Assembly: GCF_004011865.1 (NCBI RefSeq)
Contig: NZ_RKLP01000008.1
Coordinates: 124,001 to 188,000 of the forward strand
Direction: 5' to 3'
Source of the DNA: Prescottella agglutinans
Lineage (GTDB): Bacteria; Actinomycetota; Actinomycetes; Mycobacteriales; Mycobacteriaceae
DNA length: 64,000 nucleotides
Shown: one piece after another, positions 1 to 64,000 of the stretch
How positions within the stretch are numbered: the stretch's first letter is position 1
Layout: each line of letters starts with the position of its first letter
Translations under genes and position numbers: made by a program
Notes under the pieces: model-generated
Seen by the model: only the letters and a program-made list of their open reading frames with translations
Told to the model about the DNA's origin: nothing
The model's database searches: none

Positions 1-503
<503 letters not shown>

Positions 504-539
504 AAGCCCCCGATCTGCGATGTCGCAGATCGGGGGCTT
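504..539 (-). terminator. rho-independent terminator of tRNA-Ser
   Basis: A perfect 17-bp inverted repeat (504-520 with 523-539) with a 2-nt spacer lies just downstream of the tRNA on its transcribed strand. Read leftwards it is followed by a short T run (the AAAA at 502-505 on the plus strand). Confidence 0.85.
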
Positions 540-543
540 CCCG

Positions 544-631
544 TGGCGGAGGATAGGGGATTTGAACCCCTGAGGGCGTTAACCCAACCCGCGTTCCAGG
601 CGAGCGCCATAGGCCACTAGGCGAATCCTCC
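544..631 (-). tRNA. tRNA-Ser (anticodon GGA)
   Basis: Read on the minus strand the sequence folds as a class II tRNA: acceptor stem GGAGGAT paired with ATCCTCC, a long variable arm, and a T arm with GGTTCAAATCC. The anticodon loop CTGGAAC gives anticodon GGA, which reads serine UCC/UCU codons. The 3' CCA is encoded (TGG at 544-546 on the plus strand). Its neighbours, the 4.5S RNA and an Rv3722c-like aminotransferase gene, match the arrangement near the serine tRNA in mycobacteria. Confidence 0.96.
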
Positions 632-728
632 GTGGGGGAGCCTACCTGTTGGAGGGGTAGGAATGCCAAACGGGGTCCCCGGGAGGGGTGGATCACTGCG
701 ATTCCCGATCGTCCGGTTACACTCGTAG

Positions 729-2156
<1,428 letters not shown>

Positions 2157-2170
2157 CCGACGAACACCAC

Positions 2171-2202
2171 AGTGGCCGGTCACCTCGCGGTGACCGGCCA
2201 CT
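2171..2202. terminator. hairpin terminator between convergent genes
   Basis: A perfect 14-bp stem (2171-2184 with 2189-2202) with a TCGC loop lies between the convergent aminotransferase and siderophore-binding genes. It could stop transcription from both sides. There is no long T run, which is common in high-GC actinobacteria. Confidence 0.75.
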
Positions 2203-2238
2203 GTCGTGTTCCCAAGCCCTGAACGGGAATTCGAGGGG

Positions 2239-3270
2239 CTAGGAGAGCGCCGCCACGATGCGGTCGACGACGTTGTTCGCGCTGTAGTAGTCCAGGCGGA
2301 AGCTGTCGTAGTCGAGCGCGAAGACGGCGCCGCGCTGCACCGACGGCACGGCGGCGAGCGTCGGGTCGGCCTTCAACCTGTCCGCACCCGGCTGCTGGGC
2401 GTTGATGACGAACGTCGTCGGACCGGTCAGCGCGCGCGGCAGGTTCTCCATGTTCACCGCGACGATGTCCGAGCGTCCGGCCGCCGCGCCCGTGCCGGCG
2501 ATCTCGCTGGGCAGATCGGCGACGGTGAGGCCCAGTCGCGTGGCGAGACGTCCCTGCGCCGACTCGGCCGTGAAGATGCGCGAATCCTCCGGCGAGTTGT
2601 AGGTGAGGATGTTCACGGGTGCGGCGCCGTCCTCCAGGGCGGGCGCGATGGACTGCTTGGCGTCGTCGACCTTCGCGTCGAACTCGGCGAGCAGTTCCTT
2701 CGCCCGATCCTCCTTGCCGACCGCGGCGGCCAACTGGGTGGTCAGGTCCTGCCACGACTTGTCGGAGTAGTCGAACAGCAGCGTCGGGGCGATCTGCGAC
2801 AGGGTCTCGACCTGCTGCGCGGCCGAGTCGGCGCCACTGGTGGAGACGACGATCAGATCGGGGGCGGCCGCGGTGATCTTCTCGACGTTCGGCGGGCCCT
2901 GGTACAGGACCTCGACGTCACGTTCGGCGGCGACGTCGGCCCACTGCGTGAACAGGCCCTGATCGTCGGTGACCGTGCTCTTGGGCTGCGCGCCCGTGCC
3001 GATCAGCGGCGCGTCGAGCGACAGCAGCGATCCGGTGAGGGTGACGCTGGTGGACACGATGCGCCGGGGCTGGGCGTCGAGCGTGACCGGGCCCGTGGCG
3101 GTCTCGACGGTGCGGGGCCACTCGCCGGACTGCGCGGTGGTGGGCGCCGCGGCGTCCGCGGACTCGTCGTCGGACGAGCAGGCGGCCGTCGTCAGCCCGA
3201 TCGCGAGGGCGCCGAGGGCGACCGCGAAGCGGGTGCCGACCGGGCGTCGGCGAAGGGTTGTGGATGACAA
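2239..3270 (-). CDS. iron-siderophore ABC transporter substrate-binding lipoprotein
   Basis: Periplasmic-binding-protein-type lipoprotein of 343 residues (FecB/FepB/FhuD type) that would capture a ferric siderophore at the cell surface. The N-terminus has an Arg-rich n-region, a hydrophobic stretch and the lipobox LTTAAC, with Cys about residue 31. The core shows PRRIVSTSVTLTGSLLSLDAPLIGTG, split here as PRRIVSTSVTL and SLDAPLIGTG, typical of the family's first lobe. The start is TTG 3270, supported by a GGAGGA Shine-Dalgarno at 3278-3283 with 7-nt spacing. No permease or ATPase gene is adjacent. It is divergent from the enterochelin esterase across a short gap holding an iron-box-like palindrome, so iron repression of both is likely. 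Confidence 0.9.
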   Translation of the reverse strand: MSSTTLRRRPVGTRFAVALGALAIGLTTAACSSDDESADAAAPTTAQSGEWPRTVETATGPVTLDAQPRRIVSTSVTLTGSLLSLDAPLIGTGAQPKSTVTDDQGLFTQWADVAAERDVEVLYQGPPNVEKITAAAPDLIVVSTSGADSAAQQVETLSQIAPTLLFDYSDKSWQDLTTQLAAAVGKEDRAKELLAEFDAKVDDAKQSIAPALEDGAAPVNILTYNSPEDSRIFTAESAQGRLATRLGLTVADLPSEIAGTGAAAGRSDIVAVNMENLPRALTGPTTFVINAQQPGADRLKADPTLAAVPSVQRGAVFALDYDSFRLDYYSANNVVDRIVAALS

Positions 3271-3293
3271 GGGGGGGTCCTCCTGGGGGTGAG

Positions 3294-3312
3294 TAAGGTG
3301 ACCCTACTATTA
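3294..3312. promoter_or_regulatory. candidate IdeR/DtxR iron box
   Basis: The sequence TAAGGTGACCCTACTATTA matches the DtxR/IdeR consensus TTAGGTTAGCCTAACCTAA at about 12-13 of 19 positions. It sits in the 71-bp gap between two divergent iron-acquisition genes, where such a repressor site is expected. The match is imperfect, so this is an inference from sequence plus context. Confidence 0.6.
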
Positions 3313-3341
3313 GGGAAGCATTACTTTAGTAAGGGGTACCT

Positions 3342-4502
3342 ATGTCGGAGGTCGCGTCGGCCGACGTTCTCGAGCGGCGCCTGCGCGCGGAGGGCGGGCC
3401 GCTGATCGACCCGGGCCGGCCCGGATTCGTGACCGCGACGTTCGTGTGGCGGGCGCCGGCGGGATCGCCGGTCCGCCACGTCTACCTCGACGCCAACGGC
3501 GTCACCGACCGTCGGGACCCCGGCGGCAACGCGCTCCGGCGGGTGCCCGGCAGCGACCTGTGGATGCTCTCGCGGGAGGTGCCCGAGCAGTGGCGCGGCG
3601 GCTACGGCTTCCTGCCACGCGTCGAGCCGATCATCGAACCTGCTGCGGGGCAGACGGAATGGGAGTGGTGGCGCGGCGTGATCGCCGGTCTCGTCACCGA
3701 CGAACTGAACCCGCTGCCGGTCGTGTCGTCGATGGGTCTGCCCGCGCGTTCGGAGGCGGTGATGCCGGGTGCGCCCACGCAGCGGTGGTGGGTGCACGGC
3801 GCGCCGGCGCGCGGCACCATGACGGAGGAGTCGAGGGTGCTCGCGGGGGTGCGCCGGAGCATCTGGTTCTACGAACCCCCGGGGCTCGCGCGGAGGGACC
3901 GCCCGGTGCTCGTCGTGTTCGACGGCCGGGTGGCGGCGGTCGAGATTCCGCTCGCGCCCGCCCTCGACCGGATCGGTGCGCGCGGCCACCGGGTTCCGCT
4001 GGTGGTGATGATCGACAGCATCGACCCCGGTCTGCGTTCGCGCGAACTGCCGTGCAGCCCGGAGTTTCTCGATGCACTCACCGGCGACCTGCTGCCGCAT
4101 CTCCGTGAGCGGTGGGGTGCGACCGGCGATCCGGCGTCGGTGCTGGTCGGTGGTTCGAGCTACGGCGGACTCGCGGCCACCTTCGCGGCGTTGCACGCTC
4201 CCGACCACTTCGGTGGGGCGGTCAGCCTGTCGGGCTCGTTCTGGTGGCCGCGACCCGAGATGCGGGGACACTCGATCCAGAATCGGCTGGCGGGCCTCGA
4301 GGTGAGCGCGTCACGCTTCTGGATGGCCGCCGGACTGCTCGAGCCTCGACTGATCGGGGAGAACAGAGAGGTGCGGGACCTACTGCGGGCCAAAGGGTTC
4401 GAGGTGGACTACCGCGAATTCTGCGGCGGTCACGACTACATCCAGTGGCGGGATCTGCTGGTCGAGGGGGCGTCGGCGCTGCTGGGCCGCGCCGACGCCT
4501 GA
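3342..4502 (+). CDS. fes: enterochelin esterase (Fes-like)
   Basis: Cytoplasmic alpha/beta-hydrolase of 386 residues that would cut the trilactone backbone of imported ferric enterobactin-type siderophores so the iron can be released. The N-terminal beta-domain (about 1-150, with VTATFVWRAP and YGFLPRVEP) and the C-terminal hydrolase match Fes. The nucleophile elbow is GGSSYGG near residue 271 and a histidine in FCGGHDYIQWR near 364 fits the catalytic His. ATG 3342 is preceded by AAGGGG. It pairs functionally with the divergent siderophore-binding lipoprotein; both are probably iron-regulated through the shared spacer. Confidence 0.92.
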   Translation: MSEVASADVLERRLRAEGGPLIDPGRPGFVTATFVWRAPAGSPVRHVYLDANGVTDRRDPGGNALRRVPGSDLWMLSREVPEQWRGGYGFLPRVEPIIEPAAGQTEWEWWRGVIAGLVTDELNPLPVVSSMGLPARSEAVMPGAPTQRWWVHGAPARGTMTEESRVLAGVRRSIWFYEPPGLARRDRPVLVVFDGRVAAVEIPLAPALDRIGARGHRVPLVVMIDSIDPGLRSRELPCSPEFLDALTGDLLPHLRERWGATGDPASVLVGGSSYGGLAATFAALHAPDHFGGAVSLSGSFWWPRPEMRGHSIQNRLAGLEVSASRFWMAAGLLEPRLIGENREVRDLLRAKGFEVDYREFCGGHDYIQWRDLLVEGASALLGRADA

Positions 4503-4639
4503 TTCGCGCTCAGTTCCCGGCGTGGTCCCCGGCATCGCTCGTCGCGGTCAGTCCGGGGTAGCCGTTCGGTCGGGAAAGCTGACATACTCCGGCCAGGGTC
4601 GCCGCGCCGGACGCGGCGGGTTCGAAAGTGGTGAGTGTC

Positions 4640-5968
4640 ATGGCCACCCCGGCCACTGTCGACGGGCATCGAGTGCCGGCGTCGTCGACGCGTCGAGCAG
4701 GCAGCCTCGACGTCTTCCTGCTGGCTCTGAACATCCCGGGCAGGCCCGGCGACTGGGGCCAGGAATCCGAGCCGAGCCCGCGTCCGGGTTCCGCGCCGTT
4801 CCTGCCGGCGTCGAACGCCCACCCGGTGAGCGCGTCGCTGCCGGTGCATCTGGTCGCGGTGCGGGAGTGCATCGAGTGCACGAGCGGCGAGCTGGTACTC
4901 GGAACGTGCTCGGCGCCAATCCATGTCGGACCTCCTGCACACTGTCTGTCGCTGTGGGCGGTGCCGGGCCACGGGGCTGTGCTCGCGTGCGAGGCGTGGA
5001 CCGCCGATCCGGTGGAGGGCCTGGCCGACTGGTGTGGGAGCGGCGTCGACGGGACGGTCGACCGGTTGCTCGCGCCGTTCGGGCTCACCGCGGACGCACG
5101 TCTGCACGAGGTCTTTCCGGACCTCGATCCCACGCTGCCGAACGTCCGCCTGTCCGAACTGGTCGCCGGTACCGGACACGAACGCGCCTCGGCCGCACTG
5201 GTCGTCGAGGTGAGCAGCGACGGTGGTGATCGCGTCCGGCAGCGGATGGACGGCGGCGGAACGGACGCCGCGGGGTGGAGTTGGGAGCGCATCGCGCTGG
5301 TCGATCGGCCGGCCCGGGCCGGTGCAGCGATCGCCGTCCGGGAGGACGCCGGGGCGATCCTGTTCGATCTCGACGCCACCGCCGCGGACCACGACCACGA
5401 CGTGTTCGGTGTGAGCGAGATGATCCGTGCCCTCGTGCCGTGGGTTGCGGTCCGGTCGCGGCACGCCGCGGACTACCGCTTGGTGCTCGACCACCTGCGC
5501 GATCACGACGCATTGAAGGACGCCCGCCTGCTGGCCGCGCTCGACGACGTCGCCGCCGTGCAGGCGCGGCGCATGGAACGGGTCCTGCTGGTCACCGAGG
5601 CTCGGCACGACGGTGAGTCGCTGCCCCGGATGTCGCCCGCGCAGTTGCGCACGGTGATGGTGCGGCGGCTGTCGGCGGAGATGACGGCGCTCGACGCCGA
5701 ACTGGGGGAGGCGACCCGGGTGATCGAGCGGGCACTGCTGCGCAGTGCCGAGCGCCGCGGGAACCGGCATTCCCGGATCGCGCAGGCGTGGTCGGTCGCG
5801 GCCGGTGTGATCGCGGTGGTCGCGGTGTTCGCCGCGCTCGCGGCCGTCCCCGCGGTGGACCAGCCGACGCTGTTCGGGCACTGGCTCGAGGCCCTCGCGG
5901 CCACGGTCGCGATCACCGCGGGTGTCATCGTCGTCGTGATCGCCTGGCGGCGCCCGCCGCGTCGGTAG
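4640..5968 (+). CDS. uncharacterised protein with two C-terminal membrane helices
   Basis: I do not recognise this 442-residue protein. Most of it is soluble and acidic, rich in Ala, Asp and Arg, with a helical segment about 280-370 (HAADYRLVLDHLRDHDAL, then Arg/Glu-rich helices). The C-terminus has two hydrophobic helices (about 390-410 and 418-437) followed by a basic tail, so a membrane-anchored topology with both ends inside is likely; a distant CorA-like layout is conceivable but the GMN signature is absent. ATG 4640 has GGTGAG just upstream; GTG 4628 in the same frame is possible. A long overlapping minus-strand open frame is taken as a shadow. Confidence 0.65.
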   Translation: MATPATVDGHRVPASSTRRAGSLDVFLLALNIPGRPGDWGQESEPSPRPGSAPFLPASNAHPVSASLPVHLVAVRECIECTSGELVLGTCSAPIHVGPPAHCLSLWAVPGHGAVLACEAWTADPVEGLADWCGSGVDGTVDRLLAPFGLTADARLHEVFPDLDPTLPNVRLSELVAGTGHERASAALVVEVSSDGGDRVRQRMDGGGTDAAGWSWERIALVDRPARAGAAIAVREDAGAILFDLDATAADHDHDVFGVSEMIRALVPWVAVRSRHAADYRLVLDHLRDHDALKDARLLAALDDVAAVQARRMERVLLVTEARHDGESLPRMSPAQLRTVMVRRLSAEMTALDAELGEATRVIERALLRSAERRGNRHSRIAQAWSVAAGVIAVVAVFAALAAVPAVDQPTLFGHWLEALAATVAITAGVIVVVIAWRRPPRR

Positions 5969-6014
5969 CGGCGGATGGTGCCTGCGGCGTCCGGTCGGGT
6001 GGCAGGATCGGGGC

Positions 6015-6599
6015 ATGGCACTCACGCTGAACCTCGTCGGTGACCCGGAAGCGGACGCCCTGCTGGCGTCGGACCCGCTCGCGCTGCTGATCGGCATGCT
6101 CCTCGACCAGCAGGTGCCGATGGAGACCGCGTTCGCCGGCCCGAAGAAGCTCGACGACCGCCTCGGCGGCCTCGACGTCCACAAGATCGCGGAGATGAGC
6201 CCGGACGACTTCATCGCGGTGTGCGCGCAGCCGCCGGCGGTGCACCGGTTCCCGAAGTCGATGGGGGAGCGGATCCAGTCGCTGTGCGCGTACATCGTCG
6301 AGCACTACGACGGTGACACCGCCGCGATCTGGACGTCCGGCGACCCGGACGGCAAGGAGGTGCTGAAGCGCCTCAAGGCGCTGCCCGGCTACGGCGACCA
6401 GAAGGCACGGATCTTCCTGGCGCTGCTGGGCAAGCAGATCGGCGTGCAGCCGACGGGCTGGCGGGAGGCCGCCGGGTCGTACGGCGACGACGGCTCCCGC
6501 CGCTCGATCGCCGACGTCGTCGACCGGCAGACGCTTCTCGAGGTGCGCGAGTTCAAGCAGGCCGCCAAGGCCGCGGCGAAGGCGGCGAAGGGGAAGTAG
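6015..6599 (+). CDS. HhH-GPD-type DNA repair homologue
   Basis: Small 194-residue member of the helix-hairpin-helix/GPD base-excision superfamily, of the short actinobacterial kind rather than a full endonuclease III or MutY. LIGMLLDQQVPMETAF matches the family's first helices and LPGYGDQKA (123-131) is the hairpin-helix DNA-binding motif. In endonuclease III a catalytic Asp lies 18 residues after the motif's Lys; the equivalent region here (GVQPTGWREAAG) has no Asp. There is no Cys cluster for a 4Fe-4S centre. The Lys/Ala-rich tail may contact DNA. Enzymatic activity is therefore uncertain. It may share a transcript with the ankyrin gene 10 nt downstream. Confidence 0.85.
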   Translation: MALTLNLVGDPEADALLASDPLALLIGMLLDQQVPMETAFAGPKKLDDRLGGLDVHKIAEMSPDDFIAVCAQPPAVHRFPKSMGERIQSLCAYIVEHYDGDTAAIWTSGDPDGKEVLKRLKALPGYGDQKARIFLALLGKQIGVQPTGWREAAGSYGDDGSRRSIADVVDRQTLLEVREFKQAAKAAAKAAKGK

Positions 6600-6609
6600 C
6601 GATGCCTGC

Positions 6610-7449
6610 ATGAACGACGACGGGTCGCTGCTGTACGCGTGTGTCGCGAACGACACCGATCTGGTGCGGGAACGCATCGTGGGCGCGACTCCCGCCCAGC
6701 TGAAGAAGTCCACGCAGGAGCACGGGACACCGCTGCACGCGGCCGCGCTCTGCGGCAACACCGCTGCCGTTGATCTGCTGATCGCTGCCGGTGCAGATCT
6801 GGAGGCGGGCAACTTCGTCCGCAACAACCCGATGCTGGCCTGCATCGAGGCGGGCGAGCTCGACATGGCCCGCTGCCTGCTCGAGCGGGGCTCGTCGCCG
6901 ACCCGGAAGGGGCTGCAGAATCGCGGCGCGCTAAGCCTGCTGATCCTGCATTCATGGGATCGCGACTTCGCGGAACGCCTGCTGTCGCTCGGCGTCGACG
7001 TGAACGCGACCGCTCTCGACAAGCAGAACCTGCTCGGCGACGCGGCCGGCATCGACAACGGCGACGCCATCGACTGGCTCCTCGGACACGGGATCGACGG
7101 GGCATTCCTCGTCGAGGCCCTGCGCGCGGCCCTCTGGCACAACGCGGTCGACGCCGTCACCCTGCTGCTCGACAGGGGCGCCGATCTCGACGAGATGTTC
7201 ACGACGGCCAAGGGACTCGGCAAGAGCGTGTATCACTGGACGGCCACCGGCGACGGGCGGAAGCCGCTCCTGCGCCTCCTGCTGGCGCGCGGCGTCGACT
7301 TCACCCGGGCCCCGGCCCGGCAGATCTCGGTCACCACGGGAACGACGAAGCTCAGCCCCCTGGACTACGCGCGGGAGCGCCTCGAAATGTTCCCCGACGC
7401 AACGGAGATCGCCGAGAACATCGCCCTCATCGAGGGCACCGGCCGGTAG
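6610..7449 (+). CDS. ankyrin-repeat protein
   Basis: Soluble 279-residue protein built of ankyrin repeats. The clearest unit is HGTPLHAAALCGNTAAVDLL followed by IAAGADLEAGN near residues 38-70, with degenerate repeats to about 215. There is no signal peptide and no attached enzymatic domain, so a protein-protein interaction role in the cytoplasm is likely but the partner is unknown. ATG 6610 begins 11 nt after the HhH-GPD gene ends, and GAAGGGGAAG at the end of that gene could serve as ribosome-binding site, suggesting co-translation. Confidence 0.82.
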   Translation: MNDDGSLLYACVANDTDLVRERIVGATPAQLKKSTQEHGTPLHAAALCGNTAAVDLLIAAGADLEAGNFVRNNPMLACIEAGELDMARCLLERGSSPTRKGLQNRGALSLLILHSWDRDFAERLLSLGVDVNATALDKQNLLGDAAGIDNGDAIDWLLGHGIDGAFLVEALRAALWHNAVDAVTLLLDRGADLDEMFTTAKGLGKSVYHWTATGDGRKPLLRLLLARGVDFTRAPARQISVTTGTTKLSPLDYARERLEMFPDATEIAENIALIEGTGR

Positions 7450-7507
7450 CGTCGGCTCCGTCCCCGCACCGAATCCGCAAGACGGCATCGCAGGATGGAT
7501 GGTCTCC

Positions 7508-7948
7508 ATGGCTCACGTGCAACGTTTCGACCACGTCGGCATCACCGTCGCGGACCTCGACGCGGCGACGGCGTTCTTCGTCGGACTCGGTCTCGAGGTG
7601 GAGGGCACCGGGTCCGTCGAGGGCGAGTTCGTGGAGACCGTGTGCGGCATTCCCGGCGCGCACTGCAACATCGTGATGCTGCGGCCGCCCGGCGGCGGGT
7701 CCAGGCTGGAACTCTCGGCCTTCGTCACGCCCGACCACGTGCCCGGATCGCCGACGGCGATGGCCAACGAGCTCGGGTTGCGCAACGTGTCCTTCGAGGT
7801 CGGCGATCTCCAGGCGGCCGTCGACGCGGTCGCGGCGGACGGGTACGGGCTCGTCGGCGGCATCGGCGAATACGAGAACAGTGTGCGCATGGCCTACGTG
7901 CGTGGGCCCGACGGGATCATCGTGTCCCTGTTCGAGCAGATCGGCTGA
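7508..7948 (+). CDS. VOC-superfamily (glyoxalase/bleomycin-resistance-like) protein
   Basis: Protein of 146 residues in the vicinal-oxygen-chelate fold: FDHVGITVADLDAATAFF begins module 1, and LRNVSFEVGDLQAAVDAV begins module 2, ending in MAYVRGPDGIIVSLFEQ. Candidate metal ligands are the His in FDHVGI and the terminal Glu in LFEQ. Substrate unknown. ATG 7508 has AGGATGG at 7492-7498 with good spacing; ATG 7499 is too close to it. It is convergent with a second VOC gene. Confidence 0.85.
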   Translation: MAHVQRFDHVGITVADLDAATAFFVGLGLEVEGTGSVEGEFVETVCGIPGAHCNIVMLRPPGGGSRLELSAFVTPDHVPGSPTAMANELGLRNVSFEVGDLQAAVDAVAADGYGLVGGIGEYENSVRMAYVRGPDGIIVSLFEQIG

Positions 7949-7987
7949 CACCCGAGTCCGATCATCGCGATTCGGGAGCAGCCAGGT

Positions 7988-8386
7988 TCAGCCGGGCGGT
8001 GCGAAGAACTCGAGCGCGATGTTGTCCGGGTCGCGGAACGACAGCCCGGAACCGTAGGCGGCGGTCTTGATGCCGTCGTGCGCGATGCCGAGCTCGTCGA
8101 GACGGTCCCGCCAGAATGCGAGTTCCCCGGTGGTGCAGGCGAATGCGACGTGATCGAGCCCGATGCGTCGTTCGTCGAACTCCGTGTCCGGGCGCTCGCC
8201 GGTGTGGGTGTGCAGGCCGAACATCGTCCCGCCGCCGAGTACGAACACGGCGTGATGGAAGGCGCCGGATTCCTCGTCCTCGTCGAGCACCGGTGGCAAC
8301 CCGAACAGGCGGGTGTACCACTCGGTGCTGACGGCCATGTCGGACACCGTGACCGCGATGTGGGTGAGAGCTGGGAACGGTGCCAC
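7988..8386 (-). CDS. VOC-superfamily protein
   Basis: Compact 132-residue vicinal-oxygen-chelate protein with two modules: THIAVTVSDMAVSTEWYTRLFG at the N-terminus and LDHVAFACTTGELAFWRDRL in the middle, ending FRDPDNIALEFFAPPG. The His in THIAV, the His in LDHVAF and the Glu in LEFF are the usual metal-ligand positions. It differs clearly from the neighbouring VOC gene (no close duplication). It starts at GTG 8386. Substrate cannot be predicted from sequence alone. Confidence 0.85.
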   Translation of the reverse strand: MAPFPALTHIAVTVSDMAVSTEWYTRLFGLPPVLDEDEESGAFHHAVFVLGGGTMFGLHTHTGERPDTEFDERRIGLDHVAFACTTGELAFWRDRLDELGIAHDGIKTAAYGSGLSFRDPDNIALEFFAPPG

Positions 8387-8527
8387 GACGCACCTCTACT
8401 TCCTGAACGGCGACACACACCACGGTAGCGTCGTTCGCTGCTCCCGAGTGACGCTTCGGGGATCGTGACGATGTAGGTACGTGGCTGGGAGGCCTGCGGT
8501 GTGTCCGTCGTGTGCCGTCGGGAGCGC

Positions 8528-8932
8528 TCAGTCGGCGGTGCTGTCACGATCGATCGTCTCGCTCGCTTGCCGCTGTATCTCACGGAGTTCGGTATTGATG
8601 CGTTGGGCTTCGGCGAGTTGGTCTTCGAGAATGATGATGCGGCAGGCGGCATCGAGCGCGGTGCCCTGGTCTATCAGTTCGCGGGCGCGGGCGGCGATGC
8701 GGAGCTGGTACCGGGAGTAGCGGCGGTGACCGCCCTCGGATCGCATCGGGGTGACCAGGTTCGCGGTGTCGAGGCTCCGGAGGAAGGCTTGCGTGACGCC
8801 GAGGAGTTCGGCGGCACGTCCCATGCTGTACGCCGGGTAGTCCTCGTCGTCGAACCGGTCTCCCGGGCCGCTGATGTTCGGGCTGCTGCTATCTGGCTTC
8901 GGCGGAATGTGCGTGTCGCCTTTCGTATGCAC
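8528..8932 (-). CDS. MerR-family transcriptional regulator
   Basis: Regulator of 134 residues. After a polar N-terminal tail of about 33 residues comes a MerR winged-helix domain: YSMGRAAELLGVTQAFLRSL, then NLVTPMRSEGGHRRYSRYQL. A C-terminal helix (about 85-130, LDAACRIIILEDQLAEAQRI) fits the dimerising coiled coil. There is no cysteine-rich effector loop, so it is not a metal or redox sensor of the MerR/SoxR kind; it is closer to short HspR-like MerR proteins. Immediately upstream on the same strand lies a strong hairpin, so transcription entering from further right would be reduced. Confidence 0.85.
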   Translation of the reverse strand: MHTKGDTHIPPKPDSSSPNISGPGDRFDDEDYPAYSMGRAAELLGVTQAFLRSLDTANLVTPMRSEGGHRRYSRYQLRIAARARELIDQGTALDAACRIIILEDQLAEAQRINTELREIQRQASETIDRDSTAD

Positions 8933-8938
8933 GGACGG

Positions 8939-8969
8939 GGGCCCCGGCGCTTGTGCGGCGCCGGGGCCC
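8939..8969 (-). terminator. strong GC hairpin upstream of the MerR gene
   Basis: A perfect 12-bp stem (8939-8950 with 8958-8969) with a 7-nt loop. On the minus strand it ends the region between the promoter-like sequence at 9356-9384 and the MerR gene, so it could terminate a short upstream transcript or act as an attenuator for the regulator. Confidence 0.65.
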
Positions 8970-9117
8970 GAGGGGATTCACTTACCTGTGCCGGCCATCA
9001 GGTCGGCATCCTTACCTGTTCCCCGCCTCGGCGGACGGGACGCGATCGTGTAACAGCTAACCGTGCACCACCTCCCAGTTGGGGATCTTCTTTCGACGTT
9101 CCAGGGCAGCGATCTCG

Positions 9118-9249
9118 CTACCGCCCCGGGCGCGGCACCCAACCGACCGGCGCCGCAAGTACTGCACTCCCTGTTCCCTGCACTTCTTTACCGGGCGGAT
9201 CGTGCTGCCCGGTAGATGGCGGGACGCATCGAGTTCTTCCTGGACACAT
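9118..9249 (-). CDS. candidate small ORF in a structured transcript
   Basis: A 43-codon frame beginning ATG 9249 has an ideal Shine-Dalgarno, AGGAGG at 9257-9262, with 7-nt spacing. The peptide (MCPGRTRCVPPS at its start, APVGWVPRPGR at its end) resembles nothing I know and is rich in Pro, Gly and Arg, so protein-level support is weak. The ribosome-binding site and start codon lie in the loop of a 16-bp hairpin, downstream of a good promoter. It may be a real small peptide, a leader peptide, or chance within a regulatory RNA. Confidence 0.3.
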   Translation of the reverse strand: MCPGRTRCVPPSTGQHDPPGKEVQGTGSAVLAAPVGWVPRPGR

Positions 9250-9276
9250 CAACACACCTCCTCGACGCGTCCCGCC
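9218..9276 (-). ncRNA. 16-bp RNA hairpin displaying a Shine-Dalgarno in its loop
   Basis: Positions 9218-9233 pair with 9261-9276 over 16 bp; read as minus-strand RNA the single non-Watson-Crick position is a G-U wobble. The 27-nt loop contains most of the AGGAGG and the ATG of the small frame at 9118-9249. A second small stem (9302-9308 with 9317-9323) lies nearer the presumed 5' end. Together these suggest a folded leader or small RNA. Confidence 0.5.
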
Positions 9277-9355
9277 CTACTCACCAGTTCTTTCCTTCAT
9301 ACAGGTAGTTCGTCCTCTACCTGCCTTCTCGGATCCTTCTGTATCGACGAGAGAA

Positions 9356-9384
9356 ACAATACAGCGGTCACTTTCGATTGTCTA
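9356..9384 (-). promoter_or_regulatory. sigma-70-type promoter on the minus strand
   Basis: Read leftwards there is a -35 hexamer TAGACA (9379-9384; 5 of 6 to TTGACA), a 17-bp spacer and a -10 hexamer TATTGT (9356-9361; 4 of 6 to TATAAT). Transcription would start near 9349 and cross the hairpin and small ORF towards the terminator at 8939-8969. Confidence 0.5.
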
Positions 9385-9559
9385 CAGTCGCCACTGCAGA
9401 ATTTTGGTGGCAGTCGTCACGCGCACGAATCTGCAGGGTGCAATCGAGGCGGTTGCGTCGGCGGTGCGTCCGCCGGCGGAGTACGGGCGGAGTGTGGGCT
9501 GTGGATGTCTTGGGCCGCCGCTGCGCTCTAGTGAACCGCTCGCTGGCAGAATGGAATCC

Positions 9560-9787
9560 ATGTCCCTCACCCTCGACGCAGCGTTCTGGCGCCGCGTGTA
9601 CGCGGATCGACAGCGCATGGAAGAGGGGAGGGAGTGGGCGGCCTGACCTGATCGGCGGCGACGGGTCGGCGATGTCGGGGTGCGAGCGGTCCCGCTCAGT
9701 CATTTCGCCGCGATGAAGTCCGCGCGGGCGGAACTGACTGTCGTGGCGCGGGCCGTGGAGAACCTGCACGGCGTCGTTCACCCCTGA
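9560..9787 (+). pseudogene. small ORF split by an in-frame TGA
   Basis: ATG 9560 opens a 28-codon frame (MSLTLDAAFWRRVYADRQRM, then EEGREWAA) ending in TGA at 9644-9646. The same frame then stays open for another 46 codons, including an internal ATG 9713 (MKSARAELTVVARAVENLHG), to TGA 9785-9787. It may be one small gene broken by a nonsense change, two tiny genes, or chance. I recognise no family. There is no selenocysteine context to argue for readthrough. Confidence 0.25.
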
Positions 9788-9955
9788 ACGACGCTTCGAT
9801 TCAAAGGGTTCGGCGACGCGACGGTGGACCGAGTCGAAGTGACGACCCCGAACGTCCGTCGGCCCCGGCGTCAACGCCCCTACTCGGGGCTGACCCACTG
9901 CACGATGGTCTCGGATCAGTCTGCGCGGCTGGCGATTTTCTGATAGCGGCAAATA

Positions 9956-9998
9956 CGTCGGGCCCCGCCCCCTTGCATAGGAGGGGCGGGGCCCGACG
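9956..9998 (-). terminator. terminator of the cold-shock gene
   Basis: A perfect 16-bp GC-rich stem (9956-9971 with 9983-9998) and 11-nt loop lies 38 nt downstream of the cold-shock gene on its strand. Confidence 0.8.
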
Positions 9999-10036
9999 TG
10001 GCCTCACATTCCCGCGAGGGGGAAAGCGGGGGTGGA

Positions 10037-10240
10037 TCAGATGACGGTGATACCGGTCGCCTGGGGGCCCTTGGCGCCCTGGCCGATCTCGAACCGCACG
10101 TGCTGGTTCTCTTCGAGGTTGCGGAATCCGCCGCTCTGGATCTCCGAGTAGTGCGCGAAGACGTCAGCGGAACCGTCCGAAGGTGCGATGAAGCCGAACC
10201 CCTTCTCGGAGTTGAACCACTTCACGGTGCCTTCTGCCAT
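10037..10240 (-). CDS. cspA: cold-shock protein (CspA family)
   Basis: Cold-shock-domain protein of 67 residues, full length for the family. It has the RNA-binding motifs KGFGFIAP (RNP1) and VFAHYSEI (RNP2-like), plus GTVKWFN at the N-terminus. It binds single-stranded RNA and DNA and acts as an RNA chaperone, at low temperature or constitutively. The upstream minus-strand leader is AT-rich for this genome, and its ribosome-binding region reads AGAGGAAATACAC before ATG 10240. The gene stands alone between its terminator and a long non-coding leader. Confidence 0.96.
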
Positions 10241-10493
10241 GTGTATTTCCTCTTCTCATGCTCTACAACTCTGCCGAAAATTGGGCAGGGTCAAGCCGGT
10301 ATCGCACGACGAGAAGATTTCCGAAGAGGAGATCCGACCGCCCGCAACAAAGAATTTGCGAGCGCGGCAAAACGCGAACAAAAACTACGACCAAACACAG
10401 TCAACCACAGATTCGGCGGGAAGTCCCGAAACCGGTCTTTCGGCCCGCGCGGGCCAAGGCGGTGTGGAGCGCCACAAGTGTTGCCGCAGAAGG
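10241..10493 (-). promoter_or_regulatory. AT-rich leader/promoter region of cspA
   Basis: About 250 nt with a base composition well below the window average (runs such as GCGAACAAAAACTACGACC on the plus strand) and no convincing gene. Cold-shock genes commonly have long structured leaders, so this is probably the promoter and 5' UTR of cspA. I could not fix a single promoter; a TTGACT at about 10396-10401 on the minus strand is one possible -35. Confidence 0.4.
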
Positions 10494-10670
10494 CTATCGG
10501 GCGCTGAAGAGGGCGCGATGTATCTCCTCGCTAGTTCGCGGCGCCGGCCGAGAGCTAGTGGGGGCGGGGGTGGTGAGCGCTTCGTCGGCGGTGCGGTTAC
10601 TGCCGCCGTCGCCTTCGGCCCGTGGGGCGTAGAAGAGTTGTCCGTTGACCGAATCATGTGTGCTGTTCAC
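10494..10670 (-). CDS. doubtful small ORF, overlaps its upstream partner by GTGA
   Basis: A 58-residue frame from GTG 10670, starting MNSTHDSVNGQLFYAPRAEG, hydrophilic and Pro/Ser-rich. Its start overlaps the stop codon of the upstream minus-strand frame in a GTGA arrangement, as in translationally coupled pairs. No family is recognised and no independent ribosome-binding site is seen, so it may be chance in GC-rich DNA. Confidence 0.2.
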   Translation of the reverse strand: MNSTHDSVNGQLFYAPRAEGDGGSNRTADEALTTPAPTSSRPAPRTSEEIHRALFSAR

Positions 10671-10870
10671 GGCGTGTCCTTTGTGTCCGGCGGTGCCGCA
10701 GGGAGCGGACTCCCGGTCGACCGGGGTGCAGCTCTCTGTGGGATGTCGATGGCCCGTACCACCGACCCGGGTATGCCCTGCGGCCGACTCGTGTGCTCGA
10801 TCACCCAGTCCGCTGTCCGGGGCATGAATAGGTCGGTGGGGAGAGTAAGTCTCCGGGCGCCTTCCCACAC
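10667..10870 (-). CDS. doubtful small ORF upstream of a GTGA overlap
   Basis: A 67-residue frame from GTG 10870; a start at ATG 10825 (MPRTADWVIEHTSRPQGIPG) is equally possible. The translation looks more protein-like than most shadows here, and the frame is open about 120 nt further upstream without a start codon. The third codon position is only moderately GC-rich (about three quarters by eye), below that of clear genes in the window. It could be a decayed or short gene, or chance. Confidence 0.22.
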   Translation of the reverse strand: MWEGARRLTLPTDLFMPRTADWVIEHTSRPQGIPGSVVRAIDIPQRAAPRSTGSPLPAAPPDTKDTP

Positions 10871-11137
10871 TGTACGGCTCGCCCGAGGAATCGGCAGTCG
10901 GCTACGAACTTCCGTCTTCCGTGTCTCCCCGGTGAAGGCCGGGAACCTCGCGGACCTGCCGACGCTTCCCGGTGCCTTCCGTGCGTGACCTCAGCCCCGG
11001 TTGCTCGCCGTCAGAAGTAATTGGTGCACAACAGCTTCGTATGCGCTGATGTGGCCATCGGCGCAAGGTGGCAGCGGAATTGCCGGATCATGACACCCAC
11101 CACGAGGATCCGGGCGGCAAACCTGGGCGAGCTACCG
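10871..11137. other. spacer between cspA region and amt
   Basis: No supportable gene. It lies downstream of the ammonium transporter gene (which reads leftwards) and I see no clear terminator hairpin in it. Confidence 0.5.
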
Positions 11138-12454
<1,317 letters not shown>

Positions 12455-12640
12455 GTGAACTTCTCCTCACCGGCGGGGTGTCACCGCACGCGAGAAACGA
12501 CGATCGCGTCCCGCAGTTTCGGGGGCGGGGCGAGCGTGTTGCGTCTGTGTTTCGGAAATCTCTCGACACTCGCCGAGCGGAATTCGAGGGGGGTGTCACT
12601 CCTGCGACGAACTGTCGCCGGTCGCCGGTAGTCTTTCGCC

Positions 12641-14869
12641 GTGGCCCTGTACCGGAAATATCGACCAGCTTCGTTCGCGGAGGTGGTGGGTCAGGAGCAC
12701 GTCACCGAGCCCCTGAGCACCGCACTCGACGCCGGACGCATCAACCACGCCTACCTGTTCTCGGGTCCGCGCGGCTGTGGCAAGACGTCGTCGGCCCGCA
12801 TCCTGGCGCGCTCGCTCAACTGCGTGCAGGGACCCACGTCGAGGCCGTGCGGCGAGTGCTCGTCGTGCATCGCGCTAGGGCCGGGCGGCACCGGCAACCT
12901 CGACGTCATCGAGCTCGACGCCGCCAGCCACGGCGGCGTGGAGGACACCCGCGAGCTGCGCGACCGCGCGTTCTACGCGCCCGCCGAGTCGCGGTACCGG
13001 GTGTTCATCGTCGACGAGGCGCACATGGTCACCACGGCCGGCTTCAACGCGCTCCTCAAGATCGTCGAGGAGCCGCCGGAGCATCTGATCTTCATCTTCG
13101 CGACCACCGAGCCGGAGAAGGTGCTGCCGACCATCCGGTCCCGTACGCACCACTACCCGTTCCGGCTGCTGGCGCCGTCGACCATGCGCGGGCTGCTCGA
13201 GAAGATCTGCGCGCAGGAGCACGTGCCCGTCGAGGACGCGGTGTACCCGCTGGTCATCCGGGCCGGCGGCGGCTCGCCGCGTGACTCGCTGAGCGTGCTC
13301 GACCAGCTCCTCGCCGGTGCCGGGGAGGAGGGCGTCACGTACGCGCGGGCGCTGGCGCTGCTCGGTGTCACCGACGTTGCCCTCATCGACGAGGCCGTCG
13401 ATGCGCTCGCCGCGAACGACGGCGCCGGACTGTTCGGCACCGTCGACAAGGTGATGGACGCCGGTCACGACCCGCGCCGCTTCGCCGTCGACCTGCTCGA
13501 GCGGTTGCGCGACCTGATCCTCATGCGGGCCGTGCCCGACGCCGCCGAGCGTGGCCTCGTCGACGCCCCGGGTGACGTGCTCGACCGGATGCGCGAGGAG
13601 GCCGATCGGATCGGCCCCGCCACCCTGGCCCGCTACGCCGATCTGGTGCACGCCGGTCTCGGCGAGATGCGTGGTGCGACGGCGCCGCGCCTGCTGCTCG
13701 AGGTGATGTGCGCCCGGATGCTGCTGCCGTCCGCATCGGACGCGGAATCGGCTGTCCTGCAACGGCTCGAGCGGATCGAACAGGGCGTCGTGATTCCCGC
13801 GGCGTCGTCGGCCGCCGCGCCGACCGCGCCCGCCCAGCCGGCCCCCGGGCCTGCCGCCGCCGAGTCGGCGACGTCGGGCCCGGTCTACCAGCGCCCGTCG
13901 CAGCGTCGTGCGGCCGCGCCGGCGCAGGACGCGCCGCGACCGGAACCTGCGGCCGCGCCGGCGCCGGAACCGGCCCCCGCTCCGCAGGCGGAGGCGCTGC
14001 GAGCGCCCGAACCGGCCCCCGGCCCGCAGGCGGAGGCGCCACGAGTGCCCGAACCGGTGCCCGCACCCCCGGCCGAGACGCCCCGCCCCGTCGAGGCGCC
14101 CCGGCCCGCGCCCGCGCCCGAGCCGACGCCGCGACCGGTCGAGCGCGCACCGCAGCCCGTGCCGGTCCCGCCGCCACCGGCCCCTGAGCCCGAGCCTGTT
14201 TCACAGGTGGAGCCGGAACCCACTCCGGTGCAGCAGAATCCGTCGTCCCGCCCCGACGCGGCCGCGATTCGTGCCGTGTGGTCGGAGGTGCGTGCGAAGG
14301 TGCGCGAGCGCAGCCGCACGGTCGAGGTCATGCTGTCGGGTGCGACAGTACGGTCCGTCGACGGCCCGCGTGTGGTGCTCGGCCACGACTCCGCACCGCT
14401 CGCGAAGCGACTGGTCGAGCCCCGCAACAGCGACGTCATCCGGGCGGCCCTGCACGACGTGTTCGGCGGCGACTGGGAGGTCACGTGCGAGCACGGTGCC
14501 GCGGCGCCGTCCGCCGCACCGGCGCGTGCTCCGCAGCCGCAGGCGAAAGCGCCTGCCGCGCCTCGCTTCTCCCGCCCGAGTCAGGGTCGTGCCGCCGCGG
14601 CGCCGCCCCCGCAGGCCGCGCCGCGCCCGTCGTCGTCGGAACTCGACGACATCCCGCCGCCCGAGGCCCCCGACTACCCGGACGATCCGGGCCCGCCGCC
14701 CGCCGACTACTACGACGACGCTCCGCCGCCGCCCACCACCCGGGAGGACGAGGAGGAGATGATGGCGGAGGCCGCCGTGCCCGTCGATCAGGCGGACCGG
14801 CGCGACCCCGAGGACATCGCGAACGAACTGCTCGTCGAGGTCCTGGGCGCGCGCAAGATCGACGGCTAG
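12641..14869 (+). CDS. dnaX: DNA polymerase III subunit gamma/tau
   Basis: Clamp-loader ATPase of 742 residues; it opens the sliding clamp and ties core polymerases to the replisome. The AAA+ module has Walker A GPRGCGKTS (42-50), a four-Cys zinc site (Cys61, 70, 73, 76) and Walker B/DEAH (VDEAH, 124-128), with the sensor region FATTEPEKVLPTIRSR. Domain III extends to about 370. Residues about 385-535 are a low-complexity Ala/Pro/Glu linker, then comes a tau-type domain (SEVRAKVRERSRTVEVMLSG) and a second Pro/Asp-rich tail. The start is GTG 12641. Its place between the aminotransferase and the Rv3719/Rv3720-like pair is conserved with mycobacteria, though several genes intervene. Confidence 0.97.
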   Translation: MALYRKYRPASFAEVVGQEHVTEPLSTALDAGRINHAYLFSGPRGCGKTSSARILARSLNCVQGPTSRPCGECSSCIALGPGGTGNLDVIELDAASHGGVEDTRELRDRAFYAPAESRYRVFIVDEAHMVTTAGFNALLKIVEEPPEHLIFIFATTEPEKVLPTIRSRTHHYPFRLLAPSTMRGLLEKICAQEHVPVEDAVYPLVIRAGGGSPRDSLSVLDQLLAGAGEEGVTYARALALLGVTDVALIDEAVDALAANDGAGLFGTVDKVMDAGHDPRRFAVDLLERLRDLILMRAVPDAAERGLVDAPGDVLDRMREEADRIGPATLARYADLVHAGLGEMRGATAPRLLLEVMCARMLLPSASDAESAVLQRLERIEQGVVIPAASSAAAPTAPAQPAPGPAAAESATSGPVYQRPSQRRAAAPAQDAPRPEPAAAPAPEPAPAPQAEALRAPEPAPGPQAEAPRVPEPVPAPPAETPRPVEAPRPAPAPEPTPRPVERAPQPVPVPPPPAPEPEPVSQVEPEPTPVQQNPSSRPDAAAIRAVWSEVRAKVRERSRTVEVMLSGATVRSVDGPRVVLGHDSAPLAKRLVEPRNSDVIRAALHDVFGGDWEVTCEHGAAAPSAAPARAPQPQAKAPAAPRFSRPSQGRAAAAPPPQAAPRPSSSELDDIPPPEAPDYPDDPGPPPADYYDDAPPPPTTREDEEEMMAEAAVPVDQADRRDPEDIANELLVEVLGARKIDG

Positions 14870-15907
14870 ATGACGGCGCGGTCGCTCGCCGAGCGGGTCG
14901 TCGGCGTCGTCAACCGCGTCGGGTCCGGTCCGGAGCGGCCGCTGTCGGCGCCGCCGTCGATGCGACCGCCCACCGGGCGGTGGTTCAACTGGGCGCACTA
15001 CGGGGTGATGGTGCCGAATCTTCCCGAACCGCATCGCTATTTCGGGATCATGGCGATCGTCGGCACACCCGAGGTCACGGTGTTCGCGAACAATCACGTC
15101 GTCGCGACCACCCCGCGGGACACCACGACGGTGGTGTCGTCCACGGCCGCAATGACGCACGGCCAGTTCCTGCACTACCGCACCGCTCGCGACTGCGACT
15201 TCGCGGTGGACGGTTCACGGCTGCGGTTCGGCGACGACATCGCGATCGACGGCCGGTACCCGACGTTCACCGTCGCGCGGCACCACCCCGAGGTGGGCGT
15301 CGAGTTGAGTCTGCGGGCCACCGGCACCATCACCCGCTTCTTCGACATCCCGGGGCTCTACCGGCACTGGAGTCTGCTGTGTGAGTACGACGGTGTCGTC
15401 GGCGACGCTCGGGTCTCGGGACTGTGCGCGCTCGAATACGCCTGTGGCGCTGGACCGCACAGTCTGCTCCCGCCGTCGCTCGCAACCCGGGCCAAGGTGC
15501 CGGCTCGCGTCTTCACCTATCAGATCGTCAACGTCGACGACCGCACCCAGGTGCTGCTCACCCACGTGAGTGGCCCGTTCGGGATCCCGGTGATCCGCAC
15601 CGCGTACGTCCGGACGGTCGACGGCGGCAGTCGCGGCTACACGACGGGCTGCACGCTCACGGTGGATCGCTGTGCGGATCAGCGACTGCGGACCCCGGAC
15701 GGTCGGACGATGGCCGTCCCGGATCGGTACCGATGGAGGCTCGTCGACGGGGCGGGTAGCGAGGTGTTGTTCCTCGAGTGCGAGGCGGCGGGCGACTGGG
15801 CCTACGGCCTCGGGGCCGGGTTCGTCGGCAGCTTCCGCTACGCGGGGACGTTCGGGGGCGACGCGATCGCTGGTGTGGGGTACGCGGAGTACGTCGACGT
15901 CGGTTGA
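14870..15907 (+). CDS. uncharacterised beta-rich protein
   Basis: I do not recognise the family of this 345-residue protein with certainty. It has no signal peptide or membrane helix and many short hydrophobic strands (HYFGIMAIVG-like segments, LRATGTITRFFDIPGLYRHW), which suggests a lipocalin- or AttH-like beta-barrel. Its ATG directly follows the dnaX stop codon with no gap, so it is probably translated from the dnaX message. Its 3' end overlaps the convergent dioxygenase-like gene by 70 nt. Confidence 0.7.
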   Translation: MTARSLAERVVGVVNRVGSGPERPLSAPPSMRPPTGRWFNWAHYGVMVPNLPEPHRYFGIMAIVGTPEVTVFANNHVVATTPRDTTTVVSSTAAMTHGQFLHYRTARDCDFAVDGSRLRFGDDIAIDGRYPTFTVARHHPEVGVELSLRATGTITRFFDIPGLYRHWSLLCEYDGVVGDARVSGLCALEYACGAGPHSLLPPSLATRAKVPARVFTYQIVNVDDRTQVLLTHVSGPFGIPVIRTAYVRTVDGGSRGYTTGCTLTVDRCADQRLRTPDGRTMAVPDRYRWRLVDGAGSEVLFLECEAAGDWAYGLGAGFVGSFRYAGTFGGDAIAGVGYAEYVDVG

Positions 15908-16398
15908 GTCGCCGCCTCGAGCGTGAAGTGGTACTCGGCCCGGTCGGTGCCGTCGGCCCCCGGACGTGGGTCCAGGATCGACCGGGTGGGCGCACCGTGC
16001 CGGATCCAGTCGTCGCGGCGGAAGTACAGCCGGGTGCTCAGTGAATACATGCCGGGTGCGCGGACGATCACGTGCAGGTGCGCGGGTCGCCACGGATGCC
16101 AGCCTTCGTGCGCGATGAACCAGCCGGTCGGGCCGCCTCGCGGGATCCGATAGGGCGCGGGCTGCACGGTCGTGACGGCGAACCGGCCGTCGCGGTCCGC
16201 GGTGCCGGTGGCGGCGAGGCGCGTGCCGGCCCGGACGGTCCCGGTTCCGTCGCTGTGCCGGACGATCACGGTCGCGCCCGGCAGGGCCCGACCGGCGCAG
16301 TCCTCGATGCGGCCCTCCAGGACGAGCGGTCTGCTTGTCGGCGCCGTAGTGGTGGGCGCTGGTGGTGTGGTCCAGCGGAAGCGGACTGGGAAGAACAC
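15838..16398 (-). CDS. intradiol ring-cleavage dioxygenase-like protein, ligand set incomplete
   Basis: A 186-residue protein carrying the C-terminal beta-sandwich of intradiol dioxygenases: LEGRIEDCAGRALPGATVIV, then TVQPAPYRIPRGGPTGW, WRPAHLHVIVRAPG and LSTRLYFRRDD. Of the four iron ligands, one Tyr (PAPY) and both His (AHLH) are present; the other Tyr, normally in a YNLRG-like motif some 36 residues before the second, is not visible (the region reads AGTRLAATG). It is much shorter than catechol 1,2-dioxygenase (about 300) and lacks the helical N-terminal domain. An atypical or secreted-type dioxygenase, or a non-catalytic relative, are both possible. Confidence 0.7.
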   Translation of the reverse strand: MFFPVRFRWTTPPAPTTTAPTSRPLVLEGRIEDCAGRALPGATVIVRHSDGTGTVRAGTRLAATGTADRDGRFAVTTVQPAPYRIPRGGPTGWFIAHEGWHPWRPAHLHVIVRAPGMYSLSTRLYFRRDDWIRHGAPTRSILDPRPGADGTDRAEYHFTLEAATQPTSTYSAYPTPAIASPPNVPA

Positions 16399-16762
16399 AG
16401 TGGTTCCCTTCGGTGGAGTGGGTTGGGGGACAGGAGAATCAGGCGCGTCGGAACGGGCGGAACGGAGGGATACGTCTGCGCCCCCAGTCGGTGGGGTGCG
16501 GGGTGACCCCGGGTCTGCTCCCGGTCCGTGTCCGACGAGGTGGACATGCCTTCGCTACCTCCTCACCCCGCATCTGCGTCCGCAGGGTGTACGAAGTGAT
16601 TGAACCCTCGCCTCGGTGGCTTGCACCAGAGTCCGTCCGGTACGCAATCGTTCGGGTGCGCGATCCGGATGACGGCTGCGTTCTCCGGATATCGGCGCTG
16701 CCGGGGCGCGGGTGGTGCAAGCGATGCGACAAACACGTGCACACTGAAATAGGCTCGCTCTC
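16399..16762. other. spacer without a supportable gene
   Basis: About 360 nt between the divergent dioxygenase-like gene and the YbjQ-like gene. Overlapping short frames exist on both strands but none has a ribosome-binding site or recognisable product; the region presumably carries both promoters. Confidence 0.5.
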
Positions 16763-17125
16763 ATGCTTGTTGTGACAACGAACGACATTCCCGGGTGGGA
16801 GATCCAGCGCGTGATCGGTGAGGTCTTCGGACTGACCGTCCGGTCCAGGAACATCGGATCGCAGATCGGGGCCGGTCTCAAGTCGCTTGTCGGCGGCGAA
16901 CTCCAGGGGATGACCAAGAACCTCACCGAGAGTCGCAACGAGGCGATGGGGCGGCTGATCAACGAGGCCGCCCAGCGTGGCGGAAACGTCATTGTCGCAA
17001 TGCGATTCGAGACGTCGGACCTCGGCGGCAACTGGTCCGAGATCTGCGCGTACGGCACGGCCGCCTACGCGGTGCCGGTCACCGACGCCGCGCGGCAGAC
17101 CGCCGCGGAACTCGGCTACCGGTAG
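16763..17125 (+). CDS. YbjQ/UPF0145 family protein
   Basis: Small soluble protein of 120 residues in the YbjQ (heavy-metal-binding-domain-annotated) family, which forms rings; its role is not established. Landmarks: VTTNDIPGWEIQRVIGEVFG at the N-terminus, GGELQGMTKNLTESRNEAM in the middle, and GGNVIVAMRFETS near residue 80. It covers the normal full length. It is convergent with the site-2 protease gene, 16 nt away. Confidence 0.88.
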   Translation: MLVVTTNDIPGWEIQRVIGEVFGLTVRSRNIGSQIGAGLKSLVGGELQGMTKNLTESRNEAMGRLINEAAQRGGNVIVAMRFETSDLGGNWSEICAYGTAAYAVPVTDAARQTAAELGYR

Positions 17126-17141
17126 TCCGGGCGACCCCCGC

Positions 17142-18293
17142 TCACTCGCGATGGTCCGGTGGCCGCCCGAGTGGGAGCCCCCGGGCCGCGCGCTCGCACA
17201 CCCGCCGGAGATCGGTCGCCGTGGCGATGCCGATCAGGTGCCCGCCCGCGTCGACGACCGCGAGCAGGTCCAGTCCCGGACGGAGCACGGCGGTCGAGAT
17301 CACCGTCTCGACCCGGGCGTCGGGGTGGACGAGAGCGGTGTCGGGTAGCGCGCGGGCGAGGCCGGCGACCGGCCCCACCCGTCCGCCCGTCCGGGTGAGG
17401 TCGCGAAGTGCGAGCACTCCGACGGGTCGGTAGCCGTCGTCGACCACAGGGAACGAGCGGTGGCGCAGTCGTGGCAGGACGCCGGTCGCGACCGTGCCGA
17501 GGTCGTCGTCGGCGTGGACGACGACCGGTGACGGTGTCATGATCTGCCGGATCTGCAGGTCTCCCAACCGGTGTCGCGCCGTGGCGGTCATCAGTTCGAC
17601 GTCGGCGGCGCTGCGCAGGAACCCGCCGAGCAGTATCCACCACAGTCCGCCGAGGCTCTGCGCGAACACCGTCTGGACCCCGCCGAGACCGATCAGGATC
17701 AGCCCCAGGACGCGGCCGCATCGGGCGGCGCCCGCTGCCGCGGACAGGCGGTCGCCTCGGCGTCGCCACAGTACGGCGTGCAGCACGCGGCCGCCGTCGA
17801 GCGGCGCACCGGGCAGCAGATTGAACACGGCCAGAACCACGTTCGCGAGTCCGAGCCAGGACAGGGCCGCGGTCAGCACCGGGTCGGTGGCATCGGGGAG
17901 GGCGATGACGAGGAGCAGCGAGCCGACGCCGATGACGAGGCTGGTGAGCGGGCCGGCGAGGGTGATCCTGAGTTCGGTACGCGGATCCGCGGGCTCGCCC
18001 TGCAGTTCCGACACGCCGCCGAGCAGCCACAGGGTGATCCGCCGGACCGGCACGCCGTCGTGGACGGCCACCACCGAGTGTGCCATCTCGTGCGCGGTCA
18101 GCGACAGCACGAACACCGCCGCGGCCAGTGCTCCGAAGGTCCAGTACTCCGCCGGCGACCGACCCGCGTACTGGGCGGGGAGGGCCGACGTGGCCAGCAC
18201 TGCGGTGACCAGACCGAGCGTCACCAGCAGCGACCAATGCAGGTACAGCCGGATTCCGAACACCCGGCCGATCGGTATCGACCATTTCAGCAT
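17142..18293 (-). CDS. site-2 protease (M50) with CBS domains, Rip3-like
   Basis: Polytopic membrane metalloprotease of 383 residues, of the type that cuts anti-sigma factors or other substrates inside the membrane. Zinc motif HEMAH (68-72) and the second motif NLLPGAPLDGG (158-168, Asp166) are intact. The hydrophobic core is followed by two CBS domains (about 240-380), which sense adenine nucleotides in related proteins. The order and length match M. tuberculosis Rip3 (Rv2625c). I chose ATG 18293 (MLKWSIPIGRVFG), which fits family N-termini, over GTG/ATG 18341, which adds 16 unaligned residues. No sigma or anti-sigma gene is adjacent, so the substrate is unknown. Confidence 0.9.
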   Translation of the reverse strand: MLKWSIPIGRVFGIRLYLHWSLLVTLGLVTAVLATSALPAQYAGRSPAEYWTFGALAAAVFVLSLTAHEMAHSVVAVHDGVPVRRITLWLLGGVSELQGEPADPRTELRITLAGPLTSLVIGVGSLLLVIALPDATDPVLTAALSWLGLANVVLAVFNLLPGAPLDGGRVLHAVLWRRRGDRLSAAAGAARCGRVLGLILIGLGGVQTVFAQSLGGLWWILLGGFLRSAADVELMTATARHRLGDLQIRQIMTPSPVVVHADDDLGTVATGVLPRLRHRSFPVVDDGYRPVGVLALRDLTRTGGRVGPVAGLARALPDTALVHPDARVETVISTAVLRPGLDLLAVVDAGGHLIGIATATDLRRVCERAARGLPLGRPPDHRE

Positions 18294-18526
18294 CGGCCAC
18301 CTCGACCCGCGCTCGGCTAGTGCTGTCACCTGTAATTCCACCGCCGTTCGGGACCGGGCGCAAAGGGGCGGGGCCCTACCCGGGCCGTGTCACGTCCCGA
18401 ACGGTCGGGACGCCGGTCCCTGTCGGTCGGGACACCGGGCGGGCCAGCCTGAGCGGTGAACGCGGTCAACGCGTTCCGGTGGACGCCCGCCGCCCGGCCG
18501 GCGCAGCCGCGACCGAAGGAGTGCCC

Positions 18527-19216
18527 GTGAGTGCAGTCGAGGTGTCCCCGAACGAGACGGCGCCGGTGGCGTCGGAGCGTCGTTCCCGGGTGTGGGCGTA
18601 CTGCGGTGTCGTCGCCGGAGTCGCCGGTGTCGTCGGCATCCAGGCGAGCGGCATGATCGATGCGGCGTACACCGAGAACGTCGCCGGCGACGCGGTCGCG
18701 ATCGCGCACCGACTGTCCGACCAGCGGACGGCGATCGTCGTCATGCACACATCCCTGATGATCGCCTGCCTGCTGATGCTGGTCTTCGCCGCCGGCTTGG
18801 CCCGCCGGCTCGCCGACCGCCTGCCCGAGGGGACGCTGCTGCCGGCGGTGGCGGCCGGTGGCATGGTCCTGACCAGCGCGGCCTGCCTGCTCGGTACCGG
18901 ATTCACCACCGAGTTGCTGTTCGGGCTCGGCCACCTCGACGAACTCGTCCCCGAGTACGCGGTGGTGGGCGCGCACTGGATGGGCACCATCCCGTGGCTG
19001 TGGGCGGGTGTCGGCGTCAGTGGGCTCGCGGTGGCGTCGGCGCTACTGCGGCACGGCGCCGGTCCGCGCTGGATCGGCTGGGTCTCGGTGGTCCTCGGCG
19101 GGCTGACGGCCCTGTTCGGGGTCTCCCCGGTGCAGTACATGGCGGGGTTCACCGGGCCCGTGTGGGTGCTGATCGCTGCGGCTGGATTCGCGTTCGGTGA
19201 CCGGGTTCGCCTGTAG
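18527..19216 (+). CDS. integral membrane protein of unknown function
   Basis: A 229-residue protein with about six hydrophobic segments: VWAYCGVVAGVAGVVGIQAS, the stretches around residues 75-95, 105-125, 155-175, and two near the C-terminus. It has no recognised catalytic motif. I chose GTG 18527 because GAAGGAG lies at 18515-18521; the frame is open upstream but that part reads like non-coding DNA. It ends 43 nt before the sensor kinase gene and may share its transcript, so it could be part of that signalling unit. Confidence 0.7.
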   Translation: MSAVEVSPNETAPVASERRSRVWAYCGVVAGVAGVVGIQASGMIDAAYTENVAGDAVAIAHRLSDQRTAIVVMHTSLMIACLLMLVFAAGLARRLADRLPEGTLLPAVAAGGMVLTSAACLLGTGFTTELLFGLGHLDELVPEYAVVGAHWMGTIPWLWAGVGVSGLAVASALLRHGAGPRWIGWVSVVLGGLTALFGVSPVQYMAGFTGPVWVLIAAAGFAFGDRVRL

Positions 19217-19259
19217 CGGTTCATACTGCTCGAGCAACGGACCGAGCGGCGGAGGGGAC

Positions 19260-21215
19260 ATGGCAGAGCGGGACACGGGGGGTGCTCCGATCGCCGCGGC
19301 GGTGGTGGCGGTGACCTGTTGGACGATCGTGGTCCTCGCCCTCGTCGTGTTCTTCGCCGCGGCGCCGTCGATCGACTCGAATCAACTGTTCTTCCTGGTC
19401 GACGTGGTCGGCGGCGCGGTGTACGGCACGGTGGCGGGGGTCGTGCTGGCTCGCCGCGTCCACCCGGTGCCGATCATCCTGGGGGCGGCGGCAATCGGGA
19501 TCGCGCTCGCCGCCTTCGGCTACAGCTGGTCGCAGTGGGCGACGGTCCGGCCCGGGCTGCCGTGGGTGGACGTGTTGTCGCCGCTGCAGAACACCGCGTG
19601 GATCCCGGGCACGCTGGCGCTGTTCCTGGTCATCCCGTGGCTCGTCCGGGACCATCGGCTCGACGCCGTCGCGCGGGTCGGCGTGGGGGCCGGAATCGCG
19701 GTCACCGCGTGGTACTTCTGGGCCCGGACGTTCACTGACGTGCCCCCGGTGCCGTTGCTCGCGCCGGTGGTGATCGTCGGGCTCGCCGCCGCGGCCGACG
19801 CGACCCGGCGCTGGCGCCGCGGACCTGTCGACGAACGGGTGGGGCTGGGGTGGCTCGCTCTGGGGACGGCGCTGATGGCGCTGTCGTTCGTGCCGCTGAT
19901 GATGCCGCCGGCGTGGCCCGGCCTGTGGATGTTCACGCCGGTGATGCACCTGGTGGTGCAGCCGTTCTTCCTCGCGGCCATCTTCGTGTCGATCCTGCGG
20001 CAACGCATGTGGGGACTGGACCTCGTCGTGAGCCGGGCCGTGGTGGCCGGCAGCCTGACGGCGCTGCTGATCGCGTTGTACGCGGCGGTCGCGACCGTCC
20101 TGGCCAGGCTGTTGCCGGCGGGCGCCTCCACCGGCGCCCAGGTGGTGGCGGCGGCGGTCGTCGCGGTCGCGGTGCAGCCGGCGAGAATCTGGTTGCAGCG
20201 CAGGGTTCATCGACTGATCTACGGGGTCGGTGCGGAACCCGGTCGCGCGGTCCGGGAACTGGGTCGACACTTCGGGAGCGCGGAGTCGCCCGCCGAACTG
20301 CTCGACGGGCTCGCGGCCGGGGTGGGGTTGGGGCTGCGGCTCGAATCGGTGACTGTGCTGCGGGCCGACGGCGCGATCGCCGCGAGCTGGGGCACCGCGA
20401 CGGGGCCGGTCGAGTCCGTGGATCTGGCGCACCGGGGTGCGCCGGTCGGGCGGCTCGAGGTGACGGCGCCGCCGGGGGAGTCGCTCGGGATCCGATCCCG
20501 GAAATCGCTGGGGGAGTTGGCCTCGGTGGTCACCGCCGGACTGGTCGTGTTGCAGTCCTCCGAGGATCTCGCGGCCGCCCGGCAGCGGCTCGCCTCGGTG
20601 CGCGTCGAGGAGCGTCGCGTGATCCGCCGCGAACTGCACGACGGCCTCGGGCCGTCGCTCGCGGGGATACGGCTGGGGCTGCAGGGCGTTCGGAACCTCC
20701 TCCCGGAGGACCCGGTGGCGGCGTCGGCGCTGCTCGATTCGCTGCAGGAACAGCTCGACCACCAGGTCGACGGGGTGCGGTCGCTCTCCCGAAGCCTCTT
20801 CCCGCCGGTCCTCGACGAGCTGGGGCTGGCCGCGGCGTTCGACGAACTCGCGGCCGGACACGCGCGCAGCGGATTCGTGCTCGACGTCGCGGCCGACGTC
20901 CCGCCCGAGCTGAGCCGGCAGACCAGCGCCGCGGCGTACGGCATCGCGGTCGAGGCCGTCACCAACGCACGCCGGCACAGCGGGGCGTCCGGCTGTCGGA
21001 TCGAGGCGTCGTGCGGCACCGACGCGGCGGGCGCGCCCGTGCTGACCGTCGTCGTCCGCGACGCCGGGCGGGGGTTCGACCCCGGCGAGACCGCCGGCGT
21101 CGGCACGCGTTCGATGCGCGAGCGCGCCGACGAACTCGGAGGCACCGTCGTCATCGAATCCGGTTGCCCCTCCGGCACCGTCGTCACGGCCCGGATACCG
21201 TTGGCGGCATCATGA
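19260..21215 (+). CDS. membrane sensor histidine kinase (NarL/DesK-type)
   Basis: A 651-residue sensor kinase. The N-terminal half has about eight to nine hydrophobic helices (residues 10-300), a large membrane sensor of unknown ligand. After a GAF-like linker comes the HisKA_3 dimerisation helix with the phospho-acceptor in RRELHDGLGPSLAGIR (His460), and a HATPase_c domain with EAVTNARRHS (N box), DAGRGFDPG (G1) and GVGTRSMRERADELGG (G2). ATG 19260 follows GGAGGGG. Its stop overlaps the regulator's ATG (ATGA), so the pair is translationally coupled and surely functions as a two-component system. Confidence 0.93.
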   Translation: MAERDTGGAPIAAAVVAVTCWTIVVLALVVFFAAAPSIDSNQLFFLVDVVGGAVYGTVAGVVLARRVHPVPIILGAAAIGIALAAFGYSWSQWATVRPGLPWVDVLSPLQNTAWIPGTLALFLVIPWLVRDHRLDAVARVGVGAGIAVTAWYFWARTFTDVPPVPLLAPVVIVGLAAAADATRRWRRGPVDERVGLGWLALGTALMALSFVPLMMPPAWPGLWMFTPVMHLVVQPFFLAAIFVSILRQRMWGLDLVVSRAVVAGSLTALLIALYAAVATVLARLLPAGASTGAQVVAAAVVAVAVQPARIWLQRRVHRLIYGVGAEPGRAVRELGRHFGSAESPAELLDGLAAGVGLGLRLESVTVLRADGAIAASWGTATGPVESVDLAHRGAPVGRLEVTAPPGESLGIRSRKSLGELASVVTAGLVVLQSSEDLAAARQRLASVRVEERRVIRRELHDGLGPSLAGIRLGLQGVRNLLPEDPVAASALLDSLQEQLDHQVDGVRSLSRSLFPPVLDELGLAAAFDELAAGHARSGFVLDVAADVPPELSRQTSAAAYGIAVEAVTNARRHSGASGCRIEASCGTDAAGAPVLTVVVRDAGRGFDPGETAGVGTRSMRERADELGGTVVIESGCPSGTVVTARIPLAAS

Positions 21216-21850
21216 GCCGCATCGCCGTCGCCGTCGTCGACGACCATCCCGTGTTCCGGCTGGGGATGGTCGCGCTGCTGTCCACCCTCGACGGGTTCGA
21301 CGTCGTCGCACAGGCCAGTTCGGCGGCCGAGGCGCTCGAGGTCGTGACCGGCGACGTCGACGTGGTGCTGATGGACCTCGAGCTGGGCGACGGTTCGGGG
21401 ATCGACGCGACGGCCGCGCTGCGCACCCGGCACCCCGGCGTCCGGGTGCTGGTCGTGACCATGCACGAGGACGAGGACTCCCTGCTGGCGTCCATCCGTG
21501 CCGGGGCCCGCGGCTATCTGGTCAAGGGTGCCGGCCCCGACGAGGTGGAGCGCGCGATCCGCGCCGTCGCGCACGGCGACATGATCGTCGGCGCCGCCGT
21601 CGCGGCGAAGGCGCTCACCGCGGTCGCCGCGCCGCGCCCGTCGAGCGCGGTGTTCCCGGAACTGACCGATCGCGAGCGTGAGGTGCTCGACCTGATCGCG
21701 CGCGGGCACGACAACGCGACGATCTCGCGGCGACTCGTGCTGAGCCCCAAGACCGTTCGCAACCACGTGTCGAACGTGCTCGCCAAGCTGGGGCTGCCGG
21801 ACCGGTCCGCGGCGATCGTGCGGGCGCGGGAGGCCGGGCTCGGCGCGTGA
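21212..21850 (+). CDS. LuxR/NarL-family response regulator
   Basis: A 212-residue regulator. The receiver domain has the acidic pair Asp10/Asp11, phospho-acceptor Asp55 (VVLMDLELGDG) and the Lys in GYLVKGA. The C-terminal LuxR helix-turn-helix begins ELTDREREVLDLIARG and includes KTVRNHVSNVLAKLG. It would be phosphorylated by the kinase encoded just upstream, whose stop codon it overlaps by four bases. Target genes are not evident; neither flanking gene carries an obvious site I could identify. Confidence 0.95.
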   Translation: MSRIAVAVVDDHPVFRLGMVALLSTLDGFDVVAQASSAAEALEVVTGDVDVVLMDLELGDGSGIDATAALRTRHPGVRVLVVTMHEDEDSLLASIRAGARGYLVKGAGPDEVERAIRAVAHGDMIVGAAVAAKALTAVAAPRPSSAVFPELTDREREVLDLIARGHDNATISRRLVLSPKTVRNHVSNVLAKLGLPDRSAAIVRAREAGLGA

Positions 21851-21853
21851 CGC

Positions 21854-23560
21854 TCAGATGGCGGCCGTCGACGTCGTCGGCAGGAACGTGAAGCCGAAGC
21901 CGACGTTCGTGGTGTTGGTGGGGTCGGGGCCCGCGCCGGGGGTGGTGACCCGAACCCGGGGGATGTCCCGCGGTGCGGGCGGCAGCGTCGGGCCGTCCTG
22001 CCAGTCCGGTTGGGCGGCCTGCAGTTCCAGCGCGATCTCGATGAGTGCTGCCTCGTCCCACGGCCGACCGCCGATCTGCACGCCGAAGGGCAGGCCCGTG
22101 GCCGCCGACCGTCCCGCGGGCGTGCAGATCACCGGAGCCCCGGTGTTGTTGGCCCAACTCACGTTCCCGGTCACGCCCTCGAACACCGAGACGCCCGCGA
22201 TCTCGACCCGCTCGGAACCGTCGACCTTCGATCCGGGCACCAGGATCGCGTCGAGGTCGGCGTCGGCGAACATGCGGTTGTACTCGTGCTGGTAGATCAG
22301 CCGGTTCCGGGCGGCGGTCATGTAGTCGATCGACGGCACCGCCAGCGTCGCCAGGGCGCCCGTGACGAGTGCACCGTACTTGAGCCGGTAGGCGCCCAGT
22401 CGGTCCTGGAACTGGCTGTGATAGCTGCCCATCTCCGGCATGTCCCCGGTCGGCAGGCTCGGTCGGGCGACCGGCAGCGCGACGTCGACGGTGGTGCCGC
22501 CGAGACGACGGACGAGGTCGAGGTAGTTGTCGAACAGGTCCCGGAGCGGGTGGGGCAGTGCGTCGACGCTCGACCGCACCACGCCGAAACGCTTGCCGGA
22601 CAGCGGTGCCGGTCCGCCCTTCGCGGTCAGGGGGTAGCCCCCGTCCGGCACCGCAGGGCCGATCGAGGTGGTCGGGTCCTCCGGGTCCGCGCCCGCCATG
22701 TAGCCGAGCAGCAGGGCGGCGTCGGCGACGCTGCGCCCCATCGGTCCGACGTGATCGCGGGTCCACGTCAACGGAATGACGCCGCGCGTGCTGCAGCGTC
22801 CGAATGTCGGCTTGATCGACGTGATTCCGCACGCGCTGGCCGGTAGACGCAGCGAGCCGCCGGTGTCGGTTCCGGTTGCGAGCGGTGCGAAGCGCGCCGC
22901 GAGGACGGCCGCGCTGCCGCCCGACGAGCCTCCGGGCGAGAACCGGGTGTTCCACGGGTTGCCGACCTGCTCGGTGGCGACGCCGAGTGCGAACTCGTCG
23001 GTGTGGGCGTGGCCGAGCAGCACCATGCCCGCGTCGCGCAACCGCCGCCACACGGTGGAGTCGCCGGCCGCGATGTTGCCCTCGAGGACCCGGCTCGACG
23101 CGGTCAGCGGCAGGCCGGACACCGCGAACAGGTCCTTGAGCGCGAGCGGGATCCCGCACACCAGCGGGGCGGGTCCGGCGGCGGCGCGGCCCTTCCCGGA
23201 CAGGCGCTGCGCGGCGGCGTCGGCGGCCTCGTAGGCCATCTCCGGGTAGATCCGGATCCAGCCGCCGATCTCGCCGTCGAACCCGGCGCTGCGCTCGAGG
23301 CAGGCGTCGAGCAGTTCGCGCGGGTGCAGGGCGCCGGACTGCAGCAGCGTCGCAGCCTCAACCGCGCTGAGCAGGGCGGGATCGGTGACGGTGACCGAGT
23401 CGGGTGCGGGCAGATTGCGCGAGGCGCCCGAGCGTCGGGGCCGGGCCGTGGCGGGGCTGTTGGTCGCCAGGCTTGCCGCACCGGCGGCGCCCAGCGCGGC
23501 CGCTCCCAGAAATCCTCGTCGTGTCACGCCGAGCCGGCGCTCGCTCCCCGTATCGCTCAT
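21854..23560 (-). CDS. exported amidase (amidase signature family, Tat signal)
   Basis: Amidase-signature hydrolase of 568 residues. The Ser-cisSer-Lys triad is visible: Lys142 (GIPLALKDLF), cis-Ser212 (GGSSGGS) and Ser236 (GTDTGGSLRLPA). The N-terminus has a twin-arginine signal, TRRGFLGAAALGAAG, so the folded enzyme should be exported by Tat. Substrate is not predictable; relatives act on aliphatic, aromatic or cell-wall-derived amides. ATG 23560 is preceded by GGGAGG; the longer open frame to 23716 reads through the intergenic terminator and is not used. Its 3' end nearly touches the convergent response-regulator gene. Confidence 0.92.
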   Translation of the reverse strand: MSDTGSERRLGVTRRGFLGAAALGAAGAASLATNSPATARPRRSGASRNLPAPDSVTVTDPALLSAVEAATLLQSGALHPRELLDACLERSAGFDGEIGGWIRIYPEMAYEAADAAAQRLSGKGRAAAGPAPLVCGIPLALKDLFAVSGLPLTASSRVLEGNIAAGDSTVWRRLRDAGMVLLGHAHTDEFALGVATEQVGNPWNTRFSPGGSSGGSAAVLAARFAPLATGTDTGGSLRLPASACGITSIKPTFGRCSTRGVIPLTWTRDHVGPMGRSVADAALLLGYMAGADPEDPTTSIGPAVPDGGYPLTAKGGPAPLSGKRFGVVRSSVDALPHPLRDLFDNYLDLVRRLGGTTVDVALPVARPSLPTGDMPEMGSYHSQFQDRLGAYRLKYGALVTGALATLAVPSIDYMTAARNRLIYQHEYNRMFADADLDAILVPGSKVDGSERVEIAGVSVFEGVTGNVSWANNTGAPVICTPAGRSAATGLPFGVQIGGRPWDEAALIEIALELQAAQPDWQDGPTLPPAPRDIPRVRVTTPGAGPDPTNTTNVGFGFTFLPTTSTAAI

Positions 23561-23658
23561 AGAGTTCGATCCTCCCAGTCGATTCCCCACCGAGGGGTAT
23601 CGGCTCGGCGTGACCGGACGTTTCGGACCGTGGTGGCCGGGGAGTCGGATAGACGCGA

Positions 23659-23692
23659 ACAGGGCCGCTCCCCTCGCGGGAAGCGGCCCTGT
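23659..23692 (-). terminator. terminator after the serine protease gene
   Basis: Inverted repeat of 11 bp (23659-23669 with 23682-23692) with a 12-nt loop, positioned between the protease stop codon and the downstream amidase start on the same strand. It separates the two minus-strand genes transcriptionally. Confidence 0.7.
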
Positions 23693-23719
23693 CGGGTGCG
23701 GATCGGTGCCCGACAACCG

Positions 23720-24919
23720 TCAGTTGGTGGAGGCTGCCTGGGCCTTCTGGTACATCTCCTGGGTTGCCGGGCCGAAGCCCTGGCTGACCAAGGCGGGACC
23801 CATCTGCCAGCTACCCGTAGGCGCGAAGGTGCCGCTCATATCGGAGAAGCGGGAGGTGACGCCGATCTGGACGCCGGTGCCGGTGGCCGGGTCGAAGTCC
23901 TTGAACCAGGGGCCGCCGCTGGAGCCGGGGGACATCGCGGACGGGATGCTGTTTCCGTAAGTGAGGTCGTCCTGGAAGCTGGTGCCGTGGGCGTACATCA
24001 TGGTGCGGCCGGCGTAATCGCGCCAATCCGAGGGGGCGGCGCCGTTCGAGGCCTTGGTGCCGTCATTGTTCTTGTACCCGTACCAGTTACGGCTGTTGTT
24101 GGTGGGATAGCCGAACTGGTAGACGGTCTGGGGATTGCTGACCTGGTTGAAGCCGATGCGCTGCCCGCCGGTCACGTCGGCGATCGGACGACTGTCGTAC
24201 GGATTGTCGACGACGGCCATGGCCACGTCCGAGCCGAGAATCCAGCTGGCGTTGTAGTACCAGTTGTAGGGCATCCATGCACGTGTCACCGCCCAGACGC
24301 CGTAGGGGGCGACGTCGGTTCCGGGCGGCTGGTCGAGTTCCGGGTCCTTGACCACGCCGTCGACGATCGGCTGGCCGCGCTTCAGGTTCGCGCCGTTGAA
24401 GCCGGGGATGAAGACGGCGTTCGTGGCGACCCAGTCGCCGGTGTTGCCCCCCATTAGGGCGCTCATCTTGAAGCAGTGGCCGGCCGCCGTGATGACACTC
24501 TTGTTTGCGCTTGTGACGACATTGGCGGAACAAGCGTCGACGAACGGTTTACCGTTGCCCCCGATGTTGGTGAACTGCATCAGGAGTTTTCCGACGGTCT
24601 TGGAGACCAGGCCCTGCCCCGTCCAGGGGGCGCTGAGGTTGTCCCAGCCCCCGGGGGGAGCGACCTCTTCCTGGCCGTAGTCGTTGTCGAGGGGGCCGCT
24701 GAGCCCCGCGGCGGCTATGTTCCTGAGGGTCCAGAAGCCGACCTCGGCGGTGAGGTTCGCCTCGTAGTTGCTTCCCGCCGTGACCAGTCGATCAATCTCG
24801 ACCGGCCCGTTGAGTCCGGCGTTCGCCGGGGTTGAGGTGGCGAGGGCGATCCCGGTCAGTCCGAGTGCGCAGACGGCAAAAGATGCGGCTGGCTTGACCA
24901 GCCATTTCCTGATCTCCAT
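23720..24919 (-). CDS. secreted trypsin-like serine protease
   Basis: A 399-residue chymotrypsin-fold protease, probably secreted by Sec. The signal peptide runs MEIRKWLVKPAASFAVCALG to a cleavage site near PANA-G (residue 34). The triad is His148 (ITAAGHC), Asp231 (GSDVAMAVVD) and Ser334 (SPGSSGGP). Cys130 and Cys149 are the only two cysteines of the mature chain seen around the His loop and may form a disulfide. It is larger than trypsin and resembles actinobacterial V8-like or trypsin-like exported peptidases. I chose ATG 24919; upstream codons to 25045 lack signal-peptide character. It has its own terminator. Confidence 0.88.
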   Translation of the reverse strand: MEIRKWLVKPAASFAVCALGLTGIALATSTPANAGLNGPVEIDRLVTAGSNYEANLTAEVGFWTLRNIAAAGLSGPLDNDYGQEEVAPPGGWDNLSAPWTGQGLVSKTVGKLLMQFTNIGGNGKPFVDACSANVVTSANKSVITAAGHCFKMSALMGGNTGDWVATNAVFIPGFNGANLKRGQPIVDGVVKDPELDQPPGTDVAPYGVWAVTRAWMPYNWYYNASWILGSDVAMAVVDNPYDSRPIADVTGGQRIGFNQVSNPQTVYQFGYPTNNSRNWYGYKNNDGTKASNGAAPSDWRDYAGRTMMYAHGTSFQDDLTYGNSIPSAMSPGSSGGPWFKDFDPATGTGVQIGVTSRFSDMSGTFAPTGSWQMGPALVSQGFGPATQEMYQKAQAASTN

Positions 24920-25249
24920 TAAGGTGGGTTTCTCCGGTCGTTGGTGGATGGTACTGAAACGGCGGCAATACAATTCGTGGTTGTGCGGTCGTTCGAGATC
25001 CATGCGTGACGCGGTTGAGCAGGGTTGCAAGGTAGCAATGATCATCTACCTACCCGGCGGTACTAATGGTGATGCGTGTCACAAATAGCTGAGGGGTTGC
25101 GGACGGTGTCCGGACGCCGTGCCGGTCGCCGCGTCCGCCGGCGCCCGACCGCCATTCGGTGTGATCGGACGTTTCGGTCAGCGGTCGTCGGGGGAGCCGG
25201 TGATCGCCTCGGTCATGCGGCGGGATCGCTTCGGTCCTTCCCCGCTAAC

Positions 25250-25263
25250 TGGAACACGTTCTA
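25250..25263. promoter_or_regulatory. KstR-type palindrome upstream of fadA
   Basis: TGGAACACGTTCTA fits the KstR operator consensus TNNAACNNGTTNNA at every specified base and lies 80 bp upstream of fadA. KstR is the TetR-family repressor of sterol and lipid catabolism genes in mycobacteria and rhodococci. A single half-specific 14-mer can occur by chance, and another TetR-type lipid regulator could use it. Confidence 0.55.
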
Positions 25264-25342
25264 AGGTGGGATCAGCCGAGGTGTGTGCCGCGTATGGGCA
25301 GGTTGCCGCGACGGCATGCAGACGTGAACAGGAAGGAATACC

Positions 25343-26557
25343 GTGACCACAGAGGCATTCATCTATGAAGCCATCCGAACCCCGCGTGGCCGGGGCAAGC
25401 AGAGCGGCTCGCTGCACTCGGTCAAGCCGATCTCGTTGGTCACCGGCCTGATCGACGAACTGCGCACCCGCTTCCCGGATCTCGACGAGGACCGCATCTC
25501 CGACCTGATCCTCGGCGTCGTCAGCCCGCTCGGCGACCAGGGCATGGACATCGCGCGCATCGCGGCCACCGACGCGGGCCTGCCCGACACGGTCGGCGGC
25601 GTGCAGATCAACCGCTTCTGCGCGTCGGGCCTCGAGGCCGTGAACATGGCCGCGCAGAAGGTGCGCTCGGGCTGGGACGAGATGGTCATCGCCGGCGGCG
25701 TCGAGTCGATGTCGCGCGTCAAGATGGGCTCCGACGGCGGCCCCTGGGTCAACGACCCGGCCACCAACTACGACAACTACGTCGTCCCGCAGGGCATCGG
25801 CGCCGACCTGATCGCCTCCATCGAAGGGTTCACCCGCGACGACGTCGACGCGTACGCGGTGCGCTCGCAGGACCTGGCCGCGAAGGCCTGGGCCGGCGGC
25901 TACTTCGCCAAGTCCGTCGTCCCCGTCAAGGACATCAACGGCATCACGATCCTCGACAACGACGAGCACATGCGCCCCGGCACCACGGCCGAGAGCCTCG
26001 CAGGCCTCGCGCCGGCGTTCGCCGCGGTCGGCGAGATGGGCGGCTTCGACGCCGTCGCGCTGCAGAAGTACCACTGGGTCGAGAAGATCACCCACGTCCA
26101 CCACGGCGGCAACAGCTCCGGCATCGTGGACGGCGCCGCGCTGCTGCTCGTCGGCAGCGAGGACGCCGGCAAGGCGATGGGTCTGACCCCGCGCGCCCGC
26201 ATCGTCGCGACCGCGACCTCGGGTGCCGACTCGACGATCATGCTGACCGGTCCGACGCCGGCCACCAAGAAGGTGCTCGCGCAGGCCGGACTGACGATCG
26301 ACGACATCGATCTGTTCGAGATCAACGAGGCGTTCGCGTCCGTCGTGCTCAAGTTCCAGAAGGACCTGAACATCCCGGACGAGAAGCTCAACGTCAACGG
26401 TGGCGCCATCGCGATGGGCCACCCGCTCGGCGCGACCGGCGCCATGATCACCGGAACCATGGTCGACGAGCTCGAGCGCCGCGGCGCCAAGCGGGCCCTC
26501 GTCACGCTGTGCATCGGCGGCGGCATGGGCGTTGCCACCATCATCGAGCGCGTCTGA
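25343..26557 (+). CDS. fadA: acetyl-CoA C-acyltransferase (thiolase) FadA
   Basis: Thiolase of 404 residues that performs the last beta-oxidation step, cutting 3-ketoacyl-CoA with CoA to release acetyl-CoA. Catalytic residues are clear: nucleophile Cys93 ([11 protein letters not shown]), His360 ([13 protein letters not shown]) and Cys390 (LCIGGGMG). It strongly resembles M. tuberculosis FadA (Rv0859) along its length. It is followed after 31 nt by fadB; in mycobacteria FadA and FadB form a trifunctional complex. A KstR-like palindrome lies upstream. Confidence 0.97.
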
Positions 26558-26588
26558 CGCTCACGAATCAACCAGGAGAGACGAAAAA

Positions 26589-28730
26589 GTGAGCGATCAG
26601 AACATCATCAACTGGGAGCAGGACGCCGACGGCATCGTCGTGCTGACCATCGACGACCCGAACCAGGGCGCGAACACCATGAACGACCGGTACATCTCGT
26701 CGATGCAGGCCACCGTGGACCGCCTCTACGCGGAGAAGGACTCGGTCACCGGCGTCGTGCTGACGTCGGGCAAGAAGACCTTCTTCGCGGGCGGCGACCT
26801 GAAGAACCTGATCCAGGTCGGCCCCGAGGACGCCGAGCACATCTACAAGCACAGCCTTACCCTCAAGGCCGACCTGCGTCGCCTCGAGACCCTCGGCAAG
26901 CCCGTCGTGACCTGCATCAACGGCGCAGCCCTCGGTGGCGGTCTGGAGATCGCGCTCGCGACCCACCACCGCATCGCGGCCGACGTCAAGGGCGTCAAGA
27001 TCGGTCTGCCCGAGTCCACCCTCGGTCTGCTGCCGGGTGGCGGCGGCATCGTCCGCACCGTCCGCATGTTCGGCATCATGACGGCGCTGACCCAGTTCCT
27101 GCTCCAGGGTCAGCAGCGCGGCCCGCAGCAGGCCAAGGAGGTCGGCCTGATCGACGAGGTGGTCTCCTCCGTCGAGGAACTGGTCCCCGCCGCGAAGGCC
27201 TGGATCAAGGCCAACCCCGAGTCCGGCGTCCAGCCGTGGGATGTCAAGGGCTACAAGATCCCCGGTGGCACCCCCGCCACCCCGGCGTTCGCCGCCAACC
27301 TGCCGGCGTTCCCGGCGAACCTGCGCAAGCAGCTCAAGGGTGCCCCGATGGAGGCCCCGCGCGCGATCATGGCCGCGGCCGTCGAGGGCTCGCAGGTGGA
27401 CGTGGACAACGCGCTGGTCATCGAGTCCCGCTACTTCACCAAGCTGGTCACCGGCCGCGTCGCGAAGAACATGATCCAGGCGTTCTTCTTCGACATGCAG
27501 GCCATCGGCTCGGGTGCGTCGCGTCCGAAGGACATCCCCAAGCGTGAGATCAAGAAGGTGGGCGTCCTCGGTGCGGGCATGATGGGCGCCGGCATCGCGT
27601 ACGTGTGTGCCAAGGCCGGAATCCCGGTGGTGCTCAAGGACGTCACGATCGAGGCCGCGGAGAAGGGCAAGGCGTACTCCGAGAAGATCGAGGCCAAGGC
27701 GCTCTCGCGTGGCAAGACCACCGAGGAGAAGTCGAAGGCGCTGCTGTCGCTGATCACGCCGACCGCGGACCCGGCGGACTTCGCCGGCGTCGACTTCGTG
27801 GTCGAGGCCGTCTTCGAGTCGCCCGACCTGAAGAAGAAGGTGTTCCAGGAGATCGAGGACATCGTCGAGTCCGACGCTCTGCTCGGTTCGAACACCTCGA
27901 CGCTGCCGATCACCGATCTCGCGACCGGCGTCAAGCGGGCCGAGGACTTCATCGGCATCCACTTCTTCTCGCCCGTCGACAAGATGCCCCTGGTGGAGAT
28001 CATCCGCGGCGAGAAGACGTCGGACGAGACGCTGGCTCGCGTCTTCGACTTCGTGCAGGCGATCCGCAAGACCCCGATCGTCGTCAACGACTCGCGCGGC
28101 TTCTTCACCTCGCGTGTCATCGGCACCTTCGTCAACGAGGCCATCGGCATGGTCGCCGAGGGCATCGAGCCGGCCACCATCGAGCAGGCGGGCATGCAGG
28201 CCGGCTACCCGGCGGCGCCGCTGCAGCTGTCGGACGAGCTGAACCTCACGCTCATGCAGAAGATCCGCGCCGAGTCGAAGGCCGCCGCGCTGGCCGAGGG
28301 CAAGGAACTCCCGGCCGACCCGGCCGGCGACGTGATCAACTACCTCGTCGAGGGCAACGACCGCAAGGGCCGCCTCGGCGGCGCCGGGTTCTACGACTAC
28401 ACGGACGGCAAGCGCACCGGCCTGTGGCAGGGCCTGCGCGATCACTTCAAGTCCGGTTCGGTGACCCCGCCGATCCAGGACCTGATCGACCGCATGCTGT
28501 TCATCGAGGCCATCGAGACCCAGAAGTGCTTCGACGAGGGCGTCATCACGTCCACCGCCGACGCCAACATCGGCTCGATCATGGGCATCGGCTACCCGGC
28601 CTGGACCGGTGGCGTCAGCCAGTTCGTCGCCGGCTACCCGGGCGGTAAGGCCGGATTCGTCGCCCGCGCCGAGGAACTCGCCGCCAAGTACGGCGAGCGG
28701 TTCACCCCGCCGGCGTCGCTGAAGGGCTAG
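26589..28730 (+). CDS. fadB: bifunctional enoyl-CoA hydratase / 3-hydroxyacyl-CoA dehydrogenase FadB
   Basis: Alpha subunit of the beta-oxidation complex, 713 residues. The N-terminal crotonase domain has FFAGGDLKNL (oxyanion hole) and INGAALGGGLEIALATHHR, then LPESTLGLLPGGGG with the catalytic Glu. The C-terminal dehydrogenase begins VGVLGAGMMGAG (NAD-binding, about 323) and has HFFSPVDKMPLVEII with the catalytic His. GTG 26589 follows AGGAGAGACG; the frame open to 26532 overlaps fadA and is not used. It matches Rv0860 in length and layout and should work with FadA as one complex. Confidence 0.97.
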   Translation: MSDQNIINWEQDADGIVVLTIDDPNQGANTMNDRYISSMQATVDRLYAEKDSVTGVVLTSGKKTFFAGGDLKNLIQVGPEDAEHIYKHSLTLKADLRRLETLGKPVVTCINGAALGGGLEIALATHHRIAADVKGVKIGLPESTLGLLPGGGGIVRTVRMFGIMTALTQFLLQGQQRGPQQAKEVGLIDEVVSSVEELVPAAKAWIKANPESGVQPWDVKGYKIPGGTPATPAFAANLPAFPANLRKQLKGAPMEAPRAIMAAAVEGSQVDVDNALVIESRYFTKLVTGRVAKNMIQAFFFDMQAIGSGASRPKDIPKREIKKVGVLGAGMMGAGIAYVCAKAGIPVVLKDVTIEAAEKGKAYSEKIEAKALSRGKTTEEKSKALLSLITPTADPADFAGVDFVVEAVFESPDLKKKVFQEIEDIVESDALLGSNTSTLPITDLATGVKRAEDFIGIHFFSPVDKMPLVEIIRGEKTSDETLARVFDFVQAIRKTPIVVNDSRGFFTSRVIGTFVNEAIGMVAEGIEPATIEQAGMQAGYPAAPLQLSDELNLTLMQKIRAESKAAALAEGKELPADPAGDVINYLVEGNDRKGRLGGAGFYDYTDGKRTGLWQGLRDHFKSGSVTPPIQDLIDRMLFIEAIETQKCFDEGVITSTADANIGSIMGIGYPAWTGGVSQFVAGYPGGKAGFVARAEELAAKYGERFTPPASLKG

Positions 28731-28748
28731 CGGAAGCCGCGTAGTTGG

Positions 28749-28789
28749 AGGGCGGATCCCGATCGGAACCCACGGTCGGGATCCGCCCT
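28749..28789 (+). terminator. terminator of fadAB
   Basis: Perfect 14-bp stem (28749-28762 with 28776-28789), 13-nt loop, followed by TTTCG, 19 nt after the fadB stop. Confidence 0.85.
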
Positions 28790-28928
28790 TTCGCGTTCGC
28801 TGGGGCCGACCTGCGTTTTTCCGCGAGGCGGGAAAGACCCTGGGCCCGAAACCCGGGTCTCGTTAGGTTCTCCCCAGTGTGGTCCGGGACACAGGGTCGC
28901 GGACCTGCCGAGCGAACGGAGAATCACC

Positions 28929-29702
28929 ATGCTGGCGTTGACTTTCCCTGAGGGAGCGGCCCTGGTCTTCGGCGGTAGCGGCGGAATCGGACGTGGCGTC
29001 GCTCGCGAGTTCGCGCGCGCCGGGACGGCCGTCGCGGTCTGCTACAACTCCAAGCGCGACGTCGCCGAGGAGACCGTCGCCGAGTTGCGCGCGCTCGGGG
29101 TGAAGGCGAGTGCGCACCAGGTCGACGTCCGCGACGAGGCCGCCGTCACGCGCGTGATCGACGACGTCGTCGCCGAGCATTCCCGGATCCACACGCTCGT
29201 GTGGGGCGCCGGTCCGGTGGTCGACCAGATCACCGTCGCCGAGACCACTCCGGCGCAGTACCGCCGGTCCGTCGAGATCGAGACCCTCGGGATGTACACG
29301 GCCGTCCACGCCGTGCTTCCGCACTTCCGCGAGCACGGCGGAGGCTCGATCGTCCACCTCGGTTCGGCCGGTGACCACTGGTTCCCGACGCTCGACGGGC
29401 TCTCGGTGATCCCGAAGGCCGCCAACGAGGCGCTGGTCCGCGGCGTCGCGAAGGAGGAGGGCGCCCACAACGTCCGCGCCAACTCGGTGCTGGTCGGCGT
29501 GATCGAGGCTGGTATGTTCCTCGAACTCCAGGCGCAGGGCGTCTTCGACGAGGAGTGGACGCGGGAGGTGCACAAGCTGGTTCCGCTGAAGCGCTGGGGC
29601 AAGCCCGCGGACATCGGGGCGGCGGCCGTCTTCCTCGCCTCGGAGCAGGCCAACTATATTACGGGGCAGCAGATTTCAGTGTCAGGCGGATTTGGCGTCT
29701 GA
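28929..29702 (+). CDS. SDR-family protein with Ser in place of the catalytic Tyr
   Basis: Classical short-chain dehydrogenase/reductase fold, 257 residues. The NAD(P) motif GGSGGIGRG (15-23) is present, as is the structural WGAG (the family NNAG variant) at 92-95. The catalytic Ser is Ser146 (HLGSAGD) and the Lys is Lys163. At the position of the catalytic Tyr (13 residues after Ser146, four before Lys163) there is Ser159 (LSVIPKAAN). The C-terminus, NYITGQQISVSGGFGV, is typical. The enzyme may be inactive, use another residue, or have a non-redox role. It is followed after 19 nt by an IclR regulator gene and is probably co-transcribed with it. Confidence 0.88.
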   Translation: MLALTFPEGAALVFGGSGGIGRGVAREFARAGTAVAVCYNSKRDVAEETVAELRALGVKASAHQVDVRDEAAVTRVIDDVVAEHSRIHTLVWGAGPVVDQITVAETTPAQYRRSVEIETLGMYTAVHAVLPHFREHGGGSIVHLGSAGDHWFPTLDGLSVIPKAANEALVRGVAKEEGAHNVRANSVLVGVIEAGMFLELQAQGVFDEEWTREVHKLVPLKRWGKPADIGAAAVFLASEQANYITGQQISVSGGFGV

Positions 29703-29727
29703 CCTGGCGTAGTGAGAGGACGTGGCC

Positions 29728-30495
29728 GTGCCGCGAATCAGCGAAGATGCCCCGGCCACGTCGATGCTCGACCGGATCGAGTTGGTGCTCGAGGCGCTGG
29801 ACGACCACGGGTACCTGACCCTGAGCCAGACCACCCGGCTCACGGGAATCCCCAGCTCCTCGGCGCACCGACTGCTCGAGAAGATGGTCGCGATGCGCTG
29901 GCTCAATCGGGTCGGTTCCCGCTACGAGCTGGGAGTTCGTCTGTTCGAGTTGGGTTCGCGGGCGATCCGGAACCACTGGTTCCACCGGGTCTCGCTGCCG
30001 ATCATGCAGGAGCTGCACCGCACGACCGGCGCGGTCGTCCATCTCGCGTTCCTCGACGGCGCCGACGGGATCTACTGGGAGAAGCTGTCGGGGTCGTTCG
30101 GGGCCAACGTGCCGTCGCGGATCGGGGGGCGCTACCCGGCGCACCGGTCCGCGGTCGGCAAGGCGCTGTTGACCCAGATCCCGTCCGAGGCACTGGACGA
30201 TCCGATCTTCGACCACGTCGAGACCGGCGTCGTCGGGGGACGCAAGGCGCTGCGGGCGGAACTCGAGCGGGCCGCGTCAGAGGGCGTGACGTTCGACCGG
30301 GGCACGTTCTCGTCGTCGCTCGGTTGTGTCGGGGCACCGGTCTCCAAGGGGATCCCCAAGCCGGCCGCGATCTCGATCTGTGGTCCGGTCGACCGGGTGA
30401 CCAAGGATCGGCGCATGATCGAGGCCGTCCAGCGCGCTGCCGCCGCGATCGAGCGGGCGGCCCGTCAGGTCGACGCCGACTCCCGCACCACGTGA
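29728..30495 (+). CDS. IclR-family transcriptional regulator
   Basis: A 255-residue regulator with an N-terminal winged helix-turn-helix (LTLSQTTRLTGIPSSSAHRL, about 30-50) and a C-terminal IclR effector-binding domain (GAVVHLAFLDGADGIYWEKL, then HRSAVGKALLTQIP and the C-terminal GAPVSKGIPKPAAISI). IclR proteins usually control neighbouring catabolic genes, so the upstream SDR is the best candidate target. GTG 29728 has GAGAGGA with good spacing; GTG 29722 in frame is too close to it. A bidirectional terminator follows. Confidence 0.93.
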   Translation: MPRISEDAPATSMLDRIELVLEALDDHGYLTLSQTTRLTGIPSSSAHRLLEKMVAMRWLNRVGSRYELGVRLFELGSRAIRNHWFHRVSLPIMQELHRTTGAVVHLAFLDGADGIYWEKLSGSFGANVPSRIGGRYPAHRSAVGKALLTQIPSEALDDPIFDHVETGVVGGRKALRAELERAASEGVTFDRGTFSSSLGCVGAPVSKGIPKPAAISICGPVDRVTKDRRMIEAVQRAAAAIERAARQVDADSRTT

Positions 30496-30497
30496 CG

Positions 30498-30533
30498 AAG
30501 GTGCCCGCCGTCCGCAGGGACGGCGGGCACCTT
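30498..30533. terminator. bidirectional terminator
   Basis: Perfect 16-bp stem (30498-30513 with 30518-30533) with a GCAG tetraloop between the convergent IclR and cyclopropane-synthase-like genes. Confidence 0.88.
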
Positions 30534-30547
30534 CCGTGTCTGTGCGA

Positions 30548-31849
30548 TCAGCCCTTCCACCACGGGCGCAGCGGGACGTCCGCCTCGCCGTTCGGACCGA
30601 GCTTGACGGCCAGCACCTGGTGCAGCTGAACGACGTTGCGCTCGAACCCGAGTCGCGAGCCGGCCATGTACAGGCCCCACACCTTCGCGGTGCCTTCGCC
30701 GACCTCCGCGACGCAGGCGTCCCAGTTCTCGACGAGGTTCCGGCACCAGCCCGCCAGGGTCAACGCGTAGTGTTCGCGCAGGTTCTCCTCGTGGCGCACC
30801 TCCAGGCCCACGTTCTGGATCTCGCTGATGATCCGGCCCGAGCCGGTGAGCTCGCCGTCCGGGAAGATGTACCGGTCGATGAAGTAGCCGGCCTTGGCGC
30901 CACTGCGATTGTCGGGGCGGGTGATGCAGTGGTTGAGCAGGCGACCACCCTCGCGCAGCTTCTCATTCATGAACCCGAAGTACGACGGGTAGTTGTGCAC
31001 GCCGATGTGCTCGGTGAGACCGATCGACGAGATGGCGTCGAAGCCGGTCTCCGGCACGTCCCGGTAGTCGGAGAACCGCACCTCGGCCAGTTCGGACAGG
31101 CCTTCCTCGGCGATCGCCTTCTGCGCCCACTCGGCCTGCTCGCGCGAGAGGGTGGCGCCGATGACCTTGACGCCGCGCCGCGCGGCGTAGCGGACCATGC
31201 CGCCCCAGCCGCAGCCGATGTCGAGCAGGCGGTCGCCCGCCTTCAGCCCGAGCTTGTCGAAGACCAGGCGGTACTTGTTCTCCTGCGCGCCCTCGAGGCT
31301 CTGATCCCGGGACTCGTAGGCGGCGCACGTGTAGGTCATCGACGGGCCGAGCACGTACTCGTAGAAGGTGTTCGAGACGTCGTAGTGGTGGTGGATCACC
31401 TCGGCGTCGCGAGTCTTCGAGTGCCGCAAGCCCTCCGCGAACCGGCGCCAGCGAGGCAGGTGCTCCTGCGGCGGGGGCGCGATGGGGCGGAGCTTGTCCC
31501 AGCCGATGGACCGGGTGATGGTCGCGAGTTCCTTCGCCGAGGGTCGATGGAAGTGCAGGTCGGTCATCGCGCGGAGGATCTCGTACGGATCGCCGGGGTG
31601 AACGCCGGTGGCCTCCAGGTCGCCCGAGACGTAAGCGCGCGCCATGCCCAGGTCGCCGGGGGCGGTGGCCAGGTAGGTGGTGCCACGCGTCGAGTTCAGG
31701 TGCAGTCCGTACGGCGCGTTCTCCGGCCCGGTGGCGCTGCCGTCGTACGCGGTGAAGCGCAGGGGGATCTCACCGTCGGACACGGTTTCGAGAATCTGCG
31801 CGAGATTGAGCTTCTTCACCGGATCGGACTTCGTTCCGAGGGTCGTCAC
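30548..31849 (-). CDS. cyclopropane-fatty-acid-synthase-like SAM methyltransferase (Rv3720/TmsB-like)
   Basis: A 433-residue S-adenosylmethionine methyltransferase that would modify the double bond of an unsaturated acyl chain in a membrane lipid. The N-terminal acyl-substrate domain precedes HHHYDVSNTFYEYVLGPSMTY, and the SAM motif LLDIGCGWGG lies about residue 210. From memory it closely resembles M. tuberculosis Rv3720. Start GTG 31849 overlaps the stop of the upstream FAD-oxidoreductase (GTGA), so the two are translationally coupled. A methyltransferase plus FAD-oxidoreductase pair is also the layout of TmsB/TmsA, which make 10-methyl (tuberculostearic) fatty acids; whether this pair or a paralogue does so here is not shown. 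Confidence 0.9.
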   Translation of the reverse strand: MTTLGTKSDPVKKLNLAQILETVSDGEIPLRFTAYDGSATGPENAPYGLHLNSTRGTTYLATAPGDLGMARAYVSGDLEATGVHPGDPYEILRAMTDLHFHRPSAKELATITRSIGWDKLRPIAPPPQEHLPRWRRFAEGLRHSKTRDAEVIHHHYDVSNTFYEYVLGPSMTYTCAAYESRDQSLEGAQENKYRLVFDKLGLKAGDRLLDIGCGWGGMVRYAARRGVKVIGATLSREQAEWAQKAIAEEGLSELAEVRFSDYRDVPETGFDAISSIGLTEHIGVHNYPSYFGFMNEKLREGGRLLNHCITRPDNRSGAKAGYFIDRYIFPDGELTGSGRIISEIQNVGLEVRHEENLREHYALTLAGWCRNLVENWDACVAEVGEGTAKVWGLYMAGSRLGFERNVVQLHQVLAVKLGPNGEADVPLRPWWKG

Positions 31850-33276
31850 TTTCGTTGCACCGCCTTCGAGTAGAGGTCGAGTAGACGTGAATCGGGGTCG
31901 TATCGCTTCTTGATCTGTTCGTAGTGGTCGCCGCCGTAGAGCAGCGCGAATTCGTCCTCGTCGTAGAACGATTCGGAGTAAAGGGACTTGTGGCCGTCGA
32001 GGTCGCTCACCTTCTTCTCGATCAGCCGGTTCGCTGCACCGACGGGCGCGCCCGGCACGATCGGCACCGACGACCAGAAGCCGATGTTGACGTACGAGCG
32101 GCCGGGTTCGAGCGGGTACAGCGGCCACGGCCGCGTGGTGTCCGCGGCGGGATGCGCGGGGTCGCGAAGACGCAACGGGCACAGCCACAGTGGCTCGATC
32201 GGGATCTCGTCGAGGAACCAGTGGAGGAATCGCGCGGTGTTCTCGATCGGCACCTCGACGTCCTGCACGACGCGCTCGCGCGGCGGCAGGCCCTTGCGCG
32301 CCTCGAGGCGGTCCCCGATGTCGTACTTCTGGTCCAGGCCGATCAGCTTCCAGTAGAAGCTGCTGCGCCGGTAGCGTTTCGGCCAGAACCGCCGGATCTT
32401 CGGGTTCTGGGTGCCGAACGCGCGCGAGCACCAGAACCAGTCGGTGTCCCAGCGCCACAGGTAGTCGTGGATGGTCAGCCGGTCGGTCTTGGGGTGGTTG
32501 ATCGATTCGTGCTGGATGGACCGGTAGTAGATGTCCATGTCGGTGTAGTCGCTGACCGGTCCGGGCTCGTCGGTCTGCACGCCGAGCGTCAGGTACGCCT
32601 CGTCGGCGGTGAAGACCGTGCCGTCGAGGTAGTCGACGTCGACGCCGTCCCACGTCCGTTCGGTGACGATGCGGTCCATCGTCTCCTCGAGCCGATCCAG
32701 GTCGGTGAATCGCAGGTGCCGCAGCGCGACGTACCTCTTCACCGGCTCGAGCTCGATCCGAATTCGTGTCGAATAGCCCAAGGTGCCATATGAATTCGGG
32801 AACGACCGGAACAGGTCGGTGTGCTCGCCGTCCGGGGTTGCGGTGATGATGTCGCCGCTTCCGGTGAGGATGTCGATCTCGAGGACGGACTCGTGGGGGA
32901 GACCGTTGCGGAACGACGTGGACTCGATGCCGAGTCCGGTGACCGCACCGCCGAGGGTGATGGTTTTCAGCTGCGGCACCACCAGCGGGGCGAGCCCGTA
33001 GGGGAGTGTCGCGGCAACCAGGTTCTCGTAGGTGCACATCCCCTGGACGTCGGCCGTACGGGCCTCGGGGTCGACGGAGATGACGCCGTCGAGTCCGGAC
33101 ACGTCGAGGCCCGGCGCGGTGCTCTTCGCTCGCGCGCGGAACAGGTTGGACGTCTTCTTCGCCAGGCGCACATTCGCATCGGGGGGGATCGCCCGGTAGC
33201 TGGACAGCAGGCGCTGGACTCCCGCACGATGCGCGGCAAGCCCGATTTCGCGGATACCACTCTTGGAGTCGACCAC
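31846..33276 (-). CDS. FAD-binding oxidoreductase (Rv3719/TmsA-like)
   Basis: A 476-residue flavoprotein of the PCMH/VAO type, related to DHCR24-like reductases. The FAD domain is at the N-terminus (VVPQLKTITLGGAVTGLGIE, about 100-120, and NSYGTLGYSTRIRIEL). It very likely acts on a lipid together with the methyltransferase encoded directly downstream, for example reducing a 10-methylene to a 10-methyl group, by analogy with TmsA/TmsB. From memory it is close to Rv3719. The start is GTG 33276, immediately after an AGGGGG run. Both genes keep the gene order of the mycobacterial recR-dnaX block but are here on the strand opposite to ybaB-recR. Confidence 0.88.
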   Translation of the reverse strand: MVDSKSGIREIGLAAHRAGVQRLLSSYRAIPPDANVRLAKKTSNLFRARAKSTAPGLDVSGLDGVISVDPEARTADVQGMCTYENLVAATLPYGLAPLVVPQLKTITLGGAVTGLGIESTSFRNGLPHESVLEIDILTGSGDIITATPDGEHTDLFRSFPNSYGTLGYSTRIRIELEPVKRYVALRHLRFTDLDRLEETMDRIVTERTWDGVDVDYLDGTVFTADEAYLTLGVQTDEPGPVSDYTDMDIYYRSIQHESINHPKTDRLTIHDYLWRWDTDWFWCSRAFGTQNPKIRRFWPKRYRRSSFYWKLIGLDQKYDIGDRLEARKGLPPRERVVQDVEVPIENTARFLHWFLDEIPIEPLWLCPLRLRDPAHPAADTTRPWPLYPLEPGRSYVNIGFWSSVPIVPGAPVGAANRLIEKKVSDLDGHKSLYSESFYDEDEFALLYGGDHYEQIKKRYDPDSRLLDLYSKAVQRK

Positions 33277-33358
33277 CCCCTGACGCTATCGCTAGTCGGA
33301 TCGGTCGGCCATCGATATCCCGGCGAGTCTTTAGATCTGTAGCTATGCTAACGGTCTT

Positions 33359-33392
33359 GCGGGGTGCCCCGGAATCGCCGGGGCGCCCCGCC
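33359..33392 (-). terminator. terminator after the peptide-binding lipoprotein gene
   Basis: GC-rich inverted repeat of about 14 bp with one G-T pair, just downstream of the substrate-binding-protein stop on the minus strand and ahead of the FAD-oxidoreductase gene. Confidence 0.65.
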
Positions 33393-33396
33393 GCGA

Positions 33397-34998
33397 TCAC
33401 TGCCCGATCCAGGCTCCGTCGAGCAGGAGGATGTTGTCCGCGGTGCGCTTGACGCCATGGACGTCGTCGTCCCAGACGGTGAGGACCCTGCTCGGACCCC
33501 ACACCGCGTACGGGATCGTCTCGTTGGCCCGCGCCTGCACCTTGGCGATGGCGTTCTTCTTGGCCTCGTCGGTGGTCGCTGTCTTCACCTCGACCAGAAG
33601 CGCATCCATCTGCGGGTCGGCATATCCGGACGCGTTGTTGCGCGATTCGCTTCCCAGGCCGCCGTACAGGCGCAGGTAGGGGGATTCGTCCATGAACGCG
33701 AATGCCGAGCGCGTCATGTCGAAGTCGTGCTCGACGTAGAGCTTGCGCACCAGGTCGGTCACGCTGTTGACGTACTCGATCCGGACGTCGAAGCCGATGG
33801 AGTTCAGCGACGCCTGCACGGCCAGCGCGGCGGCCTCGGCGCTCTTCTCGGTGGGCGACAGGTACGTGAGCTTGCCGTCGTATCCGTCGGCCTTGGCCTC
33901 GTTCAGGAACTGCCGGGCCTTGTCGGGGTCGAACGGCACGCCCTCCGCGCCCGACGACCAGCGCGAGCTGTCCGGCACCAGCGTCGAGCCGGCGATGCCG
34001 AGGCCGTCGTTGGCGCGTTGGTTGATCGCCTGGGGATCGACGCCGTACGCGACCGCCTGCCGCACGCGCAGATCCGCGCCCGGCCGACCCTCGCGGGTGT
34101 TCATCATGCCGAGCGCGCCCAGCCCCTGGACGTCGAGGTAGCCGCCGTAGCCGGCGTTCAGGGCGTCCCGGATCGTCGCTTCGTCGCGGAGGATGTATGC
34201 CATGTCGAGCTGACCGCTCTGTAGCGATTCGAGCTGTCCGCGAGCGCCGTTCGTCGGCACGAACCGAACCTTGTCGAGGTTGGGGCGCCCGTTCCAGTAG
34301 TCCTCGCGTGCGGTGAGCACGATCTCCTCGTTCGGCGCGAACCGCGTCAGCGTGAACGGGCCGGCCCCGATCGGGGTGAACTTCCCGTCGGTGTCGGAGT
34401 TCTTGGAGACGACCATGCCCGGGCCCATCGCCAGCAGCACCGGGAAGCGGTCCCACGGCGCATTGAGCGTGAACGTCACCGTCTTCGCGTCCGGGGTGCC
34501 GATCGTGGTCACCGAGTTCGCCCACACCTGCGACACGTCCGCGCGCGCGGCGACGAAGCGGTCGATGCTCCACTTGACGGCGTCGGCGTCGACCGGCGAG
34601 CCGTCGCTGAACGTCGCGCCGTCTCGCAGCCTCACCGTGAACTCGGTGTAGTCGGCGTTGTGCTCGAGCGCCTCGGCGAGCTGCGGTTCGAACGTGCCCG
34701 ACTCGGGATCGGTGCGGAGCAGGGTGTCGTAGATCGCTGCCATCTCGGTGCCGCCGGTCGAGCCCGCCGCCTGTGTCCTGGTCGGGTCGAGAGCGTTGGG
34801 GAACGAGTACGAACCGAATGTCACGGTGCCGCCGCGCACGGGATCGCCGGCGTCCTGCGCGACGTTGACCATCCCGGTGGTGACGGATGCGCCGTCGTTC
34901 GACTGGCCGTCGGCGGAGGCGCATCCGGCGACGAGTGTGGTTGCGGCCGCGACGAGTGCGGCAAGTCGAAGGCTCGACCGGCACCACGATTTGTTCAT
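33397..34998 (-). CDS. family 5 (oligopeptide/nickel-type) ABC substrate-binding lipoprotein
   Basis: Extracytoplasmic solute-binding lipoprotein of 533 residues (DppA/OppA/SBP_bac_5). The signal peptide ends in lipobox TLVAGC (Cys26). The family core is visible: PQLAEALEHNADYTEFTVRL, RDGATFSDGSPVDADAVKWS, GAGPFTLTRFAPNEEIVL and LRVRQAVAYGVDPQAINQ. It would deliver peptides or another small ligand to an ABC permease, but no permease or ATPase gene is adjacent, so it is an orphan here. It sits where mycobacteria carry a cell-wall amidase gene (Rv3717), so it is an insertion or replacement in a conserved block. ATG 34998 starts MNKSWCRSSLRL. Confidence 0.92.
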   Translation of the reverse strand: MNKSWCRSSLRLAALVAAATTLVAGCASADGQSNDGASVTTGMVNVAQDAGDPVRGGTVTFGSYSFPNALDPTRTQAAGSTGGTEMAAIYDTLLRTDPESGTFEPQLAEALEHNADYTEFTVRLRDGATFSDGSPVDADAVKWSIDRFVAARADVSQVWANSVTTIGTPDAKTVTFTLNAPWDRFPVLLAMGPGMVVSKNSDTDGKFTPIGAGPFTLTRFAPNEEIVLTAREDYWNGRPNLDKVRFVPTNGARGQLESLQSGQLDMAYILRDEATIRDALNAGYGGYLDVQGLGALGMMNTREGRPGADLRVRQAVAYGVDPQAINQRANDGLGIAGSTLVPDSSRWSSGAEGVPFDPDKARQFLNEAKADGYDGKLTYLSPTEKSAEAAALAVQASLNSIGFDVRIEYVNSVTDLVRKLYVEHDFDMTRSAFAFMDESPYLRLYGGLGSESRNNASGYADPQMDALLVEVKTATTDEAKKNAIAKVQARANETIPYAVWGPSRVLTVWDDDVHGVKRTADNILLLDGAWIGQ

Positions 34999-35171
34999 AG
35001 CTCACCTCACAGGTTGTCGTGTCCAGGCGGAGGGTAAGACAGGTTCTTAATCGGTGTGGTGTGGGTCTCATTCAGTGGAAGTGGCGCCACGGGTAACCCC
35101 GCGGGTCCTGGATGAGTCCTCGGGCGAGCAGGCAGGATGGAGGAAACCCGCCGAGCAAGGAGACGTATCCA

Positions 35172-35606
35172 GTGGCACAGGTCAGCGCCAGCAGTTCCAT
35201 CACCATCACCGCGACACCCGAGCAGGCACTCGACGCGCTCACCGACTACGAGACGATGCGGCCGCGGATCCTGCCGCAGCAGTACCGGGACTACCAGGTG
35301 CTCGAGGGCGGCCAGGGCGACGGGACCGTCGCGAATTGGACGCTGCAGGCCACCGAGAAGCGCTCGCGCAACGTCAAGGCGTCGGTGACCGTCTCCGGCG
35401 CCACCGTCACCGAGCGCGACGCGAACTCGTCGATGGTCACGACGTGGGAGGTCACGCCCGCGGGAACCGGATCCACCATCACCACGACGACCGAGTGGAA
35501 GGGTGCCGGCGGCATCGGCGGCTTCTTCGAGCGCACCTTCGCTCCGCTGGGTCTGCGCAAGATCCAGGAGCAGACGCTCGCGAACCTGCAGCGCGAACTG
35601 GGATAA
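35172..35606 (+). CDS. SRPBCC (START/polyketide-cyclase-fold) protein, Rv3718c-like
   Basis: A 144-residue helix-grip protein with a hydrophobic pocket; ligand unknown. It begins [20 protein letters not shown] and keeps [20 protein letters not shown], matching the Rv3718c family that lies beside ybaB-recR in mycobacteria. Start GTG 35172 has AAGGAGA at 35157-35163; the frame upstream to 35112 is not used. It is first in a likely three-gene unit with ybaB and recR. Confidence 0.85.
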
Positions 35607-35656
35607 GGCCCGCGACGGACTACGCTGACGAAGCGACTTCAGAAAGGACCAGTCCA

Positions 35657-35980
35657 GTGCAACCAGGTGGACAGCCCGACATGCAGCAGCTCCTCGCGCA
35701 GGCGCAGCAGATGCAGCAGCAATTGATGGCGGCGCAGGCGGAGATGGCCCAGGCCGAGGTGACCGGTCAGGCCGGCGGCGGTCTGGTGACCGCGACGGTC
35801 AAGGGCACCGGTGAGGTCGTCGGCCTCACGATCGACCCCAAGGTCGTCGACCCGGAGGACATCGAGACGCTGCAGGACCTCGTGATCGGCGCGATCGCCG
35901 ACGCGTCGAACAAGGCCCAGGAGATCGCGGCGAGCAAGCTCGGCCCGCTGGCCGGCGGCCTGCCCGGCCTCCCCTTCTAG
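35657..35980 (+). CDS. ybaB: YbaB/EbfC family nucleoid-associated protein
   Basis: A 107-residue DNA-binding dimer encoded next to recR in most bacteria. A Gln-rich N-terminal helix ([20 protein letters not shown]) precedes the conserved core [20 protein letters not shown] and a second helix, ending [11 protein letters not shown]. Start GTG 35657 follows AGAAAGGA. It ends 10 nt before recR, so co-transcription is near certain. Confidence 0.95.
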
Positions 35981-35990
35981 GGGACACGCC

Positions 35991-36599
35991 TTGTACGAAG
36001 GTCCCGTCCAGGACTTGATCGACGAGCTGGGCAAACTGCCCGGTATCGGACCGAAGAGCGCCCAGCGCATCGCGTTCCACCTGCTGTCGGTCGAACCCCC
36101 GGAGATCGACCGACTCCAGGCGGTGTTGCAGAAGGTGCGCGACGGCGTCCAGTTCTGCGTCGTGTGCGGCACGGTCTCCGAGGAGGAGAAGTGCCGCATC
36201 TGTTCCGACCCGCGTCGGGACCGGACCATGGTGTGCGTCGTCGAGGAGCCCAAGGACGTCCAGGCGATCGAGCGCACCCGTGAGTTCAAGGGGCGCTATC
36301 ACGTGCTCGGCGGCGCGCTCGATCCGCTGAGTGGCATCGGACCGGATCAGCTACGGATCCGGGAGTTGTTGACGCGCATCGGCAATCAGGAGGACGGCGT
36401 CGACGTCTCCGAGGTGATCATCGCGACCGACCCCAACACCGAGGGCGAGGCGACCGCGACGTATCTGGTGCGGATGCTGCGTGACTTCCCGGGGCTGACG
36501 GTGTCGCGGCTGGCGTCGGGGCTGCCGATGGGAGGCGACCTCGAGTTCGCCGACGAACTCACCCTCGGCCGCGCCCTGTCGGGCCGGCGCACGCTGTAG
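35991..36599 (+). CDS. recR: recombination mediator RecR
   Basis: A 202-residue RecFOR-pathway protein that helps load RecA at gaps. The N-terminal helix-hairpin-helix is [20 protein letters not shown]; the zinc finger has Cys in [17 protein letters not shown]; the Toprim domain shows [12 protein letters not shown] and [15 protein letters not shown]. It is full length. The start codon is TTG 35991, required to give the canonical [15 protein letters not shown]-terminus. The terminator-like hairpin at 36626-36654 lies inside the end of the convergent LysR gene. Confidence 0.97.
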
Positions 36600-36609
36600 C
36601 CCGGTCCGG

Positions 36610-37548
36610 CTACCGCCCGTCCGCTGCGCCCCTGACCTGCTTGGTCAGGGGCGCGCCGTTTTCGGCGCCTTCCGTGGTCATCGTCTGCCGCAGCGAGCGG
36701 ATCAGGCTCGCCATCCCGGCGGCGTCGGTCGCCCCGGTCCGGACGATCCCGCTGACGGGTACGCGCAGTCGGTTGTTCTTCTCGCGCATGACGCACAGCC
36801 CGGTGCGCGGAGCCTCGGCGGCGGTGCTCGCGTAGAGCACCGTCCACGCCCGCGGGTTGGTGATGACGTCGAGGATCGCCGCGTGGTCCCGGGCGATCGG
36901 CGGGCCGAGTCGCAGGCGGCGCCCGACGTCGACGAAGGCGTTCTCCACGACGGTGTGGATCAGCACCTGGCTCTGCCGCGGCGGCAGCAGCAGGGGATAG
37001 GGCGCGAGCTCGCTCAGCTCGACGGTCGAGAATGCCGACACCGGATGCTGGTTCGACGTCGCGATCATCAGGTCCTCGACGCCCAGTTCGACGGTCTCGA
37101 GCCCCGGCCGGTCCACCTCGCCGCGGATGAGCGCGATGTCGGCGTCGCCCGACGACACCGCCTCGATCCGGTCGGTGAAGTTCTTGATCACGAACTCGAT
37201 GTCGAGGTCCGGGTGCTTCTCGCGGACGTGGGCGATCGCCGCCAGGCTCTGCGGCGCGAAGCTCATGCTGGCGGTGATCCGGATGCGGTCGCGTGGTTCC
37301 TTCGCGACGGCGAACGCCTTGGCCTCGAGGCTCAGCACCTCCTGTGCGATCGGAACCAGACGCGATCCGGCCGACGTGAGCCGGACGACCCGGGTGGAGC
37401 GTTCGAACAGCGAGGCCCCGAGTTCCTGCTCGAGCTTCGTGATCTGGTGGCTGATCGCGGACTGCGAGATGAAGCAGCGTTTCGCGGCATTGCTGAAGCT
37501 CAGTTCCTCGCTGACCGCGAGGAAGTACCGCAGCTGCCGGAAGTCCAT
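36610..37548 (-). CDS. LysR-family transcriptional regulator
   Basis: A 312-residue LTTR. The winged helix-turn-helix is at the N-terminus (FRQLRYFLAVSEELSFSNAA, ISQSAISHQITKLEQELG), with the effector-binding domain after about residue 90 (RIRITASMSFAPQSLAAIAH, ADIALIRGEVDRPGL). It is divergent from the NDH-2 gene, and LTTRs usually regulate their divergent neighbour, so redox or substrate control of that dehydrogenase is a reasonable inference. The last codons overlap a hairpin that probably terminates recR on the other strand. Confidence 0.94.
   Translation of the reverse strand: MDFRQLRYFLAVSEELSFSNAAKRCFISQSAISHQITKLEQELGASLFERSTRVVRLTSAGSRLVPIAQEVLSLEAKAFAVAKEPRDRIRITASMSFAPQSLAAIAHVREKHPDLDIEFVIKNFTDRIEAVSSGDADIALIRGEVDRPGLETVELGVEDLMIATSNQHPVSAFSTVELSELAPYPLLLPPRQSQVLIHTVVENAFVDVGRRLRLGPPIARDHAAILDVITNPRAWTVLYASTAAEAPRTGLCVMREKNNRLRVPVSGIVRTGATDAAGMASLIRSLRQTMTTEGAENGAPLTKQVRGAADGR
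36626..36654 (+). terminator. recR terminator embedded in the LysR coding end
   Basis: Perfect 12-bp stem (36626-36637 with 36643-36654), TGCTT loop, followed by CGCCGTTTTC on the plus strand. It lies 27 nt after the recR stop yet within the final codons of the convergent LysR gene, so the same DNA serves both purposes. Confidence 0.7.
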
Positions 37549-37688
37549 GCCGACATACTACTTATGAGCGATCCAGATAACTGTTTTCCGAATATCCCTG
37601 ATTACTGGCGCAAGTGTCGTTAGCGCTCCTACGGTGTCTCTCATACATCTCGACCAGGTCTCTCGAATATCTCGAGAAGGAGGCAACC

Positions 37689-39029
37689 GTGAGCGAAACT
37701 GCAATCGACCGGACCGAAGTTGTGATCGTCGGGTCCGGATTCGGTGCCCTCGCCACGGCGAAGAAGCTGGCCAAGGCCGGCAAGCCGTTCGTCCTCATCT
37801 CGGAGACCACCGAGCACCTCTTCCAGCCGCTGCTGTACCAGGTGGCCACCGGCGTCCTCGCCGCCGGTGAGATCGCCCCCTCGGTGCGCGCGATCCTCGC
37901 GAAGTACCCCAACGCCGACGTCCGCCTCGGCCGCGTCGTCGACGTGCACCCCGAGGAGAAGGAACTCGTCTACGAGGCCGCCGGCGAGCGCCACACCCTC
38001 GGCTACAACTCGCTCGTCGCCGCCACCGGTGCCCGGCAGAGCTACTTCGGACGCGACGAGTTCGCCAAGGTCACCTACGCGCTCAAGACGGTCGACGACG
38101 CCGAGCGGCTGCGCGCGCAGATCGTGCGCTGCTTCGAGGAGGCGCACACCACCACCGACCTCGAGCGTCGCAAGAACCTGCTCAGCTTCATCGTCATCGG
38201 TGCCGGTGCGACCGGCGTCGAGCTGGCCGGCCAGATCAAGGAACTCGCGGGCCGCTACTTCGAGCAGTCGATCCGCGGCGTCACCGCCGACGACGTCACC
38301 GTCACCCTCGTCGAGGGCGCGGGCGTCGCGATGCCGGCGTACGGCGGCAAGCTCAGCGAGTACACGAAGGAGTCGCTCGAGAAGTCGGGCGTCGAGGTGG
38401 TGCTGGGCACGCTGGTCACCGACATCGACGAGCACGGCGCCACCCTCAAGGCCCACGGCAGCGACACCGGTGAGCGTCGCACCGCCGAGACCATCATCTG
38501 GTCGGCCGGCGTGCAGGCCAACGACTTCGCGTCGGCGCTCGCCGAGCGCACCGGCTGCGAGACCGACCGCGCCGGACGTCTGCTCGTCAATCCCGACCTC
38601 ACGGTCGGCGGCCGCGCCGACATCTTCGCGGTCGGCGACATGACGTCGCTGAACAACCTGCCCGGCCAGTCGCCCGTCGCGATGCAGGGCGGACGCCACG
38701 TGGCGGCCACCATCCTCGGAAAGACCAAGCGCGGCACGCCGTTCAAGTTCCGCGACAAGGGCTCGATGGCGATCATCAACCGCTTCCGTGCCGTCACCAA
38801 GGTCAAGAGCATCGAACTCACCGGCTTCGTCGCGTGGGTGCTGTGGCTCGCCGTCCACATGGTGTACCTGGTGGGCTTCCGCAATCGCTACGTCGCGGTG
38901 ATGTCGTGGTTCGGTTCGTTCCTCGGCCACCGGCGCCCGCACTTCCACTACGCGCAGGAGGTCGGGCCGATCGAGGCGCCGGACGCGCGCGTCGCCGACG
39001 ACGACGAACCCGCAAAGGTCGCCGCCTAG
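37689..39029 (+). CDS. ndh: type II NADH dehydrogenase (NDH-2)-like flavoprotein
   Basis: A 446-residue FAD-dependent pyridine-nucleotide oxidoreductase of the NDH-2 family, which passes electrons from NADH to menaquinone without pumping protons. The FAD motif VVIVGSGFGALATAKKL is at about 11-27, the NADH motif FIVIGAGATGVELAG at about 174-188, and IFAVGDMTSL near 320 is the second FAD contact. A C-terminal hydrophobic helix (ELTGFVAWVLWLAVHMVYLV) anchors it to the membrane. GTG 37689 has GAAGGAGG at 37676-37683; the longer frame from 37614 is not used. The divergent LysR gene suggests regulation. Confidence 0.9.
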   Translation: MSETAIDRTEVVIVGSGFGALATAKKLAKAGKPFVLISETTEHLFQPLLYQVATGVLAAGEIAPSVRAILAKYPNADVRLGRVVDVHPEEKELVYEAAGERHTLGYNSLVAATGARQSYFGRDEFAKVTYALKTVDDAERLRAQIVRCFEEAHTTTDLERRKNLLSFIVIGAGATGVELAGQIKELAGRYFEQSIRGVTADDVTVTLVEGAGVAMPAYGGKLSEYTKESLEKSGVEVVLGTLVTDIDEHGATLKAHGSDTGERRTAETIIWSAGVQANDFASALAERTGCETDRAGRLLVNPDLTVGGRADIFAVGDMTSLNNLPGQSPVAMQGGRHVAATILGKTKRGTPFKFRDKGSMAIINRFRAVTKVKSIELTGFVAWVLWLAVHMVYLVGFRNRYVAVMSWFGSFLGHRRPHFHYAQEVGPIEAPDARVADDDEPAKVAA

Positions 39030-39040
39030 CTTCACGAACG

Positions 39041-39091
39041 ACGGGCGGTTACTGCGACATCGGCCGAGAGCCGAGCGCAGTAACCGCCCGT
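39041..39091. terminator. bidirectional terminator
   Basis: Perfect 16-bp stem (39041-39056 with 39076-39091) with a 19-nt loop between the convergent NDH-2 and acyl-CoA-synthetase genes. Confidence 0.85.
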
Positions 39092-39095
39092 TCGG

Positions 39096-40637
39096 CTACG
39101 CGAGGGTGCGCAGCGCCGCGTCGCGCAACTCGTGCTTCCGCACCTTGCCGGTGGCCAGGCGCGGCAGACGGTCGCAGAACTCGATCGTCTTCGGCACCTT
39201 GTAGCCGGCGAGGTGCTCGCGGACGTACGCGCGCAGGGTGTCCGCGGTGTCGTCGGCCGCCACCCCGGGATCGAGTTCGACGACGGCGTGCACGTACTCG
39301 CCCATCTCCGGGTCGGGGAGGCCGAACACCGCGACGTCGGCGACGTCCTCGTGCGCCGCGAGGCACGACTCGATCTCGGCCGGGTAGATGTTGACGCCCC
39401 CGGAGATGATCATGAACGACTTGCGGTCGGTCAGGAACAGGTAGCCGTCCTCGTCGACGTAGCCGACGTCGCCGACCGTGGACAGTCGCGGATTGGTGGG
39501 GTGCCGGGAGTCGGCGGTCTTGTCGGCGTCGTTGTGGTACTCGAACGGCACGACGTCGCGCTCGAAGTAGATGGTGCCGACCTCGCCGGCGGGCAGCGGT
39601 TGCCCCTCCTCGTCGCACACGACCGGGGTGCCGAGCACCGGGCGGCCGACGGAGCCGGGCCGTTCCAGCCACTCGCTCGCGGTCAGGAACGTCATGCCCA
39701 TTCCTTCGGTGCCCGAGTACAACTCGCTGACGATCGGACCGAGCCAGTCGATGGTCGCGTGCTTGACGGCCGGCGGGCAGGGCGCCGCGGAGTGCAGGAA
39801 GTCCTGCAGCGACGACACGTCGAACGACGTGCGTTCGGCGGCGGGCAACTTGAGCAGGCGCACCATCATCGTCGGCACGACCTGCGTGTGTGTCACCGAG
39901 TACTTCTCGATCGTCGCCAGGAACTCGCGGGCGTCGAAGCGCTCCATCAGCACCACGGTGGCCCCGACCGCCTGCGCGCCGGCCGACCACTGCAGCGCAG
40001 CGGAGTGGTACATCGGCGCGGGGACGAGGTACGTCGACTGATCGGTCATCTTCAACAGCGTCTGTGCGAAGTAGCCGACGTTCATCCCGCGCGGGTCGTC
40101 GATCGTGATGCCGGTGAGGGGACGTCGAATGCCCTTGGGGCGACCCGTGGTTCCCGACGAGTACAGCATCATGTCGCCGCGGGGCTGTTCGGTGAGCGGC
40201 ACCGGGTCGAACGCCGCCATCGACTCCTCGTACGACTCGAAGCCGCCGACGACGCCGTCCATCATGAACAGGTGGGGCCGGTCCTCCAGTTCGTCCACGA
40301 TCGCGGACGCGAGATCGGCCAGTCGGTAGGTGGTGACGAGCAACCGCGCCTGGCAGTCGGTGACGATGTAGGCCGCCTCGTCGGCGGTGAGATGCCAGTT
40401 GACGGCCGTGATGTACAGCCCGGAACGCACGGCCGCCCAGTAGACCTCCAGGTACCGTGGATGGTTCTCCGCGAGGATCGCGATGTGGTCGCCCGTGCGG
40501 AGTCCCAGCGCGAACCACTGCTGCGCCAAGCGATTCGAACGGTCTTCGAGGTCGCGATAGGTCACCACCTCGCCGGTGCGGGCGAAGACGACCGCGGGGC
40601 GATCGGGAGCTGTCGCGGCATGGATACCGGGGTACAT
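39096..40637 (-). CDS. FadD-type acyl-CoA synthetase
   Basis: A 513-residue ANL-superfamily ligase that activates a carboxylic acid as acyl-AMP and then acyl-CoA. The P-loop YSSGTTGRPKG lies about residue 165; later motifs are YSGTEGMG, GDVGYVDEDGYLFLTDRKSF and the catalytic Lys in LPRLATGKVRKHEL. The chain class cannot be told from sequence. ATG 40637 (MYPGIHAATAPDRPA) has AGGAGG upstream with good spacing; the upstream ATG 40676 is not supported. Monocistronic by position. Confidence 0.92.
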   Translation of the reverse strand: MYPGIHAATAPDRPAVVFARTGEVVTYRDLEDRSNRLAQQWFALGLRTGDHIAILAENHPRYLEVYWAAVRSGLYITAVNWHLTADEAAYIVTDCQARLLVTTYRLADLASAIVDELEDRPHLFMMDGVVGGFESYEESMAAFDPVPLTEQPRGDMMLYSSGTTGRPKGIRRPLTGITIDDPRGMNVGYFAQTLLKMTDQSTYLVPAPMYHSAALQWSAGAQAVGATVVLMERFDAREFLATIEKYSVTHTQVVPTMMVRLLKLPAAERTSFDVSSLQDFLHSAAPCPPAVKHATIDWLGPIVSELYSGTEGMGMTFLTASEWLERPGSVGRPVLGTPVVCDEEGQPLPAGEVGTIYFERDVVPFEYHNDADKTADSRHPTNPRLSTVGDVGYVDEDGYLFLTDRKSFMIISGGVNIYPAEIESCLAAHEDVADVAVFGLPDPEMGEYVHAVVELDPGVAADDTADTLRAYVREHLAGYKVPKTIEFCDRLPRLATGKVRKHELRDAALRTLA

Positions 40638-40731
40638 CAGTGGCTGCCTCCTGGCTGTCGAGGGGGAAACTGGCATGTGCTCGCCGTCGCAGACTCGCCG
40701 GTGCCGACGTGTCGTTGGGGCGTGGTCTCGC

Positions 40732-41670
40732 TCAGCGAGAACGGGCCGAACGGGCGGGCGGTCGGGACGTGACGAACCACGCGGTCGCGACGACGGTCGC
40801 GCAGCCGACCAGTTGCAGAGCGGTGGGTCGTTCGCCGAGCAGGATCACCGCGGCCGCGATCGCCAGCACCGGTTGCAGGAGCAGCAGTGTGGCGCCGACC
40901 TCGGGCGCGAGACGGGGGAGGGAACGGCCGAGCAGCATCCAGCCGAGGACCTGCGCCGACACGGCCAGTGCCGCGAGCCACGCGAACGAGGCCCATCCCG
41001 GCGTCGGGTCGACGGTGCCCCACACCGATCCGAGTGCCGAGCCGACGACGCCGGCCGCGGCGGTCGAGATCAGGACCTGCGTCCCGGCGGTGTCGGCGGA
41101 TCCGCGCCCGCCGACGACGAAGATGTACCCCGCGTACGCGACTCCCGACAGCAGGGCCAGAACCGTTCCCCACAGCAGGTCCGGGCTCGTCGACGCGTCG
41201 TCCGCGACGCCGGCGGTGAGGGCGATCCCGGCGAACAGCGCGGGAATCGTCGCGACGAATCGGGCCGGAATCCGGGTGCCCAGGAACAGGAACGACAGCA
41301 GCGGCACCACGACGACCTGGACGTTCACGAGCACCGTGGAGATACCCGCGCCGACGAGCATGATGGCCTGTGACCACAGCGCGAAGTCGACGCCGAGCAT
41401 GGCCCCTGCGACGGTGAACCGCACCGCGTCCCCCCGACTCGTTCGGTTGCCGCGGCGGTACTCCCGCCACGCGAGCGCGGCCAGCGGCGGAAGCGCGAGC
41501 GCGCATCGGAAGAACACCGACGTCGCGGGAGAGACCTCCGCCAGTCGGATGAACACCGCGGTCAGGGAGATCGCGACGGTACCGGCGACGGCGAGCGCTC
41601 GGGGATCGGTGAACGGGCCGGATACGCGCGCGGGCGCCGGCTGGGCGCGCTCCGATCCGATGGTCTGCAC
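40732..41670 (-). CDS. EamA/DMT-family transporter
   Basis: A 312-residue membrane protein with ten predicted helices in two EamA repeats: ALAVAGTVAISLTAVFIRLA at the start of the first, and LLWGTVLALLSGVAYAGYIF at the start of the second. DMT proteins typically export amino acids or metabolites; the substrate is unknown. Start GTG 41670 gives a 15-residue tail before helix 1; the frame is open well upstream, but that overlaps the divergent LysR gene. It shares a 74-bp promoter region with that regulator, so LysR control of export is likely. Confidence 0.9.
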   Translation of the reverse strand: MQTIGSERAQPAPARVSGPFTDPRALAVAGTVAISLTAVFIRLAEVSPATSVFFRCALALPPLAALAWREYRRGNRTSRGDAVRFTVAGAMLGVDFALWSQAIMLVGAGISTVLVNVQVVVVPLLSFLFLGTRIPARFVATIPALFAGIALTAGVADDASTSPDLLWGTVLALLSGVAYAGYIFVVGGRGSADTAGTQVLISTAAAGVVGSALGSVWGTVDPTPGWASFAWLAALAVSAQVLGWMLLGRSLPRLAPEVGATLLLLQPVLAIAAAVILLGERPTALQLVGCATVVATAWFVTSRPPARSARSR

Positions 41671-41744
41671 CTGTCCAATTCTGGGTTCTACCTGCAAGAA
41701 CAACAAGTAAGAAACTCTTCTGGGCATTCGGTAGTGTTGCTGGC

Positions 41745-42659
41745 GTGTTGAGCCTCGAACGTATCCGCGCGCTCTGCGCGGTGGCCGAGACCGGATCGGT
41801 CGCCGCCGCCGCGAGGCGGCTGCACGTGACGCCGTCCGGAGTCTCACAGCAGTTGGCGAAACTCGAACGCGAGGTGGGGGCGACGCTACTCGAGCCGGAC
41901 GGGCGGGGTGTCCGCCTGACCCCTGCCGGTGAGCTGCTGGCCCGGCGCGGCGCGGAACTGCTGGCGCGGGCGGCGGCGGTCGAGGCCGAGATCGATTCCA
42001 TGCGGGACGAAGTCGTCGGACCGATCCGATTCGGGGCGTTCGTCGCCGCATCGCGGGTGGTGCTGCCTTCCGTCGTCACCGCCCTGCTGTCGCGCTATCC
42101 GGTGCAGGTGTCCGTGGCGGAGGCGGAGACCGAGGTGACCTTGGAGTCCCTCACCCGGCGACGCATCGACATCGGTGTGGTCGACAGTTGGGAGTCGGCG
42201 CCGGTGGATATCCCGATCGGGATGGAATCGAGACTGATACATCGTGATTCGGCAGGTGTGGCGCTGCCCGCGGATCATCCGCTGGTGGGCCGCGGCGCCG
42301 TTCCGCTCGGGGAACTCGCGGAGATGTCGTGGGTGGCGTGGGGTGCGGGCACGGCATTCCGGGACTGGCTCGTGAGAACGCTGCGCGGGCAGGGGTTCGA
42401 GCCCCGGGTCGACTTCGAGGCGTCCGACGTCTCGACGCATCTCGCCTTCGTCGCCGCGGGGCTCTCGGCGGCCCTCGTCCCGCATCTCGCGGTCGACGAC
42501 CTGCCGGCCGGGGTGGCGCTCCTGCCGGCCGACCCACCGTTGCGGCGGGACATCCACGTGGTGTGGCGACCGGACAATGCCGGCCCGGCGGTGCGGGCCG
42601 GCATCGCTGCGGTCGAGGAGGCGTTCGCCCGCAGGCGGTCTCAGTCCCCCGGCGTCTGA
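41745..42659 (+). CDS. LysR-family transcriptional regulator
   Basis: A 304-residue LTTR with N-terminal winged helix (ERIRALCAVAETGSVAAAAR, VTPSGVSQQLAKLEREVG) and effector domain from about residue 90 (PIRFGAFVAASRVVLPSVVT, RRIDIGVVDSWES). The start is GTG 41745, with TTG 41748 possible. It is divergent from the EamA transporter, its probable target. Its last 19 nt overlap the convergent oxygenase gene. Confidence 0.93.
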   Translation: MLSLERIRALCAVAETGSVAAAARRLHVTPSGVSQQLAKLEREVGATLLEPDGRGVRLTPAGELLARRGAELLARAAAVEAEIDSMRDEVVGPIRFGAFVAASRVVLPSVVTALLSRYPVQVSVAEAETEVTLESLTRRRIDIGVVDSWESAPVDIPIGMESRLIHRDSAGVALPADHPLVGRGAVPLGELAEMSWVAWGAGTAFRDWLVRTLRGQGFEPRVDFEASDVSTHLAFVAAGLSAALVPHLAVDDLPAGVALLPADPPLRRDIHVVWRPDNAGPAVRAGIAAVEEAFARRRSQSPGV

Positions 42660-43573
42660 ACCTGCTCGACCCCGAGGTCTCGCGGACGGTAGCCGACGGG
42701 ATAGCCGGGGTAGGTGCGGTTCCCCGGATCGCCGGATCCCGCGGACACCCGCCGCTTCGGGAGCAGGCGCACGACCCCCGACCGGGCCCGCAACCCGGCC
42801 TCCGCGACGGCCCGCACCCGTGCCGACCCCTTCGGAAACCCGAACGCGGTGGACATACGGTCGTCGATCAGCGCATACACCGCGGTGGCGACGGGACGTT
42901 CGAGGAGGCCCGGGTACCAGGACTGGAACAGCCGCAGGGTGTAGGTGCCGATGCGGTGGTTGTCGTCGCTGTAGACGAAGTGCTCGTGTTCGTACTCCGT
43001 CTTGAACCGATGGAACTCCTGGAACGAGTCGGGAATGTCCTTGATACCCATCCTCATTCCGACCTGACGGTAGAAGTGGTACGACGCGAGTCGCTCGTTC
43101 GGGTGCAGGCGACGCCACCCGTAACGGTCGATCCAGTCGATCGGGTCGTACACGAACGTCGACAGCACGTAGCGCATGTCGTCGTTCGAGATCGTGTACC
43201 GGCCGTGCATGCGGTTGACGTTGCGCAGCGACTCGCGCCCGCGCTCCGAGTCGTAGCCGTGTTCCACCAGTTCGCCCATCAGCAGCGCGGTGTCGTCGTA
43301 GCGCTTCTGCGGGCGGTGCTCGAACTCGCCGGTGCGGGCCAGCAGTGCGGAGATGGACGGCACGCAGTAGGTGCGGAACAGCGCGAACTCGAGCGAACGC
43401 TGGTAGTCCCAGGGGAACTCGTAGCCGGCGGTGATGCGGAGGATGTCCTGGTGTCTCGTCTCCGGGTCGAGTCCTTCGATCACCTTCACCCACCCCATCC
43501 GGCCCCGGCCGGGGCGCGGATCGGGGTCGGGTTCGGGGAGGCTGTGGGCGGGTCGTGAACTGGTCAGCGTCAC
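42641..43573 (-). CDS. MpaB/Lcp-type (DUF2236) oxygenase
   Basis: A 310-residue protein of the oxygenase family that includes rubber oxygenase Lcp and fungal MpaB, haem-b enzymes that cleave carbon-carbon double bonds of isoprenoid chains to aldehydes or ketones. Family landmarks are ITAGYEFPWDYQRSLEFALF, YDDTALLMGELVEHGYDSER and HPNERLASYHFYRQVGMRMG; His residues in these helices are candidate haem ligands. There is no signal peptide, so it is probably cytoplasmic, unlike exported Lcp. ATG 43573 lies 4 nt from the aldehyde dehydrogenase stop, forming a tight operon in which the oxygenase could supply the aldehyde. A second family member lies on the opposite strand 3.5 kb away. Confidence 0.85.
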   Translation of the reverse strand: MTLTSSRPAHSLPEPDPDPRPGRGRMGWVKVIEGLDPETRHQDILRITAGYEFPWDYQRSLEFALFRTYCVPSISALLARTGEFEHRPQKRYDDTALLMGELVEHGYDSERGRESLRNVNRMHGRYTISNDDMRYVLSTFVYDPIDWIDRYGWRRLHPNERLASYHFYRQVGMRMGIKDIPDSFQEFHRFKTEYEHEHFVYSDDNHRIGTYTLRLFQSWYPGLLERPVATAVYALIDDRMSTAFGFPKGSARVRAVAEAGLRARSGVVRLLPKRRVSAGSGDPGNRTYPGYPVGYRPRDLGVEQVQTPGD

Positions 43574-43577
43574 GGCG

Positions 43578-45095
43578 TCACCGACCGTGCCGTGCCTTGA
43601 GCATCCACGCCGAGATCTTCATGTCCCGGGCGGACCGCTCGAGGGTGAGCAGATTCAGTGGGGCCGAGAACTTCTGGACGGTGACCGCCTTGGGGTGGCT
43701 GAACTCGCGGAGGCCGTCGGCGCCGTGGATGCGGCCGAATCCGGATTCGCCGATGCCGCCGAACGGCAGCGAGGGGATCCCGGCGAAGCCGAGCACCGAG
43801 TTGACCGAGACCATGCCGGCGCGTAACCGCCCGGCGATGTCCCGGCCGCGGGAGTGGTTGCGGGTGAACACCGACGCACCGAGGCCGTACGACGTCGCAT
43901 TGGCCCGCTCGATGCCCTCGTCGACGTCGCGGACCTTGTTCACGACGACGGTGGGGCCGAACGTCTCCTCGCACACCGCCGACGATTCCTCCGGAACGTC
44001 GGTGAGGACCACCGGGTCGACGAATCGGTCATGGACGGAGTCGATTCCGCCGATCACCGCGCGGGCACCCTTACCGATCGCGTCGGCGATGTGGTTACGG
44101 ACGACGTCCACCTGCCGGGGGAGGGTCATCGGGCCGTAGGTGTCCTCGTCCGACCCGCCCGGGGTGACCCGTTCGACCGCGGCGGTGAGCTTGTCGAGGA
44201 ACTGCCGGTACACCGGTTCGGCCACGTAGATGCGCTCGACACCCGCGCACGTCTGCCCGGCGTTGCCGAATGCGCCGAACGCCGCGAACTCGACGGCCTT
44301 GTCCAGGTCGGCGTCCTCGGCGACCAGCATCGCGTCCTTGCCGCCGCACTCCGCGACCAGCGGGGTGAGGGTCTCGGCGCAGACCGCCATCACCTTCCGG
44401 GCGGTGGGCCCGGAACCGGTGAATGCGATCTTGTCGACGCCGGCCCGGCACAGCGCGGCGCCCGTCGCGCCGAGACCGGTGATCACCTGCAGGACAGGCT
44501 GGGTCGGGGCGAGCGAGGTCCACTTGGCCTCGAGCCACTTTCCGACGCCCGGGGTGAGTTCGCTGGGTTTGAAGACGATCGCGTTCCCGGCGGCGAGCGC
44601 ATACGAGATGGAGCCCATCGGTGTGTACACCGGGTAGTTCCACGGGCCGATGACGCCGACGACGCCGAACGGCTGGTAGCCGAGGGTGGCCGACTGGTTG
44701 GCGCTGACGAGCCCGGACGGGACCCGTCGGGGCTTGAGCACCTTCTTCGCGTTGCGGGCGGCCCAGTCGAGATGCTCGATCGCGAGCATCACCTCGAGCA
44801 GGGCGTCGTCGTGGGGCTTGCCGGTCTCGGCGGAGACGACGCGGGCGAGGTCGTCGGCGTCCGACGCGATCGCCTTCTTGAACTCGAGCAACCAGTCGCG
44901 GCGCCCGCGGAATCCCTGTCCGGCCCACCACTGTGCTGCGCGGCGAGCCCGCTCCACCGCCGCGGTGACGTCGGACTCGGTCATGACGGGGTACTCGGCG
45001 AGAACGGTCCCGGTCCGCGGGTCCAGGCTCGGGAAGGTGGACGGCGCCGAGTCCGGGGATAAGGCGGGGTCGGTGTCGCGCAGTTCTCGGGTCAT
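43578..45095 (-). CDS. NAD(P)-dependent aldehyde dehydrogenase
   Basis: A 505-residue ALDH-superfamily enzyme that oxidises an aldehyde to the acid. The oxyanion Asn is in GPWNYPV (Asn153), the general base is Glu249 (VAECGGKDAM) and the nucleophile Cys283 (GQTCAGVERIY). The C-terminal tail (LLTLERSARDMKISAWMLKA) is longer than in simple ALDHs and resembles the hydrophobic, amphipathic tails of fatty or coniferyl aldehyde dehydrogenases, suggesting a membrane-near lipid aldehyde substrate. It heads a two-gene operon with the DUF2236 oxygenase and is divergent from the acyl-CoA dehydrogenase unit across a palindromic site. Confidence 0.93.
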   Translation of the reverse strand: MTRELRDTDPALSPDSAPSTFPSLDPRTGTVLAEYPVMTESDVTAAVERARRAAQWWAGQGFRGRRDWLLEFKKAIASDADDLARVVSAETGKPHDDALLEVMLAIEHLDWAARNAKKVLKPRRVPSGLVSANQSATLGYQPFGVVGVIGPWNYPVYTPMGSISYALAAGNAIVFKPSELTPGVGKWLEAKWTSLAPTQPVLQVITGLGATGAALCRAGVDKIAFTGSGPTARKVMAVCAETLTPLVAECGGKDAMLVAEDADLDKAVEFAAFGAFGNAGQTCAGVERIYVAEPVYRQFLDKLTAAVERVTPGGSDEDTYGPMTLPRQVDVVRNHIADAIGKGARAVIGGIDSVHDRFVDPVVLTDVPEESSAVCEETFGPTVVVNKVRDVDEGIERANATSYGLGASVFTRNHSRGRDIAGRLRAGMVSVNSVLGFAGIPSLPFGGIGESGFGRIHGADGLREFSHPKAVTVQKFSAPLNLLTLERSARDMKISAWMLKARHGR

Positions 45096-45128
45096 GTCGA
45101 ACTACCTCCGGATCTCCAGTGGGATCGC

Positions 45129-45149
45129 ATCACATATATTTGATGTGAT
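45129..45149. promoter_or_regulatory. palindromic operator between the divergent units
   Basis: ATCACAT (45129-45135) and ATGTGAT (45143-45149) form a perfect 7-bp inverted repeat around a 7-bp AT-rich centre. It is in the only substantial gap between the ALDH-oxygenase and acyl-CoA-dehydrogenase-GntR-oxygenase units. The GntR protein encoded in the second unit is the natural candidate to bind it, which would regulate both directions at once. Confidence 0.65.
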
Positions 45150-45273
45150 TTACTGTGGTGACGCTCACACTATTCGGCCCGGCGAGCGCGGACAACCCCC
45201 CACGCGGGTGTCCGCCCCGATGCGGCCGCAGGGGAATTCGGTAACTCGACTCTTTCCAGGCAGGAGCACGTCA

Positions 45274-46416
45274 ATGACGATCGACTTCACCCCCGAACAG
45301 CACGACTTCGCGCAGGCGGTGGCCGCGTTCTGCCGACGCGAGTGTGGCACCCGCGAGCAGCGGGACGCGCTCACCGGCCGCGGTGAGCACAGCCACAACC
45401 AGGAGCTGTACCTGAAGATGGCCGACCTCGGCTGGCTCGGGATCACCGTCCCCGAGGAGTACGGCGGATCGGGCGGCACCGCGGTCGACATGTGCATCCT
45501 GCTCGAACAGGCCGCGAGGGGGATGGCGCCGATCGGCGGCATCGGGCCGACCCTCATCACCGGGGCGGCGTACGGAAGGTTCGGTACCGAGACGCAGAAG
45601 CGGGCCGTGCTCGGCGGCATCGTGCGCGGCGCTTCCGAGTCGATCTCGATGTCCGAGCCCGAGGCCGGGTCCGACGTCGGCAACCTCACCTGTCGCGCCG
45701 AGAAGGTCTCCGACGGCTGGCTCATCAACGGGCAGAAGACGTGGTGCTCCAACGCGCACTTCGCCGAGAACATCCTGCTCGTGGCCCGAACCGACCGCAC
45801 CGGGTCCAAGCACGAGGGCCTGACGATGTTCCACCTGCCGGCGGACACCCCGGGTCTCAAGATCAGCGGCATCGACACGATGGGCGGCAAGGAGGTCAAC
45901 GACCTCTATCTCACCGACGTCCACCTGCCCGCCGACGCCGTCGTCGGCGAGGTCGGCAACGGGTGGAGTCAGCTGATGACCGGGCTCAACATCGAACGAC
46001 TCATCCTCGGCGCGATGATGCTCGGCACCGCGCAGCGGGCGTTCGACGACGCCCTCGAATTCATCACGCAGCGAAAGCAGTTCGGTCGGCCGGTCGGGAC
46101 ATTCCAGGTGCTGCGTCACCGTGTCGCGGATCTGGCCACCGAGATCGAGTGCACCCGGCTGCTCGTGTACAACACCGCACGGCTGGTCGACGCGAACCCG
46201 ACGAAGCTGTTCCCGCGGGAGGCGTCGATGGTCAAGCTCAAGGCGACCGAGACCGCGAAGAAGGTGGCGCTCGAGGGCATGCAGATGATGGGTGGATACG
46301 GATACGCCACCGAGTTCGACATGGAGGGGCATGTCCGCAGGACGCTCGTGTCGTCGATCTACGGTGGTACCAACGAGATCCAGCGCGACATCATCGGCAA
46401 GACGTACGGGCTGTAG
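45274..46416 (+). CDS. acyl-CoA dehydrogenase
   Basis: A 380-residue flavin acyl-CoA dehydrogenase that would introduce an alpha,beta double bond. FAD/substrate motifs are ISMSEPEAGSDVGNLTCRAE and QKTWCSNAHFAENILL; ERLILGAMMLGTAQRAFDDA is the FAD-binding helix. The C-terminal motif is IYGGTNEIQRDIIGKTYGL: Gly stands where medium-chain enzymes have the catalytic Glu (YEGT), so the base must come from elsewhere, as in isovaleryl-type enzymes. ATG 45274 has CAGGAG upstream. It is first in an operon with the GntR regulator and a DUF2236 oxygenase. Confidence 0.93.
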   Translation: MTIDFTPEQHDFAQAVAAFCRRECGTREQRDALTGRGEHSHNQELYLKMADLGWLGITVPEEYGGSGGTAVDMCILLEQAARGMAPIGGIGPTLITGAAYGRFGTETQKRAVLGGIVRGASESISMSEPEAGSDVGNLTCRAEKVSDGWLINGQKTWCSNAHFAENILLVARTDRTGSKHEGLTMFHLPADTPGLKISGIDTMGGKEVNDLYLTDVHLPADAVVGEVGNGWSQLMTGLNIERLILGAMMLGTAQRAFDDALEFITQRKQFGRPVGTFQVLRHRVADLATEIECTRLLVYNTARLVDANPTKLFPREASMVKLKATETAKKVALEGMQMMGGYGYATEFDMEGHVRRTLVSSIYGGTNEIQRDIIGKTYGL

Positions 46417-46427
46417 GGAGCGTCGAC

Positions 46428-47099
46428 ATGGGTGCGCCGGCACGTCCACTGCGCAGGACGCAGCTCTCCGATTCGGTGGCCACGTACCTGCGCGGTGCGG
46501 TCATGTCGGGTCGTCTGCGGCCCGGTGAGTTCGTGCGCCTGGACGAGACCGCCGCCGAACTCGGCGTGAGCGTCACCCCGGTGCGGGAGGCGCTGCTGAC
46601 CCTGCGGGGCGAGGGCATGGTCGAGTCGGTGCCCAACCGCGGATACGTCGTGTCGCCGCTCGAACGCGACGACGTGCACGACATCTTCTGGTTGCAGGGC
46701 CAGATCACGGTGGAGCTGGCGGTGCGCGCCTCGGGTGTCGCCACGGCCGAGGACCTGACGCGGCTGACCGCGCTCAACGACGTGCTGGGTGAGGCGGTCG
46801 AGGCTTCCGATCCCGAGCGGATCGCCGACGCGGAGTACGAGTTCCACCGCGAACTGTGCCGGATCGGAGGCGGGCCCAAGCTCGCGTGGTTCCTGCTCAA
46901 CGCCGCCCGGTACACGCCCTACCAGCTGTACGCCACCGATCCGGCCTGGGGCTTGCTGGCGGTGGCGTCGCACGCGAGCCTGATCGACGCGATCCGAGCG
47001 CGGGACCGTGAGGCCGTGGTGTCGCACACCCGCGTCCAGTTCGACGACGCCGCACGGCGCCTCGTCGCGCACCTCGAGCGAGTGGGGATATGGAAATGA
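46428..47099 (+). CDS. GntR-family (FadR/FCD subfamily) regulator
   Basis: A 223-residue regulator. The winged helix-turn-helix is at the N-terminus (SDSVATYLRGAVMSGRLRPG, AAELGVSVTPVREALLTLRG) and the C-terminal all-helical FCD domain binds an effector, commonly a carboxylate or acyl-CoA with a metal ion; the His in EYEFHREL and SHTRVQF are likely ligands. ATG 46428 has GGGAG upstream, 12 nt after the acyl-CoA dehydrogenase. Its stop overlaps the next gene's ATG (ATGA). It probably autoregulates and controls the divergent ALDH operon through the palindrome at 45129-45149. Confidence 0.92.
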   Translation: MGAPARPLRRTQLSDSVATYLRGAVMSGRLRPGEFVRLDETAAELGVSVTPVREALLTLRGEGMVESVPNRGYVVSPLERDDVHDIFWLQGQITVELAVRASGVATAEDLTRLTALNDVLGEAVEASDPERIADAEYEFHRELCRIGGGPKLAWFLLNAARYTPYQLYATDPAWGLLAVASHASLIDAIRARDREAVVSHTRVQFDDAARRLVAHLERVGIWK

Positions 47100-47908
47100 C
47101 GAAACCGCTTGTCGTGGAACGCGACACCGGACAGCTCGACCTCGCCGACTTCGTCGGGGAGTCCATGCTGCTGATCGGGGCGGGCGCCACGGTCCTGCTG
47201 CAGCTGGCGTTGCCGGGTGTCGGGCGCGGCGTCGCCGAGCACAGCACCACGCTCGAGCGGCCACTGGACCGGCTGCGGACCACCATGACGTACGTGTACG
47301 CGGTCACCCTCGGCTCCGCCGAGGAGAAGCAGGCCGTGGTCCGGTTGGTGAACCGGGCACACGTCCCGGTGCGGTCGGAGCGGTACAACGCCTTCGACCC
47401 GGAGTTGCAGCTGTGGGTCGCAGCCACCCTGTACCGCAACGGTTCCGACATGTACCAGCGGTTCTTCGGGCCGCTGTCGGATGCCGACGCCGAGCGCCTG
47501 TACCGGCAGTCGGCGGTGTACGGGACGGCGCTACAGGTCCGGGAGGACATGTGGCCGGCCACCCGCACCGACTTCGACGCGTACTGGGACCGGATGATCG
47601 AGACCGCCACCGTGGACGACCAGGTGCGCGCGTACGTGCGCGGGTTGCTCTCCGGCGGCCGGGCGCCGCTGCCGGTGCGGATGACGATGCCGTTGCAGCG
47701 ATTCCTCACGATCGGGCTGCTGCCGCCGCGGATCCGGGACCAGTTCGCGCTGCCGTGGAGCCCTCGCGACCAGCGCCGCTTCGACCGCCTCATGACGGTG
47801 GTGCCGATCCTCTACCGCCGCGTCCCGCGCCCGCTGCGCCAGATCACGGCCACCTACTACCTGCGGGACATGCGCCGACGCCTGGCGCGGAGCCGGCACC
47901 TGATCTGA
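47096..47908 (+). CDS. second MpaB/Lcp-type (DUF2236) oxygenase
   Basis: A 270-residue DUF2236 protein, shorter and only distantly similar to the one at 42641-43573. Landmarks are DFVGESMLLIGAGATVLLQL, TYVYAVTLGSAEEKQAVVR and NAFDPELQLWVAATLYRNGS, then FDAYWDRMIE. ATG 47096 overlaps the GntR stop (ATGA), with a GGGG run at correct spacing; ATG 47090 is the alternative. It may be a haem-dependent oxygenase like Lcp/MpaB, although some members have lost or changed activity. Having two non-identical family members in one regulon suggests different substrates or a heteromeric enzyme. Confidence 0.85.
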   Translation: MTKPLVVERDTGQLDLADFVGESMLLIGAGATVLLQLALPGVGRGVAEHSTTLERPLDRLRTTMTYVYAVTLGSAEEKQAVVRLVNRAHVPVRSERYNAFDPELQLWVAATLYRNGSDMYQRFFGPLSDADAERLYRQSAVYGTALQVREDMWPATRTDFDAYWDRMIETATVDDQVRAYVRGLLSGGRAPLPVRMTMPLQRFLTIGLLPPRIRDQFALPWSPRDQRRFDRLMTVVPILYRRVPRPLRQITATYYLRDMRRRLARSRHLI

Positions 47909-47941
47909 CGCGGACGCGACGTCGCGCTCGGCCGCCCGAGG

Positions 47942-48418
47942 TCAGAGCGCGACGTCGCGTTCGAGGCCGAACCAGAAGTGCTCGCCGCCGTCGAACACCA
48001 ACTTGCCCTTGCCGTTCATGACGCCGATGACGGTGTCGTCGTCGACCTTCTTGAAGTGGTCGAAGACCGGCATGCCGTCGTAGACCATGGTCGCGGTGAT
48101 CTCGCCCCGGAAGACCACCTCCCACAGGCTGGCCTCGCCGTGGCCGGTGCCGATGTCGGAGACCAGTTTTCCGGAATCGTCTCGGCACAGCAGCGGCTGG
48201 ACCTCCGATTCGCTCGTGAACGCCTTCCCGTACCAGTGGATGCGATCGAGCAGCGTGCCGGTTCGGTGGCCGGTGTCGAAAGCGAATCCGCGCCAGCGGT
48301 ATCCGATGAGGTCGATCGGCCGGCACGGCTCGAGGCGCGCCCACAACTCGTCGAGTTCGCGTGGATCGATCCGATCGGTGCGGGCGCGCAAGGCTGTCAC
48401 GTCGTCTCGGGTGGTCAT
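47942..48418 (-). CDS. DUF4334/GXWXG family protein
   Basis: A 158-residue protein with the GXWXG-type motif (IGYRWRGFAFDTGHRTG, about 53-70) and the DUF4334 half (ATMVYDGMPVFDHFKKVDDD, MNGKGKLVFDGGEHFWFGLE). The fold is probably a lipid- or small-hydrophobe-binding barrel; function is not established. ATG 48418 overlaps the stop codon of the beheaded alcohol dehydrogenase fragment just upstream (ATGA), showing that it once formed an operon with that gene. It is convergent with the second oxygenase gene. Confidence 0.82.
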   Translation of the reverse strand: MTTRDDVTALRARTDRIDPRELDELWARLEPCRPIDLIGYRWRGFAFDTGHRTGTLLDRIHWYGKAFTSESEVQPLLCRDDSGKLVSDIGTGHGEASLWEVVFRGEITATMVYDGMPVFDHFKKVDDDTVIGVMNGKGKLVFDGGEHFWFGLERDVAL

Positions 48419-48582
48419 GCGGGATCTCCTGGTTCGTCGGGTGCGGCTGTCGGTACGGCCTTCACCACCTCGCCGGCGTCGACTGCGGCGAGCGTGGTGG
48501 CGATCTCGTGGAAGGGAAAGGTGCGCACGAGCTTCTCGACGGGGAAGCACCCCGCCTGCCAGAGGTGCACGAGATGGGGGAA
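48415..48582 (-). pseudogene. C-terminal remnant of a zinc-type alcohol dehydrogenase
   Basis: The frame reads PHLVHLWQAGCFPVEKLVRT, then FPFHEIATTLAAVDAGEVVK and a short tail, which matches the last 50 or so residues of medium-chain (zinc-type) alcohol dehydrogenases. An in-frame TGA stands directly upstream (48583-48585), there is no start codon, and the catalytic and NAD domains (about 300 residues) are missing. The stop overlaps the ATG of the DUF4334 gene, so the reading frame and operon junction are intact at this end. The missing part is replaced by unrelated DNA with a sulfatase gene. Confidence 0.75.
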
Positions 48583-48719
48583 TCAGCAAGAACGGAGAGC
48601 CCTGCTGTGAACATCGGGCCGGCTCGACGCGGTCTCTGCCATTGACGGAACCCGCCGGACCGGCGCAACCGTCTCGACGCGCAACGGTGACGATCGCCGA
48701 CGATGAACCGTCCCGGGCG

Positions 48720-50105
48720 TCAGTGATGAACGGGAACGTGGTCGATTGGAGCGCCCGCGGGAATGAGTGGTTCGCGGGCGAGGCTGGCCTTGTAGTCGCC
48801 GAGGATGCGCCCGGCGTGGTAGGCGACCCAGCTGTGAAGGTACTTGTAGTTGAAGGGCTCACGTTCCTGCGGATCGGTGATCAGGTTGATGATGTGTGGC
48901 GCGGCGAGCGTGCCCACCTCATCGGTCGAGAGCTTCTGGGTCTTCATGACGACCTTGAAGTCCCGCCATTTCACCCCGTAGAGCTCGGCACCCATCCAAT
49001 ACGGGTAGCCGTCACGTGCGGATGCCTCTTGCCTGCCGGTGAGCCACGGCAGCTGATCGACGCCGTCGATCACCCGATCCGAGGGAACCTTCGCACCGGC
49101 CGCGGACAGCAGGGTCGTGAACCAGTCGGTGACATGCATGATGTCGTTCGATACGCGGTCTTGCCCGATGCGCCTGGGCCAGCGGACGATGCACGGTGTT
49201 CGAAGGTTGCCCTCGCCCCCGGCGAAGTACGACCCTTCCCAGTACCCCGGTGAGCCACGCCACGGCAGCATCTCTTCGGGTCCATTGTCGCCGGCGAAGA
49301 CCACCAGGGTGTTGTCGCTGATCCCCAGTTCGTCGAGGAGGTCGAGCACCGTCCCGAAGTCGGAGTCGAGCTCGAGCAGGCTGTCCGCCCAATCGCCCAT
49401 GCCGGATTGCCCCGCGAACTCGCGTCGGGGAATCACGGGCATGTGCATCATCGAGTGGTTGAAGTACAAGAAGAACGGCTCCCGTTCGGCAACCGACGTC
49501 CTGATGAAGGAGTCGGTCCGGGCGAGGTAGTCGACGTCGACGTCGCGGCGCACGTCTTGGGTCATCTGTTCGCCCTCGGTGACGTCGTCGTCGCCAGCCG
49601 CGATGGTGACCATGCGGCTGACCGGGTCGCGGGTGGGGTCGTACCAGGGATCGTCGGGCCACAGGGATTCGTCGTAGGTGCGAGGGGGGCCGCTCCACTC
49701 GACGAAGCCGTGGTCGGTCGGCCAATGACCGGGTCCTTCTCCGACATGCCATTTGCCGTAGACCGCGCATCGATAGCCGGCCTCCGACAACTGGTCCCCC
49801 AACGTTCGTTCCCAGGCCACCAGTCCCCATCCGCCCTGGACGCCGATCGGAACCGAGTGTGTGCCCGAACGCACCGAGTACCGCCCCGTCAGGAAAGCGG
49901 ATCGGGTGGGCGTGCATTGAGCTTCGGGGGCGAAGTTTGTCAGCCGAGTCCCCTGCTCGGCGAAGGCATCGATTCGACGGGTCCAGGCGCCGCGAAAGGG
50001 GCCGCCGCTGTAGCAGCTGATCTCTCCGAAACCGAGGTTGTCGACATGGAAGTACACGATGTTGGGCCGGTTCGAAGCCCCGGTGCTGCCGCTGCCGTCC
50101 GCCAT
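48720..50105 (-). CDS. formylglycine-dependent sulfatase (arylsulfatase family)
   Basis: A 461-residue sulfatase hydrolysing a sulfate ester. The modification motif is CTPTR (Cys64-Arg68), to be converted to formylglycine. Metal ligands fit Asp22 and Asn23 (VDNLGFGE, where many enzymes have two Asp) and Asp273/Asn274 (FAGDNGPEE); Lys118/His120 (YGKWH) and His221 (MMHMP) are further active-site residues. No signal peptide is seen. ATG 50105 has AGGAGG at 50111-50116. No formylglycine-generating enzyme gene is adjacent. It looks like an insertion: the surrounding DNA is less GC-rich by eye and it abuts a truncated dehydrogenase. Confidence 0.92.
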   Translation of the reverse strand: MADGSGSTGASNRPNIVYFHVDNLGFGEISCYSGGPFRGAWTRRIDAFAEQGTRLTNFAPEAQCTPTRSAFLTGRYSVRSGTHSVPIGVQGGWGLVAWERTLGDQLSEAGYRCAVYGKWHVGEGPGHWPTDHGFVEWSGPPRTYDESLWPDDPWYDPTRDPVSRMVTIAAGDDDVTEGEQMTQDVRRDVDVDYLARTDSFIRTSVAEREPFFLYFNHSMMHMPVIPRREFAGQSGMGDWADSLLELDSDFGTVLDLLDELGISDNTLVVFAGDNGPEEMLPWRGSPGYWEGSYFAGGEGNLRTPCIVRWPRRIGQDRVSNDIMHVTDWFTTLLSAAGAKVPSDRVIDGVDQLPWLTGRQEASARDGYPYWMGAELYGVKWRDFKVVMKTQKLSTDEVGTLAAPHIINLITDPQEREPFNYKYLHSWVAYHAGRILGDYKASLAREPLIPAGAPIDHVPVHH

Positions 50106-50633
50106 CTATTCCTCCTGGTCATGAACGTGGCACGCCCGCCACTGCGCCGACCGATCGGGAGTCGAGTATTGAGAGGACTTCTCGATGCACCCGAGTGAGG
50201 TGAATTGATGCCATGTGTACGCCCTTCCATCGACCGGCGGGCAGGTGCTAAGCAGTATGAAGTTCTCAGCCATTCGAATGAGGATCATGTCGGCAGCGCT
50301 GCCGCGCCGCATCACCCATTCCAGGTGAAGCGGGTTTCGAGCGTGAGAGTCGGTGACGATCCTTGTCAGCGCTGGAGATCTCGATCGGCGCCGTGCCGAT
50401 GTACATCGCGAAGCCGGACTCGCCATAGAACAGGAGGGGGTTGCCGCCGCGGGCGAGGATGCGGTCGGCCATGATCGGGCCGACGCCGTAGCTGGTTGAC
50501 CAGCCGTCTGTTTCGAACAAAACAGGTCGCGGCGGCGCTCGTCGATCAGGCACAGTTCGTCGGTGTGATCCTCGGGGTGACGGGCATGTAGCCCAGGGTC
50601 ACGCGGACTCCCGGGCTGCGGAGGTCGCCGACC
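50106..50633. other. degraded intergenic DNA between sulfatase and TetR genes
   Basis: About 530 nt with no intact gene. On the minus strand the frame ending around 50290-50550 reads protein-like for a stretch (LFETDGWSTSYGVGPIMADR, ARGGNPLLFYGESGFAMYIG) but lacks a proper start and changes frame at a TTTTG run near 50517-50525, where a second frame contributes DELCLIDERRRDLF. This suggests a frameshifted gene fragment whose family I cannot name. Confidence 0.4.
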
Positions 50634-51890
50634 TCATGTATCGGCTCGCTCGCCCAACAGCGTCACGAGCATGAGCGCCTGCACGCGCGCTTCGTTGGCC
50701 TCGCCGGAATCGAAGCGCATCACCCGGCCCACATCGACGACGAGGCTCAGTGCCGCATGGACCAGGAACCTGCACTCGGCAGCGGACAGTTCGGGACGGG
50801 CTTCGCCCAGCAGTCGCGCCCACTCTTCGACGTTGAGTCGCTGCACGTTCCGCAGTTCGGTCCGCTGCTCGTCCGGCAGGCTCCCGATCTCGGCGAAGTA
50901 CACGCTCATCAGTTCGTTCTGTGCGAACGAGAGGCGGACGTACACCTCCACCAGTGCGCCGAGGGCTTCCCTGGGCGTCGTGGAGCCACCGAGTGCGGTT
51001 CCGACGGCCACCGTGAGGCGATCCGCGGCACGGTGGAACGCCGCCGAGAGCAGATCGGACTTGCTCGTGAAGTGCCGGTACACACCCGACGCGTTGATTC
51101 CGGCCGCGCCGCCGATCTCCTCGATGCTCACCTCGTGGTAACCGCGGGCATGGAAGAGCCGGATCGACTCGTTGAGGAGGACTTCCCGCTTGTTGACCAA
51201 CGGGATCCCGGGTGCCCGGGTGGGCGGGTCGACGGGATCCGCGGATGGGGGCAGATCGGTGTATGCGACGTCGCGGCAAGCGTCGAGCAGCAACTTCTCG
51301 AGCCGCCGAGGGGGCAGGCTCGCCCGATGGACGGTGATGCTGCCGACCACACTGAGCATGGCCACACAGACCTGGAAGTTGTCTCGCGCGGGGAGCTCGG
51401 GGCGAAGTTCTGCGAGGGTCGCGCCGATGCGGCGGTTGACCGTTTCGATCACACCGCGGATGTACGCGCGGTCGTCCGCCTCCAGGTACCTGCTCTCCCA
51501 GCGGTACAGGCCGGCGGTGCGACGATTGGCGACGGTGGTGCGCACGGACGCGAGAATCTGTTCGTCGAGTCGGGCCGTGGCGTCCGTCCCGGCTCGGGCC
51601 TCGTCGTCGGCCACCGCCTCCTCGAGCGCCGTCGCGAGGCTCGTGGCCGCGTGCAGGAACAAGGCGTACTTGTTCGGGAAGTGGCGGTACAGCGCGGGAC
51701 CGGAAATGCCTACGGTCGAGGCGATCTCGTCGATGCTGACGGCGTGGTAGCCGCGCTCGCTGAAGGCTTCGGCCGCTGCCGTCGCGATCTGCGCCTTCCG
51801 GTTCTTGGGCCGACGGCGGGGCTCGGTGCCGGTCGGCGTGCCGGGGCGGGCGTGGGCCGCTCGCGCGCGGGTCTCCGTGCGTTCCGCCAC
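50634..51890 (-). CDS. duplicated TetR-family regulator (Mce3R-like)
   Basis: A 418-residue protein with two complete TetR modules in tandem, each with its own helix-turn-helix: residues 31-77 (AEAFSERGYHAVSIDEIAST, VGISGPALYRHFPNKY) and 236-280 (IRLFHARGYHEVSIEEIGGA, AGINASGVYRHFTSKS), separated by ligand-domain helices and a Pro-rich linker (213-230). This unusual layout and size match M. tuberculosis Mce3R (406 residues), repressor of mce3 and of lipid-metabolism genes. GTG 51890 has an ideal AGGAGGTCC at 51892-51900. It is divergent from echA-fadD-mce, the expected target, with a 355-bp shared control region. Confidence 0.9.
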   Translation of the reverse strand: MAERTETRARAAHARPGTPTGTEPRRRPKNRKAQIATAAAEAFSERGYHAVSIDEIASTVGISGPALYRHFPNKYALFLHAATSLATALEEAVADDEARAGTDATARLDEQILASVRTTVANRRTAGLYRWESRYLEADDRAYIRGVIETVNRRIGATLAELRPELPARDNFQVCVAMLSVVGSITVHRASLPPRRLEKLLLDACRDVAYTDLPPSADPVDPPTRAPGIPLVNKREVLLNESIRLFHARGYHEVSIEEIGGAAGINASGVYRHFTSKSDLLSAAFHRAADRLTVAVGTALGGSTTPREALGALVEVYVRLSFAQNELMSVYFAEIGSLPDEQRTELRNVQRLNVEEWARLLGEARPELSAAECRFLVHAALSLVVDVGRVMRFDSGEANEARVQALMLVTLLGERADT

Positions 51891-52245
51891 CGGACCTCCT
51901 GACGTGTGGTGACTGGTCGCCGCAGCATAACGCACAGGTAAGTGCCCGTGCGTCCGGTTCGGTACCGCGAATCCTGTGGAGGCTCCGACTTATTCGCCTG
52001 TACAGCGGGTGTTGACAAGCGGATCGCTCGCCACGAAAGTTAACGGAAATTCCTGCTCTTCTCCCGATTCGGGCCGCCCTCGGGACTCCCCGGGGACGGC
52101 GATCTCGTCGCGGGTGTCCGGAGCGTCGGGCAGGGCCGGGGATCGATCGACGACATTCCGACGTGTGACGCCTCGGTTCGGAGGATGATCGACGAAGCCG
52201 CGACGATCATCCGCAGGCGCCCGCGCGCGACCAGGAGGTGCACGC
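51891..52245. promoter_or_regulatory. control region between the TetR-type regulator and the mce operon
   Basis: A 355-bp gap between divergent genes, long for this genome. It contains a perfect -35-like TTGACA at 52012-52017 facing the operon, although no good -10 is seen 16-18 bp on, and an AGGAGGTG ribosome-binding site just before echA. I could not identify the regulator's operator by eye; an Mce3R-type protein with two DNA-binding domains would be expected to use a long or bipartite site here. Confidence 0.5.
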
Positions 52246-53025
52246 ATGACTACCAGCACAGGGCAGGGGCTGTGCCGCGAACTGCGGAACGGCGTGCTCG
52301 AACTGACGATCTCACGGCCCGAGCGGATGAACGCGGTCGACATGGCGACCATGAGTGAACTCGGTGCAGCGGTCCGCGACGCGGGGAACGACGCCGCGGT
52401 GCGCTCGATCCTCCTCACCGGAGCCGGATCGGCCTTCTGCACCGGTGCGGATCTCGCTGCCGCAGGGCCGAATCCGGCGGACCCGAGCGTCGTCATGGAT
52501 GTCGCGAACGCGGCAGTCCGCGCGATCGTTGAGGTCCCCGTTCCGGTCGTCGCGGCCGTGAACGGACCGGCGGCCGGGGTGGGGGTGTCGCTCGCGCTCG
52601 CCGCCGACCTGACCTACGCCGCCGAGAGCGCCTACTTCCTGCTCGCGTTCGTCGGAATCGGACTGATGCCGGACGGCGGCGCGAGCCTGCTCGTGCCGGC
52701 CGCGATCGGCCGGGCGAGGGCCGCGGAGATGGCACTGCTCGGAGAGCGGGTGGCGGCGGTGGACGCCGATCGCGTCGGCCTGGTGTCGCGGACGCTTCCC
52801 GACGTCGAGTTGTCCGAGCACGCTCGCGCAGTCGCCGCACGACTCGCATCGGGGCCGCGACGCGCGCTCGAACTCACGAAGCGGTCGCTCAATGCGGTCA
52901 CGCTCGACGCGCTGGACCGCGCACTGGAGCGGGAGAAGGAAGGCCAGGCGGAATTGCTCGGGTCCGCCGACTTCGCCGAGGGGGCGGCGGCGATGCTGCA
53001 GAAGCGCCGGCCGAAGTTCCCGTAG
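52246..53025 (+). CDS. enoyl-CoA hydratase/isomerase family protein
   Basis: A 259-residue crotonase. The oxyanion-hole motifs are FCTGADLAAAG (about 64-74) and NGPAAGVGVSLALAADLTYA (about 106-125). At the place of the first catalytic Glu of classical hydratases there is Ala (FVGIGLMPDGG), while the second Glu is kept (AAEMALLGER); the Asp in MPDGG is the usual acid in PaaG-like isomerases. Isomerase or specialised hydratase activity on an acyl-CoA is therefore likelier than the classical reaction. ATG 52246 has AGGAGGTG. It heads the mce transcription unit, although 279 bp separate it from fadD. Confidence 0.9.
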   Translation: MTTSTGQGLCRELRNGVLELTISRPERMNAVDMATMSELGAAVRDAGNDAAVRSILLTGAGSAFCTGADLAAAGPNPADPSVVMDVANAAVRAIVEVPVPVVAAVNGPAAGVGVSLALAADLTYAAESAYFLLAFVGIGLMPDGGASLLVPAAIGRARAAEMALLGERVAAVDADRVGLVSRTLPDVELSEHARAVAARLASGPRRALELTKRSLNAVTLDALDRALEREKEGQAELLGSADFAEGAAAMLQKRRPKFP

Positions 53026-53304
53026 AACTGGAATCGCTGTCTACTTCCAGGTGGGGAGACGGCGTCGAGGACGGATCCCGCCGCAGTCGGACAAACGTCT
53101 GATAACCGCAGTTCGGATCGCATCTCGGTCGGCCGAGCCGAGCCTCCGGACCGCGTGGGCGGCACTCGGGAGCGGCCGCCGGTCGTTGAGAATCGCGATT
53201 AACAAAATGCACACTGGAACCGCGCATAACATGTAATCTGCCTCACATCGAACCACGGGTCCGGTCAGGTCGGGAGGACCCGCACCGCACGAGAGGAACC
53301 CGCG

Positions 53305-54900
53305 ATGGTCACTTCTTCTGCTGTCCCCGCAACCTCGAACGAGGCCCAGCGGTCCCGTCGCAACAACTGGAACAATCAGGTCGCGCGGCACGCCCGGATG
53401 ATCCCGGATCGCGTCGCGCTGCGGTTCCAGGGTGCGTCCGTCACGTGGTCGACGCTGCACACGCGGGTCGAGAGGCTCGCCGACGCGCTGGCGCGGCGGG
53501 GTGTCGGCCTCGGCGACCGGGTCCTGATCCTGATGCTCAACCGCCCTGAGTATCTCGAGGTGGTTCTCGCCACCAATGCGCTCGGCGCCATCGCCGTCCC
53601 CGTGAACTTCCGGATGACCGTGCCCGAGGTTTCATTCCTGTTGCGCGACAGCGGTGCTCGCGTGGTTGTCGCGGACACGACGCTGGCGCCGCTCGCCGAC
53701 GCGGTGCGTGCCGACGTCGGGGGGCCGGACCTGTCGATCGTCGTCGGCGGCGCGACCGAGGGGGACGTACTCGGGTACGAGGACCTCGTCGCCGAGGACG
53801 GCGCCGGGTACCCCGCGATCGACATCCCGGACGACACTCCGGCACTGATCATGTACACCTCCGGGACCACCGGCCGTCCCAAGGGGGCGGTGCTCACCCA
53901 CGGCAACATGGCGGCGCAGGCCCTCACGTGCATTCGGGCGTTCCAGTTGAACCGGCCCGACGACATCGGGTTCTGCGCATCGCCGATGTTCCACATCGCC
54001 GCGTTGGGATCGATGGCACCGAGCCTGATGCTGGGGCTCACCACGGTGATCCATCCGGTCGGTGCGTTCGATCCGGACGTGCTGCTCGACGTCCTCGAGG
54101 AAGAGCAGGTGACCACGCTGTTCCTGGTGCCGGTTCAGTGGCAGGCGGTGTGTGCGGCGCAGCAGACGCAGCCGCGAAAACTGAAGTTGCGCGGCATCTC
54201 CTGGGGCGCGGCGCCCGCATCGGACACCGTCCTGCGGGCGATGGCGGAGACCTTTCCGGACGCGTCGAACGTCGCGGTGTTCGGGCAGACGGAGATGTCC
54301 CCGATCACGTGCGTCCTCGACGGCGAGGACGCCCTCCGCAAACTCGGGTCCGTCGGCCGGGTCATCCCCACCGTGCAGGCCCGCGTCGTCGACGACGACA
54401 TGAACGACGTGGCCCCCGGTGAGGTGGGTGAGATCGTCTACCGCGGACCGACGATGATGCTCGAGTACTGGCAGAACCCGGCGGCCACGGCGGACGCGTT
54501 CCACGGTGGCTGGTTCCATTCCGGCGACCTGGTGCGCGTGGACGACGAGGGCTTCGTCTACGTCGTCGATCGCAAGAAGGACATGATCATCTCGGGCGGC
54601 GAGAACATCTACTGCGCCGAGGTCGAGAACGCGCTCTTCGCGCACCCGAAGATCCTCGAGGCCGCCGTGATCGGTCGCCCGGACCCCAGGTGGGGCGAGA
54701 TCCCGGTGGCGGTGGTCGCGCTGCGTCCCGGGGCCGGGGGCGAACTCACCCTCGACGAGTTGCAGCCGTTCCTCGACGAGCAACTCGCCCGGTACAAGCA
54801 CCCCAAGGTGGTGGTGTGTGTGGAGATGTTGCCGCGCAACGCAAGTGGCAAGGTCGTCAAGGGAGAGCTGCGGAGCGGATCCGCCGTCGTGCAGGGTTGA
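53305..54900 (+). CDS. fadD5: FadD5-like acyl-CoA synthetase of the mce operon
   Basis: A 531-residue ANL-superfamily ligase closely resembling M. tuberculosis FadD5, which precedes the mce1 operon and is linked to recycling of mycolic acids. The ATP loop YTSGTTGRPKG lies about residues 184-194; other motifs are FGQTEMSPIT, GWFHSGDLVRVDDEGFVYVV, DRKKDMIISGGENIYCAEVE and the Lys in LPRNASGKVVKGEL. The N-terminal NWNNQVARHARMIPDRVALR is also FadD5-like. It would activate fatty acids taken up by the adjacent Mce transporter. yrbEA starts 77 nt later. Confidence 0.9.
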   Translation: MVTSSAVPATSNEAQRSRRNNWNNQVARHARMIPDRVALRFQGASVTWSTLHTRVERLADALARRGVGLGDRVLILMLNRPEYLEVVLATNALGAIAVPVNFRMTVPEVSFLLRDSGARVVVADTTLAPLADAVRADVGGPDLSIVVGGATEGDVLGYEDLVAEDGAGYPAIDIPDDTPALIMYTSGTTGRPKGAVLTHGNMAAQALTCIRAFQLNRPDDIGFCASPMFHIAALGSMAPSLMLGLTTVIHPVGAFDPDVLLDVLEEEQVTTLFLVPVQWQAVCAAQQTQPRKLKLRGISWGAAPASDTVLRAMAETFPDASNVAVFGQTEMSPITCVLDGEDALRKLGSVGRVIPTVQARVVDDDMNDVAPGEVGEIVYRGPTMMLEYWQNPAATADAFHGGWFHSGDLVRVDDEGFVYVVDRKKDMIISGGENIYCAEVENALFAHPKILEAAVIGRPDPRWGEIPVAVVALRPGAGGELTLDELQPFLDEQLARYKHPKVVVCVEMLPRNASGKVVKGELRSGSAVVQG

Positions 54901-54977
54901 CGACACCAGGGCCGGCTCCGGCGTCGTGAGGGGCCGGGAGGCAGCGGGTTCGGGACGGAACTGGGGAGGGCCGGCAG

Positions 54978-55787
54978 ATGAGCTACGAGTTGCCCACCGG
55001 GAAGGGGCCGGTGCAGGACGTCGCGCTCCAGGGCGGGTATCTCATCGGCTTCTCCGTGCAGGCCCTCGTCGCGCTGGTGCGGTCGGTGGTGCGCGGTCGG
55101 TTGTCGTTGCAGGAGACGGTGACCCAGACCCTGTTCATCGGCCGGGTGAGCACCGGACCGTCGTTGCTGTTGATGATCCCGATCGGCGTGTTCGTCGCGG
55201 TCTCGGTGGGCGAGTTGGCCGGACGCATCGGGGCCGGCGGGTACTCCGGCGCGGTGGTCGCCTTCATCATCGTCGGGCAGGCGTCCGCACTCGTCTGTGC
55301 GCTGATGATGGCCGGAGTCGCCGGCTCGGCGATCTGTACGGATCTCGGCTCGAGGAAGATTCGCGAAGAGATCGACGCCTTGGAGGTCATGGGCATCGAC
55401 GCGCTCGAGCGACTCGTCGCACCCCGACTCGTCGCCGCCGTGATCGTCTCGCTCGCCCTGTGCGCGATGGTGACCTTCGGCGGCGTGATGGCCTGCTACC
55501 TGTACCACATCTACGTCCAACATCTGCCCGCCGGAACGTTTCTGGCCACGTTCAGCCAGTACGGGCGTCTGCCGGACTTCGTGATGGCACTGGTGAAGGC
55601 CGCGATCTTCGCGCTCACCTCGACACTGATCGCCGCGTTCGCGGGCCTGCACGCCAAGGGCGGGCCGCGCGGTGTCGCGGACGCGGTCAACGAGGCCGTC
55701 GTGATCGCGTTCGCGCTGGTCTTCATCGTCAACGCCGCCCTCTCCGCGCTGTACACCGTGGTCGTGCCTGCGGTCGGGGCGTACTGA
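54978..55787 (+). CDS. yrbEA: YrbE-type (MlaE-like) permease, A subunit
   Basis: A 269-residue membrane permease with about five to six helices; with its partner it forms the transmembrane part of the Mce lipid ABC importer. The conserved EExDALxxMG coupling motif appears as REEIDALEVMGIDALERLV (about 134-152), where the ATPase (MceG/Mkl, encoded elsewhere) docks. ATG 54978 follows GGGAGGG. The stop overlaps the start of yrbEB (TGATG), so translation is coupled. Confidence 0.96.
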   Translation: MSYELPTGKGPVQDVALQGGYLIGFSVQALVALVRSVVRGRLSLQETVTQTLFIGRVSTGPSLLLMIPIGVFVAVSVGELAGRIGAGGYSGAVVAFIIVGQASALVCALMMAGVAGSAICTDLGSRKIREEIDALEVMGIDALERLVAPRLVAAVIVSLALCAMVTFGGVMACYLYHIYVQHLPAGTFLATFSQYGRLPDFVMALVKAAIFALTSTLIAAFAGLHAKGGPRGVADAVNEAVVIAFALVFIVNAALSALYTVVVPAVGAY

Positions 55788-56644
55788 TGGTCGGCTTCGA
55801 CACCCGGGTGCGACTGCGCCGCGCCGCCAGGCCCGTGACCGCGGTGTACGGCGGTCTCGCCGACGTCGGCCGGCATGCCACGTTGTTCTGGCGCACCGTC
55901 CTCTCGTTGCCGTATGCGGCCACGCGCTACCGCCGACACGTCCTCGCGCAGATCAGCGAGGTCAGCTTCGGCACCAACTCGTTGCTCTCGGGCGGCGGTA
56001 CCGTCGGCATCGTCTTCGCGATGTCGCTCGCCGCGGCGATGATGCTCGGCGTCGAAACGCAACGAGGGCTCGAACTGATCGGTATGACAACACTTTCCGG
56101 GATGCTGTCCGCGATCGCGAACACCCGGGAGCTCGCCCCTGTCGTGGTTGCGATCGCGCTGGCCGCGAAGGTGGGCACCGGATTCACCGCGCAACTCGGC
56201 GCCATGCGCATCTCCGACGAGATCGACGCACTCGATGCGATGGCGGTGCGGTCGATCCCGTTTCTCGCCGGAACCCGGGTGCTGGCGGCGATGGTGTGCG
56301 TGCTGCCGATCTTCATGATCGGGCTGCTCGCCAGCTATCTGTCGACGCGACTGGTGATCGTGTTCTGGGGCGGCGCTTCCGCCGGCACCTACGACTACTT
56401 CTTCCATCTCGCGCTGTCGCCCGAGGATCTCGTCTACGCCGCGATCAAGGCGATCGTGTTCGCGGGCGTCGTCGCGCTGGTGCACTGCTCGTACGGCTAC
56501 CTCGCGTCGGGCGGACCGGCCGGCGTCGGACAGGCGGCGGGGCGCGCGCTGCGTACCGCCATCCTCGCGATCGGTGTGCTGGACGTCCTCATGACGTTCG
56601 CGCTGTGGGGGCTCGTGCCCACGATCCCCGGAATGGGGGTGTGA
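55787..56644 (+). CDS. yrbEB: YrbE-type (MlaE-like) permease, B subunit
   Basis: A 285-residue partner permease. It has RISDEIDALDAMAVRSIPFL (about 143-162), the same coupling motif, and a series of hydrophobic helices (VGIVFAMSLAAAMMLGVETQ onwards). It pairs with YrbEA and the six Mce proteins to move lipids across the inner membrane. The start is fixed by the TGATG overlap with yrbEA; mceA begins one base after its stop. Confidence 0.96.
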   Translation: MVGFDTRVRLRRAARPVTAVYGGLADVGRHATLFWRTVLSLPYAATRYRRHVLAQISEVSFGTNSLLSGGGTVGIVFAMSLAAAMMLGVETQRGLELIGMTTLSGMLSAIANTRELAPVVVAIALAAKVGTGFTAQLGAMRISDEIDALDAMAVRSIPFLAGTRVLAAMVCVLPIFMIGLLASYLSTRLVIVFWGGASAGTYDYFFHLALSPEDLVYAAIKAIVFAGVVALVHCSYGYLASGGPAGVGQAAGRALRTAILAIGVLDVLMTFALWGLVPTIPGMGV

Positions 56645-56645
56645 C

Positions 56646-57842
56646 GTGGCCCGCCGCACCGGCCCCGGTCAGGCCGCCTTCGCGGCGCGCGGGGCGGTCG
56701 CGGTGCTGGTGGCCCTCGTCGCCGGTGCCGCGATGGTCATGCGCGGCACCGGACAACTGCAACGCGACCCCGAGGTGGTGGTCGGTGTCCCGGCCACGGC
56801 CGGCCTCGTCAGCGGCGAGGCGCCCGTGCGGTACAGCGGCGTCAACGTGGGACGCATCTCGGGCATCGACTCGGGCATCGAATCGTCCCGGGTGCGGTTG
56901 CAGATCGATTCCGACGCCATCGGGTCGATCCCGGCCTCGGTCGTGGTGCGGGTGGTACCCCGAACTTTCTTCGGCGACATCTACATCCAACTCGTCGATG
57001 CTTCCCCCGGCGCCGCCGGCGGGCCCCTGGCCGACGGCGCCGAACTGCGCATCGACACCGGCCCGGACGCGGTGGCGCTCTACGCCGTCTACACCCGGCT
57101 CGTGGACGTGCTCGACCGCATGCAGCCGCAGAAGACGCAGGTGGCGCTGTCGGCGTTGGCGCAGGCGCTGGACGGGCGCGGCGCGACGGTCGGGCGGATC
57201 ATCGACCGGTTGGACGCGGCGTCGCCGAACCTGACTCCGGCCGTGCAGTCGCTGCTCGAGGCCACCCCCGACTTCCGGACCGTGCTGCAGGCCCTGGACG
57301 CCGCCACCCCGGACGTCGTCGCCACGTTGGCCGCCGCCACCGCTGTGTCGCGAACCGTGGTGGAGAACCGGGACGCGGTCGTCGACACCAGCGGTGCCGC
57401 AGCCGGATTCGCCTCCGTCCTCGCCGGATTCGCGGGCGAGCAGCGGGACCGGATCATCACCGTGCTCGACGCGTCCGGCACCGTCCTCGCCACCACGGCC
57501 GCCGACCCCGACGGCCTGGCCGACACCCTCGACCGGGCGCGGACGTTCGGCGCCGCCGGCGCCCGCGTGTTCGCGACCGGGCACTTCGACATCGTCGCGG
57601 TCCCCACCTTCGACGACCCACTGCCGTACGGCGCCGCGGACTGCCCCGGCTACGGCGATCTCCCCGGTGCGTGCGGCCCCAGCGCCGTCGACGGGGGACC
57701 GCAAGAACAGCAGGCGTTGGACGTGCTCCGGGACCGATTGCTCGGGGACGCGACCGGCCCGGACGATCGTGCCGAGCCGAATCCGTTGGCGCCGGTGATG
57801 CTCGGACCGCTGGTGCGCGGCACGGAGGTGCGGGTGCGATGA
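56646..57842 (+). CDS. mceA: Mce family protein A
   Basis: A 398-residue substrate-binding subunit of the Mce lipid transporter, held by one N-terminal helix (AAFAARGAVAVLVALVAGAA). The MCE domain spans about 40-125 (GVPATAGLVSGEAPVRYSGV, NVGRISGI), followed by the long helical region that assembles into a shaft or tunnel, and an acidic, Pro-rich C-terminus. Start GTG 56646, one base after yrbEB. Its stop overlaps mceB (ATGA). Confidence 0.95.
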   Translation: MARRTGPGQAAFAARGAVAVLVALVAGAAMVMRGTGQLQRDPEVVVGVPATAGLVSGEAPVRYSGVNVGRISGIDSGIESSRVRLQIDSDAIGSIPASVVVRVVPRTFFGDIYIQLVDASPGAAGGPLADGAELRIDTGPDAVALYAVYTRLVDVLDRMQPQKTQVALSALAQALDGRGATVGRIIDRLDAASPNLTPAVQSLLEATPDFRTVLQALDAATPDVVATLAAATAVSRTVVENRDAVVDTSGAAAGFASVLAGFAGEQRDRIITVLDASGTVLATTAADPDGLADTLDRARTFGAAGARVFATGHFDIVAVPTFDDPLPYGAADCPGYGDLPGACGPSAVDGGPQEQQALDVLRDRLLGDATGPDDRAEPNPLAPVMLGPLVRGTEVRVR

Positions 57843-58888
57843 CGATCGGATGGGTGCCGCTCGCGAAGGCCGCCGGGTTCTGCGTCGCCGGCGTCGTGTG
57901 CGGGTTGCTGGTCGCGAACACGCTGTCGGTACCGGTTCGCGGCGCCACCGACAACTACACCGTCGAGTTCACCGACGTCGAGGGACTCAACCCCGGGAAC
58001 CCGGTGACGATGGCGGGGGTGCGGATCGGGCGCGTCGACGCGATCGACTTCGCGGACGCGGGCGGTGGGACGAGCAAGGCCGTCGTGCAGATCGAGGTGT
58101 CGTCCCATTACACCCTCGACCGCGACGTGACCGCCGCCGTCCGCTACGGCGACATGCTCGGTGCGCGGTACCTCGCGCTCGCCCCGCCCGAGGGGGCGGC
58201 CGCGCAACCGGTCGCGATGGGGGAGCGCGGGAATGCACTGCCGCCCGGCGGTGTGATCCCGCTCGACCGCACCACCCCGCCGGTCGACCTCACCGCCCTC
58301 ATGAACGGCTTCGCGCCGCTGTTCGACGCCCTCGACCCCGGCAAGGTCAACACGCTCACCCGCACCTTCGTGGAGACCTTCGACGGGCGCGGCGCGGCCG
58401 TGTCCACGCTCGTCGACCGGATCGGTGCGCTCACCACCGATCTGGCGGACCGCCGTGGGGTGTTCGAACAACTGGTGGCGAACATGACCGGGCTGCTGGG
58501 GTCGGTGAACCAGCGGCGACCGCAGCTCGAGGAGCTCATCGGCGGGCTCCGCGACCTGACCTCGTCGGTGGCGGCGAGCAACGACGACTTGGCCGCCGTG
58601 CTGGACGGCGGTGACCGCGCGGTCGCGGCGTTGGCCTCCTCCCTCACACGGTCCCAGGGAGCCTTCGGCGACTCGGTGACAGGGCTGAAGGACGTCACCG
58701 ACCAGTGGATCGCGGACACCGACGCGTTCGACCGGTTCGTCGCCGCGATGCCGCAGTTCGCTGACGGGATCAACCGGATCAGCAGCTACGGCGGTTTCGT
58801 GAACCTGTACCTGTGCAACTTCGTGCTGAAGGTCGGTGACGTCGAGGCGAACATCTTCGGGACCACCCATTCGGAGGTGTGCAGCTGA
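57839..58888 (+). CDS. mceB: Mce family protein B
   Basis: A 349-residue Mce subunit: N-terminal anchor helix (KAAGFCVAGVVCGLLVANTL), MCE domain about 38-120 (VEFTDVEGLNPGNPVTMAGV, RIGRVDAIDF), helical region, and a short C-terminal segment with two Cys (LYLCNFVLKVGDVEANIFG and terminal CS). The start is set by the ATGA overlap with mceA. It joins the other five proteins in the hexameric transporter shaft. Confidence 0.95.
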   Translation: MTIGWVPLAKAAGFCVAGVVCGLLVANTLSVPVRGATDNYTVEFTDVEGLNPGNPVTMAGVRIGRVDAIDFADAGGGTSKAVVQIEVSSHYTLDRDVTAAVRYGDMLGARYLALAPPEGAAAQPVAMGERGNALPPGGVIPLDRTTPPVDLTALMNGFAPLFDALDPGKVNTLTRTFVETFDGRGAAVSTLVDRIGALTTDLADRRGVFEQLVANMTGLLGSVNQRRPQLEELIGGLRDLTSSVAASNDDLAAVLDGGDRAVAALASSLTRSQGAFGDSVTGLKDVTDQWIADTDAFDRFVAAMPQFADGINRISSYGGFVNLYLCNFVLKVGDVEANIFGTTHSEVCS

Positions 58889-59955
58889 TGTTCCTCGTCA
58901 GAACCGTCGACGTCGTGGTCGGAATGTGGCTGTTCCTGTTCCGCGGCGAGCGCCGTCCCGGCTCGGCCCCGCCGCTGGCCCTCGGGACGCTGGGCATCGC
59001 GGCGCTGGTGCTCGGCCTGGCCGCGGCCCTCGGGGTCCCCAAGGTCTGGTATCTGGCGCGGACCGCCCCGTACACCGCCGAACTCGCGAACGCGAGCGGG
59101 CTGTCCGGCGGCGATCCGGTGTACGTCGCGGGCGTTCCGGCCGGGCGGGTCGAGGGCATCGACCTCGCGGGTGACCATGTGCGCGTGGCGTTCCGGTTGG
59201 ACGACGGCCAGCCGCTCGGGAACCGGACCACCGCTACCGTGCGGCTGAAGACCGTGCTGGGCAAGCGATACCTCGAGGTGGTGCCGGCCGGCGTCGTCGA
59301 GCGGGACCCACCGGACGGAGCGTCGCCCGACGTCATCCCGCTGTCGCGCACCACCGTTCCCTACAGCCTCGACGACGTGAGCCGGGACGCCGCCGGCGCC
59401 GCGCAGCAGATCGACGCCGAGTCGTTGGAGGCGATGATGACGACGCTGTCGCAGGTGATGCCCGACGATCCCGCGCAGCTCGCCAAGGCGCTCACGGGCA
59501 TCACCGGAGCGTCGGCCGCCGTCGCCCGGAACGCAGAGCAGATCGACCAGCTCCTCACGTTGTCGCGATCGCTGTCGGATCTGGCTGTCCGGCAGCAGGA
59601 ATCGCTGGCCACGACCCTCTCGAACGCGCAGACCGTCGTCCGCACCCTCGCGGTGCGCAGGCAGGTGCTCACCCGACTCGTGGAGAACCTGCGGACGGTG
59701 CTGGCGACGACGGCGACGTCGCTCACCGAACACGAGCAGGAGCTCTCGCAGCTGACGAGCAACCTCGTGGCGGTCACGAACACACTGCAGCAGAACACGG
59801 CCGACATCGATCGCATCCTGACGCGTCTGCCACCGGCGTTGCGTTCCGCGACCGACGCGACCGGCAACGGGAACTGGACCGACGTCACCGCGCCGGCGGC
59901 CGTCGTCCCCGACAACATGCTGTGCGTGCTCGGCGTGATGCAGGGGTGCCGATGA
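58888..59955 (+). CDS. mceC: Mce family protein C
   Basis: A 355-residue Mce subunit. The anchor helix is preceded by an unusually long hydrophobic N-terminus (FLVRTVDVVVGMWLFLF, then LGTLGIAALVLGLAAALGVP). The MCE domain is about 62-140 (AELANASGLSGGDPVYVAGV, PAGRVEGIDL) and the helical part is rich in Gln, Thr and Leu. The start follows the mceB stop in a TGATG overlap. Confidence 0.94.
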   Translation: MFLVRTVDVVVGMWLFLFRGERRPGSAPPLALGTLGIAALVLGLAAALGVPKVWYLARTAPYTAELANASGLSGGDPVYVAGVPAGRVEGIDLAGDHVRVAFRLDDGQPLGNRTTATVRLKTVLGKRYLEVVPAGVVERDPPDGASPDVIPLSRTTVPYSLDDVSRDAAGAAQQIDAESLEAMMTTLSQVMPDDPAQLAKALTGITGASAAVARNAEQIDQLLTLSRSLSDLAVRQQESLATTLSNAQTVVRTLAVRRQVLTRLVENLRTVLATTATSLTEHEQELSQLTSNLVAVTNTLQQNTADIDRILTRLPPALRSATDATGNGNWTDVTAPAAVVPDNMLCVLGVMQGCR

Positions 59956-61073
59956 GCGCCCGGTCCGCGGTCCGGCGTCGCCGCCTCGGCCGGGTCGCGC
60001 TCGCGACCGTCCTGGCGGTCGCGCTCGCGTCCGGCGCCTGGTACGTGTTCGGGCGCACCGACCGCACGACCACCGTCCACGTCGACTTCGCTTACGTCAA
60101 CGGCCTGTACCCGGGCAGCAAGGTCACGGTGCTCGGCGTGCCGGTCGGCACCGTCACCGCCGTGGAACCGGTCGGCACCTACGTGCGGGTGACCGCATCC
60201 GTACCCGACGAGGTGGAACTCCCGGCGGACGTGCATGCGTACGTGCTGAATCCGTCGGTCATCAGCGACCCTCATCTCGAGTTCGGTCCCGCGTACAGCG
60301 GGGGGCCGAAACTCGCGGACGGCGCCGAGATTCCGCTCGAGCGCAGCCACGCCCCGATCGACTTCGACGGCCTGATGGGCAGCCTCGACACCCTGACCGA
60401 GGCGCTCGGTCCGGGCGGCGGCGACGCCGGCGGTCTGCTCTCACAGGCGGCCTCCAGCCTGGACGGTCAGGGCGAGGATCTGAACCGGGCCGCCCGGAGC
60501 CTCAGCGCCGCAACGGGAGTGGTCGGCGCGCGCAGCGAGGACATCGGTGCGATCGTCGACAATCTCGAGTCGCTGATGGTCGAACTCGACACGCGCCAGG
60601 TGAGTATCGACCAGTTGATCTCGGACCTCGGCGCGCTCGGCGACGAATGGTCGGCGCAGGATCTCGACATCACGCGGCCGCTGCAGGACCTGAAGACAGT
60701 GTTCGATCAGATCGACCGCTTCACGACCGAGCACGGCGACGACGTCGGGGCGGTCGCCGGCAACCTGCGCACCCTCGGCGACACCCTGGCGGCGAACCAA
60801 CCCGGGCTCGCCGAATTCATGGACCTCGTGCCGCTCCTGATGCAGAACCTGTCCCGCACCGTGGGCCCCGACGACCGGGGCCGGATACGGCTGAACATCT
60901 CCACCGCCCTCACCCAGTTCGCGGTGGCGCAACCGCTGTGCGCGCAGTACCCGATGCCGCTGTGCACGGGAGCCGGATTCACCAACCCGATCTCCTTTCC
61001 GATCAGCGCCTCCGACCCGTTGGGTCTCGCGACCCTGCTCTCGGGCGGCGCCGCGGCGGCAGGAGGCAACTGA
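59952..61073 (+). CDS. mceD: Mce family protein D
   Basis: A 373-residue Mce subunit with a basic N-terminus and one anchor helix (LGRVALATVLAVALASGAWY). The MCE domain is about 35-115 (VDFAYVNGLYPGSKVTVLGV, PVGTVTAVEPVG) and the C-terminus has the FTNPISFPISASDPLGLATL segment. ATG 59952 overlaps the mceC stop (ATGA). Confidence 0.95.
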   Translation: MSARSAVRRRRLGRVALATVLAVALASGAWYVFGRTDRTTTVHVDFAYVNGLYPGSKVTVLGVPVGTVTAVEPVGTYVRVTASVPDEVELPADVHAYVLNPSVISDPHLEFGPAYSGGPKLADGAEIPLERSHAPIDFDGLMGSLDTLTEALGPGGGDAGGLLSQAASSLDGQGEDLNRAARSLSAATGVVGARSEDIGAIVDNLESLMVELDTRQVSIDQLISDLGALGDEWSAQDLDITRPLQDLKTVFDQIDRFTTEHGDDVGAVAGNLRTLGDTLAANQPGLAEFMDLVPLLMQNLSRTVGPDDRGRIRLNISTALTQFAVAQPLCAQYPMPLCTGAGFTNPISFPISASDPLGLATLLSGGAAAAGGN

Positions 61074-62107
61074 TGCGCCGGAGGATGGGCGGGATCGCGA
61101 CGGCCGTCGGCGGCGGGCTGCTGCTCACCGGCTGCGGCGTCGGCATCCAGGACCTTCCGCTCGGTCGATCCGTGCCCGGCGACAGCTACACGGTGACGGT
61201 GCAGTTGGCGCACGCCGACGGGATCCTGATGGGGGCCGAGGTGCGCACCGGGCAGCGGGTGATCGGCCGGGTGTCGAAGCTGTCGACCGACACGGTGGGC
61301 GCGGCCGTCGACCTGAGCCTGTCGTCGTCGGCGGAACTGCCCGGCAACGTCGAGGCCGCGGTCGAGTTGCCGTCTGCGCTCGGCAGCCCGTTCGTGCGGC
61401 TGAACATCCCCCGGGAGCCGTCGGGGACGGCGTTGGCCGACGGCGACGTCATCGTCGAATCCCGCACCGAGATCGGCCCCCGGATCGAGAGCGCACTGGC
61501 CACGCTCGGGACAATCCTCACCGGCAGCGGATTCGACCAGATGCAGACCGTCATCGACGAACTCAACACCGCGTTCGCGGGCCGGTCGCAGAAGGTGCGT
61601 GGTCTGCTCGACACGATGACCGCGCTGACCGGGACGGCGACGGAGCAGCAGGACGACTTCGGCGCGGCGATCGATCTGGCGCGCAGCATCTCGGGGCAAC
61701 TCGTGGAGCAGCAGGACGTGCTCGACGGGTTCCTCGACACGGTGCCGGAGGCCACGACCGTCCTGGCGCAGCAGCGGGACCGGCTCGCGTCGCTGTTGGA
61801 CTCCAGCGCCCGGTTGGCGGAGCACGCCGACGTCGTGCTGTCGGCGTCCAGCCTCGACGGCATCGTCACCGACGGTGCGACCGTGGTGGAGACGTTGCGC
61901 TCGTTCAACTCCCGCATCGGGGAGACGCTGACCAACATGAACACCTTCCTCGGAAACTTCGATCGCGCAGCCAAGGGCGACTACCTGATGTTCGACGGAA
62001 CCCTGGACATCCCGGCCGGTATCGAGAATCTCCTGACCGGTGGCCTGACCGCCCGGTCGGCCGAGGCGGGTTCGCTGCGGACGCTGCTGTCGGGAGGGAC
62101 CGGATGA
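61073..62107 (+). CDS. mceE: Mce family protein E (LprK-like lipoprotein)
   Basis: A 344-residue Mce subunit that is a lipoprotein: the signal ends in lipobox LLTGC (Cys21), as for the LprK/LprN-type MceE proteins of mycobacteria, so this member is held by lipid rather than a helix. The MCE domain follows (VQLAHADGILMGAEVRTGQR, VIGRVSKLS, about 43-120). Start at ATG 61073 in a TGATG overlap with mceD; stop in ATGA overlap with mceF. Confidence 0.95.
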   Translation: MRRRMGGIATAVGGGLLLTGCGVGIQDLPLGRSVPGDSYTVTVQLAHADGILMGAEVRTGQRVIGRVSKLSTDTVGAAVDLSLSSSAELPGNVEAAVELPSALGSPFVRLNIPREPSGTALADGDVIVESRTEIGPRIESALATLGTILTGSGFDQMQTVIDELNTAFAGRSQKVRGLLDTMTALTGTATEQQDDFGAAIDLARSISGQLVEQQDVLDGFLDTVPEATTVLAQQRDRLASLLDSSARLAEHADVVLSASSLDGIVTDGATVVETLRSFNSRIGETLTNMNTFLGNFDRAAKGDYLMFDGTLDIPAGIENLLTGGLTARSAEAGSLRTLLSGGTG

Positions 62108-63324
62108 GGCGAGTCGTGCTGGTCCAGCTGATCCTGTTCGCGCTCACCGCCGCGGTCGTGATCCCGTTCGGCATCGCCTACGTGGTGGGCTCCCGGGCGT
62201 TCGGCGATCCGATCCGGTTGCACACGAACATGTCCGACGCGCTCGGCCTGACCGCGGGCACGAGCGTCACCTACCGCGGCGTCCAGGTGGGCCGGGTCGC
62301 GTCGGTGACGCTCGATGGCGGCCGGGACGGGGCGCGGATCGAGTTCGACCTCGACCCCGGCACCCGCATTCCGCGCGACAGCATCGCGAAGGTCACGATG
62401 AGCACCGCCGCCGGCATCCAGAACGTCGATATCTACCCGACCACCGGGTCCGGTCCCTATCTCGAGGACGGCGACATCCTCCCGGCGCCGCAGGATCAGC
62501 AGCCGGTCCAGATGGATCAGCTCATGGGCGACGCCGCGAAACTGTTGGGCGGCATCGACCCCGAGGCCGTCGGTACCCTCGGCACCGAACTGGGGGAGGC
62601 ATTCGACGGCCTCGGCCCCGGTCTGGCGAGCATGATCGACGACGGTGACAAGCTGTCGGCCCTGCTGGAACGGCAGGCGCCGCAGCTGCGGTCGCTGTTC
62701 ACCCGCACCGCGAGCCTGGTCGGGGCGATGGCAGACCAGGCCGACGCGTTCGGCCGGGGGACGGCCGCGGCGCGGACGGTCACCGGCCAACTCGACGACA
62801 ACTCGCCGACGCTGGTGTACCTGTTGGACCGTTCGCCGGACGCGCTCGCCCACACCCGAGAGCTGTTCGATCGCTACCACGACACGTTCGGCGCGTTGCT
62901 GGCCAACCTGGCTACCGTCACCCCGATCATCGCCGACCGGCGTAACGCTCTGGCCGCGGGACTCGACGAGATCCCCGAGGGGCTCGGCAAGCTCGAGTCG
63001 ATCGTCAAGGGGGACAGGGCCGAGTTCGCACTCGTCGGCACGCAGGGGCCGGTGTGCAACTACGACACGCAGCGCCGCGCCGTGGGGGACCTGAGTCCCA
63101 CCCAGCCGAACCTCACGCTGTACTGCCCGCCCGGCCCGAACATCGCGCAGCGCGGATCACGCACGGCACCGCGACCCGACGATCTCGGGCTGCAGAACGC
63201 GACCACCCCGGGCGCGGTCATCGGTCCGCCGATGGTCCCGGACCCGGTCCTCGTCCCCACCGGGGCCGAGGCGCTCGACCAATGGAACCAACTGCTGGAG
63301 GAGCTCGGAGATGGCGAACGATAA
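62104..63324 (+). CDS. mceF: Mce family protein F
   Basis: A 406-residue last Mce subunit: anchor helix (QLILFALTAAVVIPFGIAYV), MCE domain about 38-118 (TNMSDALGLTAGTSVTYRGV, QVGRVASVTL), helical region and a Pro-rich C-terminal tail with Cys in VCNYDTQ and LYCPPGPN. It overlaps mceE by four bases and the Mce-associated gene by 14. Confidence 0.95.
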   Translation: MRRVVLVQLILFALTAAVVIPFGIAYVVGSRAFGDPIRLHTNMSDALGLTAGTSVTYRGVQVGRVASVTLDGGRDGARIEFDLDPGTRIPRDSIAKVTMSTAAGIQNVDIYPTTGSGPYLEDGDILPAPQDQQPVQMDQLMGDAAKLLGGIDPEAVGTLGTELGEAFDGLGPGLASMIDDGDKLSALLERQAPQLRSLFTRTASLVGAMADQADAFGRGTAAARTVTGQLDDNSPTLVYLLDRSPDALAHTRELFDRYHDTFGALLANLATVTPIIADRRNALAAGLDEIPEGLGKLESIVKGDRAEFALVGTQGPVCNYDTQRRAVGDLSPTQPNLTLYCPPGPNIAQRGSRTAPRPDDLGLQNATTPGAVIGPPMVPDPVLVPTGAEALDQWNQLLEELGDGER

Positions 63325-63898
63325 GACCGGGATCGACACCGCCGCCGGCGCGACCGCGACCGCGACACCGCCGGTCTCGGACCCGGAGTCCCGGCCCGCC
63401 GACGTCGCACCCGCGCGCAGATCGCGATCCCGGATCGCCGCCACGGTCCTCGCGGTCCTGGTCGCCGTGCTCACGGTGCTCTCCGCGGTGCTCGGATGGC
63501 TGCTGTGGCAGCAGCATCGCACCGACTCGCTCCGCGCCGCGGCCGTCGACACCACGCGCGACTACGCGCAGACGATCGCCACGTTCGACTACCAGAACCT
63601 CGATGCCAACCGCGACAAGATCGCGGGGATGTCCACGCCGGAGTTCGCCGGCAAGTACAACGAAATGGTCGACGCCCTGAGCAAACTCGTCACCGACGGG
63701 CAGGGCACCGCCACCGCGACGGTGACGAACATCGGCGTCGAGAGCCTCGACGACTCGAGCGCCGTCGTGCTGGCGTTCGTGGACCAGGAGGCGAAGAATG
63801 TGATTGCCCCCGAGGGGAAGTCGCAGAAGTACCGAATGGTCGTCACGCTCGTCCGTGAGGACGACCGTTGGATCGTCGACAACGTCGAGACGAAGTAG
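63311..63898 (+). CDS. Mce-associated membrane protein
   Basis: A 195-residue Mas-type protein found after mceF in most actinobacterial mce operons. A Pro/Ala-rich cytoplasmic tail is followed by one membrane helix (RIAATVLAVLVAVLTVLSAV, about 41-62) and an extracytoplasmic NTF2-like domain (DYAQTIATFDYQNLDANRDK onwards, ending WIVDNVETK). Such proteins stabilise or assist the Mce complex. ATG 63311 lies inside the end of mceF, so translation is coupled. Confidence 0.9.
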   Translation: MANDKTGIDTAAGATATATPPVSDPESRPADVAPARRSRSRIAATVLAVLVAVLTVLSAVLGWLLWQQHRTDSLRAAAVDTTRDYAQTIATFDYQNLDANRDKIAGMSTPEFAGKYNEMVDALSKLVTDGQGTATATVTNIGVESLDDSSAVVLAFVDQEAKNVIAPEGKSQKYRMVVTLVREDDRWIVDNVETK

Positions 63899-63936
63899 CC
63901 GCCGAAACGACAACCGCCCGACCGGGAGGAGCCCCC

Positions 63937-64000
63937 GTGCCGACCCGATACCTGGATCTCGCCGGGTCCGAACCGCGATTGACCAACGAGCGCACGCGCA
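63937..64000 (+). CDS. partial CDS at the right edge of the window
   Basis: GTG 63937, preceded by a GGGAGGAG ribosome-binding site, opens a frame that runs off the window after 21 codons (MPTRYLDLAGSEPRLTNERT). Position after a Mce-associated gene suggests another operon member, but too little is present to name it. Confidence 0.55.
   Translation, partial: MPTRYLDLAGSEPRLTNERTR

Follow-up and report, generated by a model that had tools for sequence, protein, structure and literature searches.

The locus comprises six confirmed genes arranged around a single palindrome, within a stretch of 64,000 nucleotides of the Prescottella agglutinans genome that was analyzed as a whole (the window). 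Two of these genes, denoted D1 and D2, encode proteins of the DUF2236 family (MPAB_Lcp_cat, PF09995). D1 (positions 42641–43573, minus strand; 310 aa, GTG start), which resembles trans-anethole oxygenase, lies directly behind the gene for an aldehyde dehydrogenase (ALDH; 43578–45095, minus strand; 505 aa, PF00171 at 422.7 bits) that comes first on the same strand and is separated from D1 by 4 nt. The palindrome, a predicted operator of 26 bp (45124–45149; sequence ATCGCATCACATATATTTGATGTGAT), precedes the ATG of ALDH by 28 nt and contains one arm mismatch in this genome. Divergently from ALDH, the plus strand carries the genes for an acyl-CoA dehydrogenase (ACAD; 45274–46416; 380 aa, assigned with Pfam), a GntR/FCD regulator (46428–47099; Pfam FCD and GntR), and D2 (47096–47908), with the stop codon of GntR and the start codon of D2 overlapping in an ATGA. 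An ATG at 47090 is another possible start of D2; in alignment A1, a methionine of the relative L005 sits opposite D2 residue 3, which favors the start at 47096. The sixth gene encodes a GXWXG/DUF4334 protein (47942–48418, minus strand; both Pfam domains above the cut-off). The layout described in the original prediction, that is, two DUF2236 genes, the 4-nt gap, the ATGA overlap, and the palindrome, was confirmed on the sequence.

Homologues of the GXWXG/DUF4334 protein are present in 26 of the 80 related loci, and a literature search for DUF4334 returned only a work on Bdellovibrio genomes, judged by its title. This gene adjoins a remnant of about 55 codons (48418–48582, minus strand) of the C-terminal part of a zinc alcohol dehydrogenase, detected by tblastn with an ADH_N/ADH_zinc_N gene of the related locus L009 (56% over residues 323–377 of 377, E = 2e-12). 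Further along the window are encoded a double-TetR, Mce3R-like regulator (50634–51935, minus strand), which matches Mce3R (PDB 9b7y) over residues 39–424 of 433 (E = 2.9e-46) and finds a match, at any identity, in 43 of the 80 loci; an enoyl-CoA hydratase/isomerase (52246–53025, plus strand; Pfam); and a FadD5-type acyl-CoA ligase (53305–54900, plus strand; NCBIfam FadD5 model, 820.8 bits against a cut-off of 733), which has counterparts of at least 50% identity in 45 of the 80 loci. The ligase gene is 5' of a block of YrbE/Mce importer genes (54978–63324, plus strand; Pfam MlaE, MlaD, and Mce4_CUP1), those checked by Pfam being one MlaE permease and five MlaD/Mce proteins; the Mce operons of M. 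tuberculosis show the same order, FadD5 and then YrbE/Mce. Matches to YrbE or Mce were detected in 17 of the 80 loci and none were seen in the other 63, within flanks of at most 9 kb. FadD5, the Mce importer, and the Mce3R-like regulator beside the cluster had no place in the earlier account of this locus.

Relationships of the two DUF2236 proteins

Both proteins belong to PF09995 (53 bits for D1 and 244.9 bits for D2; the cut-off is 23). The closest solved relative of D1 is the trans-anethole oxygenase of Stenotrophomonas maltophilia (PDB 8s1j), and this relationship is apparent at the level of both sequence (phmmer E = 6.5e-7; profile E = 1.6e-12) and predicted fold (Foldseek TM 0.74–0.76, E = 1.1e-7). 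The two proteins share the R-x-x-D-T ... N-x-x-H pattern, but they are only 20–21% identical, and D1, the activity of which is a prediction from sequence, adjoins an ALDH in a GntR/Mce-linked locus. The 8s1j structure presumably contains haem, going by a cited title, and Purwani and others (2024, N Biotechnol) reportedly treat bacterial haem C=C-cleaving oxygenases. Three residues of D1, R91, T95, and H123, are invariant in all 43 aligned sequences and, by spacing, correspond to Arg164, Thr168, and His198 of LcpK30; of the alanine mutants of LcpK30, those of Arg164 and His198 have no activity and that of Thr168 has 2% (PMC5522427). Judging from these residues and the modeled fold, D1 is predicted to be a haem C=C-cleaving oxygenase of the Lcp/TAO type. 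At odds with the haem reading, the trans-anethole oxygenase of P. putida JYR-1 is reported to be a flavoprotein requiring flavin and NAD(P)H (PMC3774712).

The original prediction counted the rubber oxygenase Lcp among the characterised relatives of the DUF2236 proteins; the solved protein closest to D1 cleaves aryl alkenes instead. A rubber-type reading of D1 was dropped, given that the best match is 8s1j rather than Lcp, and neither D1 nor D2 matched any Lcp chain at E ≤1 in the phmmer and profile searches. The Arg, Thr, and His residues are common to D1, D2, and Lcp (5o1l, 5o1m), as is the Pfam family, going by its name; however, the query-normalised TM of D1 and D2 against Lcp is only 0.41–0.56, and the position of Lys167 of LcpK30 is, by spacing, occupied by Asp94 in D1 and Thr64 in D2. 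Lcp is extracellular (PMC5522427) and cleaves rubber, whereas no export signal was evident in D1 or D2 when the N-termini were read by eye. An actinomycete enzyme of the MpaB type, as are D1 and D2, is the nitrile rubber oxygenase Nro1 of Gordonia sp. J1A, compared here by description only: its spectrum suggests b-haem, and aldehydes or ketones are released, but the substrate is a polymer and the enzyme is described as membrane-bound (PMC12724181).

On sequence comparison, D2 is a branch of DUF2236 distinct from D1: no significant BLAST similarity between the two was detected (E = 3.2), and only profile comparison relates them, with their Arg, Thr, and His residues paired at a probability of 62%. 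In D2, R61 and H91 are invariant in all 25 aligned sequences, and T65 is retained in 22 of the 25 (Ser in 3). The predicted haem-ligand histidine, whose absence from both proteins would have counted against the original prediction, is kept in every aligned sequence of D1 and D2. The structure model of D2 (pLDDT 85.2) produced Lcp 5o1l as the best Foldseek match (E = 5.1e-3), followed by 8s1j; the matches to 5o1l, 5o1m, and 8s1j all have a probability of 1.00, yet their E values, from 5e-3 to 7e-2, exceed 1e-3, so that the modeled fold gives weaker support for a haem C=C-cleaving oxygenase in the case of D2 than in the case of D1. The genome contains four PF09995 matches, one of them just past the right edge of the window; a third DUF2236 gene, D2-like, lies just beyond the Mce genes, and several of the genomes searched have more than one gene of this type. 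Literature searches on DUF2236 returned no title on this gene arrangement, and none were found on the MpaB family in Rhodococcus or on an oxygenase MpaB in Mycobacterium.

Conservation of the locus and of the palindrome

The full five-gene set is present in 5 of the 80 related loci (L005, L007, L009, L010, and L011, by title from Prescottella, R. hoagii, or Rhodococcus sp.), a count that includes L005, where a 4-nt overlap joins the match to GntR with that to D2. Such a distribution rules out the five-gene set as a conserved unit, and of the conservation anticipated in the original prediction, it is the core that stands: ALDH is adjacent to D1 in 65 of the 80 loci, the remaining 15 coming, by title, from other genera. 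The recurrent unit is D1 directly behind ALDH, often divergent from ACAD (39 of the 65 loci, with ACAD absent beside ALDH in 26) or GntR (46 of the 65). In a sample of 201 genomes, ALDH is directly upstream of 74 of the 75 D1 genes with at least 57% identity. More distant D1 homologues (41–47%) were rejected as representatives of the same locus because ACAD and GntR matches are missing nearby in 10 of 10 cases; one of these, L115, has an ALDH of 29% identity about 4 kb away.

At ≤1 mismatch, the 5.4-Mb genome contains a single copy of the palindrome core, TCANATATATNTGA, and mononucleotide shuffling (three rounds over the 80 related loci) yielded 0.33 hits per round at the same threshold. The exact core precedes ALDH in 58 of the 65 loci that contain ALDH. 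Across genomes, one site per genome was found in 14 of 16, and none in the two whose loci are devoid of the palindrome. Whenever GntR is part of the cluster, the palindrome is present (46 of 46 loci); in 12 further loci, the palindrome is present but the cluster contains no GntR. All 13 palindrome-containing genomes searched yielded a GntR match with an identity of 45% or more (in one of them in two pieces); among six palindrome-free genomes, two (those of L006 and L008) nevertheless encode a GntR of 60% identity elsewhere.

The double-TetR regulator was considered as the reader of the palindrome and rejected: three palindrome-containing genomes (G214, G216, and G217) produced, as their best double-TetR matches, single-domain pieces (E from 6e-10 to 1e-16). 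Mce3R itself binds a non-palindromic site (PMC11667970), whereas the palindrome here, by its distribution, tracks GntR rather than the double TetR. The GntR/FCD protein is, from this co-occurrence, the predicted binder of the palindrome, and the palindrome is its predicted operator; the case for control by GntR draws on co-occurrence only.

A candidate alkene-cleavage pathway

The explanation that we prefer, tentatively and with the chances in its favor coming close to even, is that the cluster encodes GntR-controlled intracellular alkene cleavage coupled to aldehyde oxidation, perhaps of an unsaturated lipid imported by Mce. D1 would be a b-haem oxygenase of the trans-anethole oxygenase branch of DUF2236 that splits an unsaturated lipid or alkene into two carbonyl fragments by adding O2 across a C=C bond. 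ALDH, translated just ahead of D1, would, to judge by its family and linkage, oxidise the aldehyde to the acid; the acid would then be activated by a CoA ligase, for which the adjacent FadD5 is a candidate, and would enter beta-oxidation through ACAD and the enoyl-CoA hydratase. D2 may be a second DUF2236 oxygenase that accompanies D1 or stands in for it. As co-occurrence suggests, GntR/FCD would sit on the single palindrome and keep the two operons repressed, to be relieved by the binding of an acid or acyl-CoA intermediate, and the substrate is, from synteny, probably a lipid imported by the neighboring Mce system. The earlier proposal of cleavage of C=C to an aldehyde and on to an acid fits the D1-ALDH linkage, the Arg/Thr/His residues, and the 8s1j-like predicted fold, and is retained as a prediction.

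Part of this arrangement also occurs with no D1 next to it. Four loci (L125–L128) have the palindrome and ALDH divergent from ACAD and GntR, along with a D2-like gene, and two more (L130 and L131) keep the palindrome, ALDH, ACAD, and GntR, all with no D1 beside; furthermore, ALDH genes of at least 60% identity lack an adjacent D1 in 25 places in the 201-genome sample (12 of these at 60–69%). Accordingly, ALDH must also serve where no D1 adjoins it, and these loci would agree with ordinary aldehyde detoxification and beta-oxidation, the DUF2236 proteins being otherwise employed (e.g., as a peroxidase or a sensor) without any C=C cleavage. Such a scheme appears unlikely in view of the conservation of Arg, Thr, and His, the fold similar to that of trans-anethole oxygenase, the near-invariable D1-ALDH linkage, and the D2-like gene in four of these six D1-free loci retaining ACAD and GntR. 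The genomes of all six encode a distant D1 homologue (43–46%) elsewhere.

Another candidate is phenylpropene catabolism, whereby D1 would be an enzyme of the trans-anethole/isoeugenol type, ALDH would make an aromatic acid, and ACAD and Mce would be bystanders. The identity of the nearest solved relative of D1 favors this possibility, as does the top match of ACAD, caffeyl-CoA reductase CarC (199 bits), although SCAD is close behind at 195 bits, and the closest PDB chains overall (CarC, SCAD, FadE3, and IVD) have similar scores. Nevertheless, we consider it about equally unlikely, given the low identity of D1 to 8s1j and the recurrence of ACAD and FadD5 beside D1; also, in L129, the palindrome (with one mismatch) and ALDH are followed by YrbE/Mce genes. 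With regard to ALDH, the 25 listed of the 43 matching NCBIfam models include aromatic-aldehyde models, none of which is above its own cut-off, and among PDB chains, succinate-semialdehyde dehydrogenase 8s33 alone matches at E ≤1e-70. The least probable alternative, by a small margin, is turnover of unsaturated lipids from the organism's envelope (derived from mycolates, isoprenoids, or the membrane), which Mce would bring back into the cell and D1 or D2 would cleave at C=C. The linkage to FadD5 and YrbE/Mce is in line with this notion, given that FadD5/Mce1 has been connected with the recycling of mycolic acids in M. tuberculosis; against it, D1 homologues of 60–68% identity occur in genera not known to make mycolates, Amycolatopsis and Kutzneria among them.

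Possible implications for Mce transport and the DUF2236 family

Within the preferred reading of intracellular alkene cleavage, a more specific and rather doubtful version is a Rhodococcus-type route under a single operator, in which an unsaturated lipid imported by Mce would be cut at C=C in an ozonolysis-like manner by one or two intracellular haem oxygenases, and the fragments would be burned by ALDH, the ligase, and ACAD. Few DUF2236-type proteins have been assigned a function. In the locus analyzed here, one such protein has a constant partner enzyme, an operator predicted to be dedicated to it, and possibly a route by which its substrate is supplied, so that the substrate and the regulator of D1 become directly testable. 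Provided that the Mce link is borne out, the locus would further hint at a cargo of Mce transport and at oxidative C=C cleavage inside the cell as a step in lipid degradation. Should the single-operator route prove true, it would imply a new catabolic role for Mce transport and for many DUF2236 paralogues of actinomycetes.

Gene content and conservation of the cluster

The original prediction described a five-gene cluster for possible oxidative lipid cleavage, and each of the named genes was found where it had been placed. On the reverse strand, an aldehyde dehydrogenase gene (ALDH, 43578–45095) is followed, after a 4-nt gap, by D1 (42641–43573), a member of the DUF2236 family (MPAB_Lcp_cat, PF09995; 53 bits against the Pfam cut-off of 23). 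Divergently, on the forward strand, lie an acyl-CoA dehydrogenase gene (ACAD, 45274–46416) and, after it, a gene for a GntR/FCD regulator (GntR, 46428–47099), the stop codon of which overlaps, as ATGA, the start of the second DUF2236 gene, D2 (244.9 bits against the same cut-off). The family has four matches in the window's own genome. D2 is followed, on the reverse strand, by genes for a GXWXG/DUF4334 protein (47942–48418; Pfam), an abutting C-terminal remnant of a zinc alcohol dehydrogenase (48418–48582), and a sulfatase (48720–50105). In three related loci (L007, L009, and L011), a full-length alcohol dehydrogenase gene lies between the DUF4334 gene and that of a double-TetR protein.

Among the best 80 of the 92 D1-related loci in the genome collection, including loci shortened by contig ends, ALDH is located directly upstream of D1 in 65. 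ACAD is adjacent and divergent in 39 of these 65 loci, GntR lies at most 2.2 kb away in 46, and 14 (15 counting L005) have a D2 orthologue after GntR. The complete set was identified in only five of the 80 loci (L005, L007, L009, L010, and L011), from Prescottella, R. hoagii, and Rhodococcus sp., so that conservation of all five genes was not borne out. The 15 loci without an adjacent ALDH belong to other genera, among them Amycolatopsis, Kutzneria, Actinokineospora, and Dactylosporangium; in two of these (L063 and L072), ALDH, ACAD, and GntR are found 2–6 kb off. Five loci of Kutzneria, Amycolatopsis, and Umezawaea (L059, L065, L068, L071, and L080) combine D1 with a nearby GntR (47–52%); no ALDH, ACAD, or palindrome (see below) was seen in these five, of which L065 and L071 are shortened by the contig end on that side.

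In a second sample, 201 genomes of the family, 74 of the 75 D1 matches with at least 57% identity had a same-strand ALDH directly upstream, the single exception being genome G049; D2 matches of at least 78% were present in 11 of 14 same-genus genomes. Ten distant D1 homologues (41–47%) lacked any ACAD or GntR match within about 6 kb; in one of these loci (L115), a 29% ALDH lies about 4 kb off, and in another (L117), a 27% DUF4334 match adjoins D1. The use of an aldehyde dehydrogenase in rubber degradation has, judging from a reference title, been published; a search of the open-access literature, which leaves most subscription journals outside, produced no paper recognisable from its listing as dealing with the D1-ALDH//ACAD-GntR-D2 arrangement (// denotes divergent genes).

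The palindrome and the regulated core

A 26-bp palindrome (consensus about ATCACATCANATATATNTGATGTGAT) ends, in the window, 28 nt ahead of the ALDH ATG. Of the 65 loci with ALDH, 58 carry an exact copy of its 14-bp core (one of the remaining seven, L084, is cut by a contig end). Shuffled loci yielded 0.33 matches per round with at most one mismatch. The exact core occurs once per genome in 14 genomes and is absent from two genomes whose loci lack it; the window's own genome has a single copy, with no second one when one mismatch is allowed. The palindrome is present in every one of the 46 loci that have GntR in the cluster, and in 12 further loci that do not. A GntR match of at least 45%, in one case in two pieces, was detected somewhere in each of 13 palindrome genomes, 11 of which hold one of the 12 GntR-less loci (L067 was excluded). 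Among six genomes without the palindrome, the best GntR match reached only E about 1e-14 and about 30% identity in four, and two have a 60% copy elsewhere in the genome. A Mce3R-like double-TetR protein was rejected as the reader of the palindrome because the occurrence of its gene does not follow that of the site; the Mce3R target itself is non-palindromic according to the available text of PMC11667970. Binding of GntR to the palindrome, the predicted operator, is the best inference.

Additional sites were noticed in several loci. In five Dietzia loci (L070, L073, L075, L083, and L084), a second copy of the core, with one mismatch, flanks the 5' end of the double-TetR match at a distance of 50–147 bp; in L078, a one-mismatch copy and the 5' end of the GntR match are 67 bp apart. 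The ALDH-ACAD intergenic region of L056 contains a second perfect palindrome, TACTGTGGTG-TC-CACCACAGTA, and the half-site TACTGTGGTG is also found after the palindrome in the window.

The 201-genome sample includes 25 ALDH matches of at least 60% without an adjoining D1 of at least 57%; ten of these loci, plus G049, were examined. The palindrome-ALDH//ACAD-GntR arrangement is kept in L125–L128, with a D2-like gene (41–43%), and in L130 and L131, with Mce3R-like, hydratase, and FadD5 genes; all these genomes encode a distant D1 homologue (43–46%) elsewhere. In L129 (7072–9500), the palindrome (one mismatch) and ALDH are followed about 48 nt on by YrbE/Mce matches, and no palindrome was found in L132–L134 and L135 (G049). 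The regulated core therefore seems to consist of ALDH and GntR, frequently accompanied by ACAD; the adjoining DUF2236 partner can be D1 or a D2-like gene, or the two together.

D1 and D2 as putative haem oxygenases

Purwani 2024 reportedly deals with C=C-cleaving enzymes of the DUF2236 family. Published members with this activity, as described in the accessible parts of the sources, include Lcp, the latex clearing protein (PMC5522427), and Nro1 (PMC12724181). The sole match of D1 in a sequence search of the PDB (E up to 1) was the trans-anethole oxygenase of Stenotrophomonas maltophilia (8s1j; E 6.5e-7), to which a profile of 43 D1 sequences was matched at E 1.6e-12; the only other profile match, gluconate dehydrogenase (E 0.79), was taken as chance. 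The predicted D1 model (mean pLDDT 86.9) matched 8s1j as well (E 1.1e-7, TM 0.74–0.76), and Lcp at E 4e-3 at best. For D2, sequence and profile searches of the PDB yielded no match; its predicted model (pLDDT 85.2) matched both Lcp and 8s1j with probability 1.00, query TM of 0.53–0.56, and E of 5.1e-3 at best.

The D1 alignment comprises 43 sequences, the window's own and those of 42 loci from the set of 80, and in it R91, D94, T95, N120, and H123 are invariant; in an alignment of 25 D2-type sequences, R61 and H91 are invariant and T65 is Thr in 22 and Ser in three. Judged by spacing, the conserved Arg/Thr/His residues of both proteins are the counterparts of Arg164, Thr168, and His198 of the rubber oxygenase LcpK30, whose Ala mutants have no activity, 2%, and no activity, respectively (PMC5522427, available text). 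The D1-D2 profile comparison pairs the equivalent residues (probability 62%), and the haem-ligand His is present in both proteins (H123 in 43/43 D1 and H91 in 25/25 D2-type sequences). D1 and D2 thus both retain the haem-oxygenase residues, as members of two separate branches. From the title alone of Purwani 2024, we infer that the 8s1j-type enzyme contains haem; a 2013 report on the trans-anethole oxygenase of P. putida as a flavoprotein requiring flavin and NAD(P)H (PMC3774712, accessible part) calls for caution on this reading.

Lipid-import neighbourhood and proposed pathway

To the right of the cluster, the window encodes, along with the sulfatase, a double-TetR protein matching Mce3R, an enoyl-CoA hydratase, FadD5 (scoring above the NCBIfam cut-off), and YrbE/Mce proteins. 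In flanks of at most 9 kb, 45 of the 80 loci carry FadD5 (at least 50%); double-TetR genes were matched in 43 loci and YrbE or Mce genes in 17. In L129, ALDH occupies the place ahead of the YrbE/Mce genes that FadD5 has in the window. Just past the right edge of the window lies a third DUF2236 gene (L085:2868–3839; 43–45% identity to D2), the open frame of which overlaps the end of a small gene read as putative Mce-associated; the position of this third gene shortly after the Mce genes, in the same orientation, suggests that it may be part of their operon.

Taken as a whole, the cluster probably supports a pathway in which haem-dependent C=C cleavage would be the first step, and the resulting aldehyde would be oxidised, then CoA-activated, and then channelled into beta-oxidation, under repression by GntR and with the substrate possibly supplied through Mce. 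No export signal is evident on inspection of the D1 or D2 sequence, which argues against an extracellular polymer as the substrate; candidates include phenylpropenes, as suggested by the nearest relative, terpenoids, and unsaturated fatty or mycolic lipids, any of which could be the compound cleaved.
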